Source: an uncultured Bryobacteraceae bacterium (lineage in GTDB: Bacteria > Acidobacteriota > Terriglobia > Bryobacterales > Bryobacteraceae). From it: DNA of 64,000 bases. The notes below the pieces were generated by a model. It saw only the letters and a list, made by a program, of their open reading frames with translations. It had not been told where the DNA came from and ran no database searches. Position numbers and translations under genes: made by a program. The stretch lies in the NCBI GenBank assembly GCA_937920635.1, contig CAKZUE010000021.1, forward strand, positions 21,652 through 85,651, read 5' to 3'. Positions 1 through 64,000 of the stretch are shown here, in pieces. The number at the start of each line of letters is the position of its first letter. The first letter of the stretch is position 1.

Positions 1-645
1 CGCCGCGACCTCATCGACAAGGATCCCGAGAATACATTGCTGGCGCGGCAGTCACGTCTGCGGCTGCCGGCGGAAAACATCCGGGACGCGGCGCTGGCGG
101 CTGCCGGCCTGCTCAACACGCAGTTAGGCGGGCCGAGCGTTCGGCCGCCTCAGCCCAAGGGAGTCGCCGAACTCGGCTATGCCAACAGCGTGAAGTGGTT
201 GGATGACGAAGGGCCAGCCCGCTACCGGCGCGGCCTGTACATTCACTTCCAGCGCACGGCGCCGTATCCGATGCTGGTAAATTTTGATGCGCCGGATTCG
301 TTCACCTCCTGCGCCCGCCGGCGCCGCTCGAACTCGCCATTGCAGGCGCTGAATCTGCTCAACGATCCCGTCTTCTTCGAAGCTGCGCAGTCTCTGGCCC
401 TGCGGCTGCTGCGCGAAGCTCCTCCGGACCAGCGCATCGACCACGCGTTCCTGTTGGCTCTGGGCCGGCCGCCATCCGGCCGCGAGCGCGAGCGCATGGA
501 GCGCTTTCTTCAGCAGCATTCAGCCGCCCTGCAAACGCGCAGCGGTCAGGCGCAGTCGCTGCTTCCGCTCGATCCCGGTCAGGCCGCCTGGGCCAGCGCG
601 GCGCGGGCGCTGCTCAACCTGGAAGAGTTCATCACCCGGGAGTAG
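1..645 (+). CDS. DUF1553 (PSD1) domain protein, C-terminal part
   Basis: The reading frame is open from base 1, so the start lies left of the window; about 214 C-terminal residues are present. The segment carries typical DUF1553 hallmarks: an 'RLPAENIRD' stretch, then 'GGPSV', and a 'SPLQALNLLNDPVF' block in the second half. DUF1553 proteins are large secreted proteins of unknown function, common in Planctomycetes and Acidobacteria, usually with N-terminal DUF1549 or cytochrome-like domains that would lie outside this window. The DUF1501 gene follows after 9 bases on the same strand; that pairing is the usual arrangement and suggests one operon. The family call is strong, the biochemical role unknown. 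Confidence 0.88.
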   Translation, partial: RRDLIDKDPENTLLARQSRLRLPAENIRDAALAAAGLLNTQLGGPSVRPPQPKGVAELGYANSVKWLDDEGPARYRRGLYIHFQRTAPYPMLVNFDAPDSFTSCARRRRSNSPLQALNLLNDPVFFEAAQSLALRLLREAPPDQRIDHAFLLALGRPPSGRERERMERFLQQHSAALQTRSGQAQSLLPLDPGQAAWASAARALLNLEEFITRE

Positions 646-654
646 ATACGCACC

Positions 655-2085
655 ATGAATCCACACGAGTACCGCTCGCTTCTGCGCCGCCGCCGGTTCC
701 TGAAAGAAGTGGCCTGCGGCATCGGCATGATGGGGTTGGCCGACCTGCTCGCCGCAGATAACCAGGGCTCAGGTGCGGCCAATCCGCTGGCTCCGAAAGC
801 GCCGCACTTTCCCGGCAAGGCGAAGAACGTGATCTTCATGTTCATGGAAGGCGCTCCCAGCCAGATGGATCTTTACGATCCGAAACCGGCTCTGCAAAAA
901 TACGCCGGGCAACCGTTGCCGGAGTCGCTCGCCTCGCAATTGCGCCTGGCATTCACAAAAAAAGACGCCAAAATTCTCCCAAGTCCGAGACTTTTCCGTC
1001 CACACGGCCAAAGCGGAATCGAATTTTCCGACTACATCCCCCACATCGCCTCGTGCGCCGACGATCTGTGCCTGGTCCGGTCCATGCAGACCGACGCCTT
1101 CAACCACCACCCCGGCCAGGCTCTGCTATTCACCGGCTCCATCCAGCTGGGCCGGCCTACCATGGGCGCATGGGTTTTGTACGGGCTTGGCAGTGAATCG
1201 AAAAACCTTCCCGGCTTCGTCGTGCTCAGCTCCGGAGTCGGCACGAGCGGTGGCGCTTCCAACTTTTCCAGCGGCTTTCTTCCCTCGCATTACCAGGGCA
1301 CGCTTTTCCGAAATTCCGGCGACCCGATTCTGTATCTCTCGAACCCTGAAGGCGTGTCTCCAGAAACGCAACGAGAGACGCTCGATCTGATCGGCGATCT
1401 GAACCGCGAGCATCTGGCCGAAACGGGCGATGAGGAAATCGTCTCCCGCATCGCCAATTACGAACTTGCCTGGCGCATGCAGTCCGCCGCTCCGGAGCTG
1501 GCCGATCTTTCCGGCGAGCCGCCGCACATCCGCGAGATGTACGGCCTCGACGATCCGGTCACCCGGCAGTTCGCCACCAACTGCATCTTTGCGCGCCGGC
1601 TGGTCGAGCGGGGCGTCCGTTTCATCCTGATGATGGATGCCAGTTGGGATCAGCACACGTATCTCAACCGGGACCTGAAAAAGAACTGCAATCGTACGGA
1701 CAAGCCCACGGCAGCCCTCATCAGGGACCTGAAACAACGTGGGCTTCTCGATTCCACCCTGGTGGTCTGGGGCGGCGAGTTCGGCCGCACTCCCATCGTG
1801 GAAATCCGCAATACCGCCGACCCGGAAAACGCCGGCCGCGACCACCACCCGCTGGCCTACTCCATGTGGCTGGCCGGCGGAGGCATCCGCGGCGGACAGG
1901 TGATCGGAAAGACCGACGATCTCGGCTTCAGCGTTGTGGAGGATCCGGTCCACGTGCATGATCTGCAAGCCACGATCCTGCACTGCCTGGGCTTCGACCA
2001 CACGCGCCTGACTTACAGGCACATGGGCAGAGACTTCCGTCTCACGGACGTGCACGGCGAGGTGGTGAAAAAAATGCTGGCCTGA
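655..2085 (+). CDS. DUF1501 domain protein, Tat-exported
   Basis: A 476-residue protein, full length for DUF1501, which is distantly related to sulfatases and alkaline phosphatases. The N terminus has a twin-arginine-like segment 'RRRRFLKEVACG' followed by a short hydrophobic stretch, so export by Tat is likely. Family features visible are 'MEGAPSQMDLYDPKP' near residue 65, 'FNHHPGQ' near 148, 'WGGEFGRTP' near 372 and 'GRDHHP' near 394, which resemble metal-binding positions of the phosphatase fold. A GGGAG-type ribosome site overlaps the end of the DUF1553 gene. The two proteins probably act together outside the cytoplasm; the substrate is unknown. Confidence 0.9.
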   Translation: MNPHEYRSLLRRRRFLKEVACGIGMMGLADLLAADNQGSGAANPLAPKAPHFPGKAKNVIFMFMEGAPSQMDLYDPKPALQKYAGQPLPESLASQLRLAFTKKDAKILPSPRLFRPHGQSGIEFSDYIPHIASCADDLCLVRSMQTDAFNHHPGQALLFTGSIQLGRPTMGAWVLYGLGSESKNLPGFVVLSSGVGTSGGASNFSSGFLPSHYQGTLFRNSGDPILYLSNPEGVSPETQRETLDLIGDLNREHLAETGDEEIVSRIANYELAWRMQSAAPELADLSGEPPHIREMYGLDDPVTRQFATNCIFARRLVERGVRFILMMDASWDQHTYLNRDLKKNCNRTDKPTAALIRDLKQRGLLDSTLVVWGGEFGRTPIVEIRNTADPENAGRDHHPLAYSMWLAGGGIRGGQVIGKTDDLGFSVVEDPVHVHDLQATILHCLGFDHTRLTYRHMGRDFRLTDVHGEVVKKMLA

Positions 2086-2091
2086 TACGGA

Positions 2092-2886
2092 TCAAATCAG
2101 GCGGAATTCAAACAGGTGCTCATCGGAAGCCGCGAACACGTCAGCCGGCAGCGGCTCGCGCAGGCGGTACTCTGCGCGTCCGTCAATGATGACGGAAGCG
2201 CTGTCGTGAAAGGCCAGAGTCCCGCGGCCCGGCGTGGCGCGCGTGATGCCCTGAAGAGCGTCGATGAGGACCGGCCGCGACAGCGGCGCTGTCACGCGGT
2301 AGCCGCCCGGATCGTTCATGTCATGCACAGCGGCCCGGTAGTGCTCGAAGATGCGCACGCCCAGCTCCAGATCCGGCCGCCGTTCGCCGTGGAATTGCAG
2401 GGCCTGCACCAGCAGGCTCTCGCGCAGGTCCTCGCGCGAGCGGGGCTTGCCCACCTGCCGCCCCCCGGCGCTGAAGATGAGGTCCCGGTTGATGAAGTAC
2501 GGCTTGATGTCGACCACCGGCGTTCCGTCGAGAAAATCCAGCCGGTCCACATCCAGCCTCCTGCCTTCGCGACGCAGCAGACGCGCCGCGGTCAGCCCGA
2601 CCGGATTGGGACGCGCCGGTGAGCGGACGGCGAACACTCCGTGCAATCCCTCTGGTCCCGGATCAGAAACGCCGCGCGGGGTCACCTGAAGCACGTCCCG
2701 CTCGGACCCGCCCTGCACCAGCCATCCCAGCACCCAGATGTGCGTGTGTTTCTCGATGCGGTGCAGCGCCGGTTCGTATTCCGGAAAGATCTCAATGCTT
2801 GCAGGAACGCCCCACACCGGCATCTCTTTCCGCACGCGGACGCCGCAGTGGACCGCCCCGACAGGCTTCAGCTCCCACTCCGTCAT
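2092..2886 (-). CDS. TrmO-like tRNA methyltransferase fused to an FmdE-like domain
   Basis: A 264-residue protein with two parts. Residues 1-140 match the TrmO/TsaA (YaeB) family, which methylates N6-threonylcarbamoyladenosine at position 37 of tRNA with S-adenosylmethionine: 'RSPARPNPVGLT' at 88-99 and 'DFLDGTPVVDIKPY' at 117-130. Residues about 150-264 resemble the FmdE domain of molybdenum formylmethanofuran dehydrogenase: 'FHGERRPDLELGVR' at 165-178 occupies the place of the usual H-G-H-x-C-P-G motif and 'DALQGITRATPGRG' at 209-222 is a typical second block. The metal-binding Cys and second His are missing, so this domain is probably not a zinc site. It lies 3 bases after the BON gene and is convergent with DUF1501 (6-base gap). 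The TrmO part is secure, the FmdE assignment fairly sure from motif spacing. Confidence 0.8.
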   Translation of the reverse strand: MTEWELKPVGAVHCGVRVRKEMPVWGVPASIEIFPEYEPALHRIEKHTHIWVLGWLVQGGSERDVLQVTPRGVSDPGPEGLHGVFAVRSPARPNPVGLTAARLLRREGRRLDVDRLDFLDGTPVVDIKPYFINRDLIFSAGGRQVGKPRSREDLRESLLVQALQFHGERRPDLELGVRIFEHYRAAVHDMNDPGGYRVTAPLSRPVLIDALQGITRATPGRGTLAFHDSASVIIDGRAEYRLREPLPADVFAASDEHLFEFRLI

Positions 2887-2889
2887 GCG

Positions 2890-3180
2890 CTACAGTCCCG
2901 CCGGCTTCACGGAGAGCTCGTTGACGACGTTCTTCACGCCCTTCACTTTCCGTGTGAGCTTGTCCGCCTTCCTCTTGGCCTTTTCAGAACGGACCACGCC
3001 CTTCAAGGTCACGATTCCATCTTTCACGGTGATGTCCAGCGCTCCGCCGCGGACATCGGGATCGCCCGCCAGGCGGCGCCGCACGAGATCGTAGATCTGA
3101 TCGTCGCCGGAAGCCTGCTGGAATGCCGCCGCGGAGAGGACGGTGAAACAGATGATGAGAACCAGGGCCACAACTCGCAT
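2890..3180 (-). CDS. Secreted BON-domain protein
   Basis: A 96-residue protein. The ATG at 3180 is chosen because a GGAGAGGG ribosome site lies about 7 bases before it and the product then begins with a clean signal peptide, 'MRVVALVLIICFTVLSAAAF'. The mature part is one BON domain, with the characteristic 'ALDITVKDGIVTLKGVV' strand-turn-strand and a closing 'VKGVKNVVNELSV'. BON domains bind membranes or phospholipids and occur in OsmY-like periplasmic stress proteins. The upstream extension of the frame (to 3378) is low-complexity, GC-rich sequence and is probably not translated. The TrmO fusion follows after 3 bases, so the two are likely cotranscribed. Confidence 0.82.
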   Translation of the reverse strand: MRVVALVLIICFTVLSAAAFQQASGDDQIYDLVRRRLAGDPDVRGGALDITVKDGIVTLKGVVRSEKAKRKADKLTRKVKGVKNVVNELSVKPAGL

Positions 3181-3408
3181 AAGACACCCTCTCCACAATA
3201 AGGGATTTCGCAGAACCCCGTGAAGTGACACGGATGAAGAGGCATCCCTCCCGGCCCAAGCGGCTCCGCCTGGCGTCAGGGGGCAGCCCCGCGGGCAGTC
3301 CCAGCCGGCGGGGCCGAGGTCCGGCCTGCGGCTGAAGCCGCGCCCGTCAGCGGACCGGCGCCCGGCTCCCGCGTGCATGTGGGGGCGAGATGGCCGCTAA
3401 AACTGCCG

Positions 3409-4335
3409 CTAGGCTGCCAGCGCCTTGTCGATGCGGCTGACGGTGTCGTCGACTTCCGCTTCGCTCAGCATGCCGATCGTGATGGCATCCACCAGTCCGT
3501 TCTGGAATACGAACCGCAGCGAGGCGTCGCGCTGCTCCGGCGTGTTGATCCGTCCGGCGCCGAAAATCTTCATGCCGATGATGCCCTTGCCGGCCGCCTT
3601 CGCCTGCTTGAGATACGGAACCACTTCCTCGACGGAGGCGTCCATGTGTGCCGCCTTGCCAACATGATTGATGCGCGCCAAAATCACATCCACCCACGGC
3701 GAGGAGCACGCAATCTTGAGCGCGCCGAAATCGTGGCAGGAGACGCCAACCGCTTTGACAACTCCCCGGGCCTTCAGCTCATTCAGTTCATCCATGCCGC
3801 GCGCGAAATCCTGCGTCCAGCGGTCATCCATCATGCAGTGCAGCAGAACGATTTCGAGAAAATCCGTGTTCATTTCCTTTCGGAAGCGGTCGACTTCCGC
3901 CTTCGCGCCGCCGGAGTAGGAATTCCAGAATTCGGACCGGGGCCAGATCTTCGACATCACCGTGTACTTTTCGCGCGGCACTCCGCTCAACGCGCGGCGC
4001 AAGTACTGGTGCGATCCATAAAGATCCGCCGTATCCATGAAAGTTACGCCGAGGTCGATGTCGCGCCGGACGAGCGACGTGAAGGTCTGCATTCCCATGC
4101 GGGTGTGCTCGCTCGAGCGCGCGCCGCCGTTGAAGCCTGTGCCCTGCGCCAGTCTCGTGACGCGGACGCCGCTCTTGCCGAGCGTGACCCATTCGGCTGC
4201 CTTCGACGGCGCGCTGGCGCCCGCAGGTGTTGAAGACACCGAGGCGGCTGCCGCCATGCTTCCCAGGACGGAGGCGAACTGCCGGCGGTTTACCGAGGTT
4301 GATGCGCACCGGCCATGATTACGCGAGTCGTTCAT
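3409..4335 (-). CDS. Aldo/keto reductase with Tat leader
   Basis: A 308-residue protein. The ATG at 4335 has a GGGAG site 9 bases before it and gives a Tat-type leader ('NRRQFASVLGSMAAAASV') within the first 40 residues. The body is an aldo/keto reductase barrel: 'WVTLGKSGVRVTRLAQGTGF', then 'TFMDTADLYGSHQ' with the catalytic Asp and Tyr, 'YTVMSKIWP' with the catalytic Lys and 'IVLLHCMM' with the catalytic His, so the full tetrad is kept. These enzymes reduce carbonyls with NAD(P)H. Exported reductases of this kind are common beside sugar-catabolic genes in Acidobacteria. It lies 112 bases downstream of the glycoside hydrolase gene on the same strand; its substrate is unknown. Confidence 0.88.
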   Translation of the reverse strand: MNDSRNHGRCASTSVNRRQFASVLGSMAAAASVSSTPAGASAPSKAAEWVTLGKSGVRVTRLAQGTGFNGGARSSEHTRMGMQTFTSLVRRDIDLGVTFMDTADLYGSHQYLRRALSGVPREKYTVMSKIWPRSEFWNSYSGGAKAEVDRFRKEMNTDFLEIVLLHCMMDDRWTQDFARGMDELNELKARGVVKAVGVSCHDFGALKIACSSPWVDVILARINHVGKAAHMDASVEEVVPYLKQAKAAGKGIIGMKIFGAGRINTPEQRDASLRFVFQNGLVDAITIGMLSEAEVDDTVSRIDKALAA

Positions 4336-4447
4336 CGTCAGGCTCCCTCTGTGTGATTTCTTCTTCTGCGCGGATCCACCGCACGGGTACAGATATCTTA
4401 TCAACTGCGCCATGACGGCGGGGCACGGCGCGGGGACTAGCGCCGTT

Positions 4448-7102
4448 TCACTCCGGACTGATGTAAATCTCGTACCAGAGCGTGGCGCCTGACTCGCCGA
4501 TCCGGAACCGCGCCTTGCCTTCGAAGTCCTCCACCGGAACACCGGCGAACCGGTTCCCATCCGCGTCGAGCGCCCACACGGCGACGCGCCACGGCGAGAC
4601 AGGAAGAGTGATCGTGGCGGGGATTGTCTCGATCAAGGCAGGGGCGCGGCCCCAATTGCGCCCAACCGAATTGCGCTGCTGGTTCTTCCAGATCTGGCCG
4701 GTGTTCTCGTGATCCCCGGTCGCCACGATCACGCCCCAAGCCTCGCCGCCTGTGAGCGATCCGCCCTCCCGCGCTGTGATCGCGATCGTCGACCATCCCT
4801 GGCGTGTCCGGCCGGGTTCAATGATGACGCCGTCGAGATCAAAAGTGCGTCCATCGGAGAATCCCACAACCGCCTTCGTCGGCGGCGTGTTCACAGTGAG
4901 CACGCCGCGTCCCGCTTCGGTCAGATCCCACACCACCTGCCCGTTGTCCGAAGCGTAGACCGGCCCCTCGGGGGCGGCGGGCATCTCGTCCAGCCCCTCG
5001 GCCTCATCCCCGATGGAAAGCGCGACGCGCGACACCAGTCCCAGCGTGGCGGGCACGCCGATGCTGGAACCGTCGCCGATGCGCCACTGGCGTCCCTGAT
5101 TCACCACTGCGTCCAGCTCCGTCTCCCGGTCAAAGCGGATCACGTGCTCTCCGGCAGCGGGCATGACGTCACCCCGGCGGAAAAGAGATGCGGCCACCAG
5201 GGAATTGGCCAGCTTGCCGGGATTGCCTGCTGTGTCGAAAAAGCCGGTCACATATTCGTCCATGCCAGTGGGATATTCAAAAAACCAGATGCCATCCCAA
5301 TCCTGCAAAGCGCCGTAGGCGGCTATAAAGAGTGGCATTTCCGTGGAATAGGTGTTCGGCGAGGGATGCTGATATTCGGTCACATTGTGGGGTTTGCCCT
5401 TCACGCGCTGGCGGGCGATCCCCGCCAGTGTCGAACCTGCGGGGTTGTTGACCATGGAGACGTTGTCTACGGTCCAGTTGTCCGGGTTCCAGTCCTGTCC
5501 GGAGGGGAACTGCGGGTGTTGCCAGTAGGCGTGCGAGTCGATCGCGTCCATCGCGGCCTGAGTGTTCGGCGGACTGTTGGCGATGATGGTAGCGAACACG
5601 ATGCCGCGGTAGCCGAGATCTTCCTTCACGTACCGCCGCATCTCCTCCCAATATTTCCTCTCAAGGTCCAGCGCGAAACGAACCCAATCCCGGCGCTGCC
5701 CGAGAGTAGCGCCTGCGCCCGCGCGCGCCACGTTGGGCACGTTGCCGCCTTCCAGGCTCGTCCCTTCAGGCAGCACGCCGATCTGGCCGCCTTCGCGGAA
5801 TTCCACCTGCGCGATCCAGACCTGTGCCGTCCGGTCTCCGAAACCGTTGAAGTTGATTCGTGCGTTGGACTCGGTCACGGTGCTCTGGAACGTGATCGAA
5901 TACTGCCGCCATTCCGTGCCGAGCACAGCGGAAATGGACGGCGCCAGGCTCGCCCAGTCCGTGTGGGCGCGCTGCAGCCCTGCGTTGACCTGGATCGCGC
6001 TCGCCGCCCGGGCCCAAAAGCGCAACGTATAGATCTTGCCGGATTCGACGGCGATCCGCGACTGGTTGAACTGCACGTGCCAGCTCGCCCCGCCCGGCGT
6101 CTGCACCTCGATCAGCAGCGCCGGTCCGCCCCGGAACTCGTTCGACACCGAGGCCACCGCCCTGGCGCCCTGGTGGCACTCGATGGTCCATTGAAGTCCG
6201 CTTGTCCAGCAACCTCCCGTCCAGCCAGATGCTGTGACCGAAAAATCACCATTCAGCAGAAGATTCGGCCCGAATTCCTGGTCGACAACGCCCCAGCCCT
6301 GCTTCAGCGCCTCGGTGGACTCGTATTTTGTCCGAAGCCATTCATTCCACTTGGCCTGCAAGTCGCGGCGGTAGCGCTCCGGCATGGAATCGGTTACGCC
6401 TTCGAACCACTTCTGCACCAGGCCGTTTTCATTCATGATTTCGACAAAAGCGACGGCAGGATCCCGCGCCAGCGGCGTGTCGCCGCGATACGGATTTGGC
6501 GCCGTCAGCAGGTTTCGTGCGTGTTCCTTGTGCAGTTCAAGCGCCGTATCGTTGAAGAAACCGAGGATATGCTGGTCTTTCCACCCCATCCGGGAAATTT
6601 CATCGCCCAGGCCGTCCGTGCGCTGGAATTCACGGCTGACCAGCAGATTGATATTGGAATAAATCCCGTTTTCAGCGAGCTTCGCAACAAAATAGTGCAG
6701 GCGGTCGAGCCGCTCCGGCGACAATTCCCGGGACGTGCCCTTTGAATAGTCAATCAGGACGCGGCTCTTGTCCCACGGCGCTTCCAGGTGATGAAAACGG
6801 ACGCTGTTGAATCCGAACCGCGCCAGGCGCGCCGCGTGGGCTTCCGCGCGCACGGCATCGGGGAAGGCTGTTGCCGCGCCGACATTGACTCCCAGGAAGC
6901 GGATGCGCCGCCCGTCAGCCACGTAATGGCCGTCTTGGCTGACCTCGACCCAGGGAGAGTCCGTGGCGATGGCCTGATTCCAGCCGGCGAAACTTGTGAT
7001 GTTCGGGTCCGCGCCGAACCAGGCCAGGCGGAACGGCTCCAGGCCGCCGCCCTGTCCGAGCAGCACGCCGGCGCAGCAGACGAAGGAGAGCAAGAGACGC
7101 AT
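4448..7102 (-). CDS. Secreted GH5-like glycoside hydrolase with inserted carbohydrate-binding module
   Basis: An 884-residue protein with a signal peptide (1-16). Barrel strands can be followed: 'RFLGVNVG' (68-75), 'FNSVRFHH' (98-105), 'NGIYSNINLL' (145-154), 'AFVEIMNENG' (218-227), then 'IVFATIIAN' (501-509), 'AIDSHAYW' (520-527), 'HNVTEYQHP' (572-580) and 'GIWFFEYP' (604-611). Glu225 (N-E-N on strand 4) and Glu576 (T-E-Y on strand 7) fit the acid/base and nucleophile of clan GH-A. Residues about 282-440, starting 'LLNGDFSVTASGW', look like a CBM4/9-type beta-sandwich lying between strands 4 and 5, an unusual insertion. The C-terminal about 200 residues are beta-rich. A GGAG site and a good promoter precede the ATG. 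The substrate cannot be read from sequence. Confidence 0.85.
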   Translation of the reverse strand: MRLLLSFVCCAGVLLGQGGGLEPFRLAWFGADPNITSFAGWNQAIATDSPWVEVSQDGHYVADGRRIRFLGVNVGAATAFPDAVRAEAHAARLARFGFNSVRFHHLEAPWDKSRVLIDYSKGTSRELSPERLDRLHYFVAKLAENGIYSNINLLVSREFQRTDGLGDEISRMGWKDQHILGFFNDTALELHKEHARNLLTAPNPYRGDTPLARDPAVAFVEIMNENGLVQKWFEGVTDSMPERYRRDLQAKWNEWLRTKYESTEALKQGWGVVDQEFGPNLLLNGDFSVTASGWTGGCWTSGLQWTIECHQGARAVASVSNEFRGGPALLIEVQTPGGASWHVQFNQSRIAVESGKIYTLRFWARAASAIQVNAGLQRAHTDWASLAPSISAVLGTEWRQYSITFQSTVTESNARINFNGFGDRTAQVWIAQVEFREGGQIGVLPEGTSLEGGNVPNVARAGAGATLGQRRDWVRFALDLERKYWEEMRRYVKEDLGYRGIVFATIIANSPPNTQAAMDAIDSHAYWQHPQFPSGQDWNPDNWTVDNVSMVNNPAGSTLAGIARQRVKGKPHNVTEYQHPSPNTYSTEMPLFIAAYGALQDWDGIWFFEYPTGMDEYVTGFFDTAGNPGKLANSLVAASLFRRGDVMPAAGEHVIRFDRETELDAVVNQGRQWRIGDGSSIGVPATLGLVSRVALSIGDEAEGLDEMPAAPEGPVYASDNGQVVWDLTEAGRGVLTVNTPPTKAVVGFSDGRTFDLDGVIIEPGRTRQGWSTIAITAREGGSLTGGEAWGVIVATGDHENTGQIWKNQQRNSVGRNWGRAPALIETIPATITLPVSPWRVAVWALDADGNRFAGVPVEDFEGKARFRIGESGATLWYEIYISPE

Positions 7103-7123
7103 ATACCCTCAACTCCAACAGTG

Positions 7124-7152
7124 ATTTTACGATGATGAGCGGGCCAATCCAA
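7124..7152 (-). promoter_or_regulatory. Probable sigma-70 promoter of the glycoside hydrolase gene
   Basis: On the minus strand TTGGAT (7152-7147) and TAAAAT (7129-7124) are separated by exactly 17 bases. The -10 box ends 21 bases before the ATG at 7102, leaving room for a short leader that holds the GGAG ribosome site. This is the best sigma-70-like pair noticed in the window. Confidence 0.5.
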
Positions 7153-7165
7153 GCGAGCGTTCACC

Positions 7166-8137
7166 TCAGGATGCCAGGTACTCCCGGATCATGCGGATGT
7201 TCTCCGGCGGCGTTTCCAGCGGCAGGCACCCGGTGCCCATCAGGCAATTCGGCCTTCCGGCGGCGATGGCGAGGATGCGGTCCACTTCGGCGAGGATCGC
7301 GGCGCGGTCGGAGCAAGCGACGATGCGCGGATCCATGTTGATCCGCACGGCGACATGCGGGTGTGTGGCGCACAACCGGTCGACGAACCGCTGCTGATCG
7401 GTTTCCACATTGCACACGACATAATTGGTGCCGGTGGAGAGCAGATCGTCGAGGATCTTCACCGTGTCGCCGCCGAGGATGCAGGGCGAGGCGAGTCCTG
7501 TGATCTCGCGGGTCACCTCCAGAGCCCGCCTGAGCGCAGGCAGTTCCACCGTGCGGAACTGCCGGGGCGAAATCAGGGGCGGGGCGGCGGCGGACTCGAA
7601 GAAGGCGATTTTCAATCCCGCATCGCGAATGGCGCGGATGAACACCGCCTGATTTTCCGCAAGGCGCAGCAGCAGGCGGCGTGCGTCGTCCGGCCTTTCG
7701 GCAACCGCGGCGCACACGTTCTCGATGCCCAGCAGGTTGATGGCGATGGAGAAGGGGCCTGACACCGGAATTCTCACTTCGGCTTCCGGCAACTCAGCCT
7801 GGAGGCGGCGGCCGACTCCGATCACCATGGCGATGCGGCCGTCGCGCGACGGGTCAAATGGCGGGAGCGCCAGCGCATCGTCGAGCGCGCCGATGAGCGG
7901 CTCGGCGATGGCGGGGATCGAGTCTTCACCCGTCGGCGCCACGACCCGCGCCCCGTAGGCTTCAGCCTCGAGATTATAGATGTCGATCCCCACCACGATG
8001 GGCGTGTGGCGGTAGGCGAGCCATGCATCCCGGTGGCCGCGGAACATCTTTTCAGCGTCGCGGGACGCTTCCCATGGACTACAGCCGGCCCAGCGCGCCG
8101 CGTGCTCATAGATGGAGGGATTGAAAGGGATCCGCAT
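7166..8137 (-). CDS. Uroporphyrinogen decarboxylase-family protein (UroD/MtaA type)
   Basis: A 323-residue protein starting at the ATG at 8137, preceded by an AAGGAA site. The fold family is recognisable from 'PVSGPFSIAINLLGIENV', 'FFESAAAPPLISPRQF', 'HPHVAVRINMDP' and the C-terminal 'PNCLMGTGCLPLETPPENIRMI' pattern that closes UroD-type barrels. Distant members of this family include methylcobalamin:CoM methyltransferases and many uncharacterised proteins linked to sugar or one-carbon metabolism; true heme HemE is unlikely, since no other tetrapyrrole gene is nearby and the N-terminal HemE signature is absent. It is divergent from the YIP1 gene with 161 bases between them and precedes the glycoside hydrolase on the same strand. 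Substrate unknown. Confidence 0.75.
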   Translation of the reverse strand: MRIPFNPSIYEHAARWAGCSPWEASRDAEKMFRGHRDAWLAYRHTPIVVGIDIYNLEAEAYGARVVAPTGEDSIPAIAEPLIGALDDALALPPFDPSRDGRIAMVIGVGRRLQAELPEAEVRIPVSGPFSIAINLLGIENVCAAVAERPDDARRLLLRLAENQAVFIRAIRDAGLKIAFFESAAAPPLISPRQFRTVELPALRRALEVTREITGLASPCILGGDTVKILDDLLSTGTNYVVCNVETDQQRFVDRLCATHPHVAVRINMDPRIVACSDRAAILAEVDRILAIAAGRPNCLMGTGCLPLETPPENIRMIREYLAS

Positions 8138-8298
8138 ATCCGGTTTCCTTCTCGATTGGATCACAGCCGCCGGCGCGCCGGGAGCGAGCCGGACGCGGGA
8201 GGAGGCGGCCGGCAGGCTTCGCCCGCCTCCCGCGCCGCGCTTGCGCCGCGAATCTTTGAACAAACCGCCCCGGCCGGGCGTTATTCTCAGGTGGAGCC

Positions 8299-9036
8299 AT
8301 GACACAACCCGCTTCTGATCAACCGTTGACCGAGATCCAGCGGATTTCGGGCGTGTTTACTGAGCCTTCCGGTGTCTTCGCCGATATTGCCCGCAACGGG
8401 CGGTGGTGGATCGTCGCCGTCGTCCTCATCCTGCTCAATGTCGTCGCGATCTCCGCCATGGTGCAGCGTGTGGGGTATGACCTGATGATCGAGAAAGCCC
8501 TCGAGCAGAGCCGTCGGGTGCAGGAGATGAGCCCCGAACAGCGCGCCCAAGTGTACGAATCGCAGCGGCAATTCATGCCCATCGCCATGAGGGTCTTTCC
8601 GCCGGTGGCGATCCTGGGCGGAATGCTGGTGGTAGCGGCGGCGCTGCTGTTCTCCTACCGCTTCCTGCTGGATGCCGATGTCAAATACAAGGAAGTGCTG
8701 AACATCACCGCGTACGCCTATCTGCCGCCGGCCATCGCCGCCAACCTGATGTTTTTCGCGCTGCTCTACCTGAAGCCGCCTGACGAGTTTGACATGGAGT
8801 CGGCGGGAGGGCTCAGCGTGGGCTCGTTCCTGTCGCGCGATACGGCTGCCTGGCTGCGCAGCCTCGCCAATTCGCTTGACCTGTTTACGATCTGGACGAT
8901 CGTGCTCATTGCCACCGGCTTCACGGCGCTGTGCGGAGCGCGCAAGATGCCGTTCGGGCGCTCTGTGTGGGGCGTGCTCGCGCCGTGGCTGGTGTATGTG
9001 CTCGGCAAGATGGGCTTCGCGGCGCTCACCGGATGA
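8299..9036 (+). CDS. YIP1-family integral membrane protein
   Basis: A 245-residue membrane protein. After a soluble N terminus ending 'GVFTEPSGVFADIARN', a usual opening of bacterial YIP1-domain proteins, there are about five hydrophobic helices (near 35-53, 100-118, 133-155, 190-210 and 222-242). A GGAG site lies 5 bases before the ATG. A possible promoter is TTGAAC (8256) with TATTCT (8282), though the 20-base spacing is long. Function of bacterial YIP1 proteins is unknown. The HAD phosphatase gene follows after 53 bases on the same strand. Confidence 0.78.
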   Translation: MTQPASDQPLTEIQRISGVFTEPSGVFADIARNGRWWIVAVVLILLNVVAISAMVQRVGYDLMIEKALEQSRRVQEMSPEQRAQVYESQRQFMPIAMRVFPPVAILGGMLVVAAALLFSYRFLLDADVKYKEVLNITAYAYLPPAIAANLMFFALLYLKPPDEFDMESAGGLSVGSFLSRDTAAWLRSLANSLDLFTIWTIVLIATGFTALCGARKMPFGRSVWGVLAPWLVYVLGKMGFAALTG

Positions 9037-9089
9037 CTTCGTGATGCTGCGCCTGTCACCGCGCCTGCGGCTACACTGGTAGCAGGCAG

Positions 9090-9740
9090 ATGGCGCTGGT
9101 GATTTTCGATCTCGACGGCACGCTGGTGGACTCCGTCGAGGATCTCTGTAATTCAGTGAATGCGGCGCGCGGCTACATGGGGCTGCCGCCGCTGCCTCAC
9201 GGCGTGGTCGCTTCTTACGTCGGCAACGGCGCGCCGGTGTTGATCCGCCGGGCCATGGGGCCAGATGCCACCGAACAGCAGATCGATGAGGCGCTCGCTT
9301 TTTTCCTGAGCTACTACCGCGAGCATATGCTCGATCACACGCGTCCTTACCCGGGGGTGGTGGAAACGCTGGAATCGCTCCATTCCCGGGGTATCAGGAT
9401 GGCGGTGCTGACCAACAAACCGCAAAGGTTCTCGCGCGATATGTGCGCGGGGCTTGGGCTGTCGCAGTACTTTTTCCAGATCTACGGTGGCAACAGCTTC
9501 GAGCAGAAGAAGCCCGACCCGGTGGGAATCCGGACGCTGATCGAAGAGGCGAAGGCGCGGCCCCGCGAAACATGGATGGTGGGCGATTCCGCCACGGATG
9601 TGCTCACGGCGCGTAATGCTGGTGTCCACAGCGTAGGCGTCACCTACGGTATCAATCCCGATTCGCTCAAGGAGGCGCCGCCCGACTTCCTCATCCACTC
9701 CATGAGCGAGCTTCCCGCGCTGCTCGAACGGAATCGCTGA
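9090..9740 (+). CDS. HAD-IA hydrolase, phosphoglycolate phosphatase-like
   Basis: A 216-residue soluble protein. The HAD motifs are all present: 'IFDLDGTLVDS' at residues 4-14 with the nucleophile Asp, 'MAVLTNKPQ' near 108 (motif II Thr), a motif III lysine region 'FEQKKPDP', and 'WMVGDSATDVLTARNAG' near 166. The cap and the spacing match Gph, which removes phosphate from 2-phosphoglycolate, but HAD substrate choice cannot be fixed from motifs. A TACACT -10-like hexamer sits at 9072, only 12 bases before the ATG, so the transcript may have a very short leader. It converges with the DUF2339 gene (9-base gap). Confidence 0.85.
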   Translation: MALVIFDLDGTLVDSVEDLCNSVNAARGYMGLPPLPHGVVASYVGNGAPVLIRRAMGPDATEQQIDEALAFFLSYYREHMLDHTRPYPGVVETLESLHSRGIRMAVLTNKPQRFSRDMCAGLGLSQYFFQIYGGNSFEQKKPDPVGIRTLIEEAKARPRETWMVGDSATDVLTARNAGVHSVGVTYGINPDSLKEAPPDFLIHSMSELPALLERNR

Positions 9741-9749
9741 GGGCTTCAC

Positions 9750-11795
9750 TTATCCGATCCATTTCGCCAGCCGCTCCCGGTGGCGCGAGTACAGGTAAGA
9801 CGCCGCCACCAGCAGCAGGCCGAGCCCGACAAACGCGGCGCTGCGGAACAGCCGTCCCAGTTGCCACACGTCGATCAGGTACAGTTTGACGATCACCGAG
9901 CAAAGAGCCACGAGGCCCAGCACGCGGTCGAGCCGCGCCCGCCGCGCCACGCCCAGCGCCACGAGCGCAAGACCGTAGCCCGCCAATACGAGAGAGAAAG
10001 CCACGATCGAAGCGCTGCCGACATCCTCCGCCGCCGCTGTGCGCTGGATCTGCCCGAGGATCTCGAGCTGCACCGCCGCCAGCAAGGTGGCGTGCCCCGC
10101 AATGTAGGCTGCGGCGGCCAGGGCGCGAGGCAGGAGCAGCAGGGCGCTGATCCAGCAGCCGAGCGCCGCCCACAGCATGACGAAAAAGCGCGTGTTGACG
10201 AACAGGGTTTCCACCGCCGCTGCCGCATCTATGGCGGCAACGCGCCCAATGCCCAGCAGCAACACGCCTGCCGCGATCCAGTGCGGCAGGCGCGCCCGGA
10301 ACCGCGATGCCAGGAACGCCACCAGCACCGCCTCAAGACTCCACGCGACACTGATGCGCCACGCGCCGAACTGGATAGGAATCGCCAGCGTCAGAAACGC
10401 CGCCGACAGTACGCCTGACAACAGCGCCAGCGGCTCCACGCGGCGCGCCGCCCATGCCGAGCCGGCAAACACCGCCGCCGCAAGAAAGGTAAACGCCCCT
10501 GTCCATGCATGGCGCTCCGGTTCGAGCAGCGCATACGATGAGGCGTACCAGGCCACCGCGTTTGCCGCGTAGACCAACGACACGGTCCAGTTCCGCGCAC
10601 CCTCCTCCGGCTGGAGCTCCCACAGTTGCCATCCGTGGATGAACGCAAACCCCGCCGCGATGCCCGAAAGGCACGTCCAGAAACCTTCTCCCGCGCCCGG
10701 CGCGCCGGCATGGATCCAATACGGGAGCCAGAAACCGAGCGCCGCCGCCGCCGTCATATTCCGGAATAAACCGGCTGCGGCCAGCGGCAGCAATGCCGCG
10801 AACAGCAGCGCCGGATCCGGCCGGAAGACAAAACCAATGCTCAGCCCTGCGCCCACATGCGCCAGTTGCCGCACGGCGCGCGACGGCGAGAAGCAGAACA
10901 GCACATAAGCGCAGAGCGGGAAGAACACGGCCGGCGCGCGTTTGGCCGCTTCGAAATGATTCTCGAACCATGCTGCATAAATCGCCGCTCCCGCGAAAAA
11001 CGCCAGCCATTCCGCTGCGGCCCAGCCACGCGCGCGCCGCACCCACACGGCTGCGGCGGTCAGCAGCAACAAATACGGGAACAGAATCCACGGCGCGTCG
11101 CGGCCGGTAGAAAGTACCAGCGGCGTCAAAAAGCCGCCGATCAGCGAGAGCACTGCAATTGGCGCTGCATCGTATCGGAGCGCCAGCCACGCACCCACTG
11201 CCGTGACCAGCACCATCGCCAGAAATGAAAGCGCTACGGGTGTGAGCTGGTAGAAGCCATACGCCGCATAGCAGGCCACATAGAGGATGCTGACGCCGAG
11301 CGCCGTGATGCCCATCGAGAAGATGCGCTGGCCTGCTTTGTGCAGGCGCTCCGCCACGATCAGCGCCGCCAGGCCAGCCATGACACCCATCGCCACGCGC
11401 ATCCACGGCCCGATCCATTCGTTGTCAATGGCGTACTTGAACAAAAACGCCACGCCCAGCACCAGCGTGATGACGCCGATCCGGTTCAGCCAGGCGAGCC
11501 CGAGCGAGTTCTCCATTGATGCCATGGCAGGGGGCGCAGGTTGCGTGTCTGGAAGGAACGCCGGCTGCGGTTCAGCGGTCTCACCAGCGGGCGGAGGCTC
11601 GATGGCCTCTTCTGTTGCCTGGGGCGTCCAGGGTTCCGGCGCCGGCCAGGGCGGCGGCGGCGGCGGCGTGGCGGCGGGCCGCTCGATCAGGTTCAACCGT
11701 GCCTCGAGTTGATCCAGGCGGCTGCTCAATCTGGCCAGCGCTTTCGAGATGGCGTCCAGGCGTTCCTGAATCGGGTTCGTCTCGTCGCTCGGCAT
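9750..11795 (-). CDS. DUF2339 multi-spanning membrane protein
   Basis: A 681-residue protein. The ATG at 11795 is preceded by a strong GGAGGAGA site; the frame upstream of it is low-complexity and not needed. Residues 8-45 form a short coiled coil ('LARLSSRLDQLEARL'), followed by a Pro-rich linker to about 90 and then some twenty hydrophobic segments opening with 'LAWLNRIGVITLVLGVAFLF', the DUF2339 signature. Function unknown; family members are large inner-membrane proteins. It lies 171 bases downstream of the glycosyltransferase-thioesterase gene on the same strand, but its own strong ribosome site and the gap argue it is not necessarily part of that operon. Confidence 0.85.
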   Translation of the reverse strand: MPSDETNPIQERLDAISKALARLSSRLDQLEARLNLIERPAATPPPPPPWPAPEPWTPQATEEAIEPPPAGETAEPQPAFLPDTQPAPPAMASMENSLGLAWLNRIGVITLVLGVAFLFKYAIDNEWIGPWMRVAMGVMAGLAALIVAERLHKAGQRIFSMGITALGVSILYVACYAAYGFYQLTPVALSFLAMVLVTAVGAWLALRYDAAPIAVLSLIGGFLTPLVLSTGRDAPWILFPYLLLLTAAAVWVRRARGWAAAEWLAFFAGAAIYAAWFENHFEAAKRAPAVFFPLCAYVLFCFSPSRAVRQLAHVGAGLSIGFVFRPDPALLFAALLPLAAAGLFRNMTAAAALGFWLPYWIHAGAPGAGEGFWTCLSGIAAGFAFIHGWQLWELQPEEGARNWTVSLVYAANAVAWYASSYALLEPERHAWTGAFTFLAAAVFAGSAWAARRVEPLALLSGVLSAAFLTLAIPIQFGAWRISVAWSLEAVLVAFLASRFRARLPHWIAAGVLLLGIGRVAAIDAAAAVETLFVNTRFFVMLWAALGCWISALLLLPRALAAAAYIAGHATLLAAVQLEILGQIQRTAAAEDVGSASIVAFSLVLAGYGLALVALGVARRARLDRVLGLVALCSVIVKLYLIDVWQLGRLFRSAAFVGLGLLLVAASYLYSRHRERLAKWIG

Positions 11796-11966
11796 GACGC
11801 TCTCCTCCAGAGTGCGCGGGTGCGCGGCTGACTTGTTCTCCGGCAGGTTAGCACGCCGCCATGCCGTGCTGGAGCGCTGCGGGCCTTCGGCCCGGGCTGG
11901 TTCGCCGCCCGCTACCGCCGGGCCCGGTTCTGCCGCGCTGCTGTTCACGCATTGCGGGCGCAGTCT

Positions 11967-13994
11967 TCAAGACTGTTGCCGCAGCAGGTGCGCCCGCAGC
12001 GCCGCCAGCAGCGCTGGCAGCGCGGATTCCAGATAGAAATGGCCGCCCGGGAATTCGGCGCGTTCAAAGTGGGCGGTGGTCTGCTCGCGCCAGGCATCGA
12101 GGTGCGCCGAAGTGACATTCGGATCCGCGTCGCCGCCGTAGGCGAAGATGGGCACATCGAGCGGCGGCTCCGGTACATAGGCGTAGTGGCGGTACAGGCG
12201 CGCGTCGGCCAGCAGCGCCGGCAGCGCCAGCTTGAGCAGTTCGGGCTGGTTCAGCACGCTTGGCGGGAATCCCTCCAGGCGCCGCAATTCTTCGATGAAG
12301 TCGCGCAGGGACGGTTCGGGCGGCGGAACATGGTTCAGGCGGAACTGCGGAGCGCGCGCGCCGGAGACGTGCAGCGAGCGCGGAAGCGGCAGCCCGGCCC
12401 GGCGCAGCGCGCGCGTCAGTTCGAAAGCGATGCCCGCGCCCATGGAGTGTCCGAAGAAGGCGTACGGCGCGTTGAGGAACGGCCGGATCTGTTCGAGCAG
12501 CGCCTCGACCAGCGGCTGCATCCGCTCGAACGGGGGCTCCGATGCGCGCGATTCTCGCCCCGGCAGCCGCACCGGAACCACGAACGCCGCCTGCGCCAGC
12601 GGTTCGCTCCAGGCGCGGTAAGGAAGCGCGCCGCCGCCCGCCCAGGGAAAACAAAACAGCCGGAGCCTGTTTTCTGGCGCCGAGTGGATGGTGGTGAACC
12701 ACGGGTGCGTGAGCGCAGGCTTGCCGGAGGCTTTTCGCGCAAGGCGCAGCGCGAGCAGCCGCCGCTTCTCCTCGCTGAGCAGAGGGCGAGGCGAGCCCGC
12801 CGTCGCCGCCTTTCTGGGCTTTTTCAGCAGGTCGAGCAGCGCATGTTCGAACGGCTCCACGGAGATCGACGCCGCATAGTCGAGAGCGGCGCGGCGGCTG
12901 GCGGCGGCGATCTCCTCCCAGTGGGCGCGGTCCGAGCTCAGCCGCTCCAGAATTCTTTGCCATGGCGCCACATCCTGCGGCGGCACCTCGGCCACCGGCA
13001 CCATCGAAGCGTCCAGCGACGGCTGATAGCGCACGATCGGATTCACCCGCACCAGATACGGCACGCCCAGCTTGGCCTCGTGCAGCCCCCCGACGTCGGA
13101 CGCCACCACCGGCACGCCGCGGCTCATCGCTTCCAGCACGATGCGCGAGCGCGCCTCCGCCCACACCGATGGAACCAGCATCACTCGCGTGCGGCGCAGC
13201 AGGTCGTCGATGTTGTCCACCCGCGGCAGCAACGTGATGTTCGGCACGCTTCGCAGCAGTTCCAGTTCCGCAGGGGTCGTGCCCCACGTCGGAATGGCGG
13301 CGAACTGCAATTGCGGCATCCGCCTGGCCAGTTCGAGGAAGATCGTGATGCCCTTCACCGCGCAGGGATTCACCATCGAAACGAACTCGTTGTCGAAACG
13401 CCCCAGCAACGGGAACTCGGACCCCGGCTCCAGCAACGAGATGGGCACGTGAATCGCATCCAGCCCGCTCCACTCGCGCACATAGCCCGCCACGTAGTGG
13501 CTGACGCCGATGATCAGATCCGCCTGACGCAGGTTCTCCGTCTTGGCTGCGCTCACCATGGAGCTGTCCGGTCCGAACGGCACGGCGATGGTGGCGCGCA
13601 CCAGATACACCACCCGGGCGCGCGGGTGGCGCACTGCCAGATCAAACAGGATCTGCCCCGGGTCGTCCGTGGAGGTGACGATAATGTCCGGGTCGAAGAA
13701 ATCGACGCAGGACTGGAAGAACTGGCGCAGGTGCGGGCTTCGGGTCAGCACGCGCACCTGCACGCCATTCAGGTCATATGCGAGGCTGTCAGCGTCCTCG
13801 CTTGTCCGGATCGAACGCGCGGCGAGTTCCTGCTTCAGTTCCGCATGCGAATTTTCGGAGAATTCGGGAACTCGCGTGACCACCAGCACGCTGTGCCCGC
13901 GCGCCGCCAATGCTTCCATCAACAGCCGGTTGCTTTTGTCGCCGCCGCCCAGGGCAGGGAAGTAGGTCGAGTTGTGGGCCAGCAGGACCTTCAT
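11967..13994 (-). CDS. Glycosyltransferase family 4 fused to a type II-like thioesterase
   Basis: A 675-residue fusion. Residues 1-395 are a GT-B, GT4-type glycosyltransferase: 'GGGDKSNRLLMEAL' near 16, 'NPCAVKGITIFLELA' at 209-223 and 'VPSVWAEARSRIVLEAMSRG' near 274-293 with the donor-binding Glu region. Residues 405-420 ('LLSEEKRRLLALRLAR') look like the helical linker between NRPS/PKS domains. Residues about 440-675 are an alpha/beta-hydrolase thioesterase of the GrsT/RifR kind: 'FCFPWAGGGALPYRAW', nucleophile 'FGHSMGAG' (Ser517), 'YGGDADPNV' with the Asp, and 'FPGGHFYL' with the His. The start overlaps the stop of the next upstream gene as ATGA. Type II thioesterases release acyl groups from carrier proteins, so this enzyme probably acts with the carrier domain encoded two genes upstream. 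Confidence 0.85.
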   Translation of the reverse strand: MKVLLAHNSTYFPALGGGDKSNRLLMEALAARGHSVLVVTRVPEFSENSHAELKQELAARSIRTSEDADSLAYDLNGVQVRVLTRSPHLRQFFQSCVDFFDPDIIVTSTDDPGQILFDLAVRHPRARVVYLVRATIAVPFGPDSSMVSAAKTENLRQADLIIGVSHYVAGYVREWSGLDAIHVPISLLEPGSEFPLLGRFDNEFVSMVNPCAVKGITIFLELARRMPQLQFAAIPTWGTTPAELELLRSVPNITLLPRVDNIDDLLRRTRVMLVPSVWAEARSRIVLEAMSRGVPVVASDVGGLHEAKLGVPYLVRVNPIVRYQPSLDASMVPVAEVPPQDVAPWQRILERLSSDRAHWEEIAAASRRAALDYAASISVEPFEHALLDLLKKPRKAATAGSPRPLLSEEKRRLLALRLARKASGKPALTHPWFTTIHSAPENRLRLFCFPWAGGGALPYRAWSEPLAQAAFVVPVRLPGRESRASEPPFERMQPLVEALLEQIRPFLNAPYAFFGHSMGAGIAFELTRALRRAGLPLPRSLHVSGARAPQFRLNHVPPPEPSLRDFIEELRRLEGFPPSVLNQPELLKLALPALLADARLYRHYAYVPEPPLDVPIFAYGGDADPNVTSAHLDAWREQTTAHFERAEFPGGHFYLESALPALLAALRAHLLRQQS

Positions 13995-15202
13995 TGCGGG
14001 CGCCGCCTTTTCCGGAGCTCGCGCAGCAGCAGCGCCCGGCGCGCCTCGTCCAGCGGCTTCTTCTCGATGGCGGGCTGCGCGGGGGCGATGGGTTCGGCCG
14101 GCGCCGGCAGGGATTCCAGCAGTTTGCCAAAGGCATCCGGATCGATGGAAGAGACGAATGCCCGCGCAGCCTGCCGCGACCGCGCACTCTCCGCCCAATA
14201 CTCGTCCTCATCCTCCAGCAGGCGCCGCAGCGCCGAAACCCAGGGTTCGATGTCCTGCGGCGGCAGCATGGGGCGCGGCATATGCGCGGCGTCGAACTCC
14301 ATCCGGTAGCCCTGCACGGGACGCACGGGGATGACGTAGCGGGTGCCGCGCTTGGCTTCGCACAGGCCGCCCGAGTCGGAGGAGATGACAGGAATCGCGC
14401 GCAGCATCGCCTCCATGACGATCAGCCCGAACCCTTCGTACCAGAGCGAGGGCATCAACAGCACCGAGCAGCGCCGCAGCGCGTCTTCGATGTCGGCCAC
14501 GTTCTCGAGCAGCGAGACGTTGGGCAGCGCTGCCATCGCCGCCTCGTCCTCGGGCGTGGTGCCCCATCCCCGCAGGGCTTCGAACCGGACCTCCGGCAAA
14601 AGACGCGCCAGTTCAAGAAATATGGAAATTCCTTTGGCCGCGCAAGGGTTGATCATCAACACAGATTTGCGGGAGAAATCGGCCAGATCCGGCCAGGGCG
14701 GTTGGCCGTAAATCGGCGGATGGATCACTGCCGCTTCCCGCCCCAGGTGGGTCTGCACGTAAGCGGCCATGTGGCGTCCGATCACGACAACCGCCGCCGC
14801 CCCGCGCACGAGGTCTGCCGCGGGCGGGTCCGGATGCCAGGACTCGGGACCGAAAGGCAGGAATTGCGGCGTGTGCGCGAGGTACACGAGCCGCCCGGGC
14901 GCCGTGCGAGCGGCTTCGCGCAGCAGCGTGTGAGAGAGGTCCTCGCTCGATACCAGCACCCAATTGGGCTGCGTCTCCCGGATCAGCCTGCCCAGTTCTC
15001 CAGCGTGGAGCGAAAGCGACGGGACGGCGTGGATCCGGATGCCGCCGGACGACGACACGCGCGGCTGCACGTCCGGCGACGATGCGGCGACGGTGCAGTG
15101 GTGTCCCGTTGCCGCCAGCCGCCGGAGCCATGCCAGGTTGGAGCGCGTGGATCCGCCCCGCGGGGGATCGTAGGAGGCGTTGGAAGCCAGCAGCAGCCGC
15201 AC
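13991..15202 (-). CDS. Glycosyltransferase family 4
   Basis: A 403-residue GT-B glycosyltransferase and clear paralogue of the neighbouring fusion's N-terminal half: both open with a 'MxxLLAxN' strand, both have 'NPCAxKGIxIFLELA' and 'GWGTTPE'-like blocks, and both end in an 'LPPQDxxPW' region. The donor-site pattern 'MPSLWYEGFGLIVMEAML' has the usual E-x7-E layout. The last about 23 residues ('PLDEARRALLLRELRKRR') resemble the same NRPS-type linker helix seen before the thioesterase in the neighbour, here as a free tail. The start is 2 bases from the FkbH-ACP stop and the end overlaps the next gene by 4 bases, so translation is coupled. Sugar donor and acceptor are unknown. Confidence 0.87.
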   Translation of the reverse strand: MRLLLASNASYDPPRGGSTRSNLAWLRRLAATGHHCTVAASSPDVQPRVSSSGGIRIHAVPSLSLHAGELGRLIRETQPNWVLVSSEDLSHTLLREAARTAPGRLVYLAHTPQFLPFGPESWHPDPPAADLVRGAAAVVVIGRHMAAYVQTHLGREAAVIHPPIYGQPPWPDLADFSRKSVLMINPCAAKGISIFLELARLLPEVRFEALRGWGTTPEDEAAMAALPNVSLLENVADIEDALRRCSVLLMPSLWYEGFGLIVMEAMLRAIPVISSDSGGLCEAKRGTRYVIPVRPVQGYRMEFDAAHMPRPMLPPQDIEPWVSALRRLLEDEDEYWAESARSRQAARAFVSSIDPDAFGKLLESLPAPAEPIAPAQPAIEKKPLDEARRALLLRELRKRRRPQ

Positions 15203-15204
15203 CG

Positions 15205-17331
15205 CTACTCCTCCTGTTGCATCTCGCGTTCGAGCAGTGCGCGCACTTCCTCGTCGGAAAGATTGGCGATCTCCGCCAGCAGCGCTTCGTATTCTTCCGG
15301 GTCGGCAGCGCCGAGCCGGCGGGCGTCGATCAGTGCCGCCAGCGAGCCGAGTGTCAGCGAGCCGGAGTAGACGTCATCGACGGCCAGCTCCACGCCGAAT
15401 TCTTCCTTGACGCGCATCAGCAGCAGCACCGCCAGCAGCGAGTGTCCTCCCAGATCGAAGAAATTGGCATCGGAATTCAGAATAGGTTTTTGCAGAATCC
15501 CGGCCCAGATACGTGCCAGTTTTTCTTCGGTTTCAGAGGAAAAGGCCCGCCCGGTGGAAGCGCCCTGCGCCTCCGCCGCCTCGCGCCGCGACGCCGTCAG
15601 GATCTCCGCTGGGGTGCGCAGAGACCGGGCGATCTCGGCATACCCGCTGAAGCTGCGCGCAGCGGCGCGGATGGAAGCCGTTTCCCGCGGCGCGGCGGGC
15701 TGCAAGGAGGCGGGCGACCACCGCAACGTCTGGAGTTCCACCGCCGGGAAGCGGAATACCAGTCCCCCATTGTCCTCGTGCACCTGGCCGAAAGGGATGG
15801 ATTCGAGGAACGCCCGCGCCGGCGCGTTGCGCGCCGTTGGAGTCAACGGCACCGTCACCGTATAGACGCCCTCGTCGAGAGCCAGTTCAGCGAGCCGCGC
15901 CAGGATCCGGTGCTCGACTCCGCGCCCCAGCACGCGGCAGGAGAGCATCAGCGCTTCGACGAACATTTCGTTGAGCCGCGTGAAAACAATCACCAGTCCC
16001 GTGAGTCCGTATTCTCCGAAGCGGTCGCTTACTTCTACGGTGAAGATCCGCACGCCGGGCGTCTGTTCCAGCGCCGCCAGTTCCGCCTCCGTGCGCCGGA
16101 TGGTTGTGGTGTTGAACTGGTTGGTGCGCTGCGTGAGTTGCGCCGCGCGGGGCAGCCGCTCCGGCGCCAGGGGCTGCACGTCCACGCGGAGATTCAGCGA
16201 GGCGATGAATTCTTCCAGCGATGAGGCTGATTGCGCCGCCCGGGAGAATTCGAGCGACTGCGCCATCAGCTCCGACCGCCGCCTGTCTTCTTCCGTCACG
16301 GACGGATGATCGAAAGCCCAGATGTGTGCCAGAAATTCCGGCAGATCCTCCAGATCCGAAGGCAATGCGATGGAGAGCACCTCCGGCGCCGATGAGGACA
16401 CCTCGGCGCACTCCTTGGGGTTGTCGTCGAGGAAGATGAACGACTCCAGCCCCAGATTCAGCTCCGCGCCCAGCGAGGCGAGGTTCACCGGTTTCGGATT
16501 CCAGTCGATGCGCCAGGCGGCGAAATGCTCCAGCCGCAGCGGAAACTCGGGGTGCGCGTTGAAGGTCTCCAGCACGTCGCTGAAGTTGTTCTTGGAAGCG
16601 ATCGCCAGCAGCATCCCCGCTTCGCGCTGCCGCAGCAGGAACTCCTGAAGATGCCGCCGCGGGGGATCGAGCACGACGCCTCCCGGACCGTCTTCCCCGC
16701 AGATGCCCCGCCAGAGCGTATTGTCCAGATCCACCGCCACCACTTTGTAAGGCGGCATCGACAATGTATGCGCCCGGCGGACGACGGCCGTCGCCAGGGC
16801 GGCGAACATCTCCTCCGTGTAGGGAATGCGCGCGATCTCCGCCGCCCGCGCATCATGCATCTGTGTGACCGGATACAAGGCGAGCCATTCTGAGTAGGGC
16901 AGGAAATGGAGCCCGGGTTGCGCGGCCAGCGCGCTGCGGAGCGCCGCTTCCGCCTCCGCCGCCGGCGCATTCTCCTCCTGCGGGCATAACACGAACAGGA
17001 GCGGAACGGTGAGCCGCGGCAAAGCCGAACGGACGGCGTCCGCCAGTTGGCCCGCATTGGCGATGGCTGCTTCCGCTATCAGAGAGCCATCCGTGCGCAT
17101 CTGGGCCAGGTCGGAAGTCCGCAGCAGGATGACGTTCACGCCGCGGCGGTTGGAGGAGAAGACCGAGCCCGGATCCAGCAGCGTCTGGACGATCTGATTG
17201 TACGGGGCGTAAGCCGTCTCAAGGGGCATCTTCAGCCGGCGCGCCCAGAATTGCAGAAAGGGTTCGATGGGTTCCGCCGTGAACGATGCGGCGATCGCGA
17301 TGTGAAAAGGTTCCGAGGAGTGCGAAGTCAC
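15205..17331 (-). CDS. FkbH-like glyceryl-loading enzyme with C-terminal acyl carrier protein
   Basis: A 708-residue protein. Residues 1-190 are the N-terminal FkbH region; 195-360 a HAD-IIIC phosphatase-like domain with 'VVAVDLDNTLWRG' (DxDxT at 201-205) and 'FIFLDDNPKECAEV'; about 380-560 a GNAT-like region containing 'TQRTNQFNTTT'; about 605-690 a phosphopantetheine carrier domain with 'FFDLGGHSLLAVLL' (attachment Ser631). The end, 'NLSDEEVRALLERE', is the usual tail of NRPS/PKS subunits. Studied FkbH enzymes take the glyceryl group of 1,3-bisphosphoglycerate and place it on a carrier protein as glyceryl-thioester, the route to methoxymalonyl units and tetronates. Here the carrier is in cis. 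It is the first gene of a tightly packed operon with two glycosyltransferases; a TACAAT hexamer lies at 17414-17409 upstream. Confidence 0.9.
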   Translation of the reverse strand: MTSHSSEPFHIAIAASFTAEPIEPFLQFWARRLKMPLETAYAPYNQIVQTLLDPGSVFSSNRRGVNVILLRTSDLAQMRTDGSLIAEAAIANAGQLADAVRSALPRLTVPLLFVLCPQEENAPAAEAEAALRSALAAQPGLHFLPYSEWLALYPVTQMHDARAAEIARIPYTEEMFAALATAVVRRAHTLSMPPYKVVAVDLDNTLWRGICGEDGPGGVVLDPPRRHLQEFLLRQREAGMLLAIASKNNFSDVLETFNAHPEFPLRLEHFAAWRIDWNPKPVNLASLGAELNLGLESFIFLDDNPKECAEVSSSAPEVLSIALPSDLEDLPEFLAHIWAFDHPSVTEEDRRRSELMAQSLEFSRAAQSASSLEEFIASLNLRVDVQPLAPERLPRAAQLTQRTNQFNTTTIRRTEAELAALEQTPGVRIFTVEVSDRFGEYGLTGLVIVFTRLNEMFVEALMLSCRVLGRGVEHRILARLAELALDEGVYTVTVPLTPTARNAPARAFLESIPFGQVHEDNGGLVFRFPAVELQTLRWSPASLQPAAPRETASIRAAARSFSGYAEIARSLRTPAEILTASRREAAEAQGASTGRAFSSETEEKLARIWAGILQKPILNSDANFFDLGGHSLLAVLLLMRVKEEFGVELAVDDVYSGSLTLGSLAALIDARRLGAADPEEYEALLAEIANLSDEEVRALLEREMQQEE

Positions 17332-17425
17332 TTCAATGCGGCCGAAACAGGATGAAAAGATAATGTTGCAAGCATGGGCCCGCCGCCGGAGGAGGCCAGC
17401 CTTCTTTCATTGTAGCGGCCCCAGC

Positions 17426-18889
17426 CTACTCGAGCGGACGGAACCAGATGTTGCGGAAGCGCATGGTGGTGTCCGGAGCGCCCGGGAATCCCGAGTGGTC
17501 CTGCAACAGCAGCGGTCCCGGCTCGCACATCGCGCGCCGGAAGCGCAGCGGGGCATGGTCCTGAACCAGCACGCCATTCAGCAACACCGTGACCGTGGCG
17601 GGTTCGACCTCCTGCCCGCGCGCATTGCAGACTGGCGCGTGATAGACGATGTCGTAGGAAGACCACTCGCCGGGCTTGCGGGCGGCGTTGACCAGCGGCG
17701 GATGCTGGCCGTACACCGCGCCCAAGGTTCCGGTGGCGTAGGTCGGGTTCTGGTAGCTGTCCAGGATCTGGATTTCCGTGATTTTCTGCAAATAGACGCC
17801 AGAATTCCCCTTTAATTGCCCTTTTTGATCCGGCATTTCCGGCACCAGAAACTCCAGGTGGATCTGCGCGGACCGGAATTGCGCGCGCGAAACGGCGTCG
17901 CCCGCGCCCGTGCGGCAGGCCATTTCCCGGTTCTCGATCCGGCAGCCCGTGGGAGAGCCGTCCGGGCGGGTCCACGCGTCGAGGCTCGATCCGTCGAACA
18001 AGACCACCGCGTCGGAAGGCGGATCGCCGCTGGTTTTTCCCGGCGTCACGGCGCGCGGCTCGGCCTGCGGCGGTTTGCCCCCTTCTGCCAGTTCGGGCGG
18101 CGCCGGCAGGGTGACATCTCCTGTCGCGGCCCACTCCGCGCCCCGCGTGAACGTCGTCACGAACACGGGCGTCTTCACTGCCGGGCCATCATGGCCGAGC
18201 GCGGTGACGAAGACGCGCCCGCTGCCGTAATTCACGGTCCATAGGATCGGGTGGTCCAGCCCGTCTCCCGGCGTCGGCTGCTTCGCCTTGCCCTGATAGA
18301 GCTTGTGATCGTCCCAGGCGGTGGCGAGCACGTGATAGGAATCCGCAGGCTGCCATTTCAGGTTCGCGTAGAGTTCGTCGTCCGGCTGCGTGAGCTTCGC
18401 GCGCAGCCCTCGCGTCACGGGATGGTTGCGGTCGCGGATGTCGAGATGGAAGGTGTGGGCGGGCGAGTGGTGGCCCTGATTCGGGCGCCAATTGCCGGCG
18501 CACAGCTTCTCGAACTCGGGCCAGTCCGGAAACGCGGCGATCGTGAAATGGAAGACCACGAGCCCCTTCCCGGCACGCACGAAATCAAGCAGAGCCCCGC
18601 GCGTGCGCTCCGGCCAGGCGAACGCCGGATCACGGGCGCCGTAATAATTCAGCACCACCAGATCGTAGCCCTCCAGCGTTTCCGGCCCCGCGCCGCGGAA
18701 GTCTTCCGTCACGCGAACTTCGAAACGGCCCGTGTCTTCCAGCGCCTTGCGCAGCAGCGGCGAAACGATGCGCCAGTCGTGGCCGCCGATCACGCCGCCG
18801 GTTACCAGCAGCGCCCGGATCTTCGGCGGCGCGGCCGGGGGCTGCGCCAAGCCGGGCAACAGGAAAAGCAACAGTGCAAGCGCGCGCAT
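17426..18889 (-). CDS. Secreted ThuA-like plus DUF1080 (3-keto-disaccharide hydrolase-like) protein
   Basis: A 487-residue protein. The ATG at 18889 follows a GGAGG site and gives a signal peptide '[15 protein letters not shown]'. Residues about 25-250 are a ThuA-like class I amidotransferase fold: '[14 protein letters not shown]', '[11 protein letters not shown]', '[16 protein letters not shown]', '[22 protein letters not shown]'. Residues about 285-487 are a DUF1080 beta-jelly-roll: '[15 protein letters not shown]', '[17 protein letters not shown]', '[10 protein letters not shown]'. DUF1080 proteins include 3-keto-glycoside hydrolases, and ThuA proteins are linked to trehalose/3-keto sugar use, so a role in extracytoplasmic 3-keto-sugar processing is a reasonable inference. 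The long open frame further upstream lies opposite trpB2 and is not real. Confidence 0.85.
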
Positions 18890-18985
18890 GGTTCGATCTG
18901 CCTCCGCACCCATTCTACGGGCGCGGCGGCGCTCCGTGTTGATACAATCGCCAATTTCAGACTGTTGACGGAGACGCAATCCATC

Positions 18986-20350
18986 ATGAGCGACGAGACC
19001 AAATACGTTCTGGACGAGAGCCGCCTGCCGAAGTTCTGGTACAACATCGCAGCCGACCTGCCTGCTCCCCCTCCTCCCGTCCTGCACCCGGCCACCCAGC
19101 AGCCGGTGACGCCCGCCGACCTGGAAGTGATCTTCCCAATGAGCCTCATCGCGCAGGAGGTCTCCACGGAGCGCGAGGTCGAGATCCCGAAGCCCGTGCG
19201 CGACATCTACCGGCTGTGGCGGCCCACGCCGCTGTACCGTGCGCGGCGGCTGGAGAAGGCCCTGGATACGCCGGCCCGCATCTATTACAAGTATGAGGGC
19301 GTCAGCCCGGCCGGCTCGCACAAGCCGAATACCGCCGTCGCGCAGGCTTTCTACAACAAGGAAGCCGGCGTGCGGCGCATCGTGACTGAAACCGGCGCCG
19401 GCCAGTGGGGCTCGTCGCTGGCGCTGGCGGGTGCGATGCTCGGCCTTCAGATCGAAGTCTTCATGGTCCGCGTCAGCTACCAGCAGAAGCCGTACCGGCG
19501 CGCGCTGATGGAGAGCTATGGCGCGCGCTGCGTGCCCTCTCCCTCCACGGAAACCGCCAGCGGCAGGGCGATCCTGGAACAGCGCCCGGATCACCCCGGC
19601 AGCCTCGGCATCGCCATTTCGGAGGCTGTCGAAGTCGCGGCGCAGAGTGCCGACACCAAGTACGCCCTGGGCAGCGTGCTGAATCATGTGCTGCTGCACC
19701 AGACCGTGATCGGTGAAGAAGCCATCGAACAGCTTGCCATGGCGGGGGACGAGCCCGACGTGGTGGTGGGCTGCACTGGCGGCGGTTCGAACTTCGCCGG
19801 CATCACGTTCCCGTTCCTGGGCCGTATGCTGCGCGGCGGCAGAAAGATGCGCATCGTCGCTATCGAGCCTGCGGCGTGCCCGTCGCTGACGCGCGGCAAA
19901 TACGCCTATGACTTTGGAGACACCGCCCATCTCACGCCGCTGGTCAAGATGCACACCCTTGGCAGCACGTTCACGCCTCCCGGCTTCCACGCCGGCGGGC
20001 TGCGCTACCACGGCATGGCGCCGATGGTCAGCCACTGCAAGCAGCTCGGGCTGCTGGAAGCGAAGGCGTATCCGCAATTGAGCTGTTTCGAAGCCGGCGT
20101 CCTGTTCGCCCGCACCGAAGGCATCATGCCCGCGCCGGAGGCCAACCATGCCGTGCGCGGCGCCATCGACGAGGCGCTGCGGTGCAAGCAGGAGGGCCGT
20201 AGCGAGGCGATTCTGTTCAACCTCTGCGGCCACGGCCACTTCGATATGCAGGCCTACATGGACTACTTCGCCGGCAAGCTCGTCGATCAGCAGTATGACG
20301 AGAGCGAGCTGGCCATGGCTCTGGCCGGCCTGCCTTCCGTCAACGCCTGA
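18986..20350 (+). CDS. trpB: TrpB2-type tryptophan synthase beta-like PLP enzyme
   Basis: A 454-residue enzyme; the length and the N-terminal extension ('[22 protein letters not shown]') are typical of the TrpB2 branch rather than classical TrpB. The PLP lysine is in '[16 protein letters not shown]' (Lys113); '[12 protein letters not shown]' and the phosphate-binding '[11 protein letters not shown]' follow. TrpB joins indole or indole-glycerol products with serine to give tryptophan; TrpB2 proteins often act without TrpA, and none is present here. The start at 18986 has a GGAG site. TACAAT at 18943 is a possible -10 box. It is divergent from the ThuA gene with 96 bases between the starts. No other trp gene is in the window. 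Confidence 0.9.
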
Positions 20351-20451
20351 TTCTCACAACGGTTTCCAGCTTTCGGCCGCAGTGTGCGGGTGTACAATTA
20401 AGAGAACCGGGGCTCCAGATCCGAGTTTCCGAGATAGAAAGAGAGTGTCCG

Positions 20452-22095
20452 ATGATTGTCCACCCGAAGGGCCCCAAGGCCCGCGTTCTGCTCACCAGTG
20501 TTTTCGGACCGTACGCGCAAGACGACGAGTACGGCAGCCGTTCGATCAATCCGATGGAGCTGTACCACAACCAGGTGACGCGGGCGCAGGGTCCGTACTC
20601 GCTGCGGATGTTCCACCGCTCCTGGGGCATCATGTTCATCCAGGCCAATCTTGAGAACCCTTCGACGGTGCTCGACTTCCCCACCAAAGAACGCTTCGAG
20701 CAGGAACTGCGCGACCACGAGTACGACGTTGTCGGCATCAGCTCGATCATCGTGAACGTCGGCAAGGTGCGCGAGATGTGCAAAATCGTGCGCCGCGTGT
20801 CGCCGAAGTCGGTCATTGTCGTGGGCGGCCATGTCGCGGCAATCCCCGGGCTGGAGCACATGATCGACGCCGACCACATCGTCAAAGGCGAAGGCGTGCG
20901 CTGGATGCGAGAGTTTCTCGGGCAGGATCCGCGCCAGAAAGTGGAGCACCCGCTGATTGCATCGGGCTTCGGCCACCGTGTGATGGGGCTCAAGCTGCCC
21001 GGCAATCTCGGCTCGACGGCGGCGACAATCATCCCTTCGGTGGGCTGCCCGATGGGCTGCGACTTCTGCACGACGTCCGCGTTCTTCGGCGGCAAGGGAA
21101 ATTTCATCAACTTTTTCGAGACAGGGCGCGAAATTTACGAGGCGATGGAAAAAGCCGAGCGCGCTTTCAAATACAAGTCTTTCTTCGTCATGGACGAGAA
21201 TTTCCTGCTGCACCGGAAGCGCGCCATGGAGCTGCTGGACTGCATGAAGCAGGGCGGCAAGAGCTGGGATCTGTACGTCTTCTCTTCGGCCAACGCGATC
21301 CGGAAATACAGCATGGAGGAGCTGGTGGAACTCGGCATCTCCTGGGTGTGGATGGGGCTGGAATCGCCTCAAAGCGGCTACGCCAAGCTCGCCGGCTCGG
21401 ACACGCTCAGTCTGGTGCGCGACCTGCGCAGCCACGGCATCCGCGTGCTCGGTTCCACGATCGTGGGCATGCATCACCACACGCCGCAGAACATCGGCGA
21501 AGAAATCGACTACGCGTGCAGCCACGAAACCGACTTCCATCAGTTCATGCTGTACACGCCGCTGCCTGGAACGCCGCTGCATCAGCGGATGAAGCAGGAA
21601 GGCACGCTCATCGACGTGGATCTGGCCGACGTCCACGGGCAGTACAAGTTCAACTGGGTTCACCCGCACATCAGCCGGGACGAGTCCAAGAAATTCCTCG
21701 ACTGGGCCTTCTGGCGTGACTTCGAGCTCAACGGTCCGTCCCTCTACCGCATTTGCCGCACCACGCTGGAGGGTGTGAAGAAATACCGCTTCTACCCTGA
21801 CCTGCGCGTGCGCGAGCGGTTTGACCGGGAAGCCCTGGCGCTGAGGACCTCCTACGCCGCCGTGTTATGGGCGATGGAGCGGCACATGCGCAAGAAGAAC
21901 GCCGAGATCGCCCAGCGCGTGCGCGAGCTGCGGGAAGACATCCGCCGCGAGTGCGGTTCGCTTGCCGCCGCCGTGGGCGCCGCTCTGGGGCCGCTCATGC
22001 TCTGGCTGACGAAGCGCGAAGAGAAGAAACTCGAAAAAGGCGTCGCCTACGAGCCGCAGACGTTCATCGAACGCCGCAATTGGGCCGGAGCGTAG
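20452..22095 (+). CDS. B12-binding-domain radical SAM enzyme
   Basis: A 547-residue protein. Residues about 10-165 fit a cobalamin-binding Rossmann domain ('DVVGISSIIVNVGKV', 'VIVVGGHVA'), although the N-terminal about 80 residues are longer than usual. The radical SAM cluster motif C-x3-C-x2-C is Cys199, Cys203, Cys206 in 'PSVGCPMGCDFCTT'. Later blocks 'VFSSANAIRKYS', 'WVWMGLESPQSGYAKL' and 'FMLYTPLPGTPLHQR' are the usual barrel strands of this class. The last about 70 residues are charged and helical. Such enzymes methylate or rearrange unactivated carbons in lipids and natural products; the substrate cannot be inferred. AGAGAG precedes the ATG and TACAAT at 20393 may be its -10 box. Confidence 0.85.
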   Translation: MIVHPKGPKARVLLTSVFGPYAQDDEYGSRSINPMELYHNQVTRAQGPYSLRMFHRSWGIMFIQANLENPSTVLDFPTKERFEQELRDHEYDVVGISSIIVNVGKVREMCKIVRRVSPKSVIVVGGHVAAIPGLEHMIDADHIVKGEGVRWMREFLGQDPRQKVEHPLIASGFGHRVMGLKLPGNLGSTAATIIPSVGCPMGCDFCTTSAFFGGKGNFINFFETGREIYEAMEKAERAFKYKSFFVMDENFLLHRKRAMELLDCMKQGGKSWDLYVFSSANAIRKYSMEELVELGISWVWMGLESPQSGYAKLAGSDTLSLVRDLRSHGIRVLGSTIVGMHHHTPQNIGEEIDYACSHETDFHQFMLYTPLPGTPLHQRMKQEGTLIDVDLADVHGQYKFNWVHPHISRDESKKFLDWAFWRDFELNGPSLYRICRTTLEGVKKYRFYPDLRVRERFDREALALRTSYAAVLWAMERHMRKKNAEIAQRVRELREDIRRECGSLAAAVGAALGPLMLWLTKREEKKLEKGVAYEPQTFIERRNWAGA

Positions 22096-22107
22096 CCGCC
22101 CTTTTGC

Positions 22108-23313
22108 TCACAACGCCGCCAGCCTGCGGTGGAACAACAGCAGCCATGCCGCCGCGCAGGTGAGCAGAATTCCGCACGCGCCCACGACAAGGGAGATGCC
22201 GAAAACCGGCACAAGCGCGCCCACGGCGAGGCTTCCGAGCGGCATCCCGCCGCGGAACGCGATGTTGTAAAGGCTCATCACGCGCCCCCGCATCTCGTCC
22301 GTCGCGATCAGTTGCACCAGCGAGCTGAGCAGCGCGAAGCAGCCGATCAGCGCCATCCCGCCGAAAAACACGAACACAAGGCTCAGCCGGAAATCGCGCG
22401 AAAACGCGAACAGGCTTTCGAAGACGCCTAGCAGGATCAGCCCGATCAGGGCGTCCCGCCCCAGATGCGGTCTGCGCCCGCGCGCCGCCACCAGCAGCGC
22501 GCCCGTGATCGCTCCGGCTGCTTCCGTGGCCAGAAGCATGGTGTAGGTGGCCTCATTGCCTCCGAACACGTCTCGGGCGAACACGGGCAGGAACACGAGG
22601 ATCGGAATCCCGAGGAAGGTGCACACGAAAGCCACCCAGATCAGGGGCAACATCCCCGGGCGGCTGCGGATGAATCCAAGCCCCTGCTTCATCGAATCGA
22701 CGACGGACTCGGCGGCGGCAGCAGGCACATAGCGGACGTGGATCAGCAACAGCGATGTGATCACGGCGGCGTAAGAGAGGCCGTTCAGCCCGAAGCACCA
22801 CGCTGCTCCCAGGTGCGTCAGCGCCAGCCCGCCAACCACTGGACCGATCACGCGCGCCAGGTTGAACTGGATCGAGTTCATCGCGATCGCATTGGGCAGG
22901 TGGTCGCGCGGCACGAGCGATGGAATCAGCGATTGATACGCCGGTGCGCCGAACGCCTGAGCCGTGCCAACGATGAAAGACAGCGTCAGAATGTGCCAGA
23001 CCCGCGCGTAGCCAAAAGCGAACAGGCCGGCCAGCGCGAACGCGCACGCCATCTGCACGAACTGCGACCCGACCAGCAGCCGCCTCCGGTCGACCCGGTC
23101 GGCGGCGACGCCCGCCACCAGCGCCAGCAGAAAGATCGGGATCTCGCCTAGAAAGCTGTCCAGCCCCAGGTAGAAGGCGGAGCCGGACAGTTGGAGAACC
23201 AACCAGCTCTGCGCGAGCTTCTGCATCCAGGTGCCGATGCTCGACACGAACGCCCCCGACCACATCAGCCGGAAGTCGCGGTAGTGAAAAGCGGAAAAGA
23301 GGCGGCGGAGCAA
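22108..23313 (-). CDS. MFS transporter (MFS_3, EntS-like exporter)
   Basis: A 401-residue membrane protein with about 12 hydrophobic helices. 'FHYRDFRLMWSGAFVSSIGTWMQ' at the N terminus (residues 9-31) and the loop 'GVAADRVDRRRLL' after helix 2 are characteristic of the MFS_3 branch, which contains the enterobactin exporter EntS and many drug or metabolite exporters. The proposed start is a TTG at 23313; the next ATG would cut into the conserved N terminus, so TTG is preferred. It follows the VOC gene by 13 bases and converges with the radical SAM gene (12-base gap). Its cargo is unknown. Confidence 0.85.
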   Translation of the reverse strand: MLRRLFSAFHYRDFRLMWSGAFVSSIGTWMQKLAQSWLVLQLSGSAFYLGLDSFLGEIPIFLLALVAGVAADRVDRRRLLVGSQFVQMACAFALAGLFAFGYARVWHILTLSFIVGTAQAFGAPAYQSLIPSLVPRDHLPNAIAMNSIQFNLARVIGPVVGGLALTHLGAAWCFGLNGLSYAAVITSLLLIHVRYVPAAAAESVVDSMKQGLGFIRSRPGMLPLIWVAFVCTFLGIPILVFLPVFARDVFGGNEATYTMLLATEAAGAITGALLVAARGRRPHLGRDALIGLILLGVFESLFAFSRDFRLSLVFVFFGGMALIGCFALLSSLVQLIATDEMRGRVMSLYNIAFRGGMPLGSLAVGALVPVFGISLVVGACGILLTCAAAWLLLFHRRLAAL

Positions 23314-23326
23314 AGCTTGCGTTCCG

Positions 23327-23704
23327 TCAGGGCAGCGGTGAAGGGCGAGAGATCAGATGAAGCAGATTGCCGTCGAGGTCGGTAAAAAACAGCAGGCGGT
23401 TGCCCGAGAGGTTCAAGGGCTCGGAAACAATCTTCACGCCCCGCTGTTTCAGATCTTCCACCGCCTGGTCGAAGTCGGCTACCATTACAGCGAGATGCCG
23501 GATGCCGGGCGTCTTCATCTGCGCCAGCAGCGGCTCGCCTTCGCTGGGGATGATTTCCAGCATCGCTCCGTTGGGCGCTTTGACGAAGTAGTTGCCGCTG
23601 TACTCGTGGTTGATGCGGAATCCGAGCGTATCCACATACCATTGCGCCAGCCGCTGCGGATGGGGCGAAGCGATCGCCGTGTGCTCAAGTCCCGTGTAGA
23701 GCAT
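23327..23704 (-). CDS. VOC-family (glyoxalase/dioxygenase-like) protein
   Basis: A 125-residue protein with the vicinal-oxygen-chelate fold: 'GLEHTAIASPHPQRLAQWY' gives the first metal-ligand His, 'YFVKAPNGAMLEIIP' the first Glu, 'IRHLAVMVADFDQAV' the second His, and 'FFTDLDGNLLHLISRP' the end of the second half where a Glu is normal but here reads 'NLLHLI'. The family covers glyoxalase I, extradiol dioxygenases and antibiotic-binding proteins. One complete two-module unit is present. It is directly upstream of the MFS exporter, a layout often seen for resistance or detoxification pairs, but this is only suggestive. Confidence 0.8.
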   Translation of the reverse strand: MLYTGLEHTAIASPHPQRLAQWYVDTLGFRINHEYSGNYFVKAPNGAMLEIIPSEGEPLLAQMKTPGIRHLAVMVADFDQAVEDLKQRGVKIVSEPLNLSGNRLLFFTDLDGNLLHLISRPSPLP

Positions 23705-23789
23705 ACATTCCGGAGTCTAGCAGGGCAGCCGCGCGTGGTGTTGCCTCGCAATTTGCACCCTTGCAGCCCCGGGCTCCCCCTTGCAGCAA

Positions 23790-23798
23790 TGGTATGAT
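23790..23798 (+). promoter_or_regulatory. Candidate extended -10 promoter of the ATPase cassette
   Basis: TGG directly followed by TATGAT forms an extended -10 element 37 bases before the ATPase ATG at 23835. No good -35 box is seen 17 bases upstream. The same nine bases recur at 25464, at the other end of the cassette. Confidence 0.35.
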
Positions 23799-23834
23799 CG
23801 AGCACGCGAAGTCATTCAGGTAGGTGTCAAGCCT

Positions 23835-24986
23835 ATGATGAAGCCGCGGCGTATGCAGGTCAGAAACTTCGGACCAGTTCAGGAAGCTGACGTCGAGCTG
23901 GGCGATCTTACCGTCTTTGTTGGGCCTCAGGCTGCCGGAAAGAGCCTTTTCTTGCAGCTACTGAAGTTGCTTGTCGACCGTCCGAGCATTGTTCCTGAGT
24001 TGAGAAGGAACAACATCAGATGGGGCAGTGAGCCCGCCGAGTTCTTCCGAATTTACTTCGGAGAAGGGCTCGGCGAGGTTTGGTCGGAGCAGACAGAAGT
24101 CCTTATGGATGACAGACCCAGGCGCCGGGATGTCATTGCAAGCGCCAACGTCAAGGAATCTCCACCGAGAGTTTTCTACATTCCGGCGCAACGAGTCATG
24201 ACATTGCGGGACGGTCTGACGCATCCGTTTTCTGACTTTCGTGCCGGCGATCCATTCGTCGTCAAATTTTTCAGCGAGAATATTCATCGACTTGTGCAAA
24301 CCGAGTTCGTGACGCGGGATCAGCTGTTTCCTGCTGAAGGCAGGATGAATGCCACGCTGCGGGCGGCGCTTGCCCAAGCCCTGTTCGGTTCTTTCAGGCT
24401 CCAGCTCGACCGGCGAGAAGCCCAGAGGAAGCTCGTCCTGCAGAGCGCCAGCGCTACGCTTCCCTTTATGAATTGGTCCGCCGGGCAGAGGGAATTTGCG
24501 CCTTTGCTGCTTGGGTTGCTATGGCTGATGCCTTCAGGACGAGTTGCCCGGAAAGAGAATATCGAGATTATTGTGATCGAAGAGCCCGAGATGGGGTTGC
24601 ATCCTAAGGCGATCTCTTCCTTCCTGCTCATCGTTCTGGAGCTGCTTCGGCGGGGTTACCGTGTCTGCCTTTCAACACACTCTCCGCATGTTCTCGATGT
24701 GGTCTGGGCGCTGGGTATTCTCCAACAGCACAAGTCCCGGCCGAGCTCTGTCATAAAACTCTTCGAGATCGAAAGTGATCCATTCGTCCAGAAAATCGCC
24801 CGCGCAGCCTTGGAGAAAAGTCTTAAGACGTATTTCTTTCCCATAGACGGCCCCGTGCGCGATATTTCCTCCCTGGATCCCGCAGATGATGACGAAGAGG
24901 TCAGGGGCTGGGGTGGTCTCACTTCCTTTTCAGCCAGAATTGGAGACGTCGTTGCGGACGTCGTGGCCAGGGGCGGACGGCAATGA
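23835..24986 (+). CDS. AAA (ABC-type) ATPase of a two-gene cassette
   Basis: A 383-residue protein; the ATG at 23835 follows an AGGTAGG site and fits the family opening 'MQVRNFGPVQEADVEL'. Walker A is 'GPQAAGKS' at 30-37, a signature-like 'WSAGQREFAPLLLGLLWLM' lies near 218, Walker B is 'IIVIEEPEMGLHP' near 246 and a switch His is in 'CLSTHSPHVLDV'. This is the SMC/RecF/OLD-like ABC ATPase layout without a long coiled coil and without a visible Toprim or nuclease domain. Base composition drops here: two 60-base lines counted by hand gave 52 and 45 percent G+C, far below the flanking genes. The next gene overlaps as ATGA. ATPases of this kind are the sensor or motor part of many defence pairs, for example PARIS, but the partner here is different. 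Confidence 0.85.
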   Translation: MMKPRRMQVRNFGPVQEADVELGDLTVFVGPQAAGKSLFLQLLKLLVDRPSIVPELRRNNIRWGSEPAEFFRIYFGEGLGEVWSEQTEVLMDDRPRRRDVIASANVKESPPRVFYIPAQRVMTLRDGLTHPFSDFRAGDPFVVKFFSENIHRLVQTEFVTRDQLFPAEGRMNATLRAALAQALFGSFRLQLDRREAQRKLVLQSASATLPFMNWSAGQREFAPLLLGLLWLMPSGRVARKENIEIIVIEEPEMGLHPKAISSFLLIVLELLRRGYRVCLSTHSPHVLDVVWALGILQQHKSRPSSVIKLFEIESDPFVQKIARAALEKSLKTYFFPIDGPVRDISSLDPADDDEEVRGWGGLTSFSARIGDVVADVVARGGRQ

Positions 24987-25456
24987 GTTTGCTGGAGACG
25001 TGCCTTGTCCGCGGATGCGGCATCGAGACCCCTTCGGTTTGCGAGGGAAAACAGGCGTTGGCCTCGGAACATGGACGTGTCGTAGAAGCGGCCCGAGGCT
25101 GGCGCTTCGCAAAGTCCATCAATCTGGATCAGGCCTTGCGCAGACGCTTCCCGAACGACAGCCGGTGGGATTACGGCGTCGAACTGAAGGCCCCGAATAG
25201 AAGCCCGCGGATTGACTGGATTGAGGTCCATCCAGCATCTTCCAGCGAAGTGGAAACCATGATCCAGAAGAAGAAATGGCTGATCTCCCTTCTCGAACGT
25301 GCCGGCTCCTGTCCGCTGCCTGCGAGCACGAACCTGCACTGGCTGGCAACAGGTGGCGTGCACATTGATGCTCAGCGCCGCCGGAGGCTCCAGGCCGCAG
25401 GTTTGAGGATGCCCGAGAAAACCTTGAGACTGCCCATCTCGCGTGACAAGGCCTAA
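24983..25456 (+). CDS. Small partner protein of the ATPase, possible nuclease or effector
   Basis: A 157-residue soluble protein translated from an ATGA overlap with the ATPase. No known family is certain. The middle, 'RWDYGVEL' (61-68), then 'IDWIEVHPASSSEV' (78-90) and 'QKKKW' (95-99), has an acidic, E-x-H and Lys order on predicted strands that could be a PD-(D/E)xK-like active site, but this is a weak, eye-level comparison. The C-terminal part, 'LHWLATGGVHID' and 'RRLQAAGLRMPEKTLRLP', looks well conserved and compact. I believe similar small proteins accompany ATPases elsewhere, but cannot confirm it here. Lower G+C than the neighbours, as for the ATPase. Confidence 0.75.
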   Translation: MSLLETCLVRGCGIETPSVCEGKQALASEHGRVVEAARGWRFAKSINLDQALRRRFPNDSRWDYGVELKAPNRSPRIDWIEVHPASSSEVETMIQKKKWLISLLERAGSCPLPASTNLHWLATGGVHIDAQRRRRLQAAGLRMPEKTLRLPISRDKA

Positions 25457-25463
25457 TCGCGGC

Positions 25464-25472
25464 TGGTATGAT
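25464..25472 (+). promoter_or_regulatory. Candidate extended -10 promoter of the sulfatase gene
   Basis: TGG followed by TATGAT, identical to the nine bases at 23790-23798. The hexamer ends 19 bases before the sulfatase ATG at 25492. No clear -35 box. Confidence 0.33.
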
Positions 25473-25491
25473 TCCGGCAAGGCTCACACCC

Positions 25492-27000
25492 ATGCTCACC
25501 CGACGAGGAGTTCTGGCAGGAGCGCCGGCGGTGTTGCGCGGCGCGGCGGCGCAAGCGTCCCGGCGGCGCAACGTCATTTTCATCCTGAGCGACGACCACC
25601 GCTACGATGCCATGGGCTTCCTGAAGGCGCAGCCCTGGCTGCGCACGCCGCAGATGGACCGCATGGCCGCGGAAGGCGTGCATTTCCCCAACGCTTTCGT
25701 CACCACCGCGTTGTGCAGTCCGAGCCGCGCCACCATCCTGACGGGCGTCTACGCCCACCGCCACCGCATCGTCGACAACAACACCGCCATCCCGCAGGGC
25801 ACCGTCTTCTTCCCCTCCTATCTGCAAAAGGCCGGCTACAGGACGGCGTTCATCGGCAAGTGGCACATGGGCCATGAGGGCGACGATCCCCAGCCGGGCT
25901 TCGACCACTGGATCAGCTTCCGCGGCCAGGGCACTTACAACCCCAGCGCAAACGGCCTGAACATCAACGGCAGGCGCGTCCCGCAGAAGGGCTACATCAC
26001 GGATGAACTCACCGATTATGCGCTCCAGTGGCTGGACTCGGTGCCGAAAAGCCAGCCGTATTTCCTGTACCTCTCGCACAAGGCCGTGCATGCGGAGTTC
26101 TCCCCCGCGCCGCGCCACAAAGGCATGTACAAGGAAGCCCAATTCATTTATCCGAAAACCATGGCCGCCTCGGGCGAGTACGCTCAGGGCCGTCCGATGT
26201 GGGTGCAGAACCAGCGCAACTCCTGGCACGGCGTCGACTACCCCTATCACAGCGACCTCGACGTGGGCGAGTATTACAAGCGTTACGCCGAAACGCTGAT
26301 GGGTGTCGACGACTGCATCGGGCGCGTGCTCGATGCGCTGAAGGCGCGCGGCGAGCTCGACTCCACGCTGGTCATTTACATGGGCGACAACGGCTTCGCC
26401 TTTGGCGAGCACGGGCTCATCGACAAGCGCACCGCTTACGAAGAATCCATGCGCGTGCCGCTGCTGGCGCGCTGTCCGGAACTGTTCGGCGGCGGCCGCA
26501 GAGTGGATCAGGTCGTCGCCAATCTCGACATCATGCCCACGGTGCTGGAAGCGTGCGGCGCTCCGGCCCCCGGCGGCATCGACGGCGCGAGCTGGCTGCG
26601 CCTGCTGCGGGGCGAGAGCGCCGGATGGCGCAGCGAACTGCTGTATGAGTACTACTGGGAGCGCAACTTCCCGCACACGCCCACCATCCACGCCCTGCGT
26701 ACTGACCGTTACAAGTTCGTGCGCGTGCACGGGTTGTGGGATCTCGACGAACTGTACGACCTGAAGGAAGATCCGCTGGAGAGCCGCAATCTGATTCTCG
26801 AGCCCGAGCACCGCAGTACAGCCGAGCAATTGCGGGCGCGCCTCTGGAAGGTTCTCGAGGACACCGGCGGCATGTACATTCCGCTCCAGCCGGACCGGGG
26901 CCCGCAGATGAACCTGCGCCACCCGGACCGCTCCAGAGCCGCGGAATTTCCAGAACAGCTCAAACCGCGGCTGAAGCGTGCCGAGCCGGTGCACCGCTGA
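25492..27000 (+). CDS. Cys-type sulfatase, exported
   Basis: A 502-residue sulfatase. The start at 25492 gives a Tat-like leader 'LTRRGVLAGAPAVLRG'; an upstream ATG at 25468 is also possible but sits on the proposed promoter. The formylglycine site is 'LCSPSRATILTG' with Cys75, which a formylglycine-generating enzyme would convert; 'NVIFILSDDHRYDAMG' (28-43) provides metal-binding Asp residues, 'FIGKWHMGHEG' the next conserved block and 'MGDNGFAFGEHG' the C-terminal metal site. The family cleaves sulfate esters from glycans. No maturase is in the window. Neighbouring secreted sugar enzymes fit polysaccharide breakdown; the substrate is unknown. Confidence 0.9.
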   Translation: MLTRRGVLAGAPAVLRGAAAQASRRRNVIFILSDDHRYDAMGFLKAQPWLRTPQMDRMAAEGVHFPNAFVTTALCSPSRATILTGVYAHRHRIVDNNTAIPQGTVFFPSYLQKAGYRTAFIGKWHMGHEGDDPQPGFDHWISFRGQGTYNPSANGLNINGRRVPQKGYITDELTDYALQWLDSVPKSQPYFLYLSHKAVHAEFSPAPRHKGMYKEAQFIYPKTMAASGEYAQGRPMWVQNQRNSWHGVDYPYHSDLDVGEYYKRYAETLMGVDDCIGRVLDALKARGELDSTLVIYMGDNGFAFGEHGLIDKRTAYEESMRVPLLARCPELFGGGRRVDQVVANLDIMPTVLEACGAPAPGGIDGASWLRLLRGESAGWRSELLYEYYWERNFPHTPTIHALRTDRYKFVRVHGLWDLDELYDLKEDPLESRNLILEPEHRSTAEQLRARLWKVLEDTGGMYIPLQPDRGPQMNLRHPDRSRAAEFPEQLKPRLKRAEPVHR

Positions 27001-27033
27001 TCAGCGCCCCCTGGCTGCCGCACCGCGAAACGC

Positions 27034-27039
27034 TAAACT
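27034..27039 (+). promoter_or_regulatory. Candidate -10 box of a leaderless transcript
   Basis: TAAACT ends 7 bases before the ATG at 27047, so a start point at the normal distance would coincide with the first base of the gene. No ribosome site is visible between them. Eye-level inference only. Confidence 0.28.
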
Positions 27040-27046
27040 GAACAAC

Positions 27047-27571
27047 ATGGATCTGAAGGGCAAGCGTATTGCCATCTTTGTCGATCAGCAGTACCAGGAG
27101 ATGGAGGTCTGGTATCCCTATTTCCGTCTGATCGAAGCCGGCGCGGAGGCGCACTTCATCGCCGCGGAGGCGCCGAAAAGCTATCCGTCAAAGACAGGCT
27201 ATCCTTGCGTTTCGCACAAATCGTACGGCGCGGTGCGCGCGGCAGACTACGACGGCGTGATCGTGCCGGGCGGCTTTGCGCCGGACTTCATCCGGCGGCA
27301 TCCGGCATCCAGCCATTTCATTGCGGAACTCAACGCTCAGGGCAAGCTGGTGGCCGCCATCTGCCACGGTCTCTGGTGCCTGTGTTCGGCTGACGTTTTA
27401 CGCGGCAGGCGCTGCACGTCGTTCTTTGCCATCAAAGACGACGTCGTCCATGCGGGCGGACAGTGGGAGGATAGTGAAGTGGTGGTAGACGGCAACCTGG
27501 TCTCTTCGCGGAAGCCCGAAGACCTGCCTGCCTTCATGAAAGCCTGCATGCGGGTGCTGGCGGGCTGCTGA
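27047..27571 (+). CDS. DJ-1/PfpI-family protein
   Basis: A 174-residue protein of the class I amidotransferase-like fold. 'RIAIFVDQQYQEMEVWYP' opens the first strand and supplies the acidic residue; the nucleophile elbow is 'VAAICHGLWCL' with Cys106-His107; 'DGVIVPGGFAPDFIR' is the usual glycine-rich turn. PfpI/YhbO-type members act as deglycases, chaperones or glyoxalase III-like enzymes in stress defence. The start is at 27047, as the frame before it runs through the sulfatase end. No ribosome site is seen and a TAAACT box lies 7 bases upstream. The ABC ATPase gene follows after 6 bases. Confidence 0.87.
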   Translation: MDLKGKRIAIFVDQQYQEMEVWYPYFRLIEAGAEAHFIAAEAPKSYPSKTGYPCVSHKSYGAVRAADYDGVIVPGGFAPDFIRRHPASSHFIAELNAQGKLVAAICHGLWCLCSADVLRGRRCTSFFAIKDDVVHAGGQWEDSEVVVDGNLVSSRKPEDLPAFMKACMRVLAGC

Positions 27572-27577
27572 AGGATC

Positions 27578-28507
27578 ATGGCGGCGTCGGCAGCCATCTC
27601 CGTGCGGGGCCTGCGGAAGTTGTACGGGGACTTCGAGGCCGTGCGCGGCATCGACTTTGAAGTCGCTGCGGGCGAGATCTTCGGACTGCTGGGGCCGAAC
27701 GGGGCAGGCAAGACAACCACGGTCGAGATCCTCGAAGGCTTGCGGCAGCGCAGCGCCGGCGAGGTTTCCGTCCTTGGTTTTGATCCGGAGAAGGAAACCG
27801 CAGCGGTGAAAGACCGGATCGGCGTCGCGCTGCAATCCACCAATCTGCCCGAGAAAATGAAAGTCCACGAGGCCGCGGAGCTGTTCTCCGCGTTCTACAC
27901 CCGCTCGGTGGCCGTGGACGATCTGCTGAAGCAGCTTCAGATCTGGGACAAGCGGAACGCTTTCTACAGCACGCTCTCCGGCGGCCAGAAACAGCGGCTT
28001 GCACTGGCTCTCGCCCTGGTCAACGATCCGGAACTCGTGTTTCTCGACGAGCCGACCACTGGCCTGGATCCGCAGGTGAGGCTCGAGATCCACTCGCTGA
28101 TCAGCCGGCTTAAGGAACAGCGCAAGACCGTGCTTCTGACCACCCATTACATCGAAGAGGCGGAGCGCTTGTGCGACCGCGTGGCCATCATCGACGAGGG
28201 CCGCATCGTCGCCTTGGGCAGCCCGAGGGAATTGCAGGAGCGCGTGCTGGGCCATGCCCGCGTGGAAGTCGCAGCCTCGCAGCCGATGCCGGAGCAGTTG
28301 CCGGATTCGTGGCAGGGGGAGGTGGCGGCGGTGTTCAGCGAGGGGCGCAAGAAGCTGGCGGCGTCGGCTGCAAAACCGGCGCGAGTCATCGTCGAGCTGG
28401 TGAAGTGGCTCGAAAGCGCGGGCGTGGAAATAGAAGATCTTCACATCAAACGCCCGACGCTGGAGGACGTCTTCCTCGAATTGACGGGCAAGAGCCTGAG
28501 GGAGTAG
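27578..28507 (+). CDS. ABC transporter ATP-binding protein (CcmA/NatA type)
   Basis: A 309-residue ATPase. Walker A is 'GPNGAGKTTT' (near 46-55), the signature is 'TLSGGQKQRLALALAL' (near 131), Walker B is 'PELVFLDEPTTGLDPQ' (near 150) and the switch His follows in 'VLLTTHYIEEAERL'. The C-terminal about 90 residues after 'GSPRELQERVLG' form the usual accessory region of ABC-2 exporters. The permease gene begins 2 bases after the stop, so the two form one exporter. Confidence 0.9.
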   Translation: MAASAAISVRGLRKLYGDFEAVRGIDFEVAAGEIFGLLGPNGAGKTTTVEILEGLRQRSAGEVSVLGFDPEKETAAVKDRIGVALQSTNLPEKMKVHEAAELFSAFYTRSVAVDDLLKQLQIWDKRNAFYSTLSGGQKQRLALALALVNDPELVFLDEPTTGLDPQVRLEIHSLISRLKEQRKTVLLTTHYIEEAERLCDRVAIIDEGRIVALGSPRELQERVLGHARVEVAASQPMPEQLPDSWQGEVAAVFSEGRKKLAASAAKPARVIVELVKWLESAGVEIEDLHIKRPTLEDVFLELTGKSLRE

Positions 28508-28509
28508 CC

Positions 28510-30276
28510 GTGCGTCTGCGCGCTTACGCCGCCTATATCAAGATCACGCTGAAGCTGACGCTGCGCGACCGCGTCGTGCTGTTCTTCAATTACCTGATGC
28601 CCCTGCTTTTCTTTGTCGCCTTCGGCGAGGGGCTCGGGGCGGGAACAAGCCCGGGCTCGATGTCGCAGACGGTGAGCATGGTGCTGATGTTCGGCGTTCT
28701 GGGCACGGGCTTCTTCGGCGGCGGCATCCGCGCCACAATGGACCGGGAAGCCGGCATCCTGCGCCGTTTCAAAGTGGCGCCCATTTCGCCGGCACCCCTG
28801 CTGGTGGCCTCTCTGGTCACCGGATGGGCGGTGTTTCTCCCGTCCGTGTTTCTCTTCCTCGCCCTGGCGCGATGGCGTTACGGCTGGGACCAGCCGCTGA
28901 ATCTGGCCTCGCTGCTGCTGGTCGTCAGCGTGGGAGTGATGGCGTTCCGCAGCATGGGGCTCATCATCGCCTCGGTCGTCAACAGCATGCAGGAGAGCCA
29001 GATCATTGCGCAGTTGCTCTACATGCCCATGCTGCTGCTGTCCGGCGCCACGATCCCGTTGCCGATTCTGCCGGAGTGGCTCCAGAAGCTGGCGCAGTTT
29101 CTGCCGGCTACCCACCTCTACCTGGGGACGCAGGGCATCCTGGTGCGGGGAGAAACGGCTTGGGACAACCGGACGGCTGTGATGGCCATGGCCGTTGCTG
29201 TGGCCGCAGGGTTGCTCGTGAGCATCAAGCTGTTCCGATGGGAGAAGGACGAGAAGGTCAAACCGGCGGCCAAGCTCTGGCTGATCGGGGTGCTGGCGCC
29301 GTTCGTGCTGTTGGGCGCCTGGCAGTATTACGACAGACAGAACGACCGGAAGCTGCGCATCCTGGAGCGGCAATCGCGCCGTTCGCAGACGTGGCTCATC
29401 CGCGACGTGCGAATCTTCACCGGGGACGGCGCGGTCATCGAGCGCGGCGGCGTGCTTGTCCGCAACAGCCGCATCGAACGCGTCTATGACGGCGCCACGC
29501 CGGAGCCGAAAGCGGTGCGGGCTGAGCTCGTCGAGGCAGGCGGAAGAACGCTGCTGCCGGCGCTGATCGACTCCGGGATCGTGCTAATCAGCCAGGATGG
29601 AAAAGGCCCGGCGTCCGGCGTGGAGGGCTTCTTCCGCGGATATCTCTACTGCGGCGTGGGAGCCCTGCACGTGATGCGGGATCCGCTCGGCGTGGCGGAA
29701 GACCTTCGCAAGAGGGTGGATGAGGGTGAGTTGCTGGGGCCGGAACTCCTGCCCGGCGGTCCCGTGGAAGCGTTCAGCCTGACGGCTGCGCAGGCAGCTG
29801 CGGGGGATCCGGCGGTTCTGCGGCACGACCTGGCCCAGCAGTTTTTCCCCGCAGCGTACCTTCAGGGCCTGGCTGTGTCTGCCGGGGCGCGGCCGCGCTC
29901 GCCGCAGGCGCTTCCGGCTGCCACTGCGAGGCTGCAGGAAATGTGGAGGAGCGGCCGGTTGCCTGTTCCCAGCGGCGCGGCCGCGGGCCTGCTCCAGCTG
30001 CACGGCCCCGGCCTCGTCCATGAGCTGGCCCTTTGGGTGGAGGCCGGCATCCCGGCACGGGAGGCGCTGCGGGCCGCGACGGCCCTGGCCGCCGCACGCG
30101 CCGGCGCGGACAGCCGGCTCGGCAGGGTGCGCCAGGGGATGGACGCGACGCTGCTGGTGGTCGACGGCAACCCCCTCGAAGACATCCGCGCCCTCAGCCG
30201 CATTCACAGCGTTTTCGTGCGCGGGGAGCGCATCGCCCGTGGCGAGCTGGCCAAAGAGAACAAAAACGCCCATTAA
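28510..30276 (+). CDS. ABC-2 permease fused to a degenerate amidohydrolase-like domain
   Basis: A 588-residue protein starting at GTG 28510, with GGGAG just upstream, 2 bases after the ATPase stop. Residues 1-240 are an ABC-2 permease with six hydrophobic helices and the usual 'FGVLGTGFFGGGIRATMDRE' and 'QLLYMPMLLLSGATIPLP' blocks. A seventh helix (257-272) follows, which should put the rest outside the cytoplasm. Residues about 295-588 read as an amidohydrolase: an N-terminal beta segment 'WLIRDVRIFTGDGAVIERGG', 'RTLLPALIDSG' where the metal site H-x-H should follow but is absent, and a C-terminal 'HELALWVEAGIPAREALRAATALAA' with 'GMDATLLVVDGNPLEDI'. The metal ligands are gone and the middle is short, so it is probably a binding rather than catalytic domain. 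Confidence 0.82.
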   Translation: MRLRAYAAYIKITLKLTLRDRVVLFFNYLMPLLFFVAFGEGLGAGTSPGSMSQTVSMVLMFGVLGTGFFGGGIRATMDREAGILRRFKVAPISPAPLLVASLVTGWAVFLPSVFLFLALARWRYGWDQPLNLASLLLVVSVGVMAFRSMGLIIASVVNSMQESQIIAQLLYMPMLLLSGATIPLPILPEWLQKLAQFLPATHLYLGTQGILVRGETAWDNRTAVMAMAVAVAAGLLVSIKLFRWEKDEKVKPAAKLWLIGVLAPFVLLGAWQYYDRQNDRKLRILERQSRRSQTWLIRDVRIFTGDGAVIERGGVLVRNSRIERVYDGATPEPKAVRAELVEAGGRTLLPALIDSGIVLISQDGKGPASGVEGFFRGYLYCGVGALHVMRDPLGVAEDLRKRVDEGELLGPELLPGGPVEAFSLTAAQAAAGDPAVLRHDLAQQFFPAAYLQGLAVSAGARPRSPQALPAATARLQEMWRSGRLPVPSGAAAGLLQLHGPGLVHELALWVEAGIPAREALRAATALAAARAGADSRLGRVRQGMDATLLVVDGNPLEDIRALSRIHSVFVRGERIARGELAKENKNAH

Positions 30277-30293
30277 AGTTTTAAACAAAAAAG

Positions 30294-30329
30294 CCCCCGG
30301 AAGCCGGGCTCAGGGTCGGCTTCCGGGGT
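30294..30329 (-). terminator. Rho-independent terminator of ftsK
   Basis: An 11-base-pair stem, CCCCGGAAGCC (30295-30305) with GGCTTCCGGGG (30318-30328), encloses a 12-base loop. On the minus strand it is followed by a T-rich run (complement of the A-run at 30280-30292), so it fits termination of ftsK transcription; it also separates ftsK from the convergent permease gene. Confidence 0.75.
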
Positions 30330-30352
30330 GCTCAAGCGTTTCAGCGCAAAAC

Positions 30353-32734
30353 TCAGTCCAGGCCCGCCGCGCCGCCGGGCTCGTCCAGCCACTCCGGCCG
30401 GCGCAGCACATCCCGCGGCCTCGCGCCATCCGGCGGGCCGATGATCTTTTCCTTCTCCATGCGGTCCAGCAGGCGCGCAGCCCTGCCGTAGCCGATGCGC
30501 AGGCGGCGCTGGAGAATCGATGTCGACGCCTTTCCTACCTGGCAGACGATGCGCACTGCTTCCACATACAGGGGATCGTCGTAGCTGTCGGCTTCGTCTT
30601 CGCCCGCTTCCTCGTCATCGGACGGTGGGGCCAGCAGGTAGCTCTGGTCATAGTCCGGCTGCGCCTGGCTGCGCCAGAAGTCCACCACTTCCGTGATCTC
30701 GCCTTCGGTGACGAAGGCGCCGTGGATGCGGATCAGCCGCGACGAGCCCGGCGGCAGGAACAGCATGTCGCCTTTCCCAAGCAGGTGCTCTGCGCCCATC
30801 ACGTCCAGCACCGTGCGCGAGTCCACGCGCGTGGCCACGCGGAAGCTGATCCGCGCCGGGAAGTTCGCTTTGATCAGGCCGGTGATCACGTCCACGCTGG
30901 GCCGCTGCGTGGCCAGCACCAGATGCATGCCCACGGCGCGCGCCATCTGCGCCAGCCGGATCACGGATTCCTCGACGCCCGCCCGCTCCAGCATCATCAG
31001 ATCGGCCAGCTCGTCGATCACGATCAGAATGTAAGGCAGCGGCTTCTCGGGCTCGGCCGCTTCCGCGCCCTGCTGCTCGTCGAACAGCGACAGCGGCCGG
31101 TCGTTCAGCTCGCGGATCCGCTTGTTGAACTGCTCGATGTTGCGCACGCCGTAGGACGCGAGCAGCTTCAGGCGGCGCTCCATCTCGAAGACCGCGTTGC
31201 GCAGCGCGTTGACGGCCTTCTTCGGCTCGATGATCACCGGCGTCAGCAGATGCGGGATGCCGTCGTAGATGCCGAGCTCGACCCGCTTGGGATCGATCAG
31301 GATCATCCGCACTTCATCAGGCGTCGACTTGTACAGCACGCTCATGATGAGCGTGTTCAGCATCACGCTCTTGCCGCTGCCGGTGGAGCCGGCAATGAGC
31401 AGGTGCGGCATTTTTTCGAGTTCCGCGATCCGGATGTGGCCGGTGATGTCCTTGCCCATCGCGATCGTCAGCCGCGACGGCGCGTCGGCGAAGTCGTCCG
31501 ACTCGAGAATCTGGCGCAGGCTGATCGTCTCTCGGCGCGTGTTGGGCACCTCGATGCCGACAGTCGGCCGGCCGGGGATGCGCTCGATCAGGATCGACTC
31601 GGCCTGGAGGCCCAGGCAGAGATCTTCGCTCAGCGTTGTAATCTTCGAGATCTTCACCCCCGCATCGGGCTTGAACTCGAATGTCGTCACCACAGGGCCG
31701 GGATTGATCTGGACCACGTTGCCATAGACGTTGAATTCTTCCAGCTTGCCCCGGATGCGCGCGGCGATTTCCTTGAGTTCCTCCGAATCGTACCCTTCCC
31801 GCTCCGGCGGCGCGTTGAGCAGGCGCGTGGGCGGCAGCCGGTAGAAGGCGCGCCGCGGCGAATCCTCCCTGGGCGCGCGCCTGGACTTCGAGACAGGTGC
31901 GGGCGCCGGCTCTTCCATGGGCCGGATCGGGATGTCTTCGACGGCGTCAGCCGCGGGAGCCGCCTCGGGCTGGCGGGCCTCCGGTTCGACGATCGGCGGC
32001 GCCGGAGGCTCCGGAGGAAGGATGTCGGCGGCTGCCTGCAAGTCAGCCGTGAGTCCGTTCGGGGACACGGCAATGGCCGAGCCGGCGGCGGCAGCAGCAG
32101 CCCGGCGCATCCCCGGTTCCGCTGTGCCTGCTTCTTCGGACTTCGGCCCGGCGAGTTGCGGCGCGCGCCGCCATCTAGGCAACACCGGCAGAAGCTTGCC
32201 CTCCACTGCCGCCGCCAGCCGCTCCACTGAGAATGAGGAGATCAGGTAGAGAGAAAGAAGCGCCGTGAGAAACAGGAAAATGGCTGCGCCCAGGGTGTTG
32301 AGAATGGCTTCCAGCGATGACGCTGCCAGGAAGCCGAAGAGACCGCCGGCGGCGAAGGGAAATGAATACAGTTGTCCGGCTCGCGCCAGTTCCAGTCCCG
32401 CCGCCGCCGACCACACGAGCATTCCGTAGCCTGCCAGCCGGACGATTGGCGAAGACAGCGGGCGGCGGCGCAGCCAGTTGAGGCCGATCCAGAACAGCAG
32501 CAACGGCGCCAGCCAGGCTGCCAGACCGACTGATTGGAACAGCAGATCGGCGGCGTAGGCGCCGATGACTCCGATCTTGTTGGAGGCCGGTTGCCTGCCC
32601 GTCGCCGTGTTCCAGGATGGATCCAGCGGGTCGAACGATGCCAGCGCGAACAGCACCGAAGCGCAGAAGGCCAGGCACACGAAGCCAGCAAATTCCTTCA
32701 GACGCGGGAAAGGTGATGGCTGAACCGTGTTCAT
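30353..32734 (-). CDS. ftsK: DNA translocase FtsK
   Basis: A 793-residue protein starting at 32734, overlapping the uppP stop as ATGA. The N-terminal about 170 residues hold four membrane helices; 180-310 is a Pro/Ala/Glu-rich linker, shorter than in E. coli; then the motor: '[20 protein letters not shown]' (alpha domain), Walker A 'AGSTGSGKS' (448-456), Walker B '[15 protein letters not shown]', '[16 protein letters not shown]' and the arginine region. The C-terminal '[24 protein letters not shown]' is the DNA-reading gamma domain that recognises KOPS sites. FtsK pumps DNA at the septum and activates XerCD at dif. A strong hairpin follows the stop. Confidence 0.95.
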
Positions 32735-33558
32735 TCCGCCAGCCGGCGGAAAAAAGCCAGAGCGAGTATCAGTATACCAAAGACTATCCGGTATGCAACA
32801 AAAAACCGCAATGTCCGCCCGCGCAGAAACCGCAGGAACCAGGCGATCACCGCGCATCCGGTGGCTGCGCTGACCGCCATCGCGCTATAAAACACAGCGC
32901 GCTCGCCCTCCGGGATGCCGCCGGCACGGTAGAGATCGAGGAAGGCATCTGCCGCCGCGGCAGCGATGGCTGGCGTCCCAAGCAGGAACGAAAAGCGCGC
33001 CGCAGCGGCGCGGTCCAGCCCGCGGAACAGCCCCGCGACCAGCGTGATCCCGCTGCGGGAAGTGCCGGGAACAACAGCCAAAGCCTGCGCCGCGCCGATG
33101 GCGAGGGCGTCCGTCCAGGTGACATCAGCGACTGTGCGGCTGAACCGCGCCCTGCGCTCGGCCCACCCCATCAGCAGCCCAACCAGGATCAGCATCGTGC
33201 CAATCACCCACGGCGTCCGGAAGACCGTCTCCGCCGCATCCTTCAGCAGCAGCCCCGCGATGCCGACCGGCAGCGTGCCCGCAGCCAGCATCCACAACAT
33301 CCGGCGCGGGAAGTCGCCCTGTGCCGTTGCGCCTCTCGCCAGCCCGAAGCCTTCCAGCACGATTTGCTTCCATTCCCTGGCGAAGTAGATCAGCACTCCC
33401 AGCAGCGTGCCGAAGTGCAGGGCGATGTCGAACGCCAGCCCCTGGTCTTTCCACCCCAGGAGCCATGGCGCCAGAGCCAGATGGGCCGAACTGCTGATGG
33501 GGAGAAACTCGGTGAGACCCTGGATCACCGCAAGAAGCACTGCCTGATGGATGGGCAT
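32731..33558 (-). CDS. uppP: Undecaprenyl-diphosphatase UppP (BacA)
   Basis: A 275-residue membrane protein. The ATG at 33558 gives the standard opening '[27 protein letters not shown]', cited here in parts: the (E/Q)-rich motif '[15 protein letters not shown]' at residues 13-27 and '[17 protein letters not shown]' near 160 are the two active-site signatures. It removes a phosphate from undecaprenyl diphosphate to recycle the lipid carrier for cell-wall synthesis and can give bacitracin resistance. It overlaps ftsK by 4 bases and starts only 43 bases from the divergent pyk start, so its promoter must overlap the pyk leader. An earlier in-frame ATG (33573) is possible. Confidence 0.93.
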
Positions 33559-33601
33559 AATGGAAAAGGACATGGTAGCGCAGCTTGCGCCGCCGCCGTT
33601 T

Positions 33602-35023
33602 ATGACAAACACAAAAATCATCGCCACGCTCGGACCCGCCACGGGCAGTGCGGAAATGATCCGGCGGCTGATCGAAGCCGGCGTGGATGTCTTCCGCCTC
33701 AACGCCTCTCACGGTACGCCTGAGTGGCGCGCGGAGATGGTGCGCCTGGTGCGCGCCGAGAGTGCGGATGCGGCGTTTCCCGTCGGGATTCTGCTCGACT
33801 TGCAGGGGCCGAAAATCCGCTTGGGCCGGTTCGAGGGCGGCTCGGCGCTTTTGGAAGAAGGATCGGAATTTGTCATCACCACCGAGGAAATCGAAGGCGA
33901 TTCCACCGCCGCGTCGACCACTTACAAGGACTTTGCCCGCGACGTCAAGCCGGGCGACCGCGTGCTGCTGGCCGATGGCGCGCTCGAACTGAAGGTTCTG
34001 GACGCCGACGGCGTCAAGGCGCGCTGCCGCGTCGTGCGCGGCGGCGTCGTCTCCGACAGAAAAGGGATCAACCTGCCGGGCGCGCAGCTTTCCACGCCCT
34101 CGCTGACCCGGCGGGACATGGAGACCTTGCAGGAAGGGCTGGAATCCGGCATCGATCTGGTGGCGCTGTCATTCGTCCGGCGCTCCTCCGACATCCTCCG
34201 GCTGCGCCTATTCCTGGAAGAGAAAGGCGCGAATCTTCCGATCATCGCGAAAATCGAAAAACCTGAGGCCGTGGAGAACCTCAAGGACATTCTCGCCGAG
34301 ACCGATGGAGTGATGGTGGCCCGGGGCGATCTGGGCGTGGAATGCCCGATGGAAAAGGTGCCCTTCATTCAGAAATCCATCATCGAGCAGGCGCGCCGCG
34401 CGGGGAAATTCGTGATCACGGCCACGCAAATGCTCGAGTCGATGATCGAGAACCCATTTCCCACCCGGGCCGAGGTCAGCGACGTCGCCAACGCCATCTA
34501 CGACGGCACCGACGCCGTCATGCTCAGCGGCGAGACCTCGGTAGGCAAGTACCCGGTGGAAGCCGTGCGCCTGATGGACCGCACGGCGTATGAAGCGGAG
34601 CTCTCGCTGGGCCGCCTCGGCTTCCGCGAGCTGCCCCGCCGTGATTCGGTCACTCACGCCGAAATTGTCGCCGACGCTGCCTTCCACGCCGCACGGCTCG
34701 CCGGCGCTCAGGCCATCGTCGTTTTTTCGGCTTCAGGCGCCTCAGCGAGGCTCGTCGCCCGCTACCGCCCGCCGGTTCCCATCTTCACCTTCACCCCCTC
34801 AGCCACCGCGGCGCGGGCGCTCTCGGTCGTTTACGGCGTGCAGGCGATCCCGCAGCCGCACGTCTCCTCCACCGACGAAATGATGGCTCTCATGGACCGC
34901 GTGCTGCTCGATCGCGGCCTGGTCAAGCCCCGCGACGCCGTTGTCTTCGTCGCCGGACAACCGATCGGCCGCCCTGGCACCACCAACATGATGAAGCTCC
35001 ACCGCGTCGGCGAAGCCGTCTGA
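33602..35023 (+). CDS. pyk: Pyruvate kinase
   Basis: A 473-residue glycolytic enzyme that transfers phosphate from phosphoenolpyruvate to ADP. The start at 33602 gives the usual '[13 protein letters not shown]'; earlier in-frame starts exist (33551-33572) and no ribosome site decides clearly. Motifs: 'FRLNASHG' near 36 with the catalytic Arg/Asn, '[15 protein letters not shown]' with the key Lys, '[13 protein letters not shown]' (metal-binding Asp), '[28 protein letters not shown]' read in parts, and '[19 protein letters not shown]'. The C-terminal allosteric domain is complete. It is divergent from uppP. Confidence 0.94.
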
Positions 35024-35094
35024 CGCCCATTCCCTATTCGCGGCTCTTGCGGCGCCCAACTCTGCCACAATGTGATTTCGCCAGGACAAGCCGC

Positions 35095-35619
35095 ATGACG
35101 CCCCTGCATCCCTACATCGAATCCGTGCTGGCGGCGATGGTTCTTATCGCCGCCTTCACAGACCTGAAGCGCCGCGAGATCCCCAACTGGCTGTCGCTGG
35201 GAGGCATCGCGGCGGGCATCGCCCTGAACACCGGGCTGGCGGGCTGGACGGGCCTTAAAACAGCCGGCGCGGGACTGGGCCTGGCCGCCCTGATCTTCAT
35301 CCCGCTGTTCATCATGCGCTGGCTCGGCGGCGGCGACGTCAAGATCATGGGCGCCATCGGCGCGCTCGCCGGCCCTCAGTATATGATCGTGATTTTTGTT
35401 TTTGACGCGATCCTGGGCGGCATTGCCGCTCTCGTGCTGGTCGTTGTCCGCGGCCGGCTGCGGAAAACGCTCCGGAACATTCCCCGCATGTTCCGTTTGA
35501 AACGCGACAGCGAACTCGAGGCGGGCGGCGAGAAGTCCCTGGGCCTGCCGCGCGCCGTCACCATCGCGGCGGCCACCTTGCTCGTGCTGTGGGGCGCTAC
35601 TCGAGCACCGGCAGGATGA
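35095..35619 (+). CDS. A24-type prepilin peptidase (CpaA/TadV-like)
   Basis: A 174-residue membrane protein of the short prepilin-peptidase form without the N-terminal methylase domain. The two aspartates of the family are seen in 'FTDLKRREIPN' (Asp23) and 'GGGDVK' (Asp81), within about four to five hydrophobic helices. Such peptidases cut the leader of type IV pilins or Flp pilins. No pilin or assembly gene is near, so this is an orphan. AGGA precedes the ATG at 35095. Its 3' end overlaps the convergent CocE-like gene by 23 bases. Confidence 0.85.
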   Translation: MTPLHPYIESVLAAMVLIAAFTDLKRREIPNWLSLGGIAAGIALNTGLAGWTGLKTAGAGLGLAALIFIPLFIMRWLGGGDVKIMGAIGALAGPQYMIVIFVFDAILGGIAALVLVVVRGRLRKTLRNIPRMFRLKRDSELEAGGEKSLGLPRAVTIAAATLLVLWGATRAPAG

Positions 35620-37498
35620 CCGCGCTCGCCGCCTGCCTCGTGCGGTAGACGCGGTGCGTCGCCTTGATGAAATCGGCGGCGCGGGCTTCATGGATCCGCA
35701 CGAACTTCTGCGGGTTGCGGTCCGCCAGCGGGAACCATGAGCTCTGCACGTGGATCATGATCCGGTGGCCGCGCCGGAAGGTGTGGAACACGTCCGGCAG
35801 TTCGAACTCCACCACTTCCACCCTGCCCGGCGTGAACGGCGTTGGCTTGTCGAAGCCCGTGCGGAAGCGCCCGCGGAACGGCTCGCCGCGCACCAGCATC
35901 TGATAGCCGCCCATCCGGACCTGCTTTGGATTCGGCTGCGGATCGGGCGCGTCGTTCGGAAAGACGTCGATCAGCTTCACCACCCAGTCGGCGTCCGTGC
36001 CCGTCGTGGAGACGTGCAGCACGGCCTTCAACGGGCCGGCGATCCGCGTGTCCTGCTCGAGCGGCTCCGTCTGGTAGACCAGCACGTCGGGCCGTGTGGA
36101 TGCGAACCGCTGGTCGTCGGTCATGTAGTCGTAGTTCATGCCGCGGTCGATGTAGGGCAGGAAGGGCACGGGGCGGTTCGGATCCGACAGATACTCGTCG
36201 AAACCTTCAGCGGCCGCAGGAGCCTCCGTCGACAGCCGTCCTTCTTCGCGGAAATAGAACGTCCGCTTGCGCGCCTCCCTGGGGGGCCACGCGTCCATGC
36301 GGTGCCATTCATTGCGGCCCGTTTCAAAGACGAACGCTTCGGGCAATGGCCGCGCGGGGCTCTCGCCCTTCAGGTGCTGCGCGAAGAACGGATATTCGAT
36401 TTCGTCCTGGAAGAACTTCGACGTGTTCACGGCGAAGCTGATGTTGCCCAGCGACGTGCCGTCGGAACGCGCCCAGCCCCCGTGGCTCCACGGGCCTTCC
36501 ACCAGCATGTTCACCGCGCCCGGATTCTGCTTCTCGGCGGATTCATACAGGCGCAGCGGCCCGAACACATCCTCGGCGTCGAACCAGCCGCCGACGGTCA
36601 GCATCGCGGGCTTCAGATTCGTCACATATTGCCGGAGATCGCGCGCCTTCCAGTAATCACTATAGGTATCGTTCTCGAGCAACTCGCGCCAGAATTTCAC
36701 CTGCCCTTTGAAAAACTTCTCGTCATAGTTCGCCAGCGGTCCGGCGGAGAGGTGGAAGGTGTAGGCGTCGGGGCCGTCAATTTCGAACCGTGAACCCGCC
36801 AGCAGCGCCTCCGAAGGCTGCGGCCGTCCGAACGCGCCGAGAAAATTGAACGCATGCGCCAGGAACAGCACTCCATTGTGGCGGAAATCGTCGCCGATGA
36901 ACCAGTTGATCACCGGCGCCTGCGGAGACACGGCTTTCAGCGCCGGGTGCGCGTCGATGGCGCCCATGGCCGCATAAAATCCGGGGTACGAGATGCCCCA
37001 CATGCCGGCGCGTCCGTTGTTGCCGCCGATGTTCTTCACCAGCCAGTCGATGGTGTCGTAGGTGTCGGACGACTCATCGACATCCGTTTTCGACTTCTTG
37101 TTGGGAATATGCGGCCTCACATGGATGAACTCGCCCTCGCTGCGGCCGCGCCCGCGCACGTCCTGATAAGCGAAGATAAATCCGTCGCGCATGAACTTTT
37201 CGCTCGCCGGTCCGAGGCTCATGCGGTAATTGTCGATCCCGTACGGGGCCACCGAATACGGCGTCCGCAGCAGCAGGATGGGATAGGTGCGGCTCCGGTC
37301 CTTGGGCGTGTAGATCGAAGTGAACAGCCGCACGCCGTCGCGCATCGGGATCAGCACCTCGTGCTTGGTGTAGTGCTGGCGGATGTACGCCGCCCGCTCG
37401 GCAGCCTGCGGCGGCAACTGCGGCGGGGCCACGGTGCGCGGCTGCGCCGCCAGCATGAGCGGGACAAGCAGGGCAAGAAGAAATCGCCGGGTGATCAT
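35597..37498 (-). CDS. Secreted CocE/NonD-family hydrolase (peptidase S15-like)
   Basis: A 633-residue protein; ATG 37498 has a GAGGGA site 6 bases before it, and a GTG one codon earlier is the alternative. The N terminus is a signal peptide 'ITRRFLLALLVPLMLAAQ'. The alpha/beta-hydrolase part carries 'GYAVVYQDVRGRG'-type sequence, here 'FIFAYQDVRGRGRSEG', the nucleophile elbow 'MWGISYPGF', 'VGGWFDAEDVFG' with the Asp and 'GPWSHGGWA' with the His. The C-terminal about 200 residues form the usual jelly-roll. The family includes cocaine esterase, glutaryl-7-ACA acylase and X-Pro dipeptidyl peptidases. It heads a run of secreted or membrane peptidases. Confidence 0.88.
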   Translation of the reverse strand: MITRRFLLALLVPLMLAAQPRTVAPPQLPPQAAERAAYIRQHYTKHEVLIPMRDGVRLFTSIYTPKDRSRTYPILLLRTPYSVAPYGIDNYRMSLGPASEKFMRDGFIFAYQDVRGRGRSEGEFIHVRPHIPNKKSKTDVDESSDTYDTIDWLVKNIGGNNGRAGMWGISYPGFYAAMGAIDAHPALKAVSPQAPVINWFIGDDFRHNGVLFLAHAFNFLGAFGRPQPSEALLAGSRFEIDGPDAYTFHLSAGPLANYDEKFFKGQVKFWRELLENDTYSDYWKARDLRQYVTNLKPAMLTVGGWFDAEDVFGPLRLYESAEKQNPGAVNMLVEGPWSHGGWARSDGTSLGNISFAVNTSKFFQDEIEYPFFAQHLKGESPARPLPEAFVFETGRNEWHRMDAWPPREARKRTFYFREEGRLSTEAPAAAEGFDEYLSDPNRPVPFLPYIDRGMNYDYMTDDQRFASTRPDVLVYQTEPLEQDTRIAGPLKAVLHVSTTGTDADWVVKLIDVFPNDAPDPQPNPKQVRMGGYQMLVRGEPFRGRFRTGFDKPTPFTPGRVEVVEFELPDVFHTFRRGHRIMIHVQSSWFPLADRNPQKFVRIHEARAADFIKATHRVYRTRQAASAVILPVLE

Positions 37499-37510
37499 CA
37501 CAAATCCCTC

Positions 37511-38116
37511 TTATCTGAACAGGAGAAACAGGCGCATCGCGCCCGCGTAACTGGCCTCCACCATCCACCGGCCCAGGCCGGTGGAAAACATCAGCACAAG
37601 CAGCAGAATGAATCCGAAGCGCGCCAGCTCGAGATAAACCGCCACGGGAATGCGCGCGGCGATCAGGATTTTCGAGCCATCCAGCGGCGGAATGGGGATC
37701 ATGTTGAACAGCGCCAGAAACAGGCTGATGAACGCCGCCCGGAACAGGATCTCTACTCCAGACGGCCACATCACCGCAATCGCCGCCAGCACCAACGCGA
37801 ACACCACGTTGCTTGCCGGTCCGGCAAGCGCCACCGCCAGCAGCCCGTTGGCCCCGCCGCGCAGCTTGGACGGATTCGTGTTCACGGCCTTGCCCCAGCC
37901 GAAAAAGACGCCGCCGAACAGCGAAGATACCAGCGGCACGAACACCGTGCCCATCCAGTCCACGTGCGCCAGGGGATTGAGAGTCACGCGCCCTTCCAGC
38001 CGCGGCGTGTCATCGCCCAGCCGGTCCGCCACAAACGCGTGGGCGAACTCGTGCGGCGTTGTCAGAATCCAGAAAATGGTCACGTTCAGCAGCGCCTGCG
38101 TGAAGTCGAGCTGCAT
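37511..38116 (-). CDS. Site-2 protease family membrane metalloprotease (M50)
   Basis: A 201-residue membrane protein. The zinc motif 'PHEFAHAFVADRLGDDTP' (HExxH at 22-26) and the distal 'FNMIPIPPLDGSKIL' (N-x-x-P-x-x-DG) are both present within about five hydrophobic helices, so it is a complete minimal S2P without PDZ or CBS domains. Such proteins resemble Bacillus YwhC. The ATG at 38116 shares one base with the stop of the S9 peptidase gene (TGATG), so translation is coupled. Substrates are unknown. Confidence 0.9.
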   Translation of the reverse strand: MQLDFTQALLNVTIFWILTTPHEFAHAFVADRLGDDTPRLEGRVTLNPLAHVDWMGTVFVPLVSSLFGGVFFGWGKAVNTNPSKLRGGANGLLAVALAGPASNVVFALVLAAIAVMWPSGVEILFRAAFISLFLALFNMIPIPPLDGSKILIAARIPVAVYLELARFGFILLLVLMFSTGLGRWMVEASYAGAMRLFLLFR

Positions 38117-40122
38117 CAGTTGTCCTTCACCCGGTACTTTTCGAACCACGCCAGCAGGTAAAGCTGCTGCATCAACTGATGCGACGGGCGCCTCCAGCCG
38201 TGGAACTCCTCCGGCACGCGCACCAGCAGCGTCTCCTTTTTCAGCAGTTTCAGCGCCCGGTAATACTCTTCGCTCTGCGAAATCGGCGTGCGCAGGTCCG
38301 CCTCGCCCGTCATGACCATCGTTGGCGTCGTCACGTTGGCCACATAGTGCAGCGGCGAGCGCACCGCGTACTCCATCGGATCCTCCCACGGCTTCTTGCG
38401 GAACTGGTCGTACCACATCACACCGTCGGTGGTGCCGACGAAACTGTGCCAGTTGATCACCGGACGCATGGAGACCGCCGCGCGGAAACGGTTCGTGTGG
38501 CCCACGATCCACGCCGTCAGCACGCCCCCGCCGCTGCCGCCGCAGACAAAGAGATTGCGCTCGTCGATGAAGCCCTTTTTCAATGCGGCATCGACTCCCG
38601 CCATCAGATCGTCGTAGTCCTTGCCCGGATACGCCAGGTGGATCCCGTTGACGAAGTCCTGCCCGTAGCCTGTGCTGCCGCGCGGATTCGAGTACAGCAC
38701 GGCATAGCCGTTGGCGGCGAAGTTCTGCCACGCCCAGTTGAAGGCCACGCTGTACATGGACCACGGCCCGCCGTGGATGTACAGCACCAGCGGGTACTTT
38801 CGATTGGGATCGAAGTTCACCGGCTTCACCAGCCAGCCCTGGATCTTGAACCCGTCCGGTCCGTCCCACCACATCTCTTCCACTTCGCCGAGAGCCCGGT
38901 CCTCGAGCACGTCCTGGTTCACGTCCAGAATCTTCGTCACCACATTGCCGCGGATGTGCACCAGCGACGAGGGCTCATGGAACGCAGACCGCACGGCGGC
39001 GACGTCGCCGCTCTTCGCCAGAGAAGCCTGCGAAATGACGTGCGCGCCATCGGTCACCTTGCGCGGCGCGCCGTTCAGAGGCAGGAAGTAGAGGTTCGCC
39101 GTGCCCTTCTCCTCCATGGTGAAAAACACGCCGGACCCGTCGGCGCTCCAGTGCAGCTCGCCCGGTCCCGAGGGAAGGTTGCCCGCCCACAGGCGCTTTT
39201 GTCCGCCCTCGCTGTCCATCAGGTAGATGGAGGGCAAATGATACGTCAGCAGCTTGTCATCGAACCCCGTGTAGGCGATCCACTTGCCGTGCGGCTTCGG
39301 ATTCGTGTCCGGCCCCTTGCGGTCCGTGAGCTGGCGGATGTTGCCCGTGGCCACATCGAGCGCGTAAATCTCGGTGTCGTTGCGCAGATACTCGGCATCG
39401 GGCTTGCGGATGCCGCTGAAGTAGATGGTCTTCCCATCGGGCGACCATTGCGGATCGCGGTGATTGTACTTGCCTGAAGTGATCTGCCTGGCCGTGCCGC
39501 CGGTGAAGGCATCCACCACGAAGATGTGCGACCAGCCCTTCGGCACGGGGCCGATGCCGTCGCTGGCCCACGACAGCCGGTCGACGATCACGGCGGGCTT
39601 GGCCCACTGCGCGCCCTCGGGCCGCTTCGGCAGCTTGATCGGCAGAATCGGATCTTCGTCGGGCACGGTCACAGTGAAGGCGATCTTCTTCCCGTCCGGC
39701 GACCAGCGGATCTGCGAAGGCGCCTTCTCGACCCGCGTCAGTTGCGCCACCTCGCGCGTGTCCGCCCACATCACATGGATCTGCGTCGTGCCGTCGCGGT
39801 CGCTCAGGAATGCAATGCGCTTCCCGTCGGGCGACCACACGGGCGAGGAATCGCGCCACGGTCCGGAGGTGAGCTCGCGCAGCTTCGCGCCCGCAGGGTC
39901 CGTCCATCCGGTGATCAGCCACAGATTGTTCCGCTGCTGATCTTTGATCCGGTCGACAAATCCGCGCGCGAAGACGATCGCCTTGCCATCCGGCGATATG
40001 GCGGGACTGGAGACGCTCTCCATGTCGAACAGCGTCTCGGACTCGAGCCCTTTTTTCTCTTGGGCGGGAAGACTGACGAGCACCGCCAGCGTAAGGAACA
40101 CCAGTGAGCCGGTTCGTGACAT
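38116..40122 (-). CDS. Secreted S9-family prolyl oligopeptidase-like peptidase
   Basis: A 668-residue protein with a signal peptide ('LVFLTLAVLVSLPAQ'). Residues about 35-400 are a beta-propeller built of PD40-type repeats ('SPAISPDGKAIVFA', 'SPVWSPDGKRIAFLSD', 'DPQWSPDGKTIYFSG'). The C-terminal catalytic domain has 'LYIHGGPWSMYS' (oxyanion), 'VCGGSGGGVLTAW' (nucleophile Ser), 'MTGEADLRTPISQSE' (Asp) and 'VPEEFHGWRRPS' (His), as in acylaminoacyl-peptidase/DPP-like S9 enzymes. GAGG stands 3 bases before the ATG. It lies 94 bases downstream of the S46 gene and overlaps the M50 gene. Confidence 0.92.
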   Translation of the reverse strand: MSRTGSLVFLTLAVLVSLPAQEKKGLESETLFDMESVSSPAISPDGKAIVFARGFVDRIKDQQRNNLWLITGWTDPAGAKLRELTSGPWRDSSPVWSPDGKRIAFLSDRDGTTQIHVMWADTREVAQLTRVEKAPSQIRWSPDGKKIAFTVTVPDEDPILPIKLPKRPEGAQWAKPAVIVDRLSWASDGIGPVPKGWSHIFVVDAFTGGTARQITSGKYNHRDPQWSPDGKTIYFSGIRKPDAEYLRNDTEIYALDVATGNIRQLTDRKGPDTNPKPHGKWIAYTGFDDKLLTYHLPSIYLMDSEGGQKRLWAGNLPSGPGELHWSADGSGVFFTMEEKGTANLYFLPLNGAPRKVTDGAHVISQASLAKSGDVAAVRSAFHEPSSLVHIRGNVVTKILDVNQDVLEDRALGEVEEMWWDGPDGFKIQGWLVKPVNFDPNRKYPLVLYIHGGPWSMYSVAFNWAWQNFAANGYAVLYSNPRGSTGYGQDFVNGIHLAYPGKDYDDLMAGVDAALKKGFIDERNLFVCGGSGGGVLTAWIVGHTNRFRAAVSMRPVINWHSFVGTTDGVMWYDQFRKKPWEDPMEYAVRSPLHYVANVTTPTMVMTGEADLRTPISQSEEYYRALKLLKKETLLVRVPEEFHGWRRPSHQLMQQLYLLAWFEKYRVKDN

Positions 40123-40216
40123 AACCTCATGCTACACGTCAGGCGCGCGAGGTGATGAAACAGACTTCGGTATCCGTTTCGGGCGCCCCGCGGCGCTGCG
40201 GCATCGTGTGTGGCGC

Positions 40217-42280
40217 TTACTTCGCTGTCCTCGCGAACCCCAGCTCTTCCAGCACGCGCGTGGCGCCGTAAACCGACCGCAGGGCTTCAATGATGCCGCT
40301 CGAAGCCACATGGACGCAGCGCTCGCCGCGGTCCATGCCGTAGACGAAGCGGTTGTGCATCGCCTCGTAATTGGAATCGAACACGATGCCGGTCACCTCG
40401 CCGCGCGTGTTCACCGTCGGCGAGCCGGAGTTGCCGCCGATGATGTCCGCGGTGGAGACGAAATTGAACGGCGTCTTCAGCTTCAGCGCAGACTTCCGCT
40501 CCAGCCACTTCGCCGGCAGTTTGTAGGGATCCTCTCCGGTGGCGCGCCGGTACAGCCCGTCGAAGTCCGTCGCCCACCGCACCGGCTGCCCCTGCGCGTT
40601 GCGGTATCCCTGCACCGCGCCGAACGACAGCCGCAGCGAGCCCGTCGCGTCCGGATAGACCGACGTGCCATACAGCGTGAACCGCGCCCGCGCAATGCGC
40701 GATGACGCATCGCGGATCACCGGGTCGAACTCCTCGTCAAACACCTTCCGGATGGCGCGCGCATGCGGGTCGATCAGCCGCACCAGGCGGATCATCCCGT
40801 CTTCAGAGCTCTTCACCGCCGCGGCGTCAGCCGCCAGCCGCTTCCGCTCGCCCACATCGTGCAGCATCGAGCTCGACACGTACTCGCGCGCGGCGTCAGC
40901 CGGAGTCCTGCCATCCAGGATCTGACGGACCACGGGATGCGCCGCGCCCAGCTCCGCCGAGAGCAGCTCGAACCACTTCTGGAGCATCAGCGCTTCCAGT
41001 TCCGGCGTCACCGGCGTCTGCGCGAACAGCCGCAGCTCGAGCGACGGCAGCGCGGCATCGCTGTACTCGCGCAGCCGCTCGGCGTTCGGCTTCGCGCGCT
41101 CTTCCGCAAGCCGGTAAAGATGGCGCGCGTAGGTGAACATGTCGCACAGGATGGCGCCGTTTTCGAGAAGATACTCCGCCGAGCGCGGACGCCATTTCTG
41201 ATACGCCGCCGCCACCTGCTCGAAGGCGTCTCCCAGCGCCTCTCTGGCTCTGGGATTTGCGGCTGCGGCGGCGCGGAACTGTTCCTCGCTCTGGCGCTTG
41301 GCTTCCATCAGCCACGCCTCGCGCATGCCCTTCAGTTCGCCGTCCCGCACCTTGTAAGAGTTCTCGGCGCCGAACAGTTTGTCGCGGGCCACGCGGTGAT
41401 TCTCCTCGCTCTTCGCGCCGTATTCCTTCAGCGCCTGGATGATGGCGGAGAGGTTGCGCAGCGTGCGCGGATAACTCACGTCGCGCAGGAATTCCAGTTG
41501 CGCCAGCGTGATGAAGCGGTCTGTCGAGCCGGGATGGCCGCTCACCAGCGCCAGTTCGCCCTCGCGCGGCCCGCTCTTCGACCATTTCAGGTAATTCGGC
41601 GTCGCCGCCGGCTTGCCGTCCTCGTACGCGCGCAAGAACGTGATGTCCAGACAGAAGCGCGGGTAGGTGAAGTTGTCCGGATCGCCGCCGAAGAAGGCGA
41701 TCGCCTCTTCCGGCGCGAACACCAGCCGCACATCGGTGTACTTCTTGTAGCGGTAGAGATGGTAGAGCGCGCCCGAGTACAGCGTCACCACCGTGCAGGC
41801 GCCGCCGTTACGGTCCATGCATTCTTTCTCGATGGTGTTCATCGCCGCCTGCCGCTGCGCGGCGGCTTTCGGATCGGAGGGAGGCGCGGTGACCGATTTG
41901 TTCACGCGCTCCGTGACGTCTTCGATCTCCAGCAGCACCTGCACCTCCAGCCCCGGGCACTTCAGTTCCTGGTCCGGCGTTTCGGCGTAGAAGCCGTCGC
42001 GCATGTAGTTGTGCTCTTTCGAACTCACGTTCTGGATGCAGCGCGACGCGACGTGATGGTTGGTGAAGATGAGTCCGTTCGGGGAAACGAAGGATCCGGA
42101 GCCGCCGCCGAATCGGACCGACGAGAGCCGGAGATGATCGAGAAACTCTTTCGATGGCTGGAAGCGGTGCCTGGATGCCAGTTGCGCTTCGGGGATCGCG
42201 TTGAACAGCCACAGACCCTCGTCGGCGCGGACGAGGCTGACAGCCAGCAGGGCGAAGAGGAACAACCTGGTTCGTTTCAT
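40217..42280 (-). CDS. Secreted S46-family dipeptidyl-peptidase (DPP7/DPP11-like)
   Basis: A 687-residue protein. ATG 42280 has an AAGGAAAGG site and a signal peptide 'KRTRLFLFALLAVSLVRA'. The mature start 'DEGLWLFNAIP' is the typical S46 opening. Catalytic residues can be placed: His in 'FTNHHVASRC' (about 76), Asp in 'FFGGDPDNFTYPR', and the nucleophile Ser in 'IIGGNSGSPTVNTRGE' near the C terminus. S46 enzymes release dipeptides from the N terminus of peptides and are best known from Porphyromonas and other Bacteroidota. Whether it prefers acidic or hydrophobic residues cannot be read here. Divergent from the cation transporter. Confidence 0.92.
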   Translation of the reverse strand: MKRTRLFLFALLAVSLVRADEGLWLFNAIPEAQLASRHRFQPSKEFLDHLRLSSVRFGGGSGSFVSPNGLIFTNHHVASRCIQNVSSKEHNYMRDGFYAETPDQELKCPGLEVQVLLEIEDVTERVNKSVTAPPSDPKAAAQRQAAMNTIEKECMDRNGGACTVVTLYSGALYHLYRYKKYTDVRLVFAPEEAIAFFGGDPDNFTYPRFCLDITFLRAYEDGKPAATPNYLKWSKSGPREGELALVSGHPGSTDRFITLAQLEFLRDVSYPRTLRNLSAIIQALKEYGAKSEENHRVARDKLFGAENSYKVRDGELKGMREAWLMEAKRQSEEQFRAAAAANPRAREALGDAFEQVAAAYQKWRPRSAEYLLENGAILCDMFTYARHLYRLAEERAKPNAERLREYSDAALPSLELRLFAQTPVTPELEALMLQKWFELLSAELGAAHPVVRQILDGRTPADAAREYVSSSMLHDVGERKRLAADAAAVKSSEDGMIRLVRLIDPHARAIRKVFDEEFDPVIRDASSRIARARFTLYGTSVYPDATGSLRLSFGAVQGYRNAQGQPVRWATDFDGLYRRATGEDPYKLPAKWLERKSALKLKTPFNFVSTADIIGGNSGSPTVNTRGEVTGIVFDSNYEAMHNRFVYGMDRGERCVHVASSGIIEALRSVYGATRVLEELGFARTAK

Positions 42281-42347
42281 TCGGGAATGCCTTTCCTTCT
42301 CAGGATAGCGGGGTGTGAATTCCATCCGGGCGCCGCAGTGTCGGACA

Positions 42348-42980
42348 ATGGGATCAATGGCTGGAGCCGGGCTTACCGACCGTCAGGCGCAGGTGCAGAG
42401 GGGACTGCGGCTGGAGTACATCACGCTGAGCTACAACGTGATCGAGGCGGTGGTGTCGATCACCGCCGGCGTCATCGCGGGCAGCATCGCGCTGGTGGGT
42501 TTCGGCGTGGATGCGGTCATCGAAAGCATCTCCGGGGCGGTCATGCTATGGCGGCTGAAGCTCGACGATCACCACCGGCGCGAGGAGTTCGAGCAGCGCG
42601 CTCTGCGCCTTATCGGCTGGTCGTTTCTTTTGCTCGCCGCCTACGTCGGCTACGAAGCCGTGGAGAAGCTTTGGACCCGCGAGGCGCCGGACCGCTCCAT
42701 CCCCGGCATCATCCTTGCCTGCTGCTCGCTGGCGATCATGCCCTTTCTGGCGATGAAAAAGCGTCAGGTCAGCCGCGAGATCAACAGCGGGGCCATGGCC
42801 GCCGACGCCAAGCAGACGCTGCTGTGCAGCTATCTTTCGGCGATCTTGCTGGGCGGACTGCTACTGAACGCGGCGCTCGGCTGGTGGTGGGCCGACCCCG
42901 TTGCGGGACTGATCATGACCCCGATCATCGCCCGCGAAGGCTGGCTGGCGCTGAAAGGCGAAAACTGCGCCTGTCACTGA
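42348..42980 (+). CDS. Cation diffusion facilitator-like transporter
   Basis: A 210-residue membrane protein with about six helices. 'GSIALVGFGVDAVIESISGAVML' near residue 50, cited in part as 'GFGVDAVIES', carries the Asp and Glu that correspond to the metal site of helix 2; 'GAMAADAKQTLLCSYLSAILL' and 'WWWADPVAGLIMTPII' carry the partner Asp residues of helix 5 and the last helix. The usual C-terminal cytoplasmic domain is missing, so it belongs to the short CDF branch. Start 42348 or 42357; neither ribosome site is strong. Confidence 0.8.
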   Translation: MGSMAGAGLTDRQAQVQRGLRLEYITLSYNVIEAVVSITAGVIAGSIALVGFGVDAVIESISGAVMLWRLKLDDHHRREEFEQRALRLIGWSFLLLAAYVGYEAVEKLWTREAPDRSIPGIILACCSLAIMPFLAMKKRQVSREINSGAMAADAKQTLLCSYLSAILLGGLLLNAALGWWWADPVAGLIMTPIIAREGWLALKGENCACH

Positions 42981-42995
42981 CTCTATTCATCCCGT

Positions 42996-44477
42996 TCAGT
43001 CCCGGAACAGCCGCACGTGGCACCGCACAAAGTCCTTCAGACTGACGAGCGATCCGCCGGGCGTCAGTGCCACGCCCAGGGAGCACCGTCTGAGGTAGGA
43101 ATGAAACTCTTCGGCGGGATCGCCCACATATCCGTCCGTCAGCAGCACCGCACGGGTGATTTTCCTGCGCTTCATGTGCTCGAGAACGCAGCCGATGTCC
43201 GTGCCGCCCGTCGTCGGCACATGGCCGTGACTCAATGTGTCGACGTCCACGTCGGCCACCTCCGTCGAAAACAGGTGAATTTGACGGTGGGCCAGATACC
43301 GGCACGACAGCACGGCTTGGCAGAGACAGCCGACGAATTCCGCCACGCTGCCGCTGACATCGACATACACGTGCACGGGGTCGATATGCCGCGGCTGCGG
43401 CGTTTCAGTCTCCCATGCGTGCAGCAGGGGCTGAAGCCCCAGGAATCGCAGAACCGTCGAGCGGCGGTCGAGCGCCGGCAGCGCCGTGAGGACGCGAGAC
43501 CGGATTGTCCCGGGCTCGCCTGTCCTGGTGGCCCCATCCAGCGCCACGCGGCTGATCAGCCGCTTCAGCGCCGCGACGTTGGCTCTGCGGTCCAGGGCGG
43601 ACAGGTCGAACTTCATCACGGTGAGTTCTTCCGACAGGGATCTGCCGCGGATCCATTTTTGCTGGAGCGCCTGAACCATGCTGGCCAGAGACCGCAGCCA
43701 GCCCGCACCGGTCAGATCCGGCTCAGGATTGACCGGGTGGCTGCCCAGCAGCGGCACTGCATCCAGCGAGGCCGCCTGCGGCGGCAGTTCACACGGCTCC
43801 TCCCATGCTTGCGCTTCCCCGCCATCCTCCCAATCGCTGTCGTCATCGCCCGGCCAGCAGAGGTTCTCGCCGGCGATCTCTGCGCTTGCCTCCACCTCCT
43901 CCACAGTCCAGCCGCGCCACAGCTCCGGATAATGGTCCTGGGGCATTCGGAACTGCCTGCGGATGTCCTTGTATGATGTGCCCCACTCTGTGTACAGATC
44001 CCGGTACGCACTCCTCACATGGCGCATCCGGTCTCCCTTCAGCACGCGGGGAATTTTCAAACAAGACCCGCCGCCCGCGCGGAATCCGGCCGGCGGCCGC
44101 AGCAGGCACTCAGGAAATTTCTTGCTGCTGTAAGTGGAAGTGAACAGCGACCAGTAAGCCGGGCTTCCCGTCATGTGGCAGATCATCGCGTTGATCACGG
44201 CGTCGAGAACAAAGTTGTCCATCCTTGTCATGGGCTTGTTCTGATGGCCGAGCAGCAGGTGCAGCAGCTCGTGCAGGATCAGCGCCGCCTGCCGCTCGGG
44301 CGTGGGCGCGAACCGTTTGGCGAAGTCCGGATTGATGAGGATGCGCGGTACAGGCTTGTACAGCATGGCAGCCGTTTCCACTTCAGCGGACTCGCGGATG
44401 TCCACAACGCGCATCAGCCCGGCGATCGCGTACGTGCCCGCGGGCATCGCCTGCCATACCTCTTCCAGCCGGATCAT
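42996..44477 (-). CDS. VWA-like/DUF2201 protein with HExxH metallopeptidase domain
   Basis: A 493-residue protein preceded by a strong AGGAGGTG site. The N-terminal half has 'AALILHELLHLLLGHQ' (HELLH at 69-73, third ligand region His78), a zincin-type site. The middle is acidic and Trp-rich ('WPGDDDSDWEDGGE'). The C-terminal about 130 residues are a von Willebrand A-like domain with the MIDAS motif 'YVDVSGSVAEF' (373-377), 'PTTGGTDIGCVL' and 'AVLLTDGYVGD'. This domain pair defines the DUF2201 proteins that travel with MoxR ATPases. The start overlaps the stop of the 135-residue gene as ATGA, and MoxR is first in the operon. Likely a MoxR-driven metal-insertion or chaperone unit; client unknown. 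Confidence 0.87.
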   Translation of the reverse strand: MIRLEEVWQAMPAGTYAIAGLMRVVDIRESAEVETAAMLYKPVPRILINPDFAKRFAPTPERQAALILHELLHLLLGHQNKPMTRMDNFVLDAVINAMICHMTGSPAYWSLFTSTYSSKKFPECLLRPPAGFRAGGGSCLKIPRVLKGDRMRHVRSAYRDLYTEWGTSYKDIRRQFRMPQDHYPELWRGWTVEEVEASAEIAGENLCWPGDDDSDWEDGGEAQAWEEPCELPPQAASLDAVPLLGSHPVNPEPDLTGAGWLRSLASMVQALQQKWIRGRSLSEELTVMKFDLSALDRRANVAALKRLISRVALDGATRTGEPGTIRSRVLTALPALDRRSTVLRFLGLQPLLHAWETETPQPRHIDPVHVYVDVSGSVAEFVGCLCQAVLSCRYLAHRQIHLFSTEVADVDVDTLSHGHVPTTGGTDIGCVLEHMKRRKITRAVLLTDGYVGDPAEEFHSYLRRCSLGVALTPGGSLVSLKDFVRCHVRLFRD

Positions 44478-44881
44478 GACAGACACCTCCTTTCCACAAA
44501 TCGCAGCACCAGCCGGTTCTCCTCGCGAAACAGCCGGTCGAGATTGGGCTTCTTGTCCAGCAGCACGATGTCGCCGGTCTGCTTGGAAGCCGCTACGCAC
44601 CAGACGAGTGGATCGGCCAGAACCGGATCGTCCGGCTGGCTGTCCTCGCAGATCATCGCCAGGCGCGGCCAGGGAAGGATCCGCGCGATGTTCTCCACCC
44701 TGCGCTCCAGCGCCGCCTCCGCTTCCGCCGCGGTCCGCCTCCAGCGTTTGCCGTTGAGAAATTGCAGAACTGAAGCGGGGTAGGGGCGCTTCGGCCAGCC
44801 GGGAGGCGGCTGAACCACCAGGCGGCGGGTCAGCCGAGGTTCCGGCAGCGAAAATACGATGTACCGTGTCGGCAAACGCAT
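44474..44881 (-). CDS. Unknown protein between MoxR and VWA genes
   Basis: A 135-residue protein of no family I recognise. It is a real gene: a strong AGGAGGAGG site 9 bases before the ATG, a short gap after MoxR and an ATGA overlap with the VWA gene. It is rich in Arg, Pro and Trp ('QPPPGWPKRPYPASVLQF'), has a helical middle ('AAEAEAALERRVENIARIL') and a C-terminal 'GDIVLLDKKPNLDRLFREENRLV'. There is no signal peptide or membrane helix. Position suggests an adaptor or substrate of the ATPase. Confidence 0.72.
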   Translation of the reverse strand: MRLPTRYIVFSLPEPRLTRRLVVQPPPGWPKRPYPASVLQFLNGKRWRRTAAEAEAALERRVENIARILPWPRLAMICEDSQPDDPVLADPLVWCVAASKQTGDIVLLDKKPNLDRLFREENRLVLRFVERRCLS

Positions 44882-44903
44882 CGCTCAATTTCCTCCTCCT
44901 GAC

Positions 44904-46415
44904 TCAGCCCTTCGCCGCCGACAGGCTCTCCAGCGCCGCCCGGGCGCGTTGCCATGACTCGCAGACGCGATTCACATCCGCCTCAGCCAGCAGCCGGTCC
45001 GCTGAAAACAGCGTCACCAGGAGGTTGGCCAGGGCCTGATGGCCTGCATCCTGGGCTCTCAGGCAATCGAGCTTTTCCTGCAGTCTCTCTGCAACCCTCC
45101 ATTCGCTGTGGCTGTGAGTGGAGAAGAAATCCTGCTGGGGCTCGGCGGCCATCGCGTAATCCGCGGCCACCTCTTCCGCCACCGGCGCCATCAGCCGGCC
45201 GGCCAGGCCGGTCTCCATGAGATAGGCCGCCACGGCATGCCGCGCCCCGTCGCGAAGGAACTGGAGACAATCGGCGACGATGACGGACCGCTGTTGCAGA
45301 TCCATCTCCTCCGCCTGTGCGGCCATGACCGCGCGCCTGACCGGATCCCGCTCCGAGTAGATCCGGATCAGCGCTGATGCCTTCTCTCCGGTGACGGCGT
45401 GCCATGCCTCCCTGTGCGCGCACTCCACTTTGTCCTCCGGAGCCGGGATCCCCTCCGCCGGCAGCGGGATGGAGTGGATCAGCGCCAGCCGCGCCGACTC
45501 TCCAAGATCCGTGTCGCCCTGGCCGAGAATCCATCGAACCGCATGCACGGCCGCAATATTGCGCATCAGGACCGCGAGGCGGCGCGGACTGAGCCGGATC
45601 CCGGCTTCCTTCAGCAGCGCCGCCACACACCTGACATAATCGGTCAGCAGCGGAGCGAGCTGTTGCCGCAGCGTTGTCCAGAGCGGGCGCGCCTCGTTGA
45701 CCAGTTGCCGCAGCCTCTCGGCTTCCGCCTCCCCCGGGCCGCCGTCCTGCAACAGCAGCCTGCGCTGCGCCTCTTCGCTCAGATCACACCAGTCCGGCGC
45801 CTGCACAATGAATGCGTAACGGTCCGCCAAAGCCGAATCCAGCGGCTGCGACCCCGAGTAGTTCTGCGCCTCGCCCGACACCGGCGGCGGATTCATCGCC
45901 GACCAGCGGTAGCGCAGCCGTTCCAGCGGCAGCCCCTGCACCTTCCTCTCGTGCAGGATCGAGAACAGCTTGTTCTGCACGTCCGGCTTGCACCGCGACA
46001 CCTCGTCGAAAAAAACCGCTTCCGCGTCCCAGATCGTGGCAGGAGTCTGAAGGTATTTCAGCGTTGTCGAACCCGGCTCCGGCACCGGAAACCCGATCAG
46101 ATCGTCAAAACAGATCAGGCTCGCATTGTAGTGGCGGAAAGTGAGATGCAAGGCGTCCGCCAGGCGCTCAAGCAGCATCGACTTGCCCGTGCCGTGCAGT
46201 CCGATCAACAGCAGCGGATCCTCGCTCACCAGCGATGCCAGAACGGCATGCTCCACTCTCTCCCACCCTTGCAGCCCCAGACCGGCGAGAACGCCGGGCG
46301 GCTCCGGCAGCCTCTCCGCCACCGCCGGGAGTGGGGATTTCGTGGCGGCGCCAGAGGCCGGATCCGGCGCTTGGCGCGCCTTCTTCTTCGTCTTGACCGT
46401 ATTTGCAGATGGCAT
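44904..46415 (-). CDS. MoxR-family AAA+ ATPase
   Basis: A 503-residue protein starting at ATG 46415 with AAGGAG about 9 bases upstream. Walker A is 'GLHGTGKSM' (72-80), Walker B 'AEAVFFDEVSRC' (Asp-Glu at 137-138), a sensor 1-like 'RYRWSAMNPPP' and 'LDSALADRYAFIV' with the arginine finger region. The C-terminal 200 residues after the lid are helical and longer than in small MoxR proteins. MoxR ATPases work with VWA proteins to remodel or metallate clients, and one is encoded two genes downstream. The 376-base region before it holds no gene. Confidence 0.88.
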   Translation of the reverse strand: MPSANTVKTKKKARQAPDPASGAATKSPLPAVAERLPEPPGVLAGLGLQGWERVEHAVLASLVSEDPLLLIGLHGTGKSMLLERLADALHLTFRHYNASLICFDDLIGFPVPEPGSTTLKYLQTPATIWDAEAVFFDEVSRCKPDVQNKLFSILHERKVQGLPLERLRYRWSAMNPPPVSGEAQNYSGSQPLDSALADRYAFIVQAPDWCDLSEEAQRRLLLQDGGPGEAEAERLRQLVNEARPLWTTLRQQLAPLLTDYVRCVAALLKEAGIRLSPRRLAVLMRNIAAVHAVRWILGQGDTDLGESARLALIHSIPLPAEGIPAPEDKVECAHREAWHAVTGEKASALIRIYSERDPVRRAVMAAQAEEMDLQQRSVIVADCLQFLRDGARHAVAAYLMETGLAGRLMAPVAEEVAADYAMAAEPQQDFFSTHSHSEWRVAERLQEKLDCLRAQDAGHQALANLLVTLFSADRLLAEADVNRVCESWQRARAALESLSAAKG

Positions 46416-46791
46416 TCCAGTCGCTCCTTTGAGCGCAAAGGACCTGCATTTCGGGGGGATGCTATCAGGCGGGACAGCCTTTTCTTGCGCCATCTCGCGC
46501 CACATCGCTCCCGTTGCCGGGCTGACTTTGGCACCTTGGCGGCTGAAGCCAGGTTGCCGGGCGGTCAGCGGGTCAGTTCCCTCGCGCCTCTCTCGATGTG
46601 TTGTGGAAGCTTGCGCTTCAATCAGAAAAACGCGCGCCCGCGGCGGTTCGTTTCATGTTTTTTTTCTGCTGCGCGGGCAGCGCCGTGAAGCCGCACACTG
46701 CCATCTCCGGCGTGAATGCTGCCGGCGGATTCTGCTCCGGCGGCGGCGCATCGGGCGCGGATATGTCCTCAGCGCGCCAGCAACGCGGCGT
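46416..46791. other. 376-base intergenic region before the MoxR operon
   Basis: No convincing gene is seen. It lies between the end of the secreted unknown gene and the MoxR start, both on the minus strand, so it should hold the MoxR promoter. TAGCAT on the minus strand (46464-46459) is a possible -10 box without a good -35. A run of eight T (46658-46665, plus strand) and a palindromic 'ggcggctgaagcc' (about 46541) are the only other features noticed. The open frame 46598-46930 on the plus strand is low-complexity shadow. Confidence 0.5.
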
Positions 46792-47805
46792 CTACTTCTT
46801 TTTCTTCGGCGGCTCGGGCGTGATGGAGGGCGGCACGGTCTTCGGCTTCGGCTTGTCGTCTTCCGCTTCGGGGAAGGTGATTTCGCTTTCCACCTGCAAT
46901 ACCTGCGATTCGACCTGGAATTTCCGGTAATTCCTGAACTCGATCTCGTTCCGCGTGCAGGTGAACGTGCCGCGGAAGCAGGCGAGGTTGTCGCTGCGCA
47001 CCGGAAGCAGCCACCGCGTGCCGGCGATGTCCACCCAGCCATAGTCGACGGTCATCTCCACCTTGTCGATGTCGTAATTCGCGGGCAGCCGGCGGCTGCT
47101 CATCTCGATGCGCAGCACCCGTGCGCTCTCGGGGTCGATCCACAGCGCCCCCTCGTGCGCCGGCTTCACCGCGTAGCCGTAGCGGATGGTCCACTGCGAA
47201 CGATCCTTCGGCACCGAGAAATCGTAGACCTTCGCCTTCAGTCCGGCGGCGTCGGAGTCGCCGCGGAGGCGGAAGTCCTCAGGGCGCGCCGAGGAGAAGA
47301 TGCTGACCAGCGTCGTGCCAAAATCGCCCGTCGACCAGGAGCCGGACTCCTCCGGGCTGCCCTTCTTCAGCGGCTTGCCGTTGATGCGGATGTTGCGGTA
47401 CTCTTCTTTCCCCTTCGTGTAGGCAAGCTCTAGCTGGACGCGGTCCTGAAGCTTCCAGTCCGGCTTCAGCGTCTTGCTCTCGTACCGGCTCACAAACTGG
47501 TCGCAGATGAAGCTGGGCAGTTTCTCGTTGAACTCCACCGCCGCCTCGTAAGCGCGCAGGATGAGATTCTCGCGGTCTTCCGTGGCATTGCCCGCCGTCA
47601 CCTTCTCGGTGCGCCCCTCTTCGTCGACAATCACTTCCCGGTAGGGACCCTGCGGCGCGCGCCGTTCCTCCGGCGCTTTCACCGGCTCGCGCTTCTCCGC
47701 CGCGCCCCCGCGCCGCAGCACCGGGCGCCCCGGATCCGGTGCAGGCTCGGGCGGCTGCTGCGCCGCCAGCGGCAAGAGAAACAGAAATGGCAGCCACGCC
47801 CGCAT
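46792..47805 (-). CDS. Secreted protein of unknown function
   Basis: A 337-residue protein with a signal peptide ('WLPFLFLLPLAAQQP'), a Pro/Arg/Glu-rich stretch to about 65, then a globular beta-rich body: 'EKLPSFICDQFVSRYES', 'KEEYRNIRINGKPL', 'GDFGTTLVSIFSSA', 'GALWIDPESARVLRIEM' and 'TVDYGWVDIAGTRWLLPVRSD'. The layout resembles secreted acidobacterial proteins of LolA/outer-membrane-lipoprotein-sorting-like shape, but this is only an impression. The C terminus is a charged, lysine-rich tail. It follows the esterase gene by 40 bases on the same strand and probably belongs to that operon. Confidence 0.75.
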   Translation of the reverse strand: MRAWLPFLFLLPLAAQQPPEPAPDPGRPVLRRGGAAEKREPVKAPEERRAPQGPYREVIVDEEGRTEKVTAGNATEDRENLILRAYEAAVEFNEKLPSFICDQFVSRYESKTLKPDWKLQDRVQLELAYTKGKEEYRNIRINGKPLKKGSPEESGSWSTGDFGTTLVSIFSSARPEDFRLRGDSDAAGLKAKVYDFSVPKDRSQWTIRYGYAVKPAHEGALWIDPESARVLRIEMSSRRLPANYDIDKVEMTVDYGWVDIAGTRWLLPVRSDNLACFRGTFTCTRNEIEFRNYRKFQVESQVLQVESEITFPEAEDDKPKPKTVPPSITPEPPKKKK

Positions 47806-47845
47806 TTTCTTCGCCGCTGGTGAGACGCGCCCTTCGGATGCGCGG

Positions 47846-48673
47846 TTACTGCGCCGGGATGATGCCCCGCACCATCAGCCAGTCCTTGAGCCGCGCCGGC
47901 CATGTCGACAGCACCGGATCTTTCTGCGCGAGCCCCACGCCGTGGCGCCCCTCCTGATAAATATGCAGCTCCGCGGGCACGCCCGCGCGCCGCAGCGCCA
48001 GATAGTACAGCACGCTGTTCTCGGGCGGCACGCCCGTGTCGGCGTTCGTGTGGAACAGGAACGTCGGCGGCGTCTGCGAAGTCACCCGCAGTTCGTTCGA
48101 CAGCTCCCACACAAGCGCAGGATCCGGAGGATCGCCCAGCAGGAAGCGCATCGAGCCGCTGTGCGTGTAACGCGTGGTGAAGCTGATCACCGGATAGCAG
48201 AGGATGGCGAAGTCCGGCCGCTCGCCCTCGCGGAAATGGTTCGACAGCGTCGACGCCAGATGCCCGCCCGCGCTGAAGCCCATCACGCCCACGCGCGCCG
48301 GGTCGATGCCGAACTCCCTGGCGCGCTCCCGGATCATGCGCATCGCCCGCCGCGCGTCATCCAGCATCGCCGGATGCCGGTAGCGCGGCCCCAGCCGGTA
48401 CTTCAGCACAAACGCCGTCACCCCGAACGAATTGAACCACTCGGCGATCTGCCTGCCTTCATGGTCCATCGCCAGATTCACGTACCCGCCGCCGGGGCAG
48501 ACCAGCACGGCGGCGCCGTTGGGCTGCACCGCCGGGTAGATCGTCAGCGCCGGCTTGTCGGCGTCTTCATTGCCTGCCGCGCCCGGCGCGCCTTCGGGCC
48601 ACAGCAGCTCCGTGCGCGGCGCCTGCGCCGCCAGCAGGGAAACGAACAGGCAACCAAGAAAAACAGGACGCAT
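47846..48673 (-). CDS. Secreted alpha/beta-hydrolase, acetyl-xylan-esterase-like
   Basis: A 275-residue protein; ATG 48673 follows a strong AAGGAGT site and gives a signal peptide 'RPVFLGCLFVSLLAAQ'. 'LVCPGGGYVNLAMDHEG' (oxyanion loop), 'VGVMGFSAGGHLASTL' (nucleophile Ser), 'LFHTNADTGVPPENS' (Asp) and 'YQEGRHGVGLA' (His) give a full triad. The pattern fits the BD-FAE/Axe2 group of esterases that remove acetyl or similar groups from plant glycans. The LD-carboxypeptidase gene ends 5 bases upstream, so the two are in one operon. Confidence 0.88.
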   Translation of the reverse strand: MRPVFLGCLFVSLLAAQAPRTELLWPEGAPGAAGNEDADKPALTIYPAVQPNGAAVLVCPGGGYVNLAMDHEGRQIAEWFNSFGVTAFVLKYRLGPRYRHPAMLDDARRAMRMIRERAREFGIDPARVGVMGFSAGGHLASTLSNHFREGERPDFAILCYPVISFTTRYTHSGSMRFLLGDPPDPALVWELSNELRVTSQTPPTFLFHTNADTGVPPENSVLYYLALRRAGVPAELHIYQEGRHGVGLAQKDPVLSTWPARLKDWLMVRGIIPAQ

Positions 48674-48678
48674 CGCAA

Positions 48679-49701
48679 TTACTCCTTCAATGCGGATTCC
48701 AGGATCGTCAGCGTTCCGGCGTCCGCGTCCAGCTCCGCCTCCACGCCCAGCGGCAGCGTCAACTGATCGTCCGTATGTCCGATCACGAGCCCAGTGACCA
48801 CCGGCACGTCCAGCCCTCCCAGAATGTTCTGGACCACCTCGCCCGTCGAGAAGGTCGACTCGAACCCCGGCTGAAACTCGCGCGGGCGGCAGGAGGCGCA
48901 CTCGCCCCAGACCAGCCCGCGGATGCCGCGGAACTTGCCCGCCAGCCGCAGGTGCGTCAGCATCCGGTCGATCGAGTACGGCTCTTCGCCCACGTCTTCG
49001 AGGAAAAGAATTCTGCCCTCGGTCTGGATCTCGTAGGGCGTGCCCAGCGTCGTCGAGATCAGCGTCAGGTTGCCGCCGATGAGCGGCCCGCGCGCTCTTC
49101 CGGGACGAACCGCCCGCCAGGGATGGCGCGGGCGGATGGGGCGCGGCTCGGGCGGGTTGGACAACCGCCCCAGCGGTTTCGTTTCAAACAAGGCGCGCCG
49201 GAAATGTTCGAGCGTCCACTCGCTCAACCCGCTCAGCACGACCGGACCATGGAAAGTCACCAGCCCCGTCAGGCGGTGAATGCCCAGATGCAGCGCGGTG
49301 ATGTCGGAGTAGCCGAGAAAGACCTTGGGATTTTTCCTGATCAGCGCGTAATCCAGCGAGTCCAGCAGCATCGCCGCGCCGTAGCCGCCGCGCATGCAGA
49401 AGACCGCCTTCACCTCCGGATCGGCGAACATCGCGTGGAGATCTTCCACCCGTTCCCGGATGGTTCCGCCCAGATAGCCCTCGCGCCGCCCCACCGAGCG
49501 GCCGGTCTTGCACCGCAGCCCCAACTCCTCGATCGTCCGCCGAGCCAGCCACAGACGGTCCGGATCGGACACATAGGTCGAAGGCGTCACCAGCCCCACG
49601 GTGTCTCCCGGACGCAGCACACGCGGCTTCACCAGAGCGGGCTGCTCGAGCGCCAGCGCCGCCGCTGCCGGCGCCGCGGCCAGAAAGCTCCTGCGCTTCA
49701 T
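48679..49701 (-). CDS. S66-family LD-carboxypeptidase, exported
   Basis: A 340-residue protein with an N-terminal leader 'KRRSFLAAAPAAAALALEQ' (Tat-like or Sec). 'LRPGDTVGLVTPST' opens the domain, 'FCMRGGYGAAMLLDSLD' and 'FLGYSDITALHLG' (nucleophile Ser in GYSD) follow, then 'LFLEDVGEEPYSIDRML' (Glu) and 'VVTGLVIGHTDDQLTLPLG' (His), completing the Ser-Glu-His triad of LdcA. LdcA trims the terminal D-Ala from muropeptides; related MccF enzymes inactivate microcin C. An exported form suggests work on cell-wall peptides in the periplasm. Confidence 0.88.
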   Translation of the reverse strand: MKRRSFLAAAPAAAALALEQPALVKPRVLRPGDTVGLVTPSTYVSDPDRLWLARRTIEELGLRCKTGRSVGRREGYLGGTIRERVEDLHAMFADPEVKAVFCMRGGYGAAMLLDSLDYALIRKNPKVFLGYSDITALHLGIHRLTGLVTFHGPVVLSGLSEWTLEHFRRALFETKPLGRLSNPPEPRPIRPRHPWRAVRPGRARGPLIGGNLTLISTTLGTPYEIQTEGRILFLEDVGEEPYSIDRMLTHLRLAGKFRGIRGLVWGECASCRPREFQPGFESTFSTGEVVQNILGGLDVPVVTGLVIGHTDDQLTLPLGVEAELDADAGTLTILESALKE

Positions 49702-49756
49702 AGGGACAAGTGTTCCGCAGTCGCGGCCGCAACGGCAAGTCGGGCACTCTGGTCTC

Positions 49757-50011
49757 ATGCCGTCCGATCCGCCCCAGCCGCCCGAAACGCTCGACGAACT
49801 GCGCGGGATGCTCACGCCTGAAATGTAGGCGGATCTGCGCCGCGCCGCCCCGCTGGCGCGCCGGGCGCGCCGGAGCGAGTTCCCCGATCGTCTCATCCTG
49901 CCCCGTTCTTGTTGTCTGGGTTTCGCCGCGCACTGGGGTCTGCCCAGCGAGCCGGAGACAATCTCAGGTCTGGTGCACCTGCTCTATGAGGCTGCGGGCG
50001 ACCCTCTCTGA
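49757..50011 (+). pseudogene. Small unknown gene interrupted by an in-frame TAG
   Basis: From ATG 49757 the frame codes for 23 residues ('PPETLDELRGMLTPEM' at the end), meets TAG at 49826-49828, and continues in the same frame for 60 more codons to TGA at 50009-50011. The second part reads like real protein: 'RRAAPLARRARRSEFPD', 'LPRSCCLGFAAHWGLPS', 'ISGLVHLLYEAAGDPL'. Its composition and natural ending at 'AGDPL' argue for a formerly intact protein of about 83 residues. A single change from a CAG, GAG or TGG-type codon would explain the stop. I do not recognise the family. Confidence 0.5.
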
Positions 50012-50082
50012 CCATCGGCCGCCGGCCCGCCGGTTCGTGCGCCTGCTCTCAGAACCTTTAATTTCCTTTCACTATCTGGCAG

Positions 50083-50111
50083 TTATCGAAAGACTGGTGC
50101 TGGGTTAGACT
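50083..50111 (+). promoter_or_regulatory. Possible promoter of the molybdenum hydroxylase operon
   Basis: TTATCG (50083-50088) and TAGACT (50106-50111) are 17 bases apart, about 60 bases before the GTG at 50172. The match to sigma-70 is moderate and it is the best pair in the gap after the broken gene. Confidence 0.3.
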
Positions 50112-50171
50112 GGAGAAGATCCATGGGGCTTTCCTGCTGTGCCACGGCCCCGGGAGGGAAGGGGAATTGCT

Positions 50172-50819
50172 GTGAGTCGACATCCGGATTCCAAACTTAA
50201 GCCAAATGAGGAAAACCGGCGCGGGGTTTCGCGCCGCGGACTACTGCAAAGCATCGGCGTGACAGGCGCCGTGGCGCCAGCGCTTCTCGAGCAGCCCGCG
50301 CAGGCGCAGACGCCTGCGGGCGTCCTGGGGCCTGGCGCGGTTCCTGTTACGCTCACCATCAACGGCAAGCCCATGAAGGTCTCCGTCGAACCGCGCGAGA
50401 CCCTGCTCGATGTCCTGCGCAACAAGCTGGATCTGACTGGCGCCAAGCGCGTGTGCGACCGCGGCACCTGCGGCGCCTGCTCGGTGCTCGTGAACGGCAA
50501 GGTGATGTACGCCTGCACGATCCTGGCCATCGACGCGCAGGGCAAGCAGATCACCACCGTGGAGGGTTTCGCCCTCAGCGGCGGACGCCCGCACCCCGTG
50601 GTGCAGGCGTTTGTCAACCACGACGCGCAGCAGTGCGGCTACTGCACGCCGGGCTTCGTGGTCGCTGCCAAGGCGTTTCTCGATTCCAATCCCAATCCCA
50701 CTTATGAGCAGGTGAAAGACGGCCTCGGCGGCAACCTGTGCCGCTGCGGCACCTACATCGGCATCCGCCAGGCGGTGCTGGAAGCCGCCAAGACGATGAA
50801 AGGAGGGTCCAATGCCTGA
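50172..50819 (+). CDS. Molybdenum hydroxylase 2Fe-2S subunit, Tat-exported (PaoA-like)
   Basis: A 215-residue protein; the GTG at 50172 is chosen because the purine-rich AGGGAAGGGG lies 8-17 bases before it (another GTG is at 50139). The leader 'RRGVSRRGLLQSIGVTGAVAPAL' contains a twin-Arg motif 'SRRGLLQS'. The ferredoxin-type cluster is 'CDRGTCGACSVLVNG' with an upstream Cys, and the second cluster is 'QCGYCTPGFVVAAKAFL' and 'LCRCGTYIGIRQAV', giving two [2Fe-2S] sites as in XdhA/CoxS/PaoA. It carries electrons between the Mo and FAD subunits. The Tat leader means the folded complex works in the periplasm, as in E. coli PaoABC. It overlaps the next gene. Confidence 0.92.
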   Translation: MSRHPDSKLKPNEENRRGVSRRGLLQSIGVTGAVAPALLEQPAQAQTPAGVLGPGAVPVTLTINGKPMKVSVEPRETLLDVLRNKLDLTGAKRVCDRGTCGACSVLVNGKVMYACTILAIDAQGKQITTVEGFALSGGRPHPVVQAFVNHDAQQCGYCTPGFVVAAKAFLDSNPNPTYEQVKDGLGGNLCRCGTYIGIRQAVLEAAKTMKGGSNA

Positions 50820-52956
50820 GTACCGCTGGCCTGAGATGTCGAAGCGGAAGGTGATGGGCAAGCGCCTGAACCGCCTCGACGGCGTTGAGAAAGCATCGGG
50901 CAGGGCGAAGTACAGCTCGGATCTGAACAAGCCCGGCATGCTGCACGGCGCGACGCTCGTCTGCCCATACGCCCACGCGCGCGTCAAATCCATCGACACG
51001 AGCGCTGCGGAAAAGCATCCCGGGGTCACCGGCGTGCACGTCGTCAGCCCGGCGGGCACCGAGATCCAGTGGGCGCACTGGGAAGTCGCCTTCGTCGCCG
51101 CCGAGACGGAGCTCGCCGCCCGGGACGCGCTGAAGAAAATCAAGGTCGAATACGAGGTCCTGCCTCATGTTGTGCACGAGAAAGACCTCAACAAAGTCCA
51201 GTCCCGCGCCAAGGCGGCTGGCGAGCAGATCGAGGGCGACCCCGACCAGGCGCTGAAAGAAGCCGCCGTGGTCAGCGAAGGATTCTACGGCATTCCGGTG
51301 CTCGAACATAGCTGTCTCGAGCCCCACGGCAACGTCGTCTCCTGGACGCCCGACAACAAAGTGGAGCTGAATCCCACCACCCAGGCGGTCACCAGCATCC
51401 GCGGCGACATGGCGCGCGCCGTCAACGTCCCCGTCGCCAACGTCCACGTTCATCAGGATCACATCGGCGGCGGCTTCGGATCGAAATTCCAGCCCGACCG
51501 CTGGGGCGTCGCCGCGGCACACCTGTCGAAAGCCGCTGGCGGGCGTCCCGTGAAGATCTTCCTCGATCGCCAGATCGAGCAGGTCATCGCTGGTTGCCGT
51601 CCTTCGGCGTTCGCCCGCATCAAGCTCGCCGCCAACAAGGAAGGCAAGATCACCCTTTGGGAGAGCCAGAGCTGGGCCACCGGAGGATTCACGGGCGGCG
51701 GCAGCCCGCCAATCCCTTACGTCTATACGCGCATCCCGAATCAGCGAAAGAACCACAGCGCCGTCAGCACCAACACGGCGCCCATCCGTGCCTGGCGCGC
51801 CCCCAACCACCCGCAGGCGTCCTATCTCACCTGCGCCGCCATGGACGATCTGGCGGCGAAGATGAAGATGGATCCGCTGGAGCTGTTCCTGAAGAATGTG
51901 GATCTCACCGCCCGAGCCGACACCTACGAGCGGCAACTGAAGAAAGCCGCCGAGATGGCCGAGTGGAAGAAGCTCTGGCATCCGCGCGGCGACTCCGGCC
52001 GCGGTCCGCTGAAGCGCGGCCTCGGCATTGGCGTCTGCACATGGGGCGGTGCGGGTCATGACTCCACCGCGCGTTGCAACATCCATCCCGATGGGACCGT
52101 GGAAGTTGAGCTCGGCTCGCAGGACCTCGGCACCGGCACGCGCACGGTGATCGCGCAGGTCGCCGCCGAGAGCCTGGGGCTGCGCGTCAACGACATCCGC
52201 GTCAAGATCGGCGACACCAACTACCCGCCCTCGGGCACCTCGGGCGGCTCGACCACGGTCGGCGGCGTGAGCAGCTCCACGCGGAAAGCCACGCTGAACG
52301 CCCTGGAAAAGCTCTTCGAGGAGGTCGCCCCCGCGCTCGGCGCGCCGGCCACCGAGCTGGAAGCCGTGGACGGCAAGATCCAGGTGAAGGGCAATCCCGC
52401 CAAGAGCCTCGACTGGAAGGCCGCCTGCGCCAAGCTCGGCGTCAAGACCATCAGCGAGACCGGACAGAACATCCCGCGCGATGCGCCCAAGGAAGGCCTG
52501 AACACGGGCGGTGTTGGCGGCGTCCAGATCGCCGATGTCACCGTGGACGTCGAAACCGGCATCGTGAAGATGAACCGGATCGTCGCCGTGCAGGACTGCG
52601 GCACCGTCATCAACCCGAAGACCGCCGAAAGCCAGATCTACGGCGCCATCATCATGTCCATCTGCGGAGCGCTGATGGAAGAGCGCGTCCTGGACGCGGT
52701 GACCGGCCGCATGCTGAACAACGAGATGGAGTTCTACAAGCTGGCTGGCATCAAGGATGTCGGCGAGATCCTGGTCCACCTGGAAATCGACGAAATCAAC
52801 GACAAACGCGGCGTGATCGGGCTGGGCGAACCGCCGGCCATCGGCGGCATCGCCGCGATCGCCAACGCGGTGGCCAATGCGATCGGGGTGCGCGTGCCCA
52901 TCGTGCCGATGACCCCGATGAACGTGCTCAACACGCTGAGCGGGAGGATGAGCTGA
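50812..52956 (+). CDS. Molybdenum hydroxylase large subunit (xanthine/aldehyde oxidase type)
   Basis: A 714-residue subunit with an AAAGGAGGG site and an 8-base overlap with the 2Fe-2S gene. 'MGKRLNRLDGVEKASGRAKYSSD' opens it (cited as 'GKRLNRLDGVEKASG'), then 'LEPHGNVVSW', 'HIGGGFGSKF' (pterin binding), 'RAWRAPNHPQASYL', 'SQDLGTGTRTVIAQVAAE' and near the C terminus 'VIGLGEPPAIGGIAAIANAVANA' with the catalytic Glu in GLGEPP. These positions match PaoC/XdhC-type Mo subunits. No leader of its own, so it would travel with the 2Fe-2S subunit through Tat. The physiological aldehyde or heterocycle is unknown. Confidence 0.92.
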   Translation: MPEYRWPEMSKRKVMGKRLNRLDGVEKASGRAKYSSDLNKPGMLHGATLVCPYAHARVKSIDTSAAEKHPGVTGVHVVSPAGTEIQWAHWEVAFVAAETELAARDALKKIKVEYEVLPHVVHEKDLNKVQSRAKAAGEQIEGDPDQALKEAAVVSEGFYGIPVLEHSCLEPHGNVVSWTPDNKVELNPTTQAVTSIRGDMARAVNVPVANVHVHQDHIGGGFGSKFQPDRWGVAAAHLSKAAGGRPVKIFLDRQIEQVIAGCRPSAFARIKLAANKEGKITLWESQSWATGGFTGGGSPPIPYVYTRIPNQRKNHSAVSTNTAPIRAWRAPNHPQASYLTCAAMDDLAAKMKMDPLELFLKNVDLTARADTYERQLKKAAEMAEWKKLWHPRGDSGRGPLKRGLGIGVCTWGGAGHDSTARCNIHPDGTVEVELGSQDLGTGTRTVIAQVAAESLGLRVNDIRVKIGDTNYPPSGTSGGSTTVGGVSSSTRKATLNALEKLFEEVAPALGAPATELEAVDGKIQVKGNPAKSLDWKAACAKLGVKTISETGQNIPRDAPKEGLNTGGVGGVQIADVTVDVETGIVKMNRIVAVQDCGTVINPKTAESQIYGAIIMSICGALMEERVLDAVTGRMLNNEMEFYKLAGIKDVGEILVHLEIDEINDKRGVIGLGEPPAIGGIAAIANAVANAIGVRVPIVPMTPMNVLNTLSGRMS

Positions 52957-53933
52957 TGCAACCCTTCGAATACGCAAGCCCCAAGACCCTGAAGGAGGCT
53001 CTGGCGCTGCTCGGCGGCGGCTGGAGCGATGCGGCGGTGCTGGCCGGCGGCACCGACCTCATCAGCCTCATGAAGGATGAGGTGATGAGTCCGAAGCGCG
53101 TAGTCAACATCAAGGAGATCGCCGAGTTGAAGGGCATTTCGAAGACCGCCGCCGGCATCCGCATCGGCGCTTTGGCGACGGTGGACGAGGTGCTTTCGAA
53201 CCCGCTCATCCGCGCCTCGTTCCCCGCATTGACGGAGGCCGCCCGCGGCGTGGCCAGTCCGCAGATCCGCAACATGGGCACCTTCGGCGGCGACCTCTGC
53301 CAGCGCCCGCGCTGCTGGTACTTCCGCGCGGGCTTCGGCCTGATTCCGCGCCATGAAGGCAAGGATCTGGTGGCCGAAGGCGACAACCGCTACCACGCCA
53401 TCTTCGGCAACGGCCCGGCGCGCTTCGTTTCCGCTTCGAGCTTCGGCCCGGCGCTCGTCGCGCTGGGCGCGAAGATCAAGCTGGCTTCCCCATCCGGCAC
53501 GCGCGAGGTGGACGCGGAGAAGTTCTTCCTCGCGCCTTCTTCCAGCGACGTGCGGGAGGTGGATCTGAAGCCGAACGAGATCCTCACCGAGGTGATCGTT
53601 CCCGCGACAGCGGCGAAGAACGCCACTTACGAGGTTCGCCAAAAAGACGCCCTCGACTGGCCGCTGGCCACAGCTTCCGTGGCTCTGACAATGAAGGGCT
53701 CTACGGTGGCTTCGGCTCGCGTCGTGCTCGGCCATGTGGCGCCGACTCCTTGGGTTTCGGCCGAAGCGGCGAAGGCCATCGAGGGCAAAGCTGTGACGGC
53801 CGAGACAGCGGAAGCCGCCGGCAAGGCCGCCGTCGCCGCCGCAAGGCCCCTCAGCATGAACGCCTACAAGGTGCAGATCGCCGCCGCCGCCGTCAAGCGC
53901 GCGCTGATGGCCGCCGCCGGCGTGAAGGCCTGA
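52956..53933 (+). CDS. Molybdenum hydroxylase FAD-binding subunit
   Basis: A 325-residue protein whose ATG overlaps the stop of the Mo subunit (TGATG). The FAD loops 'VLAGGTDLISLMKDEV' and 'ASPQIRNMGTFGGDLCQRPRCWYFR' (given in part) are clear, followed by 'RYHAIFGNGPARFVSASS', 'EVIVPA' and a C-terminal CO-dehydrogenase flavoprotein domain. In PaoB-like subunits the 'RCWYFR' segment starts a four-Cys site for an extra [4Fe-4S] cluster; here Cys are present only in 'LCQRPRC' and the loop to 'RYHAIFG' has none, so the cluster may be lost. Confidence 0.9.
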   Translation: MQPFEYASPKTLKEALALLGGGWSDAAVLAGGTDLISLMKDEVMSPKRVVNIKEIAELKGISKTAAGIRIGALATVDEVLSNPLIRASFPALTEAARGVASPQIRNMGTFGGDLCQRPRCWYFRAGFGLIPRHEGKDLVAEGDNRYHAIFGNGPARFVSASSFGPALVALGAKIKLASPSGTREVDAEKFFLAPSSSDVREVDLKPNEILTEVIVPATAAKNATYEVRQKDALDWPLATASVALTMKGSTVASARVVLGHVAPTPWVSAEAAKAIEGKAVTAETAEAAGKAAVAAARPLSMNAYKVQIAAAAVKRALMAAAGVKA

Positions 53934-53944
53934 GGAGGCGCGCC

Positions 53945-54175
53945 ATGGCGATCGTCAACCGCGAGCGCGCCGGTCTGACCCGCATCGGCAACGACCGCTG
54001 CGACAACCTCCGCTGGAAGGGGCTTTACGTCGAAGCCGAGTGGGACCCGACGGTTCCGCACAGCAACGACCGCGCCTTCTGGTGCGACAAGACCCTCATC
54101 CCCATCGGTCCTGACGGCAAGCCTGTGGACGAATACGAGTGCAACGAGACGCGGAGCTGCTACAAGCCGCTCTGA
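53945..54175 (+). CDS. Small four-cysteine protein at the end of the hydroxylase operon
   Basis: A 76-residue protein of no known family. A strong GAGGAGG site lies 6 bases before the ATG, and it starts 11 bases after the FAD-subunit stop, so it is cotranscribed. Cys19, Cys47, Cys66 and Cys72 are its notable residues ('NDRCDNLRWKGLY', 'FWCDKTLIP', 'YECNETRSCYKPL'). No signal peptide. Its position suggests an assembly or electron-transfer accessory, in place of the XdhC/PaoD maturation factor that is absent here. A terminator follows. Confidence 0.75.
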   Translation: MAIVNRERAGLTRIGNDRCDNLRWKGLYVEAEWDPTVPHSNDRAFWCDKTLIPIGPDGKPVDEYECNETRSCYKPL

Positions 54176-54198
54176 CATTCTTCATGCGAAGTGTTCCG

Positions 54199-54238
54199 GC
54201 GCGGGGGAGGCGCAAGCCTTCTCCGCGCTTGCTGTTTT
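54199..54238 (+). terminator. Rho-independent terminator of the hydroxylase operon
   Basis: A 13-pair stem (two G-U pairs), 54199-54211 with 54216-54228, is closed by a GCAA tetraloop and followed by a T-rich run ending TGTTTT. It lies 23 bases after the last gene of the operon and just before the convergent aminotransferase stop. Confidence 0.75.
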
Positions 54239-54251
54239 CGCTTCATTCCGC

Positions 54252-55127
54252 TCAGGACGCCCGCGCCGCCCGTTGCCGCGCCCGTCCCACCGACGCCCGC
54301 TGATACTCCGCGAACGCCTCCCCCAGCCGCTCCGCCACGCTCGTGTCCGTGCCGATGCTGAGCCCTTCCACCGACTCGACCGGCAGCAGGTCGCGCGTCG
54401 TAGAGGTGATGAACAGCCCGTCGGCTTTCTCGAGATCTTCCAGCGTCAATGTCCGCTCGCGGACTCGGATGCCGGGAACCTCGATCACCTCCAGCAGCAG
54501 CTCGCGCGTGATGCCAGGCAGGCAGCCGGAGCTGAGCGGCGGCGTCAAGGCTTCATCGCCAAATACGGCAAAGACATTGGCTGACGTGCATTCGCTCACC
54601 TCGCCGCGCTCATTGAGCAGGATCACTTCGTCCAGCCCCTGCGCGTGCGCCTCTTCATGCCACACCAGGTTCATCGCCCAGGAGGCGGACTTCGTGCCGG
54701 AGAAAGGTCCCGCCGCATGGCGCGCCTGCGCCACGATGCCCAGACGCGCCGAAGCGCCCCACTTCGTGCGCGGCGCTGTGAAGGCGACCAGATCAAAATC
54801 GCGCTCAAAGCCCGGTCCTTCCCACAGCGTGCCGCGGTTGCGCATGACCAGCACGCGCAGCGCGGCGTCGTAAGCCTGATTGGCTTTTACCAGCCGGAGC
54901 AGTTCCGCTTCCAGCTCTTCCGGCGTCCAGGGGAAGGGAACCCGCAGCAGATCGGCGTCCCGCCGCATCCGCGCCCAATGCCGCCCGAACGCGAAGAGCA
55001 CGCCCTCGATCACGCGAATCGTCGAAAAGACGCCCCAGCCCGCGAACAGGCCCACTTGCCCGGCGCGGAACAGAGCCTCGTCCGCGCGGCGGATTTCACC
55101 AGAGAGCAGGAAGTGCGGATGAATCAC
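54252..55127 (-). CDS. Class IV PLP aminotransferase (IlvE/DAAT/PabC-like)
   Basis: A 291-residue protein, started at GTG 55127 because the product then opens like the family ('VIHPHFLLSGEIRRADEALF'). 'GQVGLFAGWGVFSTIRV' is the first block, 'RVLVMRNRGTLWEGPG' the Arg region, 'FSGTKSASWAMNLVW' the PLP-lysine site, and 'LDEVILLNERGEVSECTSANVFAV' with 'LPGITRELLLEV' the cofactor ring-binding and closing parts, each cited in pieces. Class IV enzymes include branched-chain and D-amino-acid aminotransferases and ADC lyase; motifs alone do not choose. It converges with the hydroxylase operon. Confidence 0.85.
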   Translation of the reverse strand: MIHPHFLLSGEIRRADEALFRAGQVGLFAGWGVFSTIRVIEGVLFAFGRHWARMRRDADLLRVPFPWTPEELEAELLRLVKANQAYDAALRVLVMRNRGTLWEGPGFERDFDLVAFTAPRTKWGASARLGIVAQARHAAGPFSGTKSASWAMNLVWHEEAHAQGLDEVILLNERGEVSECTSANVFAVFGDEALTPPLSSGCLPGITRELLLEVIEVPGIRVRERTLTLEDLEKADGLFITSTTRDLLPVESVEGLSIGTDTSVAERLGEAFAEYQRASVGRARQRAARAS

Positions 55128-55264
55128 ACAACCAGTGTAAACAGTGCGGCATCCGCAGCGGTCGAAGTGGCTATACGTGTATTCAATGCCGCAAGAACGA
55201 GCGGTCCCAACAAGGACGGTCATGATGAGCGCAGAACCGCGCGGCGCTGCAACAGCCGCAAAAG

Positions 55265-55318
55265 GAGCCGCGCGGGAGCGCCGAAGGCGCGGCCAAGCGG
55301 ACCCAACACCGCCGCAAC
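55265..55318 (+). repeat. Isolated copy of the 55-base structured repeat
   Basis: This stretch matches the repeat unit at 63930-63984 almost base for base: GAGCCGCGCGGGAGCGCC, GAA, GGCGCG, then CCAAGCGG, ACCCAACACCGCCGCAA. It contains the same GCGCC-GAA-GGCGC hairpin. It sits between the aminotransferase and Gfo/Idh genes in an otherwise empty 260-base gap (55128-55387). Confidence 0.8.
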
Positions 55319-55387
55319 AACCACCACCACGGCAGCGCCGGCGGCAGCCGCCTTTCCCCTGTGCGCCTCGCGTAGAATAGCGGCGTC

Positions 55388-56410
55388 ATGATGCACAGGC
55401 GCGAGTTCCTCACCTTGCCCGTTGCCGCGGCTGTGCAGCCGCGCCGGCTCCGGGCGGCGTTTCTCGGCGCCGCCCACTCGCACGCTTACGACAAACTGCG
55501 GCTTGTGAAAGATTCGCCCGACTACGAACTGGCAGGCGTCTGGGAGGAATCGCCCGCAGCGCGCAAGACGCTCGAGAAGCTCGGCCCGCTGCCGTGGCGG
55601 CCCAAGGCGGAAATCCTGGCCGACCGCCCGGTGGAAGTGATCTTTGTCGAAAGCGATGTGCCGCAGATTCCCGTGCTGGCCATCGAAGCGCTGGAAGCGG
55701 GCAAGCACTGCCACATCGAAAAGCCCATCGCCGACACCCGGGCGCGCCTGCAACGCATCACGTCGCTCGCGCGCGAGAAGCGACTCCTCATCCAGGCCGG
55801 CTATATGTGGCGCTTCAATCCGGCGGTGGAAGCGGCGCTCGAGGCCGCGAGGCAGGGCTGGCTCGGCGATGTCTATCTGATCCACGCGCGCATGAACACG
55901 CTGATCGGCGCGGACCGGCGGCCGGAGTGGAACCGTTTTCCGGGCGGGCAGATGTTCGAGCAGGGTGCGCACCTCGTCGACATTGTCGTGCGGCTGCTGG
56001 GCCGGCCGCAGCGCATCACGAACTTCCTCCGCCACGATGGCCCGTACGAAGACACGCTGAAGGACAACACGGCGGCGGTGTTCGAGTACGGCCGCGCGAT
56101 GGCGGTGATCACTTCCAGCGTCCTGCAACCGAACGCGGGGCAGCACCGGACACTCGAAATCTTCGGCACGAACGGCAACGCCGTGGTGCGGCCCATCGAG
56201 CCTCCATCTCTGGTCATTGATCTGGCCAAGCCGGCAGGGCCGTACCGCGCGGGCCGCCAGCCTGTCGAACTGCCGCCCTACGAGCGATACGTGGGCGACA
56301 TCGCGGCGCTGGCGCGCGCCGTCCGCGGCGAGCGGCCGCTGGCCACGACGACGGAGACCGAACTCGCCGTGCACGAAACGCTGCTCGAGGCTTCGGGCAT
56401 GGCGGGGTGA
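55388..56410 (+). CDS. Gfo/Idh/MocA-family oxidoreductase
   Basis: A 340-residue protein. The short N terminus 'MMHRREFLTLPVAAAVQPRR' looks like a degenerate Tat leader. The Rossmann part is 'RAAFLGAAHSHAYDKL', and the family signature 'GKHCHIEKPIADTRA' carries the conserved Glu-Lys-Pro. The C-terminal half has 'GQMFEQGAHLVDIVVRLLG', with the catalytic-side His. These NAD(P)-dependent enzymes oxidise or reduce sugars and inositol-like compounds. TAGAAT at 55373 ends 9 bases before the ATG, and no ribosome site is visible. Confidence 0.88.
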   Translation: MMHRREFLTLPVAAAVQPRRLRAAFLGAAHSHAYDKLRLVKDSPDYELAGVWEESPAARKTLEKLGPLPWRPKAEILADRPVEVIFVESDVPQIPVLAIEALEAGKHCHIEKPIADTRARLQRITSLAREKRLLIQAGYMWRFNPAVEAALEAARQGWLGDVYLIHARMNTLIGADRRPEWNRFPGGQMFEQGAHLVDIVVRLLGRPQRITNFLRHDGPYEDTLKDNTAAVFEYGRAMAVITSSVLQPNAGQHRTLEIFGTNGNAVVRPIEPPSLVIDLAKPAGPYRAGRQPVELPPYERYVGDIAALARAVRGERPLATTTETELAVHETLLEASGMAG

Positions 56411-56447
56411 AGGCCGCAAGCTGCGCGCTTCATGAGACGATGGAAGC

Positions 56448-57671
56448 GTGCAGGCAAGCCGGCCGGCGCCGCGCGGAGCGCTGGGTGCGATCTTCCTGAT
56501 CGTCTTTCTGGACCTGATGGGCGCAGGCATCCTTGTGCCCGTCATCCCGTTCGTGGTCCAGCCCTACCGCAGCGACGCGCTGACGGTGGGACTGCTGGCG
56601 CTCGTGTTTTCCGCCGCGCAGTTCGCGGCGGCGCCGCTGCTGGGTGCGTGGTCGGACCGGCGCGGGCGCAGGCCGGTGCTGCTGGCCTGTCTGGCGGGCA
56701 CGGCGGCCAGCTACTTCCTGTTTGGGGCCGCATGGTCGCTGGCGGCGCTGTTTGCTGCGCGCTTGTTGTCGGGTTTCGCAGGCGGCTCGATCACGGCGGC
56801 GCAGGCCTATATCGCCGACATCAGCGAACCGCGCGACCGCGCTAAGAACTTCGGCCTCATCGGCGCGGCGTTCGGCCTCGGCTTTATTCTGGGTCCCGCG
56901 ATGGGCGGCGCGCTGAGCCGGATCAGCCTGTCGGCGCCGGCCTACGCCTCCGGCGTGCTGTCGCTGCTGACGCTTGTTGTGGCGGCCTTCACCGTGAAAG
57001 AAACGCTGCCGCCCGAGCGGCGCATGGCGCATTCGATCGGCTGGCGCGATCTGGATCCGCTGGCGCAGATCGGCGGCGCGCTCGGCCGCCCGGAGTTCCG
57101 CGGGCTGATGCTGGCCACATTCGCGTTGAACTTCGCCATGGCAGGGCTCCAGACGAATTTCCCCGTCTTCACCCACGCGCGCTTTGGCCTGGACGCCAGG
57201 GGCAACGCCGTGCTGTTTTCGTTTCTCGGGCTGATGGCCGCGTTCACGCAAGGGTATCTGTTGCGGCGTCTCACCCGGCGCGTGAGCGAAGCGGCGCTGG
57301 CGGTGTGGGGCGCGTGCCTGTTCGCGGCCGGCTTCGCCGCCGCGGCGGCGGCGCACGCCGTGTGGGTGCTCTATGTCTCGGTGGCGCTGACGGCGCTGGG
57401 ATACGGGCTGGCCGGGCCGGCGCTCACGGGGCTGATCTCGCGGCGCGCCGGCGCGGGCGAGCAGGGCGCGCTGCTCGGCACGGCGCAATCGGCCTCGAGC
57501 CTGACGCGCGTCATCGGCCCCGTGTGGGCGGGCGCCGTGTTCGACCACCTGAGCGATGGCGCCCCTTACTGGAGCGGCGTGCTGTTCTCGCTCCTCGCCG
57601 GCTACTGGGCCTATCACGCCACACACGTCCGCCGGACGCGCCAGCGCGAAGAGGCGGCAGCGCGGAAGTAG
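56448..57671 (+). CDS. MFS transporter (TetA-like drug:H+ antiporter)
   Basis: A 407-residue protein starting at GTG 56448 with TGGAAG upstream. Twelve hydrophobic helices; '[20 protein letters not shown]' is the first, '[20 protein letters not shown]' the motif A loop, and '[20 protein letters not shown]' the helix-5 antiporter motif C, as in TetA-type 12-helix exporters. The second half repeats a shorter loop. It converges with dinB with one base between stops. Substrate unknown; resistance is possible but unproven. Confidence 0.87.
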
Positions 57672-57672
57672 C

Positions 57673-58953
57673 CTACCGGGATTTGCGCGAGCCGCGCGGC
57701 GCTTTGCCCGGCAGGCCAATGGGGTTCTCGTGCACCTTCTCCCGGTCCTCCGCCGTCATGCCCGCGGCCAGTTGCACGCTGGTTTCGCCGAAGCGGTCGC
57801 GGATGCGGTCCACGGCGGCCAGCGCCTGCCGTGCGCGCTCCTTCTTCCCGCCCTCCAGCAGCGACACCTGGCCCTGCGCTTCATCGAGCCCTGACACACC
57901 CATGCCGATCAGCCGCACCGCCGCGCCTTTCTTCCAGGTGCGGTGGAACAGGTCGCGCGAAACGGCGATCAGGTCCGCATCGAGGTCCGTTGCTTCAGGC
58001 AGCGTGCGCGAGCGGCTCAGCGTGGTGAAGTCCGCGTAGCGCAGCTTCAGCTCGACGGTGCGCGCGAACAGGCGGTGTTCGCGCAACCGGCGGCCGACTT
58101 TCTCCGCCTGCCGCGCCAGCGTGGCTTCCAGCCGCGCGGCGTCGCGTACGTCCTCGGAGAACGTGTGCTCGTGCGAGATGCTCTTGGGATCCTCGTAGGC
58201 GCCGATTTCGCCTTCGAACCACGCGCCCGCGTCCAGCCCGCGCGCCTTGCCCGCCAGCGCCAGCCCCCACTGGCCGAAGCGCCGCAGCAGGAAATCTTCG
58301 TCGAGCCGCGCCAGGTCCCCGATCCGGCGCACGCCCATCTCGCGCAGCCGCTCTTCTGTCACTCGCCCCACGCCAGGGATGCGCCCGGCGTTGAGAGGCG
58401 CGAGAAACGCCGCCTCCATGCCGGGCGGCACCCAGGCGATGCCGTTTGGCTTGGCGAAGTCCGAGCCGATCTTGGCCAGCATCTTCGAGGTGGCGATGCC
58501 GATGGAGCAGTTCAGCCCGGTGCGCTCGCCGATGCGGTCATGCAGCAGCGTGGCGGCGCGCAGCGGCGGGCCCCACAGCCGCTCCGTTCCGGTCATGTCC
58601 AGGTAGGCTTCGTCGATGCTCGCCATCGAGACCTGCGGCGTGAACTCGAGCAGGATCTCATGCACGCGGTGGGAGTATTCGCGGTAGCGCTCCGGATGGC
58701 CGTCGAGGAATATGGCCTGCGGGCAAAGCTTCGCCGCCGTGCGCAGGGGCATGGCCGAGTGCACGCCGAACTTGCGCGCGGCGTAAGAAGCGGCCGCCAC
58801 CACGCCGCGCTCGTCCCTCTGCCCGCCCACCACCACGGGCTTGCCCTTCAGGCCCGGATCGAACAATTCTTCGACCGAGACGAAGAAGGCGTCCATGTCG
58901 ACGTGGAAGATGGTTCTCACGGCGTGAAGCGCGCGCGGATCACGCGCGGCCAT
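57673..58953 (-). CDS. dinB: DNA polymerase IV (Y family)
   Basis: A 426-residue error-prone polymerase for bypass of damaged bases. 'IFHVDMDAFFVSVEEL' carries the first catalytic Asp, 'VVAAASYAARKFGVHSAMP' the finger region, 'SMASIDEAYLDMTGTERL' the second catalytic Asp-Glu, 'FAKPNGIAWVPP' and 'IPGVGRVTEERLREMG' the helix-hairpin-helix. The little-finger domain is complete and the C terminus has a Lys/Arg-rich tail. The ATG at 58953 overlaps prmC by 37 bases; a GTG at 58920, in a GTGA overlap with the prmC stop, would give the shorter, family-typical N terminus. Confidence 0.92.
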   Translation of the reverse strand: MAARDPRALHAVRTIFHVDMDAFFVSVEELFDPGLKGKPVVVGGQRDERGVVAAASYAARKFGVHSAMPLRTAAKLCPQAIFLDGHPERYREYSHRVHEILLEFTPQVSMASIDEAYLDMTGTERLWGPPLRAATLLHDRIGERTGLNCSIGIATSKMLAKIGSDFAKPNGIAWVPPGMEAAFLAPLNAGRIPGVGRVTEERLREMGVRRIGDLARLDEDFLLRRFGQWGLALAGKARGLDAGAWFEGEIGAYEDPKSISHEHTFSEDVRDAARLEATLARQAEKVGRRLREHRLFARTVELKLRYADFTTLSRSRTLPEATDLDADLIAVSRDLFHRTWKKGAAVRLIGMGVSGLDEAQGQVSLLEGGKKERARQALAAVDRIRDRFGETSVQLAAGMTAEDREKVHENPIGLPGKAPRGSRKSR

Positions 58954-59709
58954 CCAGCCAGATCATACTCCGTGGCCGGCTCCGACCAGCAGGAACCGAA
59001 CAGGGCGCGCACCGCCGGCTCGCCCTGATAGCCGATCTCGACGATCAGCCAGCCGCCGGGCTCTAGCAGCCTTTCCGCCTCGGGCACGATGCGGCGGTAA
59101 TAGTCGATGCCCGTTTCGCCGCCAGCCAGGGCCAGGTGCGGTTCGTGGTCGCGCACCTCGCGCTGGAGCGTGGCAATTTCGTGCAGCGGAATGTAGGGCG
59201 GATTTGAAACCACCAGATCGAAGCGCGCGGAGATCGCCTCGGCGAGGTCGCATTGGATCAGCTCGACCCGCGCGCCGTGGCGGCGCGCGTTGCGCCGCGC
59301 CACCGCCAGCGCGTCGAAGCTGATGTCGGTGGCTGCGGCCCAGGCGTTGAGTTCCAGCGCCAGCGTCACGGCGAGATTGCCCGAGCCGGCGCAGAGATCC
59401 AGCACGCGGCGCGCGCCTGCCGCGTGGCGCAACGCCTGTTCGACGACGTGCTCGGTTTCAGGGCGGGGAATCAGCACGGCGGGCGAGACCTCGAACTCGC
59501 GCCCGTAGAACTCCTGCTTCCGCGTGATGTGCTGGAGCGGCCTGCCCTGGAGCCGCTCATGCAGGTAGCGGCCGTAGTGGATCCATTCCACCAGGGTGAG
59601 TTCGTGTTCGGGATGGGCGTAGAGGAAGCTCCGCTCGCGCCGCAGGGCGTGGCAAAGGAGCGCTTCAGCGGTGAGCTTCGGCTCGGGCGTGCCGGCCGAA
59701 GCAAGGATC

Positions 59710-60833
<1,124 letters not shown>

Positions 60834-60834
<1 letters not shown>

Positions 60835-61835
60835 CAGGCGATCACCAGCTCCCCGCCCTGCTGTTCTTCCAGCGCCATGGCGCGGTTCAGAGCAATGATG
60901 GCCACTTCCGTCTGCGGGTCGGAAGGCGGCTGCGTCGTAATGCGCTGGAGCCAGAGCCCCGGCGCCGTGAACAGCGCCAGCAGGCTGCCCCGGCGGCGGG
61001 CGGCGAAGCGGATCACTTCATAGCTGAGACCGGCGATCAGCGGCAGCGCCACAACCCGCACGGCCATCTTCTCGATGAAGCCGTGGGCTGGGATCACGGC
61101 GTAGACGGCGATGGACACCATCATCACCACCAGCAGAAAGCTGGTGCCGCAACGGGGATGAAACGTAGAAAACGTCCGGGCGTTCTCGATGCTGATCGGC
61201 TTGCCGCTCTCGAAGTTGAACACCACGCGGTGCTCGGCGCCATGGTACTCGAAGACGCGGCGAATGTCGTCCCACCGGGAGATCAGCCAGAGGAAGCCGA
61301 GGAAGATCGCCAGCCGCACGATGCCGTCCACCAAGTTGAACAGGATCTGATTGTGCAGCTCCGGATAGACGTCTTCGAGCCGGGTGGTGATCCAGAGCGG
61401 AACGAACTTATAGAGCGCAATGAAAAAGACGAACGAGAAGGCCAGATTCAGCGCCATCAGCCAGCCGGGGATCTCGGCGGGCTTCCTCGCCTTCTCCCCT
61501 GACTGGGGCGCCGCACCGGCTTCCGCCTGCATCGCCACATCGGCGGAGAACCGCAGCGCCTTCACCCCAAGGGTCATCGCCTGTGCCAGGGTGCCCACGC
61601 CGCGCAGCACAGGCAGCTTGAATACGGGGTATTTCTCGGAGAGCTTCGGAAGAGGGCGCTCGTCGATGACGACTTCGCCATCGGGGCGCCGCACCGCCAC
61701 CGCATAGCTGTGCGGGGCGCGCATCATGACGCCCTCCATCACCGCCTGCCCGCCGACGAGGGTCTCCTCGCCGCTCTCCAGCACAGGAAGCATCTGCGTG
61801 TACGCCGACAGACGGAAGAACTCTCGCAGGGTCAA
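60834..61835 (-). CDS. DUF1385 membrane protein
   Basis: A 333-residue protein. '[16 protein letters not shown]' near residue 27 is the DUF1385 signature, followed by '[20 protein letters not shown]', '[16 protein letters not shown]', '[16 protein letters not shown]' and about four membrane helices. Function is unknown, though the family is always near prfA/prmC or rpmE. The start is uncertain: TTG 61835 has a GAGAGG site and a TATACT box upstream, while the ATG at 61793 has neither; both keep the signature. Confidence 0.88.
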
Positions 61836-61859
61836 TCGAAATCAGCCTCTCTATCTTTG

Positions 61860-61890
61860 AGTATAGCGGCGGGGTGAGAGATTCGGGCAA
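61860..61890 (-). promoter_or_regulatory. Candidate promoter of the DUF1385-prfA-prmC operon
   Basis: On the minus strand TTGCCC (61890-61885) and TATACT (61865-61860) are 19 bases apart. The -10 box ends 24 bases before the proposed TTG start. This supports the TTG start but the spacer is on the long side. Confidence 0.4.
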
Positions 61891-61935
61891 AGACACACGG
61901 CGCCTGTGTCCGCCCGTGCGAGCCCTGGCAGCGGC

Positions 61936-62307
61936 TCAGGCTGCGGCCATCGTGCGGCGCGAGCCGGCGTGCGTCTCCAATAGCCAGCGGATCTGGATGG
62001 TCTCAAACGGCGGCGCGCAGTAATCCGCCGCGCCCTCTTCCAGGGCATCGAGCCAGCCGTCCACTTCGGGCAGGCGGCTGACCACTACCACCGGCGTGCC
62101 CGGATACAGGCTGAGAGCCTGGCGGAGCACAGGGCGCGCCGAAGGGCAGAAGACGATGTCAGCCGGTTCTGGCGCGGCGTCTGCAGCGAGTTCCGCCCGG
62201 CAACCGCATTTGGTGAGCTCGCGCTCCAGGCTGGAAGCCAGAGCCGGATCCAGTGCGAAAAGCAGGGCCCGTCTGGGTACAGGGCCGGAATCGAATGCGC
62301 CTGTCAT
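61936..62307 (-). CDS. Receiver-like protein lacking the phosphorylation site
   Basis: A 123-residue protein with a strong GGAGGGG site before ATG 62307. It reads like a response-regulator receiver domain: 'RALLFALDPALASSLERELTKCG' (first strand and helix, cited in part), 'ADIVFCPSARP' where the phospho-acceptor Asp should be, 'TPVVVVSRLPEVDGW' (strand 4) and 'EGAADYCAPPFETIQI' where the usual Lys-Pro is changed to Pro-Pro. Both key residues are missing, so it cannot be phosphorylated in the normal way. No output domain or kinase is nearby. Divergent from ispG. Confidence 0.7.
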   Translation of the reverse strand: MTGAFDSGPVPRRALLFALDPALASSLERELTKCGCRAELAADAAPEPADIVFCPSARPVLRQALSLYPGTPVVVVSRLPEVDGWLDALEEGAADYCAPPFETIQIRWLLETHAGSRRTMAAA

Positions 62308-62494
62308 CGCTCACTTCCCCTCCACGGCCTTCATGGCCGGTGTCGCCAACTGCGAGCGCCCCGCCGCGGAGGCGCCGATGCGAACGTTCCCAGCGTTTCG
62401 CGGACATCCCCATTTTACTCTGAGGAACGCGGAATTCCAATCGAAATTTTTTATCGCGAACATGGCATTCCGGTCATCACCGCCTTGCTGCTGC

Positions 62495-62500
62495 TAAAAT
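62495..62500 (+). promoter_or_regulatory. Candidate -10 box of ispG
   Basis: TAAAAT ends 19 bases before the ATG at 62520; the short leader holds a GGAGG ribosome site. No -35 match at 17 bases. Confidence 0.3.
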
Positions 62501-62519
62501 GGAACTTCCCGGAGGCAAA

Positions 62520-63752
62520 ATGGCGAAGATCGAGCGACGGAAGAGCGTCCCTGTCCGCGTGGGAGGGGTGATGGTGGGCGGCAGCCACCCCATCGCCGTG
62601 CAGTCCATGACCAACACCGACACCGCCGACGTGGCAGCCACCGTCAACCAGGTGATGGACCTTGCGCGCGCCGGCTCCGAAATTGTGCGGGTGACCGTCA
62701 ACACCGAAGAGGCTGCCCGGGCGGTGCCGCGCCTCGTAGAAACGCTCGACAAATTCGGATTTCGTACCCCGATCGTAGGGGATTTCCATTACAACGGCCA
62801 CATCCTCTTGAAGAAGTATCCCGACTGCGCCAAAGTTCTCGCCAAATATCGAATTAACCCCGGAAATGTGAACATCGGCCGAAAGACGGATGAAAATTTC
62901 CGCACGATGATTGAATGTGCGCTCGAGCACTCGAAACCTGTGCGCATCGGCGTCAACTGGGGCTCGCTCGACTCGGCGCTGCTGACCCGGATGATGGATG
63001 AGAACGCGCGGCTCCCTGAACCTCTGGACGCCGCCGAAGTCACCAAGCGCGCCATCGTGGCCAGCGCCCTGGAGTCGGCGCGCATCGCCGAAAGCCACGG
63101 GCTGCCCCACGACCGCATCATCCTGAGCGCCAAGGTCTCCGGCGTGCAGGACCTGATCGACGTTTACCGCATGCTGGCGGCGCAGTGCGATTACCCGCTG
63201 CACCTCGGACTGACCGAGGCGGGCATGGGCGCCAAGGGCATTGTCGCCACCACGGCGGCGCTGTCGATCCTGCTCCAGGAGGGGATCGGCGACACGATCC
63301 GGGCGTCCCTGACGCCGGCGCCCAACGGCGACCGCACCGAGGAGGTGCTCGTCTGCCAGCAGATCCTGCAATCGCTCGGCATCCGCAGCTTCACGCCCCA
63401 GGTGACGGCGTGCCCGGGTTGCGGGCGCACCACCAGCACCTTCTTCCAGGAGATGGCGGAACAGATCCAGACCTACCTGCGCGAGCAGATGCCGAAGTGG
63501 AAGGAGCGCTACGCGGGCGTGGAAGAGATGAAAGTGGCGGTGATGGGCTGCATCGTGAACGGTCCTGGAGAGTCGAAGCACGCCAACATCGGCATCTCGC
63601 TTCCCGGCACGTTTGAAGAGCCCAAGGCGCCGGTGTTCGTCGATGGGAAGCTGGTGACCACGCTGCGGGGCGACGAAATCGTGGCCGAATTCATCGCCAT
63701 GCTGAACGACTACGTGGAGCGCAAATACGGCGCCGCCACGCCGGTCCAGTAA
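62520..63752 (+). CDS. ispG: 4-hydroxy-3-methylbut-2-enyl diphosphate synthase (IspG/GcpE)
   Basis: A 410-residue enzyme of the non-mevalonate isoprenoid pathway that turns methylerythritol cyclodiphosphate into HMBPP using a [4Fe-4S] cluster. ATG 62520 follows GGAGG. '[19 protein letters not shown]' opens the barrel, '[15 protein letters not shown]' and '[11 protein letters not shown]' follow, and the cluster ligands are in '[12 protein letters not shown]' (two Cys), '[13 protein letters not shown]' (third Cys) and the nearby Glu. The two-domain length fits the bacterial form without the plant insert. Confidence 0.95.
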
Positions 63753-63793
63753 GCCCCGCACCGGTGCAACCGTGCCGCATCCGAGCCGCAACC

Positions 63794-64000
63794 GAGCCGC
63801 GCGGGAGCAGCCCAACGGGCTGCGACCAAGCGGTCCCATCACCGCCGCAATCGAGCCGCAACCGAGCCGCAACCGAGCCGCGCGGGAGCGCCGAAGGCGC
63901 GACCAAGCGGTCCCATCACCGCCGCAATCGAGCCGCGCGGGAGCGCCGAAGGCGCGACCAAGCGGACCCAACACCGCCGCAATCGAGCCGCAACCGAGCC
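63794..64000 (+). repeat. Tandem array of structured 55-base repeats
   Basis: Three long units lie at 63794-63852 (59 bases), 63875-63929 (55) and 63930-63984 (55), separated or followed by 11-base GAGCCGCAACC units (63853-63863, 63864-63874, 63985-63995), and the array runs off the right edge. Each long unit starts GAGCCGCGCGGGAGC and ends CCGCCGCAATC. Units two and three contain the hairpin GCGCC-GAA-GGCGC; unit one has GCAGCCC-AAC-GGGCTGC in the same place, so the bases differ but pairing is kept. This resembles REP/BIME-type intergenic elements. Confidence 0.85.

Follow-up and report, generated by a model that had tools for sequence, protein, structure and literature searches.

In the relevant sections of the papers cited here, carrier-bound glycerate loaded by FkbH enzymes is used to build polyketides and nonribosomal peptides. 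The vioprolide and corramycin loaders have the order FAAL-ACP-C-FkbH-PCP, as described in parts of PMC10099666 and PMC8949500. For suomilide, tailoring of FkbH-loaded glycerate on its carrier is proposed in a section of PMC13122637. Papers on such relatives, and what is known of the family, suggest that FkbH enzymes would load a carrier with glyceryl drawn from 1,3-bisphosphoglycerate. Open-licence articles in PubMed Central yielded nothing on FkbH with O-antigen or glyceric acid, glyceryl and glycosyltransferase, or glycolipid. Similarly, a search of that collection for glycosyltransferase domains in NRPS, by title and the start of each abstract, returned nothing on the gene set described below.

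Our subject is a trio of genes within a 64,000 nucleotide stretch of DNA (the window) from an uncultured Bryobacteraceae bacterium. All three are on the minus strand, between positions 11967 and 17331, and encode the domains named in a first-pass annotation. The FkbH-PCP gene (15205-17331) has a GTG start and specifies 708 amino acids. GT1 (13991-15202), also with a GTG start, encodes a GT4-type glycosyltransferase of 403 residues. GT2-TE (11967-13994) starts with ATG and encodes 675 residues, comprising a GT4 domain, a linker and a type II-like thioesterase. As noted previously, just 2 bases separate the FkbH-PCP stop from the GT1 start, and the GT1 stop and GT2-TE start share the 4-base sequence ATGA. 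A promoter scan found 0 candidates. No Pfam family for condensation, adenylation, ketosynthase, acyltransferase or methyltransferase domains was found in the three proteins, in line with the earlier claim that the operon has no PKS or NRPS domain.

The FkbH-PCP protein (15205-17331, minus strand) consists of an N-terminal BF1531-like part, a HAD phosphatase/glyceryl transferase, a GNAT-like part, a carrier domain and a C-terminal helical tail. Its predicted fold best matches BF1531 (PDB 3slr), and GNAT acetyltransferases are matched too. The FkbH domain (15790-16749, residues 195-514) scores 297.3 bits against TIGR01686, where the cut-off is 146.65 (1.2e-88). It has the HAD motifs DxDxT, SK and DD, and Cys465 in SCRVLGRG; these motifs, and the conserved Cys, are invariant in 35/35 aligned rows. 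The carrier domain (15328-15525, residues 603-668) matches PF00550 (9.7e-15, 55 bits), with attachment Ser631 in GGHSL. Its sequence matches in the PDB are mainly NRPS carriers. Together, the TIGR01686 and PF00550 matches confirm an FkbH enzyme with its own carrier. Ten FkbH and carrier residues were tested, including the carrier Ser, and all were invariant across the 35 rows. Similarity to BF1531-type FkbH proteins covers the N-terminal part and HAD fold, but those proteins have no carrier, whereas here a PP-binding domain occupies residues 603-668. In many FkbH hits of the class, the alignment ends around query residue 510-530, within frames of some 580-690 amino acids; these are probably of this shorter, carrier-less kind. 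The tail (15208-15294, minus strand; from residue 680, EYEALLAEIANLSDEEVRALLERE) has the consensus EYxALLAEIEGLSDEEVRALL in a 40-protein alignment and forms two helices in the predicted model. We propose that it may be a docking element.

Both glycosyltransferases match GT4 families in Pfam (PF13692/PF00534 for GT1) and, with 135 of 392 aligned columns identical, are paralogues, as first suggested. GT1 has the motif EGFGLIVME, of E-x7-E type; residues E256, E264, K190 and H110 are invariant (35/35 rows). In GT2, the active-site motif is altered to EARSRIVLE. The EARSR portion is present in 32/34 rows and both Glu residues of E-x7-E in all 34. A GT-B fold containing E-x7-E is predicted for relative P0019, which is 61% identical to GT2-TE. 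Note that the model of a fused GT-GT-TE protein has a pTM of 0.53, and its domain packing is not reliable. Among glycosyltransferases matching the relative's model, BshA is narrowly first, at 16-18% identity and with E-values near those of other GT4s. The thiol_BshA label likewise scores far below its cut-off.

The thioesterase domain (11970-12707, minus strand) has its catalytic Ser in GHSMG and His in GGHF. PF00975 is matched at residues 445-668 of GT2-TE (3.3e-43). The closest sequences include RifR (3fla, 8.1e-45), RedJ and TesA, while fold neighbours of the relative's model are RedJ, BorB and RifR. Hence, the description of this domain as a type II-like thioesterase, fused to GT2, stands on both sequence and fold. 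The Ser and His are present in 33/34 rows, the remaining row being a gap. The Asp is present in 30/34, with Glu in 2, Gly in 1 and a gap in 1. Between the GT and TE is a linker (12732-12782, minus strand; residues 405-421, LLSEEKRRLLALRLARK) that matches an NRPS-type pattern. Among 120 homologous proteins, 87 carry the pattern at this junction, and it occurs in no other part of them. As controls, we searched 120 FkbH proteins and 17 other window genes and found 0 matches in either. The pattern precedes the condensation domain in 3/11 NRPS proteins and is absent there in 8/11. The GT1 C-terminus (13994-14047, minus strand; residues 386-403, EARRALLLRELRKRRRPQ) resembles an NRPS-type linker but does not match the strict pattern. 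Matches were found in 11/35 GT1 rows, many rows being fused or cut short, and the separate GT1 of locus L004 has no linker element.

Of the 50 relative loci fetched, 40 have FkbH, GT1 and GT2 together on one strand, so the trio is not a chance arrangement. Since many loci were picked for a high GT2-TE score, this is not the rate expected of a random sample. The 50 loci derive from three fetched sets (20/20, 10/16 and 20/20). Left out were L067, L068, L069, L071, L072 and L077, each with a GT or a TE alone, nine loci retrieved for FkbH matches that lie outside the unit, L096 (a further part of the G631 contig), and short loci from the genome search itself. Conversely, L099, L102 and L103, with a GT only, were kept and scored as misses. 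A close FkbH was present in 43/44 genomes with a GT2-TE match, where scoring covered the two top first-look candidates of each genome. These counts supply the check on co-occurrence of the three domain sets that the first-pass annotation had called for. The trio was also present in 6/6 named loci (L002-L007), which partly overlap the 50. GT2 or GT2-TE matches occur in 43/76 genera of the bacterial family.

Within the 40 trio loci, the GT2 match continues into the TE in 38, and GT1 and GT2-TE share one reading frame in 12. The latter figure does not include L073, which appears fused because the contig ends. In L088, FkbH-PCP is joined directly to a TE. Ten of the 50 loci are without the full trio. 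Briefly, FkbH is absent from L076 (genome G641), which has GT1-GT2-TE; only GT2-TE is present in L112 and L113, and only GT2 in L102 and L103; L104 combines FkbH with GT2 but lacks GT1 and TE; and L099 has a GT on an NRPS. L073, L074 and L110 run out at contig edges.

No condensation domain was detected by Pfam anywhere in the window genome (G000). The genome has only four PP-binding domains; besides that of FkbH-PCP, two are in frames of 88-89 amino acids and one is in an AMP-binding/acyltransferase protein. Hence, a stand-alone role for the trio, as first envisaged, holds. Searches for C and PP-binding domains revealed no extension module near FkbH, and on the same observations a missed PKS or NRPS cluster was rejected. 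A single phosphopantetheinyl transferase (PPTase) was found. It is of the ACPS family, and is AcpS according to TIGR00516 (97.2 bits vs 59.8). Thus, both features that we looked for in a carrier protein, a PP-binding Ser and a PPTase in the genome, are present. The gene adjacent to the trio encodes DUF2339, and an ABC-2 transporter (27578-30276) is ~10 kb away. Genes beyond the trio are not widely conserved among relatives. ThuA, TrpB and radical-SAM neighbours were rejected as partners, being common to the genus, partly beyond it, and variable further out. An MFS_1/MFS_3 exporter is within 300 bases of the trio in 10/40 loci. We also discounted an O-antigen or capsule FkbH, given the carrier and the absence of a glycan operon among window genes scanned.

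The trio and an NRPS loading module probably have a common ancestor. In L059, L081 and L106, the same GTs are preceded by FAAL-ACP-C-FkbH-PCP. Counting L070, where a C domain lies at the contig end, FAAL or condensation sequences were found in the fetched flanks of only 4/40 trio loci. The first-pass annotation had said that a stand-alone role would fail if homologues were always beside intact PKS or NRPS modules, and in these flanks they are not. The phylogeny it suggested places the window's FkbH beside NRPS-associated FkbHs. FkbHs from the four FAAL- or C-bearing loci group together (98/89), between the NRPS-associated FkbHs and 44 stand-alone rows. The tree left out L091, L093 and L095, as long or distant rows, and zero-length branches join L006 and L098. 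FkbH relatives outside the unit are in, or beside, NRPS or PKS proteins, and related GTs are joined to NRPS modules in L067 and L099. Hence, the claim that the set is separate from PKS and NRPS systems is right for the operon itself, which stands alone, but the distance is not deep, given the vioprolide-type loaders and NRPS-fused GTs of relatives.

How might the three proteins act together? We consider it evenly balanced that they form a self-contained carrier line, in which glyceryl is loaded, glycosylated by GT1 and GT2 while bound, and hydrolysed off by the TE. In this scheme, AcpS, as the only PPTase found, would prime Ser631. FkbH would then take 1,3-bisphosphoglycerate, strip the phosphate and make D-glyceryl-S-carrier. 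GT1 would glycosylate a hydroxyl of the bound glyceryl and GT2, with its altered donor-site motif, would add a different second sugar. Finally, the TE would release diglycosyl-glycerate. In relatives with FAAL-ACP-C, a fatty acid may first be joined to the glycerate by an ester bond, so that the product would resemble a glycolipid, and the neighbouring MFS carrier of some relatives may export what is made. Rather more tentative is the view that this is a thiotemplate assembly line, with glycosyl transfers on the phosphopantetheine arm as chain-extending steps, one sugar at a time, and the TE releasing a glycoside of glyceric (or O-acyl-glyceric) acid.

Several observations would be consistent with glycosylation on the carrier. 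These are the near invariance of FkbH, carrier, GT and TE catalytic residues, co-location of the trio, one-frame fusion of GT1 with GT2-TE, the linker pattern at the GT2-TE junction, and the FkbH-PCP-TE fusion of L088. The FAAL-ACP-C loaders of three relatives, the NRPS-fused GTs of two loci, the lack of a detected condensation domain in the genome, the carrier-bound tailoring proposed for suomilide and the narrow first rank of BshA point the same way. Conversely, a GT4 fold also suits soluble or lipid-linked acceptors, BshA is a weak match, the TE belongs to the type II class, the linker pattern is patchy, and ten of the 50 loci do not have the full set.

The first-pass annotation offered another scheme, in which a glycan or glycolipid is made by the GTs on an acceptor of their own and the TE moves glyceryl onto a sugar hydroxyl, giving a glyceryl-ester glycan. 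Glycans or lipids are common acceptors for GT4 enzymes, and fusion of the TE to a GT physically joins glyceryl and sugar chemistry. An FkbH-domain gene, cj1302, is present in the flagellar-glycan region of Campylobacter, according to part of PMC7099621, and this favours transfer over glycosylation on the carrier. However, window genes scanned (655-35023) gave no family match for a flippase, a polymerase or an initiating sugar transferase, and neighbours of the trio vary. Furthermore, type II TEs are the closest matches to the TE and, in FAAL-C relatives, glycerate would acquire its fatty acid on the carrier. We rank transfer by the TE as less likely than glycosylation on the carrier, and think it improbable. 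Slightly more doubtful is that the TE edits mis-primed carriers, while an enzyme encoded elsewhere passes the glycosylated glyceryl to an acceptor. In known pathways, type II TEs mostly edit carriers rather than release products. The TE is nearest, in sequence and fold, to RifR, RedJ, BorB, ClbQ and TesA, which are type II TEs (several are so named in their entry titles). Yet continuation of GT2 into the TE at 38 of the 40 trio loci is unusual for an editing enzyme. The TE is also the unit's only release domain, L088 joins a TE directly to FkbH-PCP, and the window genome has no detected condensation-family enzyme.

Two other explanations can be given much less weight. Since FAAL- or C-bearing members adjoin the stand-alone clade in the tree, loss of FAAL and C is plausible, and the trio could be a decayed NRPS remnant with no present function; the window genome's only PPTase being of AcpS type fits this. 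Such decay is very unlikely, given ten FkbH and carrier residues kept in every row, gene order kept in 40/50 loci, and a distribution spanning 43 of 76 genera. An anti-phage conflict system, built on a GT4-conflict glycosyltransferase, is scarcely credible. While PF20706 (GT4-conflict) is above its cut-off in both GTs, the ordinary GT4 family PF13692 outscores it on each, and such a system would not be expected to have carrier and TE domains. PADLOC defence families had 0 matches among the three proteins, and a defence system was rejected.

Glycosylation on the carrier, followed by direct release, can be set against described systems. RifR, RedJ and BorB resemble the window TE in sequence, fold, the Ser and His, and usually the Asp. 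They differ in that the window TE is joined to a glycosyltransferase and no condensation domain was found in its genome. BshA, a GT4 acting on malate, for which PDB entries include malate complexes, shares the fold and, in taking a hydroxy acid as acceptor, comes closest in chemistry; it uses no carrier protein and sequence identity is only ~16-18%. The vioprolide and corramycin loaders share an NRPS-associated type of FkbH with PCP, and their full domain order recurs in L059, L081 and L106. The window, however, has no FAAL, ACP, C or peptide-extending module (no FAAL-ACP-C in its protein, nor C in its genome), with two GT4s and a TE instead. For suomilide, banyaside and dysinosin, sections of PMC13122637 and PMC8609519 describe glycerate loaded by FkbH on a PCP, with tailoring of the bound glycerate proposed. 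There, O-methylation and sulfonation precede NRPS extension, whereas for the window we propose two glycosyl transfers and direct release. In cystomanamide, a C-fkbH-PCP module builds in glyceric acid, and the compounds are called glycosylated lipopeptides in parts of PMC9581180 and PMC8949500. That system is a full five-module NRPS, with fructose on analogues C and D and glyceric acid on B. The tetronate glycerate-utilisation operon and methoxymalonyl-ACP pathways also use an FkbH-like enzyme, a carrier and a glyceryl-ACP intermediate, though the carrier is separate in the portion of PMC7489565 concerned and fused in the window. A methoxymalonyl or tetronate set was rejected, since no FabH-like, acyltransferase, dehydratase or methyltransferase family was found by Pfam among the three proteins or those flanking genes that were scanned. 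The trio comprises only three proteins, so rebuilding it in vitro is feasible. If our preferred scheme is true, carrier-protein chemistry would extend to sugar chains, with GTs and a TE as the only later enzymes, and the trio would point to an undescribed glycoside or acyl-glycoside in many members of one bacterial family. Glycosides would then be made on a carrier protein, by a route distinct from both nucleotide-sugar routes to glucosylglycerate and lipid-linked glycan synthesis.

The three genes lie on the minus strand, as the first-pass annotation had it, and both the 2-base gap and the ATGA overlap that it described are borne out in the sequence: FkbH-PCP (15205-17331), GT1 (13991-15202) and GT2-TE (11967-13994). 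Residues 195-514 of FkbH-PCP form a TIGR01686 domain (297.3 bits), and residues 603-668 a PP-binding domain; the nearest solved relative is BF1531 (3slr). The predicted fold (mean pLDDT 84.0) also contains a GNAT-like part, the carrier domain and a helical tail. The two glycosyltransferases, GT1 and GT2, are paralogues of the GT4 type and share 34% identity. The C-terminus of GT2 is a thioesterase (TE), nearest to RifR and RedJ by sequence and, using the model of a relative, to RedJ, BorB and RifR by fold. Upstream of the trio, at 17426-22095, are ThuA/3-keto-disaccharide hydrolase, TrpB-like and B12-binding radical SAM genes, in an order common to the close relatives L002, L007 and L042. Note that L002 (DYJN01000034.1) is titled Arcobacter; its genes are 72-94% identical to those of the window, with order kept, and the label looks wrong.

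Among 399 genomes from the class, with the best two candidates per genome scored, GT2-TE matched (E<=1e-60) in 44, none of them outside the window's family, and FkbH (E<=1e-40) in 115. Co-occurrence of the two, part of a check proposed in the first-pass annotation, held in 43 of the 44 (FkbH E<=1e-140). Only G641 departs from this; its locus, L076, likewise has no FkbH. Three more genomes (G650, G297 and G597) have FkbH at E<=1e-140 without GT2-TE; at their loci, FkbH is part of an NRPS protein (L087) or of an FkbH-PCP-TE protein (L088), or has an NRPS protein as neighbour (L094). The L088 protein (9054-11987, minus strand, 977 aa) is from another family of the class, and no GT1/GT2 match was found within its 15.4-kb contig. 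Within the window's family, matches at E<=1e-100 occur in 100 of 237 genomes and 43 of 76 genera, some being GT-only or cut by contig ends. A phylum-wide sample of 297 genomes gave four matches at E<=1e-60. One is the window's own genome; in G051 the match is to a GT fused to an NRPS, in G183 to a lone GT and in G238 to a lone TE. Protein searches, each with ~8000 scored candidates and single-domain matches included, gave 1908 matches for GT2-TE and 4047 for FkbH (E<=0.001).

FkbH, GT1 and GT2 stand together on one strand in 40 of 50 fetched loci, many of which were picked for a high GT2-TE score. The TE is in a different frame in L105, GT1 and GT2 are 1.4 kb apart in L111, and a contig end cuts L070, L097 and L109. 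Among the ten loci without the trio, contigs account for L073 and L074 (one genome, split between contigs) and L110 (contig end). The others have no FkbH (L076), only GT2-TE (L112, L113), only GT2 (L102, L103), only FkbH and GT2 (L104), or a GT on an NRPS (L099). Twelve of the 40 trio loci (L050, L051, L053, L055, L057, L058, L061, L080, L082, L097, L098 and L101) have GT1 and GT2-TE in a single open frame, which ties both glycosyltransferases to one process. The protein P0116, a GT1-GT2-TE fusion, has an extra Hpt domain (PF01627). TE-less GT2 paralogues occur elsewhere in relatives (L069:4121-6254, L103:553-2602), and the proteins of ~285 aa that follow the two look alike. Ten of the 40 trio loci have an MFS exporter no more than 300 bases away, which hints that their product is secreted. 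MFS_1/MFS_3 exporters were seen at L003:12006-13298 and adjoining the trio in L044-L049, L052, L053, L055 and L098; in several of these loci the exporter gene touches or overlaps the end of GT2-TE. The window has a separate MFS gene at 22108-23313.

No condensation domain was found in the whole of the window's genome by a search that was positive in 4 of 14 control genomes. This genome has one ACPS-family PPTase, AcpS by TIGR00516, and four PP-binding domains: that of FkbH-PCP, two in short open frames (88-89 aa), and a fourth in an AMP-binding/PP-binding/acyltransferase protein, an 850-aa open frame on contig C25 (L066). Across 22 trio genomes, condensation domains are absent in 14 and present in 8; in two of the latter (G433 and G445) the sole one found is the trio operon's own. 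Hence, judged by condensation domains, the trio is independent of NRPS encoded elsewhere in most of these genomes. Another trio genome, G459, has a very large NRPS region (contig C1, ~3.466-3.551 Mb) with most of its 40 condensation matches.

Catalytic residues are well kept. In FkbH, the HAD motif residues, SK pair, DD pair, Cys465, another Lys and the carrier Ser are invariant (35 rows), as are E256, E264, K190 and H110 of GT1 (35 rows). Both Glu residues of GT2 are invariant (34 rows). The GT2 motif is EARSR..E in 32 of 34 rows, as opposed to EGFGL..E, and Arg replaces His110 of GT1; therefore, GT2 probably uses another donor than GT1. An acidic sugar, which would suit the arginines, is our guess. 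Of 34 TE rows, 33 keep both Ser and His and one has a gap there; Asp stands in 30, with Glu in two and Gly in one. When the model of P0019, a relative, was used for a structure search, BshA came top among glycosyltransferases by a narrow margin; BshA entries include a malate complex.

The element LSEEKRRLLALRL is located between GT2 and TE. Of 120 homologous proteins, 87 have its pattern in this position and none has it elsewhere; the proteins are mutually related, so these are not independent counts. The pattern is absent from 120 FkbH proteins and from 17 further window genes that have Pfam matches. Among 11 NRPS proteins, three (L067, L087 and L094) have it before a condensation domain, and there is one stray match within FkbH of L090. 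For GT1, the pattern is in 11 of 35 rows, several being cut short and fused rows having none; the window's GT1 ends in a similar, non-matching element, and the separate GT1 of L004 has no such element. Linker evidence is thus weaker for GT1 than for GT2-TE. FkbH has a conserved tail, EYxALLAEIEGLSDEEVRALL. Together, the GT2-TE linker, NRPS-fused glycosyltransferases and FkbH tail suggest possible docking to carriers. Two such fusions, with a GT4 related to GT1/GT2 at the NRPS N-terminus, are L067:9670-18561 (plus strand, GT-C-A-PCP-C-A-PCP-TE) and L099:304-5781 (plus strand, GT-C-A-PCP-TE).

We propose that FkbH would put glyceryl onto its own carrier, that GT1 and then GT2 would glycosylate it there, and that the TE would hydrolyse the glycosylated product off. 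The trio's parts are already known individually. On-carrier tailoring of FkbH-loaded glycerate, by methylation and sulfonation, is proposed for suomilide (PMC13122637), and FkbH-domain genes are reported in glycan loci (PMC7099621). In titles and abstract openings of the open-licence papers that our searches listed, we found no description of an FkbH-carrier combined with two GT4s and a TE, or of its independence from condensation domains in the window's genome and its broad conservation within a single family. If sugars do join on the carrier, the unit would be close to categorically new.

In the FkbH proteins of L059, L081 and L106, fatty-acid-loading, carrier and condensation domains come first (FAAL-ACP-C-FkbH-PCP), and in L070 a contig end falls inside a C domain at the start of the FkbH protein. 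In a 54-row FkbH tree these four cluster together (98/89). On one side of them is a group made up of L088 and five NRPS/PKS-associated FkbHs (100/99), and on the other are the 44 remaining rows (100/99). FkbHs outside the trio are found within NRPS/PKS proteins (L087, L089, L090 and the ketosynthase-rich PKS of L093) or beside them (L091, L092, L094). A single loss of the acyl-loading part would be the simplest account; a single gain is possible. The product of relatives with FAAL and C domains would be an acylated form. The FAAL-ACP-C-FkbH-PCP order is reported for vioprolide and corramycin, and in vioprolide a fatty acid is esterified to FkbH-loaded glycerate (PMC10099666, PMC8949500). L059, L081 and L106 share this order with both systems, and in these relatives GT1 and GT2-TE follow.
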